From a virus, in IMG/VR virus record IMGVR_UViG_3300025423_000097, positions 1 to 22,348 of that record: 22,348 bases of DNA; one strand, 5' to 3'. A program made the translations under genes and the position numbers. This document shows, piece after piece, positions 1-22,348 of this stretch. Positions within the stretch are counted from its first letter, which is position 1, and each line of letters begins with the position of its first letter. The notes below the pieces were generated by a model that had not been told where the DNA came from, made no database searches, and worked only from the letters and a program-made list of their open reading frames with translations.

Positions 1-105
1 AAAAATTTTGACGAGTACCAAAAACTCTGTGGGGTGATCCAAGGTCTAGCCATTGCAGAGCGTTATGTTATTGATCTTGCGGAAAAGGTAGACAAAGATG
101 AGTGA
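1..105 (+). CDS. 3' end of an unknown phage protein (partial)
   Basis: An open frame enters from the left edge and ends at TGA 103-105, giving 34 visible residues (KNFDEYQKLCGVIQGLAIAE at the start). The stretch looks helical and charged (LAEKVDKDE at the end). Its stop overlaps the ATG of the co-chaperonin gene at 98, which implies co-translation. In phages of this layout portal and terminase genes lie upstream, but the visible residues identify neither. The function is unknown; only the existence of a coding frame is well supported. Confidence 0.7.
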   Translation, partial: KNFDEYQKLCGVIQGLAIAERYVIDLAEKVDKDE

Positions 106-535
106 TTTAATTCTCCCTCCAGGCGTGCAAATGCCTGAAACCATCCAACCTATTGATAGCCCAGTAGAGGATGCAACAGATGAGCAAAAGGCTACAGCGC
201 TACCAGACCCAGTTGGTTACAAAATACTTTGCGGCGTACCACAGGTATCCGATAAGTTAGATGGAACCGAGCTTGATTTGGTTAGACCCTCCGACTTTGC
301 AAAGCAAGAACAAAGCGCCACAACCGTTTTGTTTGTATTGAAAGTAGGACCTGACGCATACCAAGATAAAGAAAGATACCCAAATGGACCCTGGTGCAAA
401 CCTGGCGATTTCATTTTGACTCGGACTTATTCTGGTACTCGTTTCATGATTTTTGGCAAAGAGTTTAGGCTCATTAACGAAGATCAAGTAGATGCAGTTG
501 TGCAAGATCCACGCGGTATTACCCGTGCTATGTAA
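98..535 (+). CDS. GroES-like co-chaperonin (Hsp10 fold)
   Basis: 145 residues. The first ~36 are acidic and Pro-rich and probably unstructured. From P38 the protein follows the GroES plan: an opening strand (VGYKIL, 39-44), a loop with hydrophobic residues where GroES has its GroEL-binding mobile loop (ELDLVRP, 58-64), the strand VLFVLKVGP (77-85), then WCKPGDFI (99-106), and a closing stretch with EFRLINEDQVDAVV (122-135). In GroES the equivalent parts are 'GEVLAVG', 'VKVGDIV' and 'ESDILAIV'. Co-chaperonins of this kind cap the GroEL folding chamber; phage T4 gp31 replaces GroES so that its capsid protein can fold. Location just before the scaffold and capsid genes fits that role. No GroEL gene is visible, so it would work with the host chaperonin. 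The fold call is from motif order by eye; the capsid role is inference. Confidence 0.78.
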   Translation: MSDLILPPGVQMPETIQPIDSPVEDATDEQKATALPDPVGYKILCGVPQVSDKLDGTELDLVRPSDFAKQEQSATTVLFVLKVGPDAYQDKERYPNGPWCKPGDFILTRTYSGTRFMIFGKEFRLINEDQVDAVVQDPRGITRAM

Positions 536-544
536 AGGAAATAT

Positions 545-1495
545 ATGAGCGACACATACAAATTCCCCGATGAGATTGAAAACAAAGAAACGGACGTAGA
601 AATTGAAGCGGACGGTGAAGAGTTTGAAATTGAAATCGTGGATGACACACCCGAAAAAGACAGGGGCAGACAGCCTTTAAATAAGGAAGTAGCAGACCCT
701 ACAGATGATGAAATAGCAAACTATTCTCAAAATGTCCAGTCTCGCATCAAGGAATTGACGCACGCTAGACACGATGAGCGTAGAAAAGCAGAGGCACTTG
801 AACGCGAAAGACAGGAGCTGGAGAGACTGACTCAGCGCTTGATCGAAGAGAACAAGACTCTAAAAAACAACGTTAATGCTGGCCAAGAAATAATTGCTTC
901 ATCTGCCAAACAAAAGGCCGAAGCTGATTTAGTTTTAGCTCGTAAACAGTATAAGGAAGCTCAAGAAGCCTACGATACTGATGCCATTATTGCGGCTCAA
1001 GAAGCATTGACCGAAGCCAAAATGCGCTTTGAACAGGTTAAGAATTATCGTCATACCCCTTTACAAAGTGAAGACAATGATGTACAAACTCAACCTAGAC
1101 AGACTCAACAAGTTAGACCTGACGAAAAATCCCTGCGCTGGCAGGCAAAAAACCAGTGGTTTGGTTCTAATGGGTTTGAAGAAGTTACCAGTTATGCACT
1201 AGGACTGCACCAAAAGCTAGTCAATACGGGCATTGACCCGCGTTCCGATGAATACTATCAAGAAATAGATTCACGCATCCATTCAAAGTTCCCAGAAGTA
1301 TTTGGTGAACCAGAATCAAAATCTACGGCTCAAACCGCTAAACGTCCTTCAAATGTTGTTGCTCCTGCTACTCGTTCATCGGGTGTCAAAAAGGTTCAGC
1401 TAACACCTACGCAAGCCGCGTTAGTGAAAAAGTTTAATCTTGATCCGAAGAAATATTATCTTGAACAACAAAAATTGGAGAAACAAAATGGTTGA
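545..1495 (+). CDS. Capsid scaffolding protein
   Basis: 316 residues. An acidic N-terminus rich in Glu and Asp (to about residue 45) is followed by a long Glu/Lys/Arg/Gln-rich helical region from roughly 70 to 170 (AEALERERQELERLTQRL is typical coiled coil). A Gln/Pro-rich linker and a C-terminal part rich in Lys follow, ending in a probable basic helix (PTQAALVKKFNLDPKKYYLE). This is the usual build of phage scaffolding proteins, whose C-terminal basic helix binds the capsid protein and which leave the prohead after assembly. A clear ribosome site (AAAGGAAAT) precedes the ATG. Position two genes before the decoration-type protein and three before the major capsid protein supports the call. 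No protease domain is seen. Confidence 0.78.
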   Translation: MSDTYKFPDEIENKETDVEIEADGEEFEIEIVDDTPEKDRGRQPLNKEVADPTDDEIANYSQNVQSRIKELTHARHDERRKAEALERERQELERLTQRLIEENKTLKNNVNAGQEIIASSAKQKAEADLVLARKQYKEAQEAYDTDAIIAAQEALTEAKMRFEQVKNYRHTPLQSEDNDVQTQPRQTQQVRPDEKSLRWQAKNQWFGSNGFEEVTSYALGLHQKLVNTGIDPRSDEYYQEIDSRIHSKFPEVFGEPESKSTAQTAKRPSNVVAPATRSSGVKKVQLTPTQAALVKKFNLDPKKYYLEQQKLEKQNG

Positions 1496-1937
1496 TGTTA
1501 AAAAAACCCGTGATTTAGAAACACGCGAAAAAGAAGTTCATATTGATTACAAGCCTGCTAGTTCACTACCAGACCCAACACCTGAACCTGGTTATGAGTA
1601 TCGCTATGTGCTAACTCATATCTTAGGCAATCCAGATGCCATTAGATTGTCTCGTATGAGGCGCGATGGATGGGAACCAGTGAAAGCTTCAGATCACCCA
1701 GAGCTTATGCTTGAAGGTTCTGTAAACGGTAATGTCGAGATAGGTGGATTGATTCTATGTAAAAATACCGTAGAAAAAGTCAAAGCTTATGATCGGTATT
1801 ACGCTAAGCAAGCCGCAGATCAAATGGAATCGGTTGACAACAGTTTTATGAAAGATAACGATCCAAGAATGCGTAAGTTCTCTGAGAAATACTCTGAGGT
1901 CACACGCGGACGAGGGTTAAGTGCAAGTCTCAAATAA
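1488..1937 (+). CDS. Conserved phage protein of the capsid block, function unknown
   Basis: 149 residues from ATG 1488, which has GGAG about 9 bases upstream; the frame is open further back to 1440, but those codons lie inside the scaffold gene and lack a ribosome site. The start overlaps the scaffold stop by 8 bases. The sequence is mixed and charged, with EPGYEYRYVLTHILGNPDAI and MRRDGWEPVKASDHPEL in the centre and a basic tail. No signal peptide or membrane segment is seen. Lying between scaffold and capsid genes it may be a minor head or assembly protein, but nothing in it names a function. Confidence 0.8.
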   Translation: MVDVKKTRDLETREKEVHIDYKPASSLPDPTPEPGYEYRYVLTHILGNPDAIRLSRMRRDGWEPVKASDHPELMLEGSVNGNVEIGGLILCKNTVEKVKAYDRYYAKQAADQMESVDNSFMKDNDPRMRKFSEKYSEVTRGRGLSASLK

Positions 1938-1947
1938 AGGAATTTAA

Positions 1948-2835
1948 ATGGCTTATCCTATTATCCCAGCCCCTTACGGGCTAAAGCCTGTAAACCTAAT
2001 TGGTGGTAGGGTGTTTTCTGGTTCAACCAGAATGTTCCCTATCAACAACGGTTACAGCAACTCGCTCTTCAATGGTGACATTGTTGATATTGGTTATACA
2101 GGAGCTACGATTGGAACATTGATCCAAACTGGCTTGACATATAACAGCACATCTGTTCCTTCCTCAAACACCATTGGTGTATTTGTTGGTTGTGAATATA
2201 CAAATACTAGCGGTCCAATTTACGGCAAAAACCGTTTCAACTATTGGCAAGCTAGTACAGCCGCAACAGACTGTATTGGTTATGTTGTTGATGATCCTCA
2301 AGCGATCTTCAAAGGTGTTATAGTTAACGGCGGTACAGCTAACACTGGTACTGTAAGTTCAACATTTACACCATACTATGCTAACAACGCATATATTGGT
2401 GCAAATGCTTTCTATACAGGTCCAGGCGGCTCTACAACTAGCGGTGACTCTACTGCTGGTATTGCTCTTTCTGCTTCTGCTACTACGACATCTACAACAA
2501 GTGCTCCATTAACAAGTGGTGCTCCTTTGCGTATTGTTGGAATGGTTCCAGATACAGCAGTAACAGTGTTGCAAACAGGTACAAGTTCTAGCACAACTAT
2601 TACTTTATCTGCCGCTAACTCTGGTATTGTTGCTGGAATGGCTGTTAACGGCCCTGGCATTTTGGCAGGTTCAAACACCTGGGTAACCAAAGTAAACGGT
2701 ACAGCAGTAACTATCAGTTCCGCTGTTACAACTGCACAATCGACTGCTGTTGGTTTTTCATTCACTGGCTATCCAGAAGTATTGGTAACTTGGAACTTTG
2801 GTTTCCACAGCTACTTCAATGCTACTGGCGTTTAA
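1948..2835 (+). CDS. Capsid-associated (decoration-type) structural protein with an inserted beta module
   Basis: 295 residues beginning MAYPIIPAPYGLKPVNLIGG, an N-terminus I recognise from virion proteins coded just upstream of the major capsid gene in uncultured aquatic phages. The composition is Ser/Thr/Gly/Ala-rich with few charges, as in extracellular beta proteins. Residues 209-274 form a separable module (TTITLSAANSGIVAGMAVNG, then a VNGTAVTISSAV strand pair) that also occurs in the proteins at 4716 and 11337. After the module the original fold resumes (PEVLVTWNFGFHSYF). Ribosome site AAAGGAATTTAA. A role in decorating or stabilising the capsid is inferred from position only. Confidence 0.65.
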   Translation: MAYPIIPAPYGLKPVNLIGGRVFSGSTRMFPINNGYSNSLFNGDIVDIGYTGATIGTLIQTGLTYNSTSVPSSNTIGVFVGCEYTNTSGPIYGKNRFNYWQASTAATDCIGYVVDDPQAIFKGVIVNGGTANTGTVSSTFTPYYANNAYIGANAFYTGPGGSTTSGDSTAGIALSASATTTSTTSAPLTSGAPLRIVGMVPDTAVTVLQTGTSSSTTITLSAANSGIVAGMAVNGPGILAGSNTWVTKVNGTAVTISSAVTTAQSTAVGFSFTGYPEVLVTWNFGFHSYFNATGV

Positions 2836-2850
2836 TTAAGGAGCTAAAAC

Positions 2851-3753
2851 ATGGCTATTTCACGCGCACAACTACTGAAAGAGTTGCTCCCTGGATTGAA
2901 CGCATTGTTCGGTTTAGAGTATGCCCGTTACGGCGAAGAGCATAAAGAAATCTACGAAACAGAGAAATCTGAGCGTAGCTTTGAAGAAGAAACCAAGCTG
3001 TCTGGCTTCTCAGCCGCACCAGTCAAAAACGAGGGTCAATCCCTTGCTTATGACAATGCGCAAGAAGCATTCACAGCACGTTATAACCACGAGACTATTG
3101 CTCTTGGATTCTCAATCACTGAAGAAGCGATTGAAGATAACTTGTATGACTCTTTGTCAGCACGTTATACCAAGGGTCTAGCTCGCGCTATGGCGTATAC
3201 CAAGCAGGTTAAAGCCGCTTCAACTTTGAACAACGCATTTAACAGCCAATACGTTGGCGGTGACGGCGTATCTTTATTGAACAGTGCTCACCCATTGGTT
3301 AACGGTGGTACAAACGCCAACACTCCATCTACTCCTGCTGATTTGAATGAGACATCCCTTGAGAATGCCGTTATTCAAATCGCCGCATGGACAGACGAGC
3401 GTGGACTTTTGATTGCCGCACGTCCCAAGAAATTGATTGTTCCCCCAGCACTCATGTTCGTTGCTACTCGTCTATTAGACACAGAGTTGCGCGTTGGTAC
3501 TAACAACAACGACTTGAACGCTATCAAGAACAACGGTTCTATCCCAGAAGGTTACACAGTTAACCACTTCTTGACAGCACCTAACGCATGGTTCCTGACC
3601 ACTGACGTTCCTAACGGACTTAAGCACTTTGAGCGCGTGTCCTTACAGAACTCAATGGACGGTGACTTTGATACAGGTAACGTCCGTTACAAATCCCGCG
3701 AGCGTTATAGCTTTGGCTGGTCTGATCCACTAGGAATCTACGGTTCTTATTAA
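2851..3753 (+). CDS. Major capsid protein (Mu gpT-like)
   Basis: 300 residues. The first part, rich in Glu and Lys (ALFGLEYARYGEEHKEIYET), leads to a helix-rich core with ALGFSITEEAIEDNLYDSLS (about 93-112) and the phrase LLNSAHPLVNGG (about 141-152), then PKKLIVPPALMFVATRLLDT and a C-terminal DTGNVRYKSRERYSFGW. This order of motifs is that of the Mu-like major head subunit gpT family, which takes the HK97 fold. Length is normal for a protein without a long N-terminal delta domain; scaffolding is instead supplied by the gene at 545. Strong ribosome site AAGGAG. It is the last gene before the terminator at 3782. The family call is by eye but I am confident. Confidence 0.85.
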   Translation: MAISRAQLLKELLPGLNALFGLEYARYGEEHKEIYETEKSERSFEEETKLSGFSAAPVKNEGQSLAYDNAQEAFTARYNHETIALGFSITEEAIEDNLYDSLSARYTKGLARAMAYTKQVKAASTLNNAFNSQYVGGDGVSLLNSAHPLVNGGTNANTPSTPADLNETSLENAVIQIAAWTDERGLLIAARPKKLIVPPALMFVATRLLDTELRVGTNNNDLNAIKNNGSIPEGYTVNHFLTAPNAWFLTTDVPNGLKHFERVSLQNSMDGDFDTGNVRYKSRERYSFGWSDPLGIYGSY

Positions 3754-3759
3754 GATCAG

Positions 3760-3775
3760 GTGCAACTTGTTGCAC
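3760..3775 (-). repeat. Dispersed 16-bp near-palindrome, copy 1
   Basis: On the + strand it reads GTGCAACTTGTTGCAC: 7-base inverted arms around a central TT. Read on the - strand it is the common form GTGCAACAAGTTGCACYT. It lies 7 bases after the capsid stop codon and 6 bases before the terminator stem, and is the only one of four copies outside a gene. Confidence 0.85.
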
Positions 3776-3781
3776 TTAAGG

Positions 3782-3808
3782 AGGGCCCTCACAAGGGGCC
3801 CTTTTTTT
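3782..3808 (+). terminator. Rho-independent terminator after the major capsid gene
   Basis: A 7-bp stem AGGGCCC/GGGCCCT (3782-3788 with 3796-3802) closes a 7-base loop and runs into a T tract (3802-3808). It should end or attenuate transcription of the capsid block. Confidence 0.88.
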
Positions 3809-3820
3809 ATACAAAATTTG

Positions 3821-3848
3821 TTGACTATATTTGAAAATAGTGTATATT
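3821..3848 (+). promoter_or_regulatory. Sigma70-like promoter for the downstream structural genes
   Basis: TTGACT (5 of 6 consensus bases) at 3821-3826 and TATATT (5 of 6) at 3843-3848 are separated by 16 bases, with transcription expected to start near 3855. It sits directly after a strong terminator and before the gene at 3938, where a new promoter is needed. It could serve the host RNA polymerase. The alternative is chance in AT-rich DNA. Confidence 0.6.
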
Positions 3849-3926
3849 AAGGGCATCTGGGAATTCAACCTTGTTGCCACTGGCCCAGCAGACGATGCAA
3901 CGATTAACAAGGTATCTTTTGCATAA
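3825..3926 (+). other. Protein-like open frame in the leader, possible gene remnant
   Basis: In the frame ending at TAA 3924-3926, the leader translates to a very protein-like C-terminus (IWEFNLVATGPADDATINKV, then SFA). The frame is closed upstream by TGA 3822-3824. It has no ATG, only TTG 3831 or GTG 3840, neither with a ribosome site. It may be the surviving 3' end of a lost gene that now serves as 5' leader, or a tiny peptide gene. It overlaps the promoter. Confidence 0.3.
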
Positions 3927-3937
3927 GGAAACTTATA

Positions 3938-4669
3938 ATGGCACGCAGTACATTTGACGGCCCGATCATATCGGGTGACAATCGTTTTGGACCTCTTCGC
4001 GATATTGGTTACACAGAGTTAGTCCAAACTTGTTATATTGATTTATCCAATACAACAGTAAACACCGCTGGTTATAGCGGAGCATCAGGACAGTTTGTAT
4101 CATCAAACGTGATACCAAACCAGAATGCTACTGTATATACACCTAGCTCTGCATTCCAAAATGCAGGACCAACAACACAAACAATCCCTGCTGACGTTAC
4201 TGGTTCAAGTGGCCAGATTTATCGTGGCGCGGTAATGTACGTTCCAATCAACAGTGTTATTCAAGACATTACAGTTGATTACTTACTTGCTATTACTGGC
4301 GAAAGTGGCGCAACATTGTCTAACACATCTGTGTTTGTTTCTAACAACTACACAGCCGCAGGCGGTACACCAACATATGGTACAGCCGTTATTTCTTCAA
4401 GCACTGGTGTTGGTACAGCAGGTCGTTTGTCTACGACTTACACAGCAACTAACTTGATCAATATGCTGGCAACAACTTCTGATATTCAAAATCCACAAGT
4501 GGGAACACAGCCAAGTTTCTTCTCACAAATTGTGTTTACATTGAGTATTACAGGTTCTACTTCTGTTGCAGTGCCTACAGGCGGTAAGCTCAACTTTACT
4601 GTTCGTTACACACAGGCTGATCCTAACATCGGTAATTCAACAACTTACCCATACGGTAACTTCGACTAA
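3938..4669 (+). CDS. Probable virion structural protein
   Basis: 243 residues, start ATG with AAGGAAAC upstream. Begins MARSTFDGPIISGDNRFGPL and continues as a Thr/Ser/Gly/Asn-rich protein with few Lys. The pattern of alternating hydrophobics (SVIQDITVDYLLAITG; FFSQIVFTLSITG; GGKLNFTVRYTQ near the end) fits a beta sandwich. No signal peptide or membrane segment. It is the first gene after the new promoter and is followed by its own terminator, so it can be made as a single-gene transcript, as is usual for abundant virion proteins. A head or decoration role is likely but not proven by sequence. Confidence 0.7.
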   Translation: MARSTFDGPIISGDNRFGPLRDIGYTELVQTCYIDLSNTTVNTAGYSGASGQFVSSNVIPNQNATVYTPSSAFQNAGPTTQTIPADVTGSSGQIYRGAVMYVPINSVIQDITVDYLLAITGESGATLSNTSVFVSNNYTAAGGTPTYGTAVISSSTGVGTAGRLSTTYTATNLINMLATTSDIQNPQVGTQPSFFSQIVFTLSITGSTSVAVPTGGKLNFTVRYTQADPNIGNSTTYPYGNFD

Positions 4670-4674
4670 TAGCT

Positions 4675-4697
4675 AGGGGCCTTGCGCCCCTTTCTTT
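4675..4697 (+). terminator. Short hairpin terminator
   Basis: A 6-bp stem AGGGGC/GCCCCT (4675-4680 with 4686-4691) has a 5-base loop and is followed by TTTCTTT. The T tract is interrupted, so termination is probably partial, letting some transcripts continue into the gene at 4716, for which no separate promoter is evident. Confidence 0.7.
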
Positions 4698-4715
4698 GAT
4701 TTAATAGGAGTTTTT

Positions 4716-7265
4716 ATGGGTTTGAATCTGTTTAATTTTTTCTCGCCTAATAACCAAACGGCTAGTATGGGGACACAAACCCCCAGCACCGCTTGGCAAG
4801 GTATTGACGGGGCCGCTGAGTTTGTAGCGCCCCAGCGTTTGCGTGATGTTGTTGGTAAGTTAAAAGTTAGCCAATCGCAAAATATTTATGATGCCGACTT
4901 TGAATACGGCGTACAACCTTTGCGTTGGGAAAACTTTATTCAGAATACATCTGGACAAGCTTACATTGTTCAGAATCCTGGTTTGGGTGGCGTATCAATG
5001 AACATTGGTGGAGGTAATACTCCTGGTGATATTACGATTCGTCAAAGCCGTCCTTATCACAGATACCAGCCAGGTAAGACTTTTTACATGGCATCTAACG
5101 TTAACTTTGGTAGTTCTGTTACTGGCCAAACTCAACGTGTTGGTATTTTTGATGATTCCAATGGTATTTTCTTTATGCAGACTGGGCCTACTGGACCTCT
5201 AAATCCAGGAGCTATGTATGTAGTTATTCGTTCTGACTCTGGAAGTAATGGCGTAGTTGATCAGATTATTCCTTGCGAGGCATGGAACGGTAATAAGAAT
5301 ATTATCTATGCACTTGATTGGACTAAAGTTCAAATGATATGGATGGAATATGCTTGGTACGGCGCAGGTGCTCTTCGTTGGGGCGTAGTCCTTAATGGCG
5401 AGCCTTGGGTATTGCATCAAGTTGGTACTGGTAATGGTGTTATTAACGGCGTTGCTCAAGTTAAGCCTTGGAGCCGTACTGGTAACTTGCCTGTTCGTTA
5501 TGAGCAAAGAGATAACGGAAGTAGTACAGCATCATTAATGACTCACTATGGTGTGTCAGTATTGATTGAAGGATCAATTGATAAACAGCGTGGATTTACC
5601 TATTCATATGGTAATGATGCTAAAACTCAAAACCGTTCAGTTCCTGCATCTTCTGTTCGCTATCCTGCAATGTCATTTAGGATGAGAGCTGTTGGTTCTG
5701 ATATTTTTGATCAAAGCAATGCGGCGGCTACGGGTGGATCACCTACGACTTTGACAATTAGCGCGGCTACTCCTTCTATATCTTCTGTAGTAGGACAGCC
5801 AAACAGTGGTCAGGCTTTGGTTACATTTGGTTCTGCTCATGGTTATGCAGTGACTAACCCAGCCAATGCTAATAGCCCAGCTCAGTACATTACTCTTAGT
5901 TCATTTACTGAAGTAGGTACTGTTGCAACTGGAAACTACGCATTCTCTGGAACAACTTTAACAGTTACAACTGCTGTAGCTACTGGAGCTCTTCAAGTTG
6001 GACAAATATTGTCAGGAACTGGTGTTACAGGTTCTCCAACCATTGTTGCTCAATTGACTGCTACAAGTTCTGCTGTGGGTTCACAAGCTTTTGCAAGCGG
6101 TGGCGCAGTTGGATCAAGTGTTGTTGTATTGGCGGCTGGTACATCGTTTGCAGTAGGCCAGTTGTTTGCGGGTACAGGCGTACCAACAGCAACGTACATT
6201 ACTGCGGTTAATGGCGCTACCATTACGATTAATAAGGCATTTACAGCTCAAGCATCTGGCACATATAACTCATATGCACCTGGTGGACTGGGTACTTATC
6301 AAGTTAGCTCTGCACAAACTACTGGTACTGGCACTTTGACCGCCACAACCACATATGCCGCTCAGACTTGGTTAATTCAGCAAGTGCCATCTACAACCAC
6401 AATGATTCTTCCAATTCAATTGTTGACAGGTGTAACAGCCACAACAAATCCAACTGGAACATATTGGGGTGCAAATCAGTGGGTTGGTAAGTTTGTTTAT
6501 TACCAGGCCAGTTTGCCATCTATCAGCGCCATTTCAAATCCTGCATCTGGAACTGTAGCTGGTATTACAAACTACACATCTACAATTACATTTAGCTCTG
6601 TTCATAATTTGAAACAGGGTGATGTAATTATTATTAGCGGATCAACTCCTGCTTACATGAATGGTATTTACTCTGTAACAATACCAACTACAAATCCAAC
6701 TACTACAATTGTGGTTAGCTGGGGTTACTTTGCTTCTGCTCCTGCAAACTATACATCTGGAGCATCTGCTGTATCTCCATACACAGGCCGTATTACATCT
6801 AATACAACCAGTGCAATAACATTTGGTGATGTTGTTACGGGTTTACCATTAGCAAATAGTCCATCATCTGGAAATAACTATCAAATTGGTTTGATTGATC
6901 GCGGTCAATTATTGCCTGCAACATTGTTATTAAATTCATCTGCAACTTGTTTGGTTGAGTTAATTTCAAGTACGCCTACTAACCAATTGTCTTTAAGTCA
7001 AGCAAACTTTGTTGCACTTAACACATTGGGTTCATATAACTCATTTGCTGAGCAAGATTTAAGTGCTACCACTTTGGCTGGAGGTGAGGTTGTGTATGCA
7101 TTCTCAACTCCTCCTAACGGTTTGCAACAGCTTGATTTAAGCAACTTCTTCCCAGTGCTTACCAACATTAAAGGTAACGTAGCCGACATTTTGACGGTTG
7201 CTGTAACTTCTTCTGCTGGTGCTACTGTTCAAATTAACGTTGTTGCACAAGAGGCGATGGCTTAA
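4716..7265 (+). CDS. Large modular virion protein
   Basis: 849 residues. The N-terminal ~330 residues are a coherent, aromatic-rich domain (PLRWENFIQNTSGQAYIVQN; TFYMASNVNFGSS; VQMIWMEYAWYGAGALRWGV; VRYPAMSFRMRAVG), looking like a jelly-roll or beta-sandwich virion domain. From about 335 to 700 the protein is a chain of low-complexity Ser/Thr/Gly/Ala beta modules, including VGQILSGTGVTGSPTIVAQL (about 425) and VGQLFAGTGVPTATYITAV (about 485). The last ~150 residues return to a mixed, less repetitive domain (QIGLIDRGQLLPATLLLN). Ribosome site TAGGAG. Its stop overlaps the next start (TAATG). It is likely displayed on the particle surface; whether on head or tail cannot be told. Confidence 0.7.
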   Translation: MGLNLFNFFSPNNQTASMGTQTPSTAWQGIDGAAEFVAPQRLRDVVGKLKVSQSQNIYDADFEYGVQPLRWENFIQNTSGQAYIVQNPGLGGVSMNIGGGNTPGDITIRQSRPYHRYQPGKTFYMASNVNFGSSVTGQTQRVGIFDDSNGIFFMQTGPTGPLNPGAMYVVIRSDSGSNGVVDQIIPCEAWNGNKNIIYALDWTKVQMIWMEYAWYGAGALRWGVVLNGEPWVLHQVGTGNGVINGVAQVKPWSRTGNLPVRYEQRDNGSSTASLMTHYGVSVLIEGSIDKQRGFTYSYGNDAKTQNRSVPASSVRYPAMSFRMRAVGSDIFDQSNAAATGGSPTTLTISAATPSISSVVGQPNSGQALVTFGSAHGYAVTNPANANSPAQYITLSSFTEVGTVATGNYAFSGTTLTVTTAVATGALQVGQILSGTGVTGSPTIVAQLTATSSAVGSQAFASGGAVGSSVVVLAAGTSFAVGQLFAGTGVPTATYITAVNGATITINKAFTAQASGTYNSYAPGGLGTYQVSSAQTTGTGTLTATTTYAAQTWLIQQVPSTTTMILPIQLLTGVTATTNPTGTYWGANQWVGKFVYYQASLPSISAISNPASGTVAGITNYTSTITFSSVHNLKQGDVIIISGSTPAYMNGIYSVTIPTTNPTTTIVVSWGYFASAPANYTSGASAVSPYTGRITSNTTSAITFGDVVTGLPLANSPSSGNNYQIGLIDRGQLLPATLLLNSSATCLVELISSTPTNQLSLSQANFVALNTLGSYNSFAEQDLSATTLAGGEVVYAFSTPPNGLQQLDLSNFFPVLTNIKGNVADILTVAVTSSAGATVQINVVAQEAMA

Positions 7266-7552
7266 TGTCTACTCCAGCATGGCAACGCAAAGAGGGTAAA
7301 AACCCAAATGGCGGCTTAAATGCTAAAGGTAGAGCTTCTGCCAAGAAAGAAGGGCATGATCTAAAGCCTCCTCAACCAGAGGGTGGCTCTAGGAAAAAAT
7401 CATTTTGTGCCAGAATGGAAGGTATGAAGAAAAAGTTAACTTCAGAAAAGACAGCGCATGATCCTAATAGCCGCATTAACAAAAGCTTGAGGGTTTGGAA
7501 ATGTGCTGATGGATGTGCAATTCGTGGTCTTACAAAAGGCACAATGAGGTAA
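7265..7552 (+). CDS. DUF6321-type small basic protein
   Basis: 95 residues. It starts MSTPAWQRKEGKNPNGGLNA and continues with EGGSRKKSFCARMEGMKKKL and DPNSRINKSLRVWK, the pattern I associate with DUF6321 proteins of phages. The usual family sequence seems to end near KSLRVW; here a tail CADGCAIRGLTKGTMR (80-95) follows. That tail matches the C-termini of the proteins at 8474 and 8681. Highly basic, with Cys in the middle and two in the tail; no membrane segment. Translational coupling to the gene before is indicated by TAATG. Function unknown; a nucleic-acid-binding or virion role is only a guess from charge and position. Confidence 0.75.
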   Translation: MSTPAWQRKEGKNPNGGLNAKGRASAKKEGHDLKPPQPEGGSRKKSFCARMEGMKKKLTSEKTAHDPNSRINKSLRVWKCADGCAIRGLTKGTMR

Positions 7553-7554
7553 AT

Positions 7555-7743
7555 ATGTCAGATATAGAATTAACAGAACGCGAACAAGCTATAGCCAAAG
7601 AAGCGGCAAAGATTGCCATTGAAGAATTGGCTGGTGAGTTTTACAAACAAGTAGGTAAGACTGTTATCAACAAGATTCTTATTTGGATTGGAGCAATTGT
7701 GGTTGGATTTGCATTTGGTAAAGGTTGGATTGTAAAATTCTAA
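7555..7743 (+). CDS. Small single-span membrane protein
   Basis: 62 residues from ATG 7555, chosen over the in-frame ATG at 7513 because GAGG stands just before it and the earlier one lies inside the DUF6321 gene. The first half is a charged helix (LTEREQAIAKEAAKIAIEEL), the second a hydrophobic span (ILIWIGAIVVGFAFG, about 41-55) ending with WIVKF. It lacks a signal-peptide cleavage pattern. The function is unknown. Size and one span would allow a holin-like or virion membrane role, but it lies far from the lysis genes. Confidence 0.75.
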   Translation: MSDIELTEREQAIAKEAAKIAIEELAGEFYKQVGKTVINKILIWIGAIVVGFAFGKGWIVKF

Positions 7744-7744
7744 T

Positions 7745-8227
7745 ATGCCAAGTAAATCAAAAGCACAACATAATTTCATGGAGGCGGTGGCCCACAATCC
7801 AGCGTTCGCCAAGAAAGTGGGAGTCCCGCGTAGTGTGGGGCAGGAGTTCAGTAAAGCGGACACAGGCCGCACATTTAAAAGAGGTGGAGAAATGAAAGAT
7901 CACGAAGCTCACGGGCATCATATGAAAATGGCTCATCATCATTTGCAAATGGCGATGAAACACGGCGGTCACGTCAAAAAAATGGCATCTGGTGGATCAA
8001 CTACTGGTATGCATGGTATTGAAGAGAAAAAAGGCATGACTACAGCCAAGATGAGCAAAGTTACTGAGGGCGGTAGAAAACCACACGGCGAGCACTCTGT
8101 TGAGAAAAAAGGCGCTACAAAAGCTATGATGCCTAAGATGAAGGGCAACACAGTTGGCGATGGACCTTTGTATAACGTTAAAGGCCCAGCTATGAAGCGT
8201 GGCGGTAAAACTCATCACAAGAAATAA
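7745..8227 (+). CDS. Small basic Met/His/Lys-rich protein ('MPSKSKAQHNF' type)
   Basis: 160 residues. The N-terminal ~44 residues (MPSKSKAQHNFMEAVAHNPA, FAKKVGVPRSVGQEF, ADTGRTF) are a conserved head seen in many phage proteins of unknown function. The rest is low-complexity: a His/Met run (HEAHGHHMKMAHHHLQMAMK, about 54-73), glycine-pair motifs (FKRGGEM, KHGGHVKK, MASGG, MKRGGK) and a basic end (THHKK). It appears disordered or metal-binding, with no membrane segment. It opens the run of KKGG-type genes; a 15-base stretch in it (7964-7978) recurs exactly in the gene at 8474. Function unknown. Confidence 0.75.
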   Translation: MPSKSKAQHNFMEAVAHNPAFAKKVGVPRSVGQEFSKADTGRTFKRGGEMKDHEAHGHHMKMAHHHLQMAMKHGGHVKKMASGGSTTGMHGIEEKKGMTTAKMSKVTEGGRKPHGEHSVEKKGATKAMMPKMKGNTVGDGPLYNVKGPAMKRGGKTHHKK

Positions 8228-8236
8228 GGACTAAAA

Positions 8237-8470
8237 ATGTCACATCATCCAGAGCACCACAAGCACGTCCATCCTGCTGGTCATGAGCATCATCATGAGC
8301 ACAAGCACGCAGTTCACCATTTAAAAGAGCATGAGGAAGGTGGACATAAACACCATCATCATCATTATGGTGAGCACGCCGCTGGACATACTAAGCATCA
8401 TGAAACTGTAGAGCACTTGCATAAGCATCAAGCTTATAAGCATGGTGGTCATGTACATCACAAAGGATAA
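8237..8470 (+). CDS. Extremely histidine-rich small protein
   Basis: 77 residues, of which 32 are His, arranged as HH, HHH and HHHHH clusters spaced by Glu, Lys and Gly (HEHHHEHKHAVHH, 16-28; GHKHHHHHYGEH, 36-47). It has no Cys and no membrane segment. It ends KHGGHVHHKG, resembling the GGHVKG end of its neighbour at 8474. Ribosome site AAGGAC. Such density of His would bind Ni, Zn or Cu in vitro and would make charge pH-dependent; the biological role is unknown. A coding origin is supported by a clean start, tight spacing (9 bases after the previous stop, 3 before the next start) and similarity of end motifs to neighbours. Confidence 0.75.
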   Translation: MSHHPEHHKHVHPAGHEHHHEHKHAVHHLKEHEEGGHKHHHHHYGEHAAGHTKHHETVEHLHKHQAYKHGGHVHHKG

Positions 8471-8473
8471 ATC

Positions 8474-8677
8474 ATGCCAATGCCACAAATGACTATACGT
8501 CCTCCTATGGCTGGAAAGATGCCTGTTAGACCAGGAATGGCGGCGGCTCGTCCAGGAGGTATGATGAAAAAAGGTGGTATGGCTCATCGCTGTCACGAAC
8601 GTGCTGATGGTTGCGCTGAAAAAGGGCACACCAAAGGCAAAATTGTGATGTGTGGTGGCGGTCACGTCAAAGGATAA
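8474..8677 (+). CDS. Small Met/Pro/Gly-rich protein with 'ADGC' C-terminal motif
   Basis: 67 residues. The N-terminal third is Met/Pro/Arg-rich (MPMPQMTIRPPMAGKMPVRP), then a KKGG motif (MMKKGGMAH, 30-38), then RADGCAEKGHTKGK (43-56) and a short Cys/His/Gly tail (CGGGHVKG). Cys40, Cys47 and Cys60 together with His38, His41, His52 and His64 could make a metal site, though no standard zinc-finger spacing is present. Ribosome site AAAGGA, lying within the end of the preceding gene. Function unknown. Confidence 0.7.
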   Translation: MPMPQMTIRPPMAGKMPVRPGMAAARPGGMMKKGGMAHRCHERADGCAEKGHTKGKIVMCGGGHVKG

Positions 8678-8680
8678 ATC

Positions 8681-8956
8681 ATGGCTACAAAAGATGCTGG
8701 AGCTGGTAGAGGCTTTGTAAATCCTCAACGCACTGACGAATCAGATGCAGATTATGTTTCACCTAAAGATCGTTACGATATGGAAAAACAACGTAACGAA
8801 CAAAAAACCCAAGAGAAGACCAATACTGCCGCACAAGAGGCTAGTAAAAACATGAAAAAGGGTGGCAAGGTTAAGCATAAAATGTCTAAGGGCGGTGCAT
8901 CACACCGTGCAGACGGTTGCATTGAACGCGGCCATACCAAAGGACATATGCGATGA
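8681..8956 (+). CDS. Small charged protein with KKGG and 'ADGC' motifs
   Basis: 91 residues. The first ~55 are hydrophilic and probably helical (DYVSPKDRYDMEKQRNEQKT), followed by NMKKGGKVKHKMSKGG (about 57-72) and the C-terminal HRADGCIERGHTKGHMR (75-91). The same tail ends the proteins at 7265 and, with an extension, at 8474. The start context is CAAAGGATAAATCATG, identical over 16 bases to that of the gene at 8474. Its stop overlaps the next start (ATGA). Function unknown. Confidence 0.7.
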   Translation: MATKDAGAGRGFVNPQRTDESDADYVSPKDRYDMEKQRNEQKTQEKTNTAAQEASKNMKKGGKVKHKMSKGGASHRADGCIERGHTKGHMR

Positions 8957-9162
8957 TTTCAAGCCGTGGCATGGGTGATATTAATCCTTCAAAAGTGCCT
9001 GGCAAGAAGAAGGGTGGAGAAGTTTGGGATAAGCCTCGTCCAAAAGGACTTGGCAAACCCAAGAAGTTATCTTCTTCCAAAAAAGCAAAGGCTAAAGCAA
9101 TGGCAAAGGCCGCTGGTAGACCTTATCCAAATCTAGTTGACAACATGAGGGCCGCAAAATGA
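8953..9162 (+). CDS. Small Lys/Gly-rich basic protein
   Basis: 69 residues, coupled to both neighbours by ATGA overlaps. Contains PGKKKGGEVW (16-25), a poly-Lys/Ala stretch (KKLSSSKKAKAKAMAKAAGR) and the ending RPYPNLVDNMRAAK, which I have seen in other phage small proteins. Very basic, likely to bind nucleic acid or an acidic partner; no membrane segment, no Cys. Function unknown. Confidence 0.7.
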   Translation: MISSRGMGDINPSKVPGKKKGGEVWDKPRPKGLGKPKKLSSSKKAKAKAMAKAAGRPYPNLVDNMRAAK

Positions 9163-9413
9163 GTTTATTAAATATTATTGAAGAAAAAGCTGAATACTTG
9201 CTTAGCGAGCTTAAAGTTCGTGCGGTACAACAGCAAAGAGATCATGGCCATATTGCAGATGATCTTCAAGAGATTATTGACGGTTTAGAAAATTATGTTG
9301 TAGCACCTGTTAACAATGTTATTTTTGAGCCTGTAATTGAAGTTGTAGAAGAAGTGCAACTTGTTGCACCCACTCCTGTTGCTGTAACATTAACTTGTGT
9401 AGCTCCTAAATAA
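9159..9413 (+). CDS. Small protein, helical N-terminus, function unknown
   Basis: 84 residues. The first ~45 form a charged helix (EEKAEYLLSELKVRAVQQQR), the rest is Val/Pro-rich (VIEVVEEVQLVAPTPVAV). Coupled to both neighbours: ATGA at the start, TAATG at the end. Its 3' part contains copy 2 of the 16-bp near-palindrome, which encodes VQLVA. No recognised domain. Confidence 0.65.
   Translation: MSLLNIIEEKAEYLLSELKVRAVQQQRDHGHIADDLQEIIDGLENYVVAPVNNVIFEPVIEVVEEVQLVAPTPVAVTLTCVAPK
9354..9369 (-). repeat. Dispersed 16-bp near-palindrome, copy 2
   Basis: GTGCAACTTGTTGCAC on the + strand, identical to copy 1 and in the same orientation. It lies inside the gene at 9159, in the frame giving VQLVA. 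Distance from copy 1 is 5594 bases. Confidence 0.85.
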
Positions 9414-10363
9414 TGGCTACTACTTCTGGTTCTTCCGCGTTTAATCTTCAGTTAACTGATGTTATAGAGGAGGCTTATGAGCGCGTTGGAGTTGAAGTAA
9501 GAAGCGGTTATGACGTAAGGACTGCTAGGCGTTCTCTTAATTTATTGTTTACAGACTGGGCCAATCGTGGTCTTAATATGTGGACATTTGAGCAGGACTA
9601 TATCCCTCTTGTTCAAGGTCAGCCTACATACGCATTGCCCGATGACACAGTAGATATTATTGAAAACGTCATTAGAACTAATGCAAATGTGGCCAGTAAC
9701 CAGGCCGATTTAACAATTACGCGTATTAGTATTGATACTTATGCTACCTTGCCTAACAAGTTAAATCAAGGAAGACCTATTCAGGTTTGGATTCAGCGTT
9801 TAACGGCTAATAATCAACCTACAAGTAATGCAATTTCGGCCGCTATTGGTACGACAGATACCACTATAGCTGTAAATTCTCTTATTGGTTTACCAAATGC
9901 AGGTTGGATTACGTTAGATTCCGAGTTAATTGGGTATAACGAAGTGCAACCAGCCGCAAATGGCAACCCGCCTTACCTATTAAACTGCACTAGAGGCCAG
10001 CAAAATACAACTGCGGCATCTCATGCTTTGGGTGCTCCTATCATTTTGTCTCAAAAGAACAGTATTACTGTATGGCCAACGCCTGATTCAGCCGCAAGTT
10101 ACCAGTTTGTGTACTGGAGACTACGCAGAATGCAAGATGTTGGTAATGGAGTCAACATAATGGATGTGCCATTCAGGTTTGTAAACTGTATGGTGTCTGG
10201 TTTGGCTTATTATTTATGTTTAAAAGTACCAGATGGGCTAAATAGACTACAAATACTTAAGCAACAATACGATGAATCCTGGGATTTGGCTTCAACAGAG
10301 GACAGAGAGAAGGCTTCTTTACGGTTTGTGCCGCAGAGAATGTATATTGGTGGTGGAACCTAA
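9413..10363 (+). CDS. Neck / head-tail connection protein with inserted module
   Basis: 316 residues. The N-terminus (TDVIEEAYERVGVEVRSGYD; RTARRSLNLLFTDWANRG) and the C-terminus (DVPFRFVNCMVSGLAYYLCL; LNRLQILKQQYDESWDLAST) are helical, while the centre is beta-rich. This resembles tail accessory or adaptor proteins of the P22 gp4 / podovirus neck type. Residues about 139-212 are a recognisable extra module (AIGTTDTTIAVNSLIGLP; GWITLDSELIGYNEV; LLNCTRGQQNTTAASHALGA) of a kind found in many unrelated phage proteins. Coupled by TAATG to both neighbours. It would sit at the portal to retain packaged DNA or seat the tail. The neck assignment is by resemblance and position. Confidence 0.65.
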   Translation: MATTSGSSAFNLQLTDVIEEAYERVGVEVRSGYDVRTARRSLNLLFTDWANRGLNMWTFEQDYIPLVQGQPTYALPDDTVDIIENVIRTNANVASNQADLTITRISIDTYATLPNKLNQGRPIQVWIQRLTANNQPTSNAISAAIGTTDTTIAVNSLIGLPNAGWITLDSELIGYNEVQPAANGNPPYLLNCTRGQQNTTAASHALGAPIILSQKNSITVWPTPDSAASYQFVYWRLRRMQDVGNGVNIMDVPFRFVNCMVSGLAYYLCLKVPDGLNRLQILKQQYDESWDLASTEDREKASLRFVPQRMYIGGGT

Positions 10364-10791
10364 TGGGAAACAGGTTTTCTTCTGGTAAAAACTCGATTGC
10401 AGAGTGTGATCGGTGTGGTTTTCGCTATAAGTTGTTTGATCTTAAAAAAGAGATCATTAAAACCAAGACGTATGACTTAAAAGTGTGTCCAACTTGTTGG
10501 GACCCAGACCAGCCGCAGTTGCAACTTGGTATGTACCCAGTAGATGATCCACAAGGCGTGCGTGATCCAAGGCCAGACATTAGTTATTATCAATCTGGTA
10601 CAACTGGATTGCATACTTGTCGGTCAAACGGTACAAGTATTACGCAAGATGGGTATCCTAGCGAAGGTAGCAGGGTATTTCAGTGGGGTTGGAATCCAGT
10701 TGGGGGAGCAAGTTCTTTTGATGTTGCTCTTACACAGAATTACTTGCAACTCAACGTGCAAGTTGGTACAGTAACCATAGTAACAACGTAG
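10363..10791 (+). CDS. Zinc-ribbon virion or neck protein
   Basis: 142 residues. CDRC (15-18) and CPTC (42-45) form a four-Cys zinc ribbon around FRYKLFDLKKEI; next come the phrases PDQPQLQLGMYPVDDPQGVR and DPRPDISYY. A similar Cys-knuckle protein followed by 'W(D/E)P...PQL' is frequent among phage neck genes. The C-terminal half is a separate beta-rich domain (VFQWGWNPVGG; LQLNVQVGTVTIVTT). It is likely a small structural protein of the neck or tail; no enzymatic motif is present. Confidence 0.65.
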   Translation: MGNRFSSGKNSIAECDRCGFRYKLFDLKKEIIKTKTYDLKVCPTCWDPDQPQLQLGMYPVDDPQGVRDPRPDISYYQSGTTGLHTCRSNGTSITQDGYPSEGSRVFQWGWNPVGGASSFDVALTQNYLQLNVQVGTVTIVTT

Positions 10792-10799
10792 GAGAAATC

Positions 10800-11027
10800 A
10801 TGAAACATGACGATATTCAAGAAGATAAAAAGCTGATCAAAAAGGCTTTTGGTATGCATGATAAACAAGAGCATACTGGTAAGCATACAGACTTATCCAA
10901 ACTCAAAAAGGGCGGTAAAACTGTTAAAAAGATGGCAAAAGGCGGTGTAACTGGCCAATCTATGAAAGCAATGGGTCGTAATATGGCTCGTGCAATGAAC
11001 CAGAAGAGCTCTGGTCGCGGAGGTTAA
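10800..11027 (+). CDS. Small basic KKGG-type protein
   Basis: 75 residues; ribosome site GTAGGAG. An acidic/basic head (MKHDDIQEDKKLIKKAFGMH) is followed by LKKGGKTVKKMAKGG (35-49) and a tail with GRNMARAMNQKSSGRGG. The motif is that of the genes at 7745-9162, from which it is separated by two neck genes. No membrane segment and no Cys. Function unknown. Confidence 0.7.
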   Translation: MKHDDIQEDKKLIKKAFGMHDKQEHTGKHTDLSKLKKGGKTVKKMAKGGVTGQSMKAMGRNMARAMNQKSSGRGG

Positions 11028-11028
11028 T

Positions 11029-11340
11029 ATGAAGACAATGGTTAAACCAACCAAAAAGAATAGCCCATCTATTCACAGGGCAAAAGATGTTCACAATGGT
11101 AACGCTGATGAATATTCCCGTCCTCACACAATGAGCGGCAAAAACATTAGTCCCAAGACTGATTCTTTTGTTCATACAGACCCTAATACGCTTAATGCGA
11201 AACAACAAGGCCGTTTGACAGGTACATTGCGCGTTAGCATGGGTGATCCTGGTGCTAATGATGTTAAGACTGATGGTATTAAGATGCGTGGAGCTGGAGC
11301 GGCTGAGCGTGGCTTTATGTCCAGAGGCCCAATGGCATGA
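11029..11340 (+). CDS. Small basic protein with 'DGIKMRG' C-terminus
   Basis: 103 residues; strong ribosome site GGAGG. Low in hydrophobics, rich in Lys, Asn, Gly. The last 24 residues (KTDGIKMRGAGAAERG, then FMSRGPMA) are a phrase I recognise from other aquatic phage proteins and resemble a Cys-less variant of the 'ADGCxxRGxTKG' ending. The stop overlaps the adaptor start (ATGA). Function unknown; its fixed place just before the adaptor gene suggests a virion role. Confidence 0.7.
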   Translation: MKTMVKPTKKNSPSIHRAKDVHNGNADEYSRPHTMSGKNISPKTDSFVHTDPNTLNAKQQGRLTGTLRVSMGDPGANDVKTDGIKMRGAGAAERGFMSRGPMA

Positions 11341-12449
11341 GTTTAGATTACTCTCAGCTTTCTCAGTCAATACAGGACTATCTACAGAACTACGAAACCA
11401 CTTTCGTAGCGGATATTCCTACGTTTGTTGAGCAAGCTGAGCAAAGAATCTATAACACGGTTCAATTTCCATCTTTGCGTAAGAATGTTACGGGCGTTTT
11501 GACGGCTTATAACCCATATTTAGCTTGCCCTACAGACTTTCTTGCGCCGTATTCTTTAGCTGTTTATACGACTGCATCTGCTACTGCAACTGGCACTGCT
11601 GGTACATATACAATTACTACATCAGGAACTGTTACAGGTAACATCCAGATTGGACAATATGTGACTGGAACAGGTATAGGTTCTAGTGCTTATGTCACAT
11701 CGGTATCTGGAACTACGGTTTATTTATCTGTGGTTAATGCTAACAATGTTAGCGGCACAATTAATTTCCAAGGGCAGTATAACTACTTGCTTAATAAAGA
11801 TGTTAACTATATGCGTGAGGCATTTCCATTGCCTAATTATTACGCTACGCCAGGATATTACGCGCTTTTTGGGCCGTCTGTGGTAAGTTCAGCGCTTACA
11901 AATAATCTATCATTTATTGTTGGTCCTACGCCTGATATTGGGTATAGTGCAGAGATGCATTATTACTATTATCCTGTTTCTATTGTGCAATCTGCTGTTA
12001 ATGTAACTAGCATTTACACGGCTGGATCGGGATATACAAATGGTACATATTACAACACAGCTTTAACAGGCGGTACTGGAAGTGGTGCAAAGGCTGATAT
12101 TGTTGTATCTGGAGGGGCTGTAACATCGGTCACAATGAGTACAAATGGGTCTTATTTTGCTGTAAATGACTTGTTATCAGCATCTATTCCAGGTGGTACA
12201 GGATTCCAATTGCAAGTTAGTTCGGTAAATAACCCAACGGGAACAAGCTGGCTGGGTCAGAATTTTGATTCTGTTTTACTATATGGTTCACTTGTAGAGG
12301 CATATACGTTTATCAAGGGAGAGCCTGATTTGATAGCTCTTTACGATAAAAAGTATAACGAAGCATTGGCAATTGCAAAACGTCTTGGAGATGGTATGGA
12401 GCGTCAAGATGCATACAGATCGGGACAATATAGACAGGCGGTTACATAA
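11337..12449 (+). CDS. Head-tail adaptor protein (SU10-adaptor-like) with two inserted modules
   Basis: 370 residues. The two ends together make the adaptor fold: N-terminal LDYSQLSQSIQDYLQNYE and IPTFVEQAEQRIYNTVQFPS, the central YLLNKDVNYMREAFP, then NLSFIVGPTPDIGYSAEMHY, and the C-terminal helices VLLYGSLVEAYTFIKGEPDL and YDKKYNEALAIAKRLGDG. Two extra blocks interrupt it: about 84-147 (a module with IQIGQYVTGTGIGSSAYVTS) and about 222-298 (SIYTAGSGYTNGTYY; GAKADIVVSGGAVTSVTMST). Such adaptors attach to the portal and carry the tail. Overlaps the next start by TAATG. The insert boundaries are by eye. Confidence 0.75.
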   Translation: MSLDYSQLSQSIQDYLQNYETTFVADIPTFVEQAEQRIYNTVQFPSLRKNVTGVLTAYNPYLACPTDFLAPYSLAVYTTASATATGTAGTYTITTSGTVTGNIQIGQYVTGTGIGSSAYVTSVSGTTVYLSVVNANNVSGTINFQGQYNYLLNKDVNYMREAFPLPNYYATPGYYALFGPSVVSSALTNNLSFIVGPTPDIGYSAEMHYYYYPVSIVQSAVNVTSIYTAGSGYTNGTYYNTALTGGTGSGAKADIVVSGGAVTSVTMSTNGSYFAVNDLLSASIPGGTGFQLQVSSVNNPTGTSWLGQNFDSVLLYGSLVEAYTFIKGEPDLIALYDKKYNEALAIAKRLGDGMERQDAYRSGQYRQAVT

Positions 12450-12892
12450 TGGCTTTTCAACAAGGTGCAACAACCAGTTTCAAAGTCCAGCTTGCTCAAG
12501 GCTTGCACAACTTTGGCCCTACAAGTCCAAATACTTTTTACATTGCTTTATTTAATGGATCGGCAACGCTTGGGCCATCAACAACGCAGTATGTATCTGG
12601 TTTGACGGGTGAAGTTGTTGGTACTGGGTATACGGCTGGTGGTCAGGCGTTGACAATTAGTACAACGCCAACATCTGGATCAACGGGCGGCACGGTAGGG
12701 TATTGGTCTTTTAATGATGCTATTTGGAGCCCTGCCGCCTTTACTGTTAGAGGCGCATTGATTTACAATGCAAGTCAAAATAACGCTTCTGTTTGTGTAT
12801 TGGATTTTGGTAGTGATAAAATTTGTTCTAACTCATTTACTGTTCAGTTCCCAGTTGCTGGGTCTACAACAGCCATTTTAAGGATTGCATAA
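12449..12892 (+). CDS. Virion structural protein, paralogue A
   Basis: 147 residues (MAFQQGATTSFKVQLAQGLH; TFYIALFNGSATLG; GEVVGTGYTAGGQALTIS; ALIYNASQNNASVCVLDFGS; FTVQFPVAG). Ser/Thr/Gly-rich beta protein typical of phage tail or baseplate components. The central and C-terminal parts match the protein at 13087 in motif order (EV.GTGY.AGG, YN.SQ.N, FG, F...MP/FP), so the two are paralogues flanking a 63-residue gene. Function in the particle unknown. Confidence 0.7.
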   Translation: MAFQQGATTSFKVQLAQGLHNFGPTSPNTFYIALFNGSATLGPSTTQYVSGLTGEVVGTGYTAGGQALTISTTPTSGSTGGTVGYWSFNDAIWSPAAFTVRGALIYNASQNNASVCVLDFGSDKICSNSFTVQFPVAGSTTAILRIA

Positions 12893-13083
12893 TGTTAATC
12901 ACAACGACTAAAGGCGAGATGGATGATTCATTACTGGAGCACAAATCTGGCAGTGTAGATAATGATGTTGAATATACAACTTGGGATGAGTATTACTTAA
13001 ACGGTGAGCTTGTGCATCGTTCTGCCCATGTTACTCTTAAGAAAACACCCTTTACCGATTTGATCGGTGCAACTTTAGGATAA
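12892..13083 (+). CDS. Small acidic protein between paralogues, function unknown
   Basis: 63 residues starting from the ATG of TAATG at the end of the gene before. Sequence GEMDDSLLEHKSGSVDNDVE then YTTWDEYYLNGELVHRSAHV; acidic and soluble, no Cys, no membrane segment. The phrase 'EYYLNGELVHRS' suggests a small beta domain. Its fixed place between two related virion genes suggests a chaperone or minor part of the same structure, which is inference only. Confidence 0.6.
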   Translation: MLITTTKGEMDDSLLEHKSGSVDNDVEYTTWDEYYLNGELVHRSAHVTLKKTPFTDLIGATLG

Positions 13084-13086
13084 ATC

Positions 13087-13566
13087 ATGGCAAATCAGCA
13101 ATCAATGTGTACTTCTTTTTTAGGTGAGTTATTGAGTTCAACTCATAACTTTAGTTCCGCTAATCCTGCGCATACGGCTAACACGGCTGATACGTTCAAG
13201 GCGGCTTTGTATGTTACGACTGCTACAATGAATGCGTCTACTACTGCGTACTCTGCTACCAATGAAGTATCTGGTACTGGATATTCAGCAGGCGGGGTGA
13301 CAGTAACAAATGCAACCAATCCAGCATCTACAAACTCATCTACTACGGCGGGAGTAGGGTATTGGACACCATCCGCAAGTATTATTTATTCAAGTGTAAC
13401 ACTATCAACTGCATTTGATACGATGCTTCTTTATAACTCATCACAGAGTAACAAGGCGGTAGCTGTATACACGTTTGGTTCACAGACCATTACGGCTGGA
13501 AACTTTACATTAACAATGCCATCTAACACGACTACAACTGCATTAGTTCGTTTGTCTACAACTTAA
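13087..13566 (+). CDS. Virion structural protein, paralogue B
   Basis: 159 residues; start context AGGATAAATCATGG. Contains TFKAALYVTTATMNAST, NEVSGTGYSAGGVTVTN, DTMLLYNSSQSNKAVAVYTF and AGNFTLTMPSNTTTTALVRL, the same order of motifs as paralogue A at 12449. A beta-rich, uncharged protein likely to form part of the tail or fibre base. No signal peptide. Confidence 0.7.
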   Translation: MANQQSMCTSFLGELLSSTHNFSSANPAHTANTADTFKAALYVTTATMNASTTAYSATNEVSGTGYSAGGVTVTNATNPASTNSSTTAGVGYWTPSASIIYSSVTLSTAFDTMLLYNSSQSNKAVAVYTFGSQTITAGNFTLTMPSNTTTTALVRLSTT

Positions 13567-13575
13567 AGGTAGTGT

Positions 13576-14502
13576 ATGGCTCTGCAAGTAGCTGATAGAG
13601 TCCAGGTTAACAGTACATCGTATACGACAAGTAGTTTTACGCTTGGGTCTGCGCTTACTGGTTTTCAAAGTTTTACTGCTTTAACCAGCGGTAATACGAC
13701 CTATTACGCCGCAACGGATACGGTTGGTAACTGGGAGGTGGGCTACGGCACATATACGACTGGCGCTCTTGCCAGGACAACGATACTGGCTTCTAGCAAT
13801 TCTGGATCGGTGGTTACGTTTAGTGGTACGGTTTCTATATTTATTACTTACCCCGCTGAAAAAGTTGTAATACAAGATACAAACGGCAACGTTAATATAT
13901 TAACTTATGTATCTAATGCTACTACTACGATTGGTACGTTAAATGTAGGAACGAGCGGGTATAGTGTTTCTACTACTGGTCAGCTTGCAACTTTTTACGG
14001 CACAGATACCACTTGGTCAAATGTAGTTTTACAGAATAATAATGGTGGAAATACATCTTATGCTTCCTATGTAACTACTGCAAATAACTATTCATCCGTC
14101 TATATGGAGATGGGAACAAACAGTTCCACTTATAGTTATTCAGCGGCGGGATACGGAAATAATGCGGCTAATGCCGCAAACGCTAACTTTGTTGAGTCAG
14201 TTGGTTCCGATTTAGTACTAACAACATATGGTTCAAATGCAATTCATTTTGTTGTCAACTCAGGTAATACGGGCACAACAACTGATTCTTTAACCATTAG
14301 TACGGCTGGTAACGTCACTACGCCCAACCAGTTGCAGGGGGCGGAACTTGTTGCTTCTAATGGTATATTTGTAAATAATTTAACAATAGGAACAAGTTAT
14401 ACAATTCCAACAGGGTATTCTGCTCATTCTGTCGGGCCTGTTACTTTGAGTAATGGCGTTTCAATAACTGTGCCTAGTGGCTCACGTTGGTTGGTGTTCT
14501 AA
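13576..14502 (+). CDS. Fibre-type structural protein with 46-residue tip domain
   Basis: 308 residues. The N-terminus (MALQVADRVQVNSTSYTTSS; TGFQSFTAL; TVGNWEVGYGTYTTGALART; TVSIFITYPAEKVVI) is a module I know from phage tail proteins, probably the part that attaches to the particle. The middle is Asn/Ser/Thr/Gly-rich (NNGGNTSYASYVTTANNYSS). The last 46 residues, with LTIGTSYTIPTGYSAHSVGP and ITVPSGSRW, align without gaps to the end of the protein at 15352 (26 of 46 identical). It is probably a trimeric fibre or fibre-base protein. Confidence 0.68.
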   Translation: MALQVADRVQVNSTSYTTSSFTLGSALTGFQSFTALTSGNTTYYAATDTVGNWEVGYGTYTTGALARTTILASSNSGSVVTFSGTVSIFITYPAEKVVIQDTNGNVNILTYVSNATTTIGTLNVGTSGYSVSTTGQLATFYGTDTTWSNVVLQNNNGGNTSYASYVTTANNYSSVYMEMGTNSSTYSYSAAGYGNNAANAANANFVESVGSDLVLTTYGSNAIHFVVNSGNTGTTTDSLTISTAGNVTTPNQLQGAELVASNGIFVNNLTIGTSYTIPTGYSAHSVGPVTLSNGVSITVPSGSRWLVF

Positions 14503-15342
14503 ATGTTTGGGTACGCCGCCTTTGCCCAGTCTCCTTTTGCAACTTTAGGCACGCCCGTTGTTTATGTAGCTCTTACAGGAGTTAACGCATCTGGTCAGAC
14601 GGGAATGGCATCTTCTAATCCAACAATATCTTTAACAGGTGTTAATGCGGCGGGATTAACGGGTACTTTAGCGCCATCTAATTCCGTAGGTTTAAGCGGA
14701 GTTAATGCATCAGGATTTACGGGAGCTATTACTCCTGGTACATCAATAGCAATAACAAATGTATTTGCATCTGGATTTGTTGGTAATACCACAGCCAATA
14801 TCACGGTTTCAATTACAGGCGTTATTGCATCTGGTTTAACAGGTACAGTATCCCCAGTGCAACAAGTTGCACTTAGCGGGGTTTTAGCATCTGGATTTAC
14901 GGGTACGGTATCGCCTAATGGTGCGGTCAATTTAAGCGGCGTATTTTCTAAGGGGCTTACGGGTACAGTTACTCCAAGTACGACTGAAGGGGAGACAGGA
15001 GACTCTGCGACTGGTAATGTTGGAACCGTAGTACCGAATTTAGTAATTACGCTGACAGGAATAAGTGCCAGTGGTTTGGTTGGGTCTATACAAACAGGTA
15101 AGTCAGCGTTTATTACTGGTGCAAGTGCGGCGGGATCGGTTGGTACTGCGGCTCATTCTACGAGTTTAACTTTAGCTGGAGTACAAGCATCTGGATCTTT
15201 AGGAGCATTAGGTTTTACATATTGGAGTGTAATTAATGACAATCAAACTCCATTGTGGCAAAATGTAGGAACTTCTCAAACACCTAATTGGACGCAAATT
15301 GATGATAGCCAAGCGCCAAATTGGACTAAGATTACATCATAG
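14503..15342 (+). CDS. Tandem-repeat fibre-like protein (eleven 20-residue repeats)
   Basis: 279 residues. After a 20-residue head (MFGYAAFAQSPFATLGTPVV), residues 21-240 are eleven consecutive repeats of exactly 20 residues with the pattern 'vxLtGVxASGxTGTxxPxx' (for example TISLTGVNAAGLTGTLAPSN, QVALSGVLASGFTGTVSPNG). Repeat 8 is the most diverged. The C-terminal part (245-277) is three 11-residue units of another type (NDNQTPLWQNV, GTSQTPNWTQI, DDSQAPNWTKI). No gap breaks the period. Such regular repeats suggest a beta-helix or fibrous shaft; the Trp repeats could bind a ligand or cap the fibre. The gene starts right after the previous stop, with a weak ribosome site, and lies within the fibre array. 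Confidence 0.7.
   Translation: MFGYAAFAQSPFATLGTPVVYVALTGVNASGQTGMASSNPTISLTGVNAAGLTGTLAPSNSVGLSGVNASGFTGAITPGTSIAITNVFASGFVGNTTANITVSITGVIASGLTGTVSPVQQVALSGVLASGFTGTVSPNGAVNLSGVFSKGLTGTVTPSTTEGETGDSATGNVGTVVPNLVITLTGISASGLVGSIQTGKSAFITGASAAGSVGTAAHSTSLTLAGVQASGSLGALGFTYWSVINDNQTPLWQNVGTSQTPNWTQIDDSQAPNWTKITS
14563..15222 (+). repeat. Tandem 60-bp repeat, eleven units
   Basis: Eleven in-frame units of 60 bases encode the 20-residue repeats of the gene at 14503. Units are diverged at the DNA level, though pieces such as GCATCTGGATTTACGGG recur almost unchanged. Constant period with diverged DNA suggests old duplication kept by selection on the protein. Confidence 0.8.
14857..14872 (+). repeat. 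Dispersed 16-bp near-palindrome, copy 3
   Basis: GTGCAACAAGTTGCAC, the reverse complement form of copies 1 and 2. It spans the junction of repeat units 5 and 6 of the gene at 14503 and encodes VQQVA. Other units do not carry it. Distance from copy 2 is 5503 bases. Confidence 0.85.
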
Positions 15343-15351
15343 GGGTTATAA

Positions 15352-16239
15352 ATGTCCGTAACGTATTCAACAAATTTACAGCTTGTAGAGCCCGTTGTTG
15401 GCTCCGAGTCTGGTACTTGGGGTTACGACATTAACTATGGAACTACCGATTATATTGACATAGCCATAGCTGGAACTAACAATATTACTACAGATGCGGA
15501 CATTACGCTTACCCAGACGGTTGGTAATAGCTCAGGAAATAACATTGTTAGCACAACGGCGCAGTATGCTCAATTACTCTGCACTGGCGCGCGTACTGCC
15601 AATAGGAATATAAACGTACCCAATGCGAGTAAGATGTATGTGGTTAACAACTCCACAACTGGCGGGTATAGCATTACAGTTAGAGGTGTAACAGGACCAA
15701 CAACTGGGGTAACAGTTTACAACGGCGAACAGGCTATTGTATTTTGGAGCACTGTGGCTGGTGACTTTATCAAAACATCTTCTTTTGGTGGTACTGCCGC
15801 ATTGCTTTTGCCTGTAGGAACGACCGCACAAGAGCCTGCTAGTCCGATAGAAGGGATGATCAGATACAACTCTACTACGAAGCAATTTGAGGGCTATAGC
15901 GAGGTTGCAAGCGTACCAGGGTGGTATTCTGTAGGTGGATCAAGTATAAGCAATGACACGGCATCCACGACCGCTTATTACCCGTTATTTGCTCATGCAA
16001 CAAGTGGCACTGCACAGGTTGTTTACACATCTAATACGCAGTACACATTTAAGCCTAGCACGGGCGAATTAACATCACCAGTCCATATTTCATCAAACGG
16101 CTTTATGATTAATGGTACAACCGTATCTACAAGCTATACGATAGCGTCAGGCAACAACGCATTCTCAGTCGGCCCAGTTACAGTGAATACGGGTGTATCA
16201 GTAACAGTCAGCTCAGGTCAGCGCTGGGTAGTTGTGTAA
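15352..16239 (+). CDS. Fibre-type structural protein with 46-residue tip domain
   Basis: 295 residues. The N-terminal part (YSTNLQLVEPVVGSESGTWG; ISVT-like beta strands; ARTANRNINVPNASKMYVVN; GEQAIVFWSTVAGDFIKTS) resembles phage proteins with a virion-attachment head. The middle has AQEPASPIEGMIRYNSTTKQ then FEGYS, a phrase common in phage and fibre proteins. Residues 250-295 (TSYTIASGNNAFSVGPVTVN; VTVSSGQRWVVV) are the tip domain shared with the protein at 13576. Ribosome site AGGGG. It probably forms part of a tail fibre or spike. Confidence 0.7.
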   Translation: MSVTYSTNLQLVEPVVGSESGTWGYDINYGTTDYIDIAIAGTNNITTDADITLTQTVGNSSGNNIVSTTAQYAQLLCTGARTANRNINVPNASKMYVVNNSTTGGYSITVRGVTGPTTGVTVYNGEQAIVFWSTVAGDFIKTSSFGGTAALLLPVGTTAQEPASPIEGMIRYNSTTKQFEGYSEVASVPGWYSVGGSSISNDTASTTAYYPLFAHATSGTAQVVYTSNTQYTFKPSTGELTSPVHISSNGFMINGTTVSTSYTIASGNNAFSVGPVTVNTGVSVTVSSGQRWVVV

Positions 16240-16253
16240 TATAAAGGATTAAT

Positions 16254-17171
16254 ATGAGTTCAATTGCATCAGGAACAACGACAACGACAGGCTTAGTATA
16301 TACGTCTGATACAACAGGTAATCTAGTTTTACAAACTAATGGTACGACTACTGCGGTAACAATAGATACAAGTCAAAACGTAGGTGTAGGAGTTACGACA
16401 GAAACTTGGAGTTTAGGAAAGGCAATAGAAGTTGGGAGTAATGGAAATTCTTTATGGGGAGCTGGTTCTGGAAATGTTCTTTTAGGGTCTAACTTTTATT
16501 ACAACAGTGGATATAAATATGCTGCATCTTCTGTAAATGCTTCTTATTATCAGCAATATCAAGGATCTCATTTTTGGAACGTAGCTACATCTGGAACAGC
16601 GGGTAGCACTATCACATTTACCCAAGCAATGACGCTTTCGAATACTGGCATTTTAAACGTCACAGGCACAAGCTCAGGTTCAGTTCAATGTGATACTGTA
16701 ACTTCTGGTGGCAATTCTGAATTTCAATTGCGTAGAGCAAACGTGGCACGTTGGTTTTTTTGGAATGAAGCCTCAACAAATCGTTTGAACATTACTCCTG
16801 CTTCGTTTGCGTCTGGCGTTTCTCTGACAGATACTGGAACATCATGGGCTGCATATTCTGATAGACGAATTAAATCCAACATTGTTGACCTTGATCTTGG
16901 ACTGTCCACTGTGCTGGCAATTAAGCCCCGGCGCTATACGTTTACAGCAAACAGTACAGAAGACATTGGTTTTATTGCTCAAGAACTAAAAGAAGCATTG
17001 CCAGAAGCTGTTGTTGGGCAAGAGATTGAGTTTGATGAAGCTGACACCGACAGAGAAAAATCTGCAAAACTCTTAAGTGTTACAAGGGACACACTCATCC
17101 CTGTGTTGGTCAAAGCCATCCAAGAACTATCCGCAAAAGTAACAGCTTTAGAAGCAAAGGTAGGAGCATAA
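16254..17171 (+). CDS. Tail fibre with S74-type intramolecular chaperone domain
   Basis: 305 residues. The N-terminal ~195 form a Ser/Thr/Gly/Asn-rich fibre shaft and binding region. The C-terminal ~104 residues are a Peptidase S74 (intramolecular chaperone auto-processing) domain: SDRRIKSNI with S202 and K207 as the expected Ser-Lys dyad, then LAIKPRRYTF, DIGFIAQELKEALPEAV, and a final coiled helix (AIQELSAKVTALEAKVG). In known members this domain trimerises, helps the fibre fold and then cuts itself off at that Ser. Cleavage here would leave a mature fibre of about 201 residues. Ribosome site AAAGGATTAAT. The S74 call is strong; the binding target is unknown. Confidence 0.85.
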   Translation: MSSIASGTTTTTGLVYTSDTTGNLVLQTNGTTTAVTIDTSQNVGVGVTTETWSLGKAIEVGSNGNSLWGAGSGNVLLGSNFYYNSGYKYAASSVNASYYQQYQGSHFWNVATSGTAGSTITFTQAMTLSNTGILNVTGTSSGSVQCDTVTSGGNSEFQLRRANVARWFFWNEASTNRLNITPASFASGVSLTDTGTSWAAYSDRRIKSNIVDLDLGLSTVLAIKPRRYTFTANSTEDIGFIAQELKEALPEAVVGQEIEFDEADTDREKSAKLLSVTRDTLIPVLVKAIQELSAKVTALEAKVGA

Positions 17172-17172
17172 C

Positions 17173-18282
17173 ATGGCAACATACGGACAAATAAACGCTG
17201 AGAACATAACCAGTTCAACTGGTGGGGTAATAAGCCCAAACATTACATCATTGCGTAATAGGATTATTAATGGTGCGATGAGTGTAAGCCAATACAATGG
17301 AACAAGTAGTGTAAATATTGGAACATCAGGTGCTGGTTCTCAATATGCCATAGATCGTTGGAATTTTGACTTTAGCCAAGCTCCTAAACTTTCTGCACAA
17401 CAAAGTACTAATGCACCGACAGGATTTTATAATTCTTTGCTTGTTACTTCTCTTGCCGCAACAACAATAGGAACAAGTGACTATTTTCAAGTTAATCAAA
17501 AAATAGAAGCATTTAATACGACAGACCTTGCATTTGGTACTGCTAATGCTCAATCTGTTACTTTATCATTTTGGGTTTATTCATCACTTACTGGATCATT
17601 TAGCGGTGCGTTAAAAAACTCTGCTCAAAGTCGTGCTTATCCATTTAGTTACACAATATCTTCTGCAAGTACTTGGACGCAAATATCAATAACTATACCT
17701 GGTGATACATCTGGCACTTGGATTGTAGGCACAAATGGAATCGGGCTTACTGTAAATTTTGACCTAGGAATTGGAACAACTTATGTTACTACTGGAGGGG
17801 CTTGGGCTTCTGGTAACTATGGTGGAGTAACTGGCTCTGTAAATTTGGCGGCAACTAATGGTGCTACATGGTATGTGACTGGTGTGCAATTAGAAAAAGG
17901 AGCACAAGCAACATCTTTTGATTATCGTCCTTATGGTACTGAGTTGGCTTTGTGTCAGAGGTATTATTTTCAAAATACTGGATTAGCCAGTACTACAACT
18001 AATTTTGGAAGTGCAACATCAATTAGTGCTACTCAAGCTTATATACAAGTTCCATTTCCTGTATCAATGAGAACTGGGCCAACAATTAGTTATGGAGGAA
18101 CTGTAAATGTTAGTGATTCAAATACTTATGATTTAGCAATATCTGCAATTGTTACCAATCAAAGTAATACAAACTATGGATCTGGAAAAGTTACTACAGC
18201 ATCAGGTCAAACGCTTTACAGACCTCAAACATTGTGGGTAAATTCAACAGCAAGTTTCCTTGCATTTACAGCGGAGTTATAA
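17173..18282 (+). CDS. Probable receptor-binding fibre protein
   Basis: 369 residues. The N-terminus contains SLRNRIINGAMSVSQYNG and YAIDRWNFDF, a start motif found in many phage and prophage fibre proteins. The middle (VTLSFWVYSSLTGSFSGALK; YTISSASTWTQISITIPGDT; TWYVTGVQLEKG, about 235-243) looks like a carbohydrate-binding jelly-roll, followed by TSFDYRPYGTELALCQRYYF. The last ~100 residues form a separate beta domain. No S74 domain; it lies between the two S74 fibre genes. Good candidate for the protein that binds host surface sugar. Start has GGAGC upstream. Confidence 0.72.
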   Translation: MATYGQINAENITSSTGGVISPNITSLRNRIINGAMSVSQYNGTSSVNIGTSGAGSQYAIDRWNFDFSQAPKLSAQQSTNAPTGFYNSLLVTSLAATTIGTSDYFQVNQKIEAFNTTDLAFGTANAQSVTLSFWVYSSLTGSFSGALKNSAQSRAYPFSYTISSASTWTQISITIPGDTSGTWIVGTNGIGLTVNFDLGIGTTYVTTGGAWASGNYGGVTGSVNLAATNGATWYVTGVQLEKGAQATSFDYRPYGTELALCQRYYFQNTGLASTTTNFGSATSISATQAYIQVPFPVSMRTGPTISYGGTVNVSDSNTYDLAISAIVTNQSNTNYGSGKVTTASGQTLYRPQTLWVNSTASFLAFTAEL

Positions 18283-18283
18283 G

Positions 18284-18493
18284 ATGTACAAATTAGGTGA
18301 ATTAAATCGTAATGAAACTAGCCCTACAGCGGTGATTCGTATTTTGGATAAAGCCTGTATACCCTTTTCACCAGACAACACAGACTACCAACAATTCGTC
18401 CGTGATATCAAAAATGGTGTGGAATTAAAAGATGCAGAGGGCAATCAAATGACACCTGAGCAAATCACAACATTCTTGGAGACATTACCATGA
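18284..18493 (+). CDS. Small fibre-associated protein (assembly-protein-like)
   Basis: 69 residues from ATG 18284, just after the TAA of the gene before; an in-frame ATG at 18260 lies within that gene and is less likely. Sequence: LGELNRNETSPTAVIRILDK, IPFSPDNTDYQQFVRDIKNG, LKDAEGNQMTPEQI, TLP. The 'DNTDYQQFV' phrase resembles the 'NxDYQxYLxW' segment of small proteins coded next to tail fibres, some of which are assembly chaperones. Its stop overlaps the next fibre start (ATGA). The chaperone role is inference from resemblance and location. Confidence 0.6.
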   Translation: MYKLGELNRNETSPTAVIRILDKACIPFSPDNTDYQQFVRDIKNGVELKDAEGNQMTPEQITTFLETLP

Positions 18494-19704
18494 GTATAGT
18501 ATTAGATGGAACAAATGGTGTTACCACCAACTCAGGTACAGTAGTATCTACAACAGATGCGACAATTAATGGAATAACAGTAGGTAAGGGCGGTGGTTCA
18601 AATACTTACTCAACTTCAGTTGGGGCAAATGCAGGTGCGGCTACTCAAACAGTTGGATACAATACTGCAATAGGTTATCACGCCCTTCAAAGTGTAACAA
18701 GTGGTTCTGACAATATTGGTGTTGGGTACAATGCATTAGGTGGTTTAACAACTGGAAATACTAATGTTGCCATTGGTGATTCATCTTTACTATCAAATTT
18801 ATCAGGCTCAAGTAATATTGCTGTTGGTCAACAAGCTCTGAATGCTAATATAGCATCTTATAACGTTGCAGTCGGTTATCAAGCAGGATATACACAATCA
18901 AATTCTGGTGCATCTTATAACACTTATGTAGGAAACCAAGCGGGATACGGGGTAACTTCAGGAACTCAAAATTGTTTCTTTGGTGTTGGTGCAGGATATA
19001 GTATGACTTCTGGTTCATACAACGTAATTATTGGAAATTATTCAGGAAACCAAAATGGCTTAGATATTAGGGCAAACGGTGGCTTATCTGGAGCAAATAT
19101 TGTTTTATCAGATGGAAATGGAATTATTGGGATGTACGCAAGTGTTGGAGCTAGTCCTAGAGTAGCTTTTCCTTTAGGATCTACTTTAGGAGCAACATCT
19201 CAAGGTTTTGATATATACCAAGATCCTTCTTATATATATATACAATCATATTCTAGTAAACCATTAAAAATAAATAATGCAGGTAATAACGTATACATTG
19301 CTCAAGCATATGCAAACACCACAAGCAATGCTGCAAATATGTATGTTGACAGTAGTGGATTATTGTATCGTTCAACATCATCTGAAAAATATAAACAAAA
19401 CATTCAAAATGCAAATTTTGGACTTGCGGATGTATTAAAACTTCGTGCAGTTACTTATCAGTCAAGGCCAACATTTATAAAAGACGATAAAGGTAATGAA
19501 ATTGCAAATCCCGTTGATACAAATACTCACGCAGGATTTATTGCTGAAGAAGTTGATGCCGCAGGTTTAAAAGAATTTGTTGTTTATGGGGATGACGGGA
19601 AACCAGATGCTATACATTATGGAAATATGGTTTCTTTAATGGCTTCCGCAATCCAAGAACTTTCAGCAGAAGTAACGGCACTTAAAGCCAAGGTAGGAAT
19701 ATGA
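18490..19704 (+). CDS. Tail fibre with YadA-like repeats and S74-type chaperone domain
   Basis: 404 residues. After a short head (LDGTNGVTTNSGTVVSTTDA), residues ~56-190 carry about eight repeats with 'NxAxGyxAg/l' (YNTAIGYHALQSV, NIGVGYNALGGL, YNVAVGYQAGYT, NTYVGNQAGYG), the pattern of the YadA head left-handed beta-roll. A shaft follows, then the S74 domain from about 297: SSEKYKQNI (S297 and K302 match the dyad of the fibre at 16254), THAGFIAEEVDAAGL, AIHYGNMVSLMASAIQELSA and VTALKAKVG. Local sequence is AT-rich and includes a TATATATATATA run at ~19231-19242. Trimeric fibre that should self-cleave on maturation. Confidence 0.82.
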   Translation: MSIVLDGTNGVTTNSGTVVSTTDATINGITVGKGGGSNTYSTSVGANAGAATQTVGYNTAIGYHALQSVTSGSDNIGVGYNALGGLTTGNTNVAIGDSSLLSNLSGSSNIAVGQQALNANIASYNVAVGYQAGYTQSNSGASYNTYVGNQAGYGVTSGTQNCFFGVGAGYSMTSGSYNVIIGNYSGNQNGLDIRANGGLSGANIVLSDGNGIIGMYASVGASPRVAFPLGSTLGATSQGFDIYQDPSYIYIQSYSSKPLKINNAGNNVYIAQAYANTTSNAANMYVDSSGLLYRSTSSEKYKQNIQNANFGLADVLKLRAVTYQSRPTFIKDDKGNEIANPVDTNTHAGFIAEEVDAAGLKEFVVYGDDGKPDAIHYGNMVSLMASAIQELSAEVTALKAKVGI

Positions 19705-19895
19705 ACCAACTCACCACCCTCTTAAAAGACAAGCACGTTCTTTGGGCGTTGTTTATTGCGGTGCTGTCCGTGATGCAGGGTTTTCTGTTTGTCTTTCCGC
19801 TGACCCCGATTCATCAGATGTTAGTGGGCATTATAATTTCCGTGGTCGTGGTATTACTGCGATACATTGAACTTAACCAACCTACAGGGAATTAA
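19701..19895 (+). CDS. Holin candidate (two membrane spans)
   Basis: 64 residues, start overlaps the fibre stop (ATGA). Two hydrophobic spans, about 13-33 (HVLWALFIAVLSVMQGFLFV) and 38-56 (IHQMLVGIIISVVVVLL), are joined by a short turn with Pro (PLTP), and followed by an Arg and a polar C-terminus. That is the build of class II holins, which time lysis by opening holes in the inner membrane. It opens the lysis block, seven genes before the endolysin. Other two-span proteins nearby (21080) compete for the holin role, so the assignment is moderate. Confidence 0.6.
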   Translation: MNQLTTLLKDKHVLWALFIAVLSVMQGFLFVFPLTPIHQMLVGIIISVVVVLLRYIELNQPTGN

Positions 19896-19896
19896 T

Positions 19897-20052
19897 ATGC
19901 AAGAAATAAAATTATCCGTACAGACACTCAACATGGTTATGAGCTATCTTGGAACAAAGCCTTTTCAAGAAGTATTCCAGATCATTGAGGCGGTGCAAAA
20001 AGAAGTGAATGCACAACAACAAGTGCAACAAGTTGCACCTAAAGCAGAGTAA
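19897..20052 (+). CDS. Small conserved lysis-block protein, function unknown
   Basis: 51 residues from ATG 19897, preferred to an upstream in-frame ATG (19867) because GGGA stands before it and the upstream one lies inside the holin gene. EIKLSVQTLNMVMSYLGTKP is followed by FQEVFQIIEAVQKEVNAQQQ; it appears all-helical, soluble. Similar tiny proteins occur beside lysis genes of other aquatic phages in my recollection. The 3' end contains copy 4 of the 16-bp near-palindrome (VQQVA). Role unknown. Confidence 0.65.
   Translation: MQEIKLSVQTLNMVMSYLGTKPFQEVFQIIEAVQKEVNAQQQVQQVAPKAE
20023..20038 (+). repeat. Dispersed 16-bp near-palindrome, copy 4
   Basis: GTGCAACAAGTTGCAC, same orientation as copy 3, inside the gene at 19897 and giving VQQVA. 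Distance from copy 3 is 5166 bases. Confidence 0.85.
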
Positions 20053-20120
20053 CCATTGATCCATTTACTCTCATAGCCGCCGCCAGCACAGCCCTGAAGC
20101 TAGTCAAACAGGGTTGTGAA

Positions 20121-20756
20121 ATGTTCCGTGAGGGACAGGCGGTAGTTAAGGATGTAGTAAAGACAGCCAACGAAGTTAAAGCAATTGGCAAAGAAGTTAC
20201 TGGGGTATTTGGATGGATTGCAAGTCTTTTTCAAACTCCCAAGGTTGACGAAAAGCCAATTGCTGAAGTAAAGAAAAAGAAAAAACAAGCAGAAGAGTTT
20301 AATGCTCCCGCTATTTATGCAGAGATTGGTAAACAAATCACGGCGTTCTTTAAAGCGTACAACACGTTAAAAGAACACATTGAGGAAGAAGAAGAAAAGT
20401 CCAGAACAGTTTATGATCCAACGGGAGATCAGACTGAAAAAGCAGTTCAAAGGGTTCTAGCTCTATCTCAAATGGAAGAGATGCAGGTAGAACTAAGGGA
20501 GTACATGGTTTACCACGTTCCCCCTGAACTCAAGGATTTGTACACCCGTGTGAACAAGATGATTGGGACGATTGCCAACGAACAGGCAATGGCTAAGCAA
20601 GCACAGTTCAGACGAAGGAGGGAGATCGAGGCAGAGAAGAGAGAAGCGGCGGATCGGCTTTGGTTTAGGACGGCATCAACAATAGCAGTAGCAATAGTGG
20701 CAATATACTTTATGGGTCTGATGTGGGCAATAAATCAAATGACTGGGCCTATGTAA
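20121..20756 (+). CDS. Lysis-block protein with C-terminal membrane anchor; true start may be ATT 20055
   Basis: 211 residues from ATG 20121. Helical and charged throughout: KTANEVKAIGKEVTGVFGWI, a poly-Lys stretch, FFKAYNTLKEHIEEEEEKSR, a region with PPELKDLYTRVNKMIGTIAN, a basic RRRREIEAEKREAADRLWF, and one membrane span near the C-terminus (TIAVAIVAIYFMGLMWAI, about 188-205). The frame stays open and protein-like for 22 codons upstream (IDPFTLIAAASTALKLVKQG, then CE), back to ATT 20055, two bases after the stop of the previous gene; no ATG, GTG or TTG exists there. A rare ATT start, or loss of the original start, is possible. Function unknown. Confidence 0.7.
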   Translation: MFREGQAVVKDVVKTANEVKAIGKEVTGVFGWIASLFQTPKVDEKPIAEVKKKKKQAEEFNAPAIYAEIGKQITAFFKAYNTLKEHIEEEEEKSRTVYDPTGDQTEKAVQRVLALSQMEEMQVELREYMVYHVPPELKDLYTRVNKMIGTIANEQAMAKQAQFRRRREIEAEKREAADRLWFRTASTIAVAIVAIYFMGLMWAINQMTGPM

Positions 20757-20914
20757 TAACAATTATCATATTGGCGTTACTATTTGTTCTTATTTTGCCC
20801 GTGCTTGGACTTTTGTACATGGATATACGCCAGGAGCGGATACTCATACAGGCAGATGTGAAAAGGATTGAAAAGCTTAAGAAAGAGCTTGAAAAACAAA
20901 GAGATAAAGAATGA
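20723..20914 (+). CDS. Small single-span membrane protein (GTG start)
   Basis: 63 residues using GTG 20723, inside the end of the gene before (34 bases overlap). NDWAYVITIIILALLFVLIL then PVLGLLYMDI forms one long span; the C-terminus (about 35-63) is a charged helix (RIEKLKKELEKQRDKE). No ATG occurs in this frame before the span, so GTG is the only usual start that keeps it complete. Its stop overlaps the lipoprotein start (ATGA). The layout recalls i-spanins, but the periplasmic part is too short. Function unknown. Confidence 0.6.
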   Translation: MGNKSNDWAYVITIIILALLFVLILPVLGLLYMDIRQERILIQADVKRIEKLKKELEKQRDKE

Positions 20915-21141
20915 GAATATGCGCTTTATTGATTTTATTATTAGCGGGGTGTCACGATGAATACCGCTATTACTGCCAAGACCCAGACCATTTCGGCGCT
21001 GCTCAGTGCCAGCATCCCCGTTGTGAATTCACCCAAGACTGTCCCGAATACCTTGTAGCCCCAATACTGGAGAAGAAAATTGAAGGAACTACTACTGCTC
21101 CTGCTAACCCCCAACAGCAACCCACGACTAACTGCCGATGA
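20911..21141 (+). CDS. Cysteine-rich lipoprotein
   Basis: 76 residues. MRICALLILLLAGC is a lipoprotein signal with lipobox LAG-C14, so the mature protein would be anchored to a membrane through Cys14. The mature part has further Cys at 22, 33, 38 and 44 and one near the end (NCR), which could form disulfides in the periplasm: YYCQDP, AAQCQHPRCEF, QDCPEYL. It is followed by a Pro/Gln/Thr-rich tail. Unlike the o-spanin at 21724 it is not nested in an i-spanin gene. It may help lysis or exclude other phages; neither is shown by sequence. Confidence 0.65.
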   Translation: MRICALLILLLAGCHDEYRYYCQDPDHFGAAQCQHPRCEFTQDCPEYLVAPILEKKIEGTTTAPANPQQQPTTNCR

Positions 21142-21532
21142 AATAGAAGCCCGTACAAGGGCTTTTGTGGTTGTGATGGTAACTCTGATACTATTCTTTA
21201 TAGTAGTTACTCTAATTTACAGCGTCATGTTTGTAAGCCAGCCAATCAAAGCTATGGCTCCGATTGACCAAGCATTTACCAAGATGCTAAATGACATTGT
21301 GTTATTAATTGTGGGTGGTATAGGTGGCATTATGACTAAAGGTTTGACCAATGAGGCAAAGGCTATGATGGATAATGTCAAAGCTGGTAAAGATGCGTAT
21401 GTAGCTCCAAAGGTGGAGACTATTATGATGGGATCAGGTTGGACAGCGCCGCCAAAGCCAACCAGTGGACCTACTTTAGAAGCGGATCATGAGCGCGAGC
21501 GCATGGCACAAGCAAGGGCTGAGAATGTTTAA
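21080..21532 (+). CDS. Two-span membrane protein of the lysis block (TTG start)
   Basis: 150 residues from TTG 21080; GGAGAAG lies 5-11 bases upstream and no ATG or GTG occurs before the conserved-looking ADEIEARTRAF. The start is inside the lipoprotein gene (62 bases overlap). Span 1 is FVVVMVTLILFFIVVTLIYS (about 29-48), span 2 the shorter IVLLIVGGIGGIMTKG (about 73-88). The C-terminus is soluble and Pro-rich. It could be a holin, antiholin or other lysis regulator. The stop overlaps the i-spanin start. Confidence 0.6.
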   Translation: MKELLLLLLTPNSNPRLTADEIEARTRAFVVVMVTLILFFIVVTLIYSVMFVSQPIKAMAPIDQAFTKMLNDIVLLIVGGIGGIMTKGLTNEAKAMMDNVKAGKDAYVAPKVETIMMGSGWTAPPKPTSGPTLEADHERERMAQARAENV

Positions 21533-21980
21533 TCCCTGGGTTATTATTGGCGCTATTGCCACATTTATAGGAGTATATTTTTATGGACATCATGCAGGCT
21601 ATCAACAACGTGTGGACGAAGATCAAGCAGAAATTATCAGACTTAATGGAGAAGCTCGCGCCAAAGAAGCCGAGTTAAACCAAAAGATTGTGGTTGCAAG
21701 TACGGCTTTACGAAAGGCAAAAGATGATATTAAATCCAAGCAAGATAGTATTAATTCTCGTATTGATGCTGGCGAGTTGCGCCTCCCGTCCAGTTGTGCC
21801 GTACAAGCCGATCCAAATTCCCCCGCTGGAGATAGAGACAAGGGAAGCGAATCTGACAGACAGGCTATTAAAGATATTGTCTCCATCGCCGCAGAAGGGG
21901 ACTTTGCAATCACAGACCTCAACGCCTGTATTGCCCAGTACAACAATGTTAGGGAAATAGTTAATAAAGGTGTGAAATGA
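21525..21980 (+). CDS. i-spanin (Rz-like inner-membrane spanin)
   Basis: 151 residues from ATG 21525; an in-frame ATG at 21489 would add 12 residues inside the gene before and is less likely. One N-terminal span (WVIIGAIATFIGVYFYGHHA, about 4-23) is followed by a periplasmic coiled coil (EAELNQKIVVASTALRKAKD) and a C-terminal part with two Cys (SSCAV, NACIAQY). This is the build of Rz, which joins the inner membrane to the o-spanin and fuses the membranes in the last step of lysis. The strongest support is the o-spanin gene nested in another frame within it. Stop overlaps the endolysin start (ATGA). Confidence 0.85.
   Translation: MFNPWVIIGAIATFIGVYFYGHHAGYQQRVDEDQAEIIRLNGEARAKEAELNQKIVVASTALRKAKDDIKSKQDSINSRIDAGELRLPSSCAVQADPNSPAGDRDKGSESDRQAIKDIVSIAAEGDFAITDLNACIAQYNNVREIVNKGVK
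21724..21960 (+). CDS. o-spanin (Rz1-like lipoprotein), embedded in the i-spanin gene
   Basis: 78 residues, wholly inside the i-spanin gene in a different frame. ATG 21724 has AAAGG about 7 bases upstream; an earlier in-frame ATG (21688) would put extra residues before the signal. Signal residues 1-18 (MILNPSKIVLILVLMLAS) end in the lipobox LAS-C19. The mature part is Pro-rich (RPVVPYKPIQIPPLE, 22-36), as in Rz1. After export it would be lipid-anchored in the outer membrane and bind the i-spanin across the periplasm. Fully embedded Rz1 genes are known from lambda and others. Confidence 0.87.
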   Translation: MILNPSKIVLILVLMLASCASRPVVPYKPIQIPPLEIETREANLTDRLLKILSPSPQKGTLQSQTSTPVLPSTTMLGK

Positions 21981-22348
21981 TCAGTCCAGAAAAACTCCAC
22001 GCCCTTGGCATTGGTTCAGAATGGTCTGAGCCCCTTACAACTACCTTTACAACATTTGGATTAGATGATCTTAACAAGCAGGCGGCCTTTATTGGCCAAT
22101 GCTCTCACGAATGCAACAAGTTTAAAACGCTAGAAGAAAACCTAAACTATAAAGCCGCAACCTTGCAAAAGCTATTTGGGCACAAGTTTAAACCTGAAGA
22201 AATAGCTCTTTATGCTGGTAATCCAGTTAAGATTGCTAACAGGATTTACTCCAATAGGATGGGTAATCGGGATGAGGAGAGCGGAGATGGCTGGCTTTAT
22301 CACGGGCGCGGTTGCATACAGTTAACTGGTCATGATAACTATTGGCAC
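21977..22348 (+). CDS. Endolysin, GH19 (chitinase class I-like) family, 5' part
   Basis: The first 124 residues; the gene runs off the right edge. GLDDLNKQAAFIGQCSHECN leads to the two acidic centres expected in GH19: E45 in the SHE motif and E53 or E54 in LEENLNY. NRIYSNRMGN is followed by GWLYHGRGCIQLTGHDNYW, the typical substrate-groove signature (usual form 'YRGRGxIQLTGxxNY'). Enzymes of this kind in phages cut peptidoglycan sugar chains. No signal peptide, so export depends on a holin. The usual C-terminal half of the catalytic domain is outside the window. Start overlaps the i-spanin stop. Confidence 0.88.
   Translation, partial: MISPEKLHALGIGSEWSEPLTTTFTTFGLDDLNKQAAFIGQCSHECNKFKTLEENLNYKAATLQKLFGHKFKPEEIALYAGNPVKIANRIYSNRMGNRDEESGDGWLYHGRGCIQLTGHDNYWH

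Follow-up and report, generated by a model that had tools for sequence, protein, structure and literature searches.

A viral genome stretch of 22,348 nucleotides (IMG/VR record IMGVR_UViG_3300025423_000097, hereafter the window) carries at positions 98-535 a gene encoding a phage GroES/Cpn10 protein, which most likely acts as a lid for the host GroEL in folding the capsid protein of the same gene block. This functional assignment is supported by Cpn10 homology, the predicted fold, a retained hydrophobic pair in the mobile loop, conserved synteny, an association with one capsid lineage and the precedent of phage T4. That GroES proteins are common in phages is already known. The co-occurrence of this one with a capsid lineage, set against phages that share a related terminase, makes the capsid protein a specific candidate client that can be tested in cultured phages, for example Caulobacter phage RW.

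Sequence and fold of a phage-encoded GroES

The gene begins within its upstream neighbor and ends 9 nt before a putative scaffold gene.

1-105, + strand: 3′ end of an upstream ORF, with its stop codon at 103-105 and an 8-nt overlap with the GroES start
98-535, + strand: GroES/Cpn10-type co-chaperonin gene (ATG start, 145 aa), assigned from PHROG 3188, a profile search of the PDB, fold match and dN/dS

ORF 98-535 is a real gene. Comparison with its three closest relatives (83-90% amino acid identity) gave a dN/dS of ~0.1, the values being restricted to these three as the other relatives are saturated at synonymous sites, and the protein is therefore under purifying selection. Taken as a single sequence, it is only weakly recognizable as GroES. 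The GroES domain occupies residues ~35 to 136, and a direct search with Pfam Cpn10 (PF00166) returned E = 0.0042 and 17.5 bits, below the curated cut-off of 21.1; NCBIfam GroES models scored E values of 0.0006-0.14. PHROG 3188 (co-chaperonin GroES) matched at E = 2.9e-7, and tblastn matched the protein to genes annotated as GroES in eight records of phages, with E values of 2e-17 for HTVC027P and 8e-13 for HTVC023P. It is through its relatives, which link it to genuine GroES proteins, that the protein fits the Cpn10 sequence profile. A profile built from 18 relatives, including pelagiphage and Roseobacter phage members, matched Cpn20 (PDB entry 7ekq, 1.3e-14), bacterial GroES (2.7e-10) and several Cpn10 proteins (~1e-9), and a broader profile of 99 relatives gave the same result. 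Pfam Cpn10 was matched by 15 of the 18 aligned members, the best at 2e-16.

Structural modeling confidently predicts a Cpn10 β-barrel fold. An initial AlphaFold2 model drew on a shallow alignment, with 29 close relatives, and was of poor quality (pLDDT 54). A second model of the monomer, based on 99 diverse relatives with bridging sequences added, reached a pLDDT of 81.7 and pTM of 0.68. Foldseek comparison of this model with the PDB gave an E value of 6.3e-6, and the 30 best matches (E ≤ 0.001) were without exception co-chaperonin chains, followed by T4 gp31 at ranks 31 and 36 (E = 1.2e-3). VIA-align superposition on Thermus thermophilus Cpn10 yielded Z = 9.9 over 84 residues at 3.1 Å, compared with Z = 8.3 over 71 residues at 1.9 Å for gp31 in its GroEL complex and Z = 7.3 over 87 residues at 4.3 Å for free gp31 (1g31), which ranked below bacterial Cpn10. 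The matches unrelated to co-chaperonins were alcohol dehydrogenase and quinone oxidoreductase chains with Z values of 6.9 and less, and these enzymes contain a GroES-like domain. The top viral structure matches of the model were co-chaperonins from uncultured viruses. Overall, the original prediction of a GroES-like co-chaperonin, drawn from the sequence, is borne out by the profiles, by a model that matches Cpn10 and by a mobile loop whose hydrophobic pair is kept in nearly all relatives.

Gene order and the capsid lineage

The co-chaperonin gene opens a conserved block of head-assembly genes.

545-1495, + strand: putative scaffold, 316 aa (PHROG 28737, unknown function; role suggested by position and composition)
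1488-1937, + strand: conserved 149-aa protein of unknown function (317 of 321 eligible loci)
1948-2835, + strand: 295-aa protein, possibly a decoration or cement protein (position kept in 271 of 272 eligible loci)
2851-3753, + strand: major capsid protein and probable client for folding (Pfam Phage_capsid_4, 2e-12; PHROG 371, 5.8e-20; 189 of 190 eligible loci)

A scaffold-like gene lies directly 3′ of GroES in 352 of the 354 loci long enough to be counted, and the remaining order is kept downstream at the frequencies listed. All loci were gathered through their GroES, and the counts therefore describe conserved order, not independence. The block of GroES, putative scaffold, two small genes and capsid is near-universal across several hundred contigs, so the predicted location ahead of scaffold and capsid genes extends to the relatives. 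Annotated genomes that place GroES in this slot include MinM2, DSL-LC04, 023Pt_psg01, CRP-901/902, Caulobacter phage RW and Alcaligenes phage QDWS535, and Roseobacter and cyanobacterial phages also have GroES annotated at that spot, the known relatives occurring in many aquatic phages. Chaperonins in virioplankton were reportedly surveyed by Marine et al. in 2017 (ISME J). One of the 13 core genes reported for HTVC023P-type pelagiphages is a co-chaperonin GroES (PMC9599517), and the published genome figure of CRP-901 shows GroES (PMC10149686). The gene arrangement was thus already known, and the window protein joins a known phage GroES family. Its membership on the freshwater side is probable, judging from the matching collections and freshwater relatives rather than from the record of the window.

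Several other features of the window involve putative structural or small proteins. Between positions 7745 and 8956, small proteins with very high contents of His, Lys, Met and Gly form a run in which KRGG/KHGGH/KKGG motifs recur; one member, at 8237-8470, is a 77-aa protein with 42% His. The N-terminus of the first protein of the run matches virion-structural PHROGs, and the next three are without any match. Three small ORFs (7265-7552, 8474-8677 and 8681-8956) have a common C-terminal motif, ~ADGC(A/I)xxRG(L)TKG, which suggests either that small proteins were duplicated or that they have a binding tail in common. Structural proteins at 4716-7265 and 11337-12449 contain low-complexity G/S/T-rich stretches, the latter overlapping tail-fibre and baseplate PHROG matches.

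With the capsid protein of the window as query, 21 phage records were matched. We searched 15 distinct records with a related capsid (26-71% identity) in their entirety for Cpn10 and Cpn60. Each of the 15 encodes exactly one Cpn10, at capsid identities down to 26%, and none encodes a Cpn60. In contrast, Cpn10 was absent from all 11 phages, Pam1 included, that possess a related terminase and no detectable related capsid, a set that is small and not random, having been chosen by terminase similarity. The co-chaperonin is therefore tied to the capsid lineage, not to the packaging motor. Consistent with the predicted lack of an accompanying GroEL, no Cpn60 was found across 25 related records; the window itself covers a 22 kb virus fragment.

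Two distant genomes, ct7ZZ929 and vir526, have no GroES in the portal-to-capsid stretch and were expected to be without one, but a genome-wide search located one elsewhere in each, a placement that counts against the reading as a lid for capsid folding. In ct7ZZ929 (MW202601.1), the Cpn10 match at 13798-14013 lies ~24 kb from the capsid gene and covers profile positions 6-68 only. In vir526 (BK063670.1), which is assigned to Methanomicrobiales, Cpn10 is found at 42883-43134, just upstream of the terminase; this genome also encodes a distant relative of the window capsid protein and has no Cpn60.

Gene position and co-occurrence point to the capsid protein as the probable client, with the proviso that genes of one block co-occur by linkage. 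A general-purpose GroES that raises the overall folding capacity of the host, serving in stress or as an auxiliary gene without the capsid as its particular client, would also agree with the near-normal anatomy and full roof segment of the protein, and some phages, such as siphovirus B8b, do carry GroES elsewhere (PMC4294664). Nonetheless, we consider this role unlikely, given a position before scaffold and capsid that is fixed in hundreds of contigs and an association with one capsid lineage that does not extend to related terminases.

Mobile loop, roof and appendages

Alignment and modeling divide the protein into a GroES core and two terminal additions.

98-205, + strand: N-terminal arm, residues ~1-36, net acidic, of variable length among relatives and outside the GroES fold
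245-289, + strand: mobile loop, residues ~50-64, located by alignment to the Mycobacterium tuberculosis Cpn10 loop and a low-confidence stretch in the model
347-406, + strand: roof segment G84-G103, full length, with near-invariant Y88, D90, P95, G97 and C100
506-529, + strand: C-terminal tail DPRGITRA, conserved, past the GroES C-terminal strand

Residues L61, V62 and R63 (278-286) align with IVL, the GroEL-binding tripeptide of GroES. Of the 99 relatives, 98 have a hydrophobic pair at the first two positions. At the third, 81 of the 99 carry Lys or Arg, the window protein with its Arg included, and the other 18 a hydrophobic residue; many of these 18 lie near DSL-LC04 and possess a GGIVL-like loop. 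Arg at this position could weaken GroEL binding, a point against the lid reading. The stretch from P38 to G84, with the mobile loop inside, spans 46 residues versus 43 in most relatives and includes a four-residue family insertion relative to M. tuberculosis Cpn10, while the roof segment is 19 residues long in 95 of 99 relatives, approximately its length in M. tuberculosis Cpn10. The N-terminal arm of ~35 residues has six more acidic than basic residues, and model confidence is lower here (pLDDT 66-72 over residues 1-30). Among relatives the arm ranges from 10 to 61 residues and is mostly net acidic; its changing length identifies it as a variable appendage. Both the acidic arm and the longer middle that had been anticipated are therefore present. 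In the tail, P138 is found in 98 of 99 relatives and DPRG in 84.

These features bear on whether the protein still engages GroEL. The LVR tripeptide, with Lys or Arg so prevalent at its third position, together with the added arm and conserved tail, could be taken to mean that a GroES fold no longer binds GroEL and instead functions directly in the virion or during head assembly. However, near-complete retention of the loop hydrophobic pair and the canonical GGIVL loop of marine relatives at the same gene position make such a change of function very improbable. Chance resemblance or a misread ORF can be dismissed: the sub-threshold direct Pfam score and the poor first model from a shallow alignment are the points in its favor, whereas GroES is indicated alike by the profiles, the fold, sequence conservation and dN/dS.

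Proposed role and comparison with known chaperonins

As a lid for host GroEL, the phage GroES would form a heptameric ring whose mobile loop docks on the host chaperonin, displacing host GroES from its role. The capsid protein would then fold in the chamber closed by the phage lid and subsequently assemble on the scaffold. The altered loop tripeptide, N-terminal arm and conserved C-terminal tail are candidate adaptations beyond host GroES. Precedent for such folding comes from T4, in which gp31 and host GroEL fold gp23 and GroES cannot substitute for gp31 (PMC3012670). In the literature we found no experimental work on this phage GroES family and no demonstration of a client for a phage GroES outside the T4 group. 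A more speculative proposal, which we put forward tentatively, is that the protein is the obligate partner of one capsid lineage across phages of many hosts, a virus assigned to methanogens among them, and that most of the branch rebuilt the tripeptide as hydrophobic-hydrophobic-Lys/Arg, by which it would outcompete host GroES, or retune it, for that single client.

The closest known counterparts are the HTVC023P-type GroES proteins (HTVC023P, HTVC027P, DSL-LC04, MinM2 and CRP-901/902), which are homologous, occupy the same slot and likewise occur without a phage GroEL. Their identity to the window protein is 24-44%, and the window protein differs in a few extra loop residues and in its LVR tripeptide, compared with the GIVL type of marine members. 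Bacterial GroES/Cpn10 shares the β-barrel fold, mobile loop, roof segment and C-terminal strand at ~20% identity. In contrast to the bacterial proteins, the window protein is phage-encoded, probably without a GroEL, and adds the N-terminal arm, a longer post-loop segment and the C-terminal tail.

T4 gp31 and RB49 CocO are similarly phage-encoded co-chaperonins without a phage GroEL and with a probable capsid client. The weak resemblance to gp31 remarked on originally is matched by its distant fold ranking, and gp31 was not found by the family profile search even at E ≤ 10, so that the sequences give no support for gp31 as a direct ancestor or near relative. The roof of gp31 is reduced or missing and T4 gene 31 lies outside the capsid block, whereas the window protein keeps a full-length roof and its gene lies inside the block. 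Given the constant roof length in the family, neither a gp31-type roof reduction nor the larger folding chamber of gp31 (PMC3012670) is visible here. The likeness to gp31 is functional only, and the window protein is closer to ordinary GroES. The gp31 strategy invoked in the original prediction accordingly holds as a functional comparison; the arrangement had already been described (PMC9599517 and annotated genomes), and the roof is retained, unlike that of gp31. The chaperonins of phages EL, OBP and AR9 also represent phage-encoded folding machinery, but they are Cpn60 proteins of the GroEL type, those of EL and OBP operating without a co-chaperonin (PMC5934643), whereas the window protein is a Cpn10, probably without a Cpn60.

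Follow-up and report, generated by a model that had tools for sequence, protein, structure and literature searches.

A repeat gene lies at positions 14503 to 15342 (+ strand) of a 22,348-base virus record, the whole of which was analysed and is referred to here as the window. Its 279-residue product combines an aromatic head, an array of 20-residue units, and a Trp tail. The gene is co-directional with its neighbours, adjoins a fibre-type gene, and keeps this setting in most relatives, which places it in a tail-fibre cluster. The features that frame the locus are as follows.

2851-3753: major head protein match
4716-7265: match to a head/packaging virion protein
11337..12449, + strand: SU10-adaptor family protein, conserved further upstream
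12449..12892, + strand: phrog_644 family protein, function unknown, often found upstream of the TGV-repeat gene
13087..13566, + strand: second phrog_644 family protein
13576..14502, + strand: fibre-like neighbour with a MALxxADRV N-terminus, ending in SVGPVTLSNGVSITVPSGSRWLVF; its stop codon is immediately followed by the repeat-gene ATG
14503..15342, + strand: whole repeat gene (279 residues; head, repeat array, and Trp tail)
14503..14550, + strand: aromatic head, residues 1-16 (MFGYAAFAQSPFATLG), with aromatic residues 2, 7, and 12 each followed by Gly/Ala
14572..15231, + strand: eleven 20-residue units, consensus [LI]TGVxASGx[TV]GT[V]xPxxx[ST][VI]x
15223..15339, + strand: Trp tail with W at residues 241, 252, 263, and 274, a homologue of the tail found in SITEN-repeat relatives
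15352..16239, + strand: downstream fibre-type gene, N-terminus ...SGTWGYDIN, with a weak PHROG tail-fibre match
16254..17171, + strand: fibre with a Peptidase_S74 chaperone domain, in the same cluster
17173-18282: fibre-type gene
18490-19704: fibre-type gene with Peptidase_S74

The Peptidase_S74 domain was detected at 16254-17171 and 18490-19704 and not in the repeat ORF, and the fibre-like gene at 13576-14502 has no PHROG match of its own. No tape-measure match was obtained among the ORFs scanned from the head gene to the lysis gene, from which we infer a short tail. In phage SU10, the long tail fibres are carried by the adaptor (PMC9509320). In the window, the SU10-adaptor family is represented by two genes within one short segment (9413-10363 and 11337-12449). 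Promoter and terminator scans near the repeat gene remained at shuffled level, and no RNA families were found within the window. The ORF at 14595-14930 on the opposite strand, a mirror of the repeats, was taken as spurious.

Anatomy and conservation of the repeat protein

The array occupies residues 24-243 and consists of eleven units of exactly 20 residues each, without insertion or deletion. A sequence-only reading of this DNA had described eleven such units followed by three Trp repeats, and both parts of that description are confirmed. The spacing of 11 between W241, W252, W263, and W274 delimits three 11-residue units and supports the earlier proposal of a second repeat type; as W241 falls inside unit 11, the two types overlap by three residues. 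Self-identity of the protein reaches 0.376, 0.358, and 0.370 at lags of 20, 40, and 60, compared with a maximum of 0.207 in a residue-shuffle control (2000 shuffles, lags 2-60). Over the 55 pairs of units, mean identity is 38% at the amino acid level and 48% at the nucleotide level (63% for the best nucleotide pair), and the third base is the same in 43% of cases where residues are shared. Given this divergence of the DNA, recent tandem duplication of the units was ruled out and the regularity must be old.

Two alternating strand stretches and two Gly turns can be read in each unit. Gly is present at unit positions 8 and 11 in 11/11 units and at position 3 in 10/11, in keeping with the alternation of beta strand and Gly turn that had been proposed. 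The 220 residues of the array include 38 Gly, 34 Thr, 31 Ser, and 25 Ala, with charged residues limited to two Lys, two Glu, and one Asp, besides one His and no Arg. Comparison with a close relative (L006) over 241 codons revealed 30 amino acid changes and no indel (dN 0.076, dS 0.296), all located in the array and 23 of them at unit positions 12-20. The corresponding dN/dS of ~0.26 gives no sign of diversifying selection.

No credible known family was retrieved for the repeat protein, the best E values being 0.023 in Pfam (below the cut-off), 0.38 in PHROGs, and 0.48 in NCBIfam; none of these three collections gave a lectin-like match. Likewise, no credible solved relative was found in the PDB by sequence, with the best hit of the A1 profile (7uvk, E 0.0046) taken as compositional. 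Two scans of bacterial and archaeal genome contigs yielded no confirmed relative. A Foldseek search of a viral library returned uncharacterised phage proteins in its top rows (best A0A6J7WHS8, E 1.6e-3, 27% identity). In the open-licence literature, which was the part searched, neither a description of the repeat protein nor virion proteomics or a structure for any family member was found.

A modular family with two unrelated arrays

A similarity search with the repeat protein returned 80 loci, five of which are close (L002-L006, 83-100% identity). Most of the others carry an MFGYAAFAQ N-terminus and the Trp tail, but their array is built on SITENxNxADSxTITAQFA, also with a period of 20. Proteins with TGVxAxGxxGTV arrays were added from many contigs by pattern-seeded scans, one of which required the motif TGVxAxGxVGTV, and class proportions in the resulting collection are not population frequencies. 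Greedy clustering at 80% identity grouped at least 166 distinct proteins into 131 clusters. Among the matches listed, a strict aromatic head (aromatic-G/A-x3, three times) was recognized in 113/131 clusters and a looser form in seven more, compared with 2.4% of shuffled N-termini, while Trp residues of the tail were spaced by 11 in 355/369 cases. The relatives share a three-part design of aromatic head, repeat array, and 11-residue Trp tail. The number of array units varies, as does that of the Trp units, with none to six chained Trp counted among the matches listed; L004 and L006 differ from the protein of the window by 22 residues, equivalent to two Trp units.

Alignment of the TGV and SITEN class profiles with hhalign matched the Trp tail alone (E 1.3e-10). 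Among ORFs from 285 sequences, 159 contained at least three TGV motifs and 49 contained at least two SITEN motifs, with none carrying both. Homology of the two arrays was rejected on these grounds: two unrelated 20-residue arrays sit between the same head and a homologous Trp tail. The parts also occur separately. An MFGYAAFAQ head without array or Trp tail is found in L061 (5392-5751), L066, L068, L070, and L076-L080, where it is joined to a short, non-repeat, charged, and probably helical sequence, and the aromatic head is a module of its own. The Trp tail is a separate module as well, since L081 (2281-6129) encodes a 1282-residue protein that lacks the head and matches query residues 241-277.

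The genomic setting was compared by applying regular expressions to adjacent ORFs, with a fibre-type gene defined by an SGTWGxxTN or MALxxADRV N-terminus and a start no more than 90 bases downstream. Among the matches listed, such a gene directly follows in 110/131 clusters: 37/40 in the SITEN class, 32/33 in the 20-class, 38/53 in the 22-class, 3/3 of the clusters labelled "other", and 0/2 of a helical variant. Contig ends account for three misses in the SITEN class and four in the 22-class, leaving 11 clusters of the 22-class without this neighbour. A phrog_644-type protein was located directly upstream in 31/33 clusters of the 20-class and 25/53 of the 22-class among the matches listed; it was absent from this position in all 40 SITEN clusters listed, and the phrog_644 link is therefore not general. 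In the window, the two fibre-like genes that flank the repeat gene (13576-14502 and 15352-16239) both end in the module SVGPVTxxxGVxVTVxSGxRWxV. The same RWxV module terminates the gene directly upstream in 12 of the 40 SITEN clusters among the matches listed.

Three database entries belong to the same family, all annotated "hypothetical protein": gp68 of Pelagibacter phage HTVC023P, WJZ48131.1 of Phage DSL-LC04, and a protein of Caudoviricetes MW202675. The DSL-LC04 gene, with units of 22 residues, directly precedes an "intramolecular chaperone" gene, and gp68, whose best lag is 22, directly precedes a "putative tail protein" and provides a relative in a cultured phage. The HTVC023P study reports pelagiphages with curli genes, including repeat-fibre CsgA/B (PMC9599517). 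The family is widespread in aquatic phage contigs and uncharacterised; common as it is, its tested members have no credible Pfam, PHROGs, or NCBIfam profile match and no solved relative by sequence.

The length of the unit had been regarded as constant despite divergence. This stands for the ORF at 14503-15342, whereas among relatives a length of 20 is not universal and gives way to 22. Spacings were counted in those TGV clusters that have three or more single-step spacings, 69 in all among the matches listed. There, the commonest period is 22 in 40 clusters, 20 in 24, 21 in three, 23 in one, and 24 in one, and a single value holds throughout in 31/69. Within the same set, 79.8% of spacings equal the commonest of their protein, compared with a mean of 61.1% and a maximum of 65.3% in 2000 shuffles. 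Frequent loss of the period among relatives, which had been named as grounds for abandoning the earlier interpretation, was not found; in these 69 clusters the period is mostly constant within a protein. For SITEN clusters, the best lag is 20 in 42/43 among the matches listed.

The period is thus mostly fixed within a protein and changes mainly in even steps between proteins. Pooled over the matches listed, the spacings number 1 of 17, 6 of 18, 117 of 20, 37 of 21, 248 of 22, 3 of 23, 22 of 24, and 1 of 25 residues; since those of 21 are not rare, parity is a tendency. Positions 1-13 follow the same pattern in units of 20, 22, and 24 residues, and the extra residues of the longer units fall between position 13 and position 1 of the next unit. 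When units of the 22-class are aligned on their glycines, hydrophobic residues alternate along the second strand stretch (13, 15, then 21 and the next position 1). We read the even steps as a strand lengthened by in-out pairs, which would retain the inward-facing side chains.

Predicted fold and candidate functions

Structures were predicted for single chains from alignments of 37 and 36 rows, hand-picked from relatives. For the AlphaFold2 monomers, mean pLDDT is 47.1 (repeat protein) and 47.3 (a SITEN relative), with no residue reaching 70, and in both models strands recur every 20 residues. Each adopts, at low confidence, a parallel beta-helical geometry in which every 20 residues complete a coil, so the earlier suggestion of a beta-helix with one coil per unit stands as the geometry of a monomer model whose confidence is low. 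Since structure predictors readily turn regular repeats into solenoids, this geometry supports the fold without proving it. Against the PDB, Foldseek assigned E values above 0.1 to the matches of either model, which were mostly parallel beta-helices for the repeat protein and parallel beta-helices plus other solenoids for the SITEN relative. On realignment, the repeat-protein model scored Z values of up to 18.7 against solved beta-helices over ~220-249 residues (7c7d: Z 17.8, rmsd 2.7 over 222).

The modelled geometry, with three strand segments per coil, resembles that of phage tailspikes (HK620, 4xkv; Acinetobacter phage vB_ApiP_P1, 6e1r) and pectinase-type enzymes. In contrast to these proteins, with which it has no sequence similarity, the repeat protein consists of near-regular, short 20-residue units, no enzymatic insertions were seen, and its model is of low confidence. 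The RTX-type antifreeze protein MpAFP (3p4g) is, like the models, a regular beta-solenoid with a short coil. It gave the best geometric match to the SITEN-relative model (Z 23.1, rmsd 2.5, 240 residues) and also aligned with the repeat-protein model (Z 15.6, rmsd 3.6, 233 residues), at 5% identity in both alignments and with no Ca-binding repeat consensus shown.

We give an even chance to the repeat gene product serving in the tail-fibre apparatus of a short-tailed phage as a rigid beta-solenoid component, bearing in mind that membership of a fibre cluster does not by itself make a gene product part of the virion. The fold, oligomeric state, virion location, and binding partners of the protein are ones that we infer. 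In the parallel beta-helix so envisaged, each unit would supply one coil, with turns at Gly3 and Gly11-Thr12, positions 1, 4, 6, 10, 13, and 19 packed inside, and positions 12-20, the most variable, forming the exposed side. The array would then act as a shaft, longer or shorter according to its coil count. The aromatic head may dock on the tail or on a neighbouring fibre, and the Trp tail would lie at the distal end and bind either a surface glycan or a subunit of a fibre.

The low confidence of the monomers also fits an array that folds only as a homotrimer, an intertwined triple-stranded beta shaft to which each unit adds one strand-turn-strand step per chain; the monomeric beta-helix would then be an artefact of single-chain prediction. 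Peptidase_S74 chaperone domains belong to trimeric fibres, and their presence in neighbouring fibre genes, along with the two strand stretches and two Gly turns per unit, favours such a shaft. The repeat gene itself, however, lacks an S74 domain, and monomers of both repeat types give a self-consistent parallel helix geometry. Triple beta-spiral shafts of the adenovirus type, which likewise place strand-turn-strand units between a docking and a distal end, have a 15-residue repeat, in contrast to the period of 20 or 22 here. We consider the trimeric shaft rather unlikely. A largely disordered, flexible, and elastic Gly/Ala/Val/Thr-rich linker would agree with the low pLDDT throughout and with the composition of the array, but diverged units that keep a fixed period and invariant Gly positions, alternating hydrophobics, few charges, and period changes mainly in even steps make it very improbable.

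Variation in the number of Trp and array units, including the two-unit difference from L004 and L006, and the clustering of changes relative to L006 at positions 12-20 would suit a protein that is chiefly an adhesin, its Trp tail or variable array face binding a host glycan or receptor and its repeat number tuning avidity or reach. Against this, the comparison with L006 bears no mark of diversifying selection, the Trp tail is kept across otherwise unrelated arrays, and lectin-like matches are lacking; we judge an adhesin to be improbable. A protein produced in the cell to act at the host surface, in the manner of phage-borne curli, rather than as part of the virion is scarcely credible. Curlin (CsgA/B) units are strand-turn-strand elements of ~22 residues, similar in length to those described here, and curli genes are reported from pelagiphages of the HTVC023P group; yet the repeat gene sits in a structural fibre cluster, and neither its ORF nor six relatives gave a Pfam curlin match at E up to 1.

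Returning to the beta-solenoid component, a broader proposal is possible, though on the doubtful side: short-tailed phages of aquatic environments may share a modular rod with one aromatic docking head and one Trp tail, the space between them filled by either of at least two evolutionarily unrelated solenoid arrays of 20-residue coils. Coil length would be constant per rod, with two-residue steps mainly between rods; the coil geometry may follow from the shared ends, and the number of coils would serve as a ruler of length for the fibre apparatus. With hundreds of diverged units, two period classes, few mixtures, and two unrelated repeats flanked by the same ends, the family amounts to a natural experiment on beta-solenoids. 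It allows two ideas to be tested: that the alternation of side chains quantises coil length, and that coil pitch is dictated by capping ends.

Several further genes of the window were noted. The ORF at 98-535 matches a GroES-like co-chaperonin (phrog_3188, E 2.9e-7); Roseobacter phage CRP-901 likewise has an annotated co-chaperonin GroES close to its head genes. Among consecutive small basic ORFs lying between the head and adaptor genes are those of a small His-rich protein (8237-8470, approximately one-third His) and its His/Lys/Gly-rich neighbour (7745-8227). Three small ORFs (7265-7552, 8474-8677, and 8681-8956) have a common C-terminal motif, approximately RADGCxxRGHTKG, that looks like a duplicated short Cys/His motif. 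An Rz-like spanin (21489-21980) encloses, in another frame, an ORF with a lipoprotein-like start (21688-21960, LVLMLASC), which corresponds to an Rz/Rz1 arrangement.
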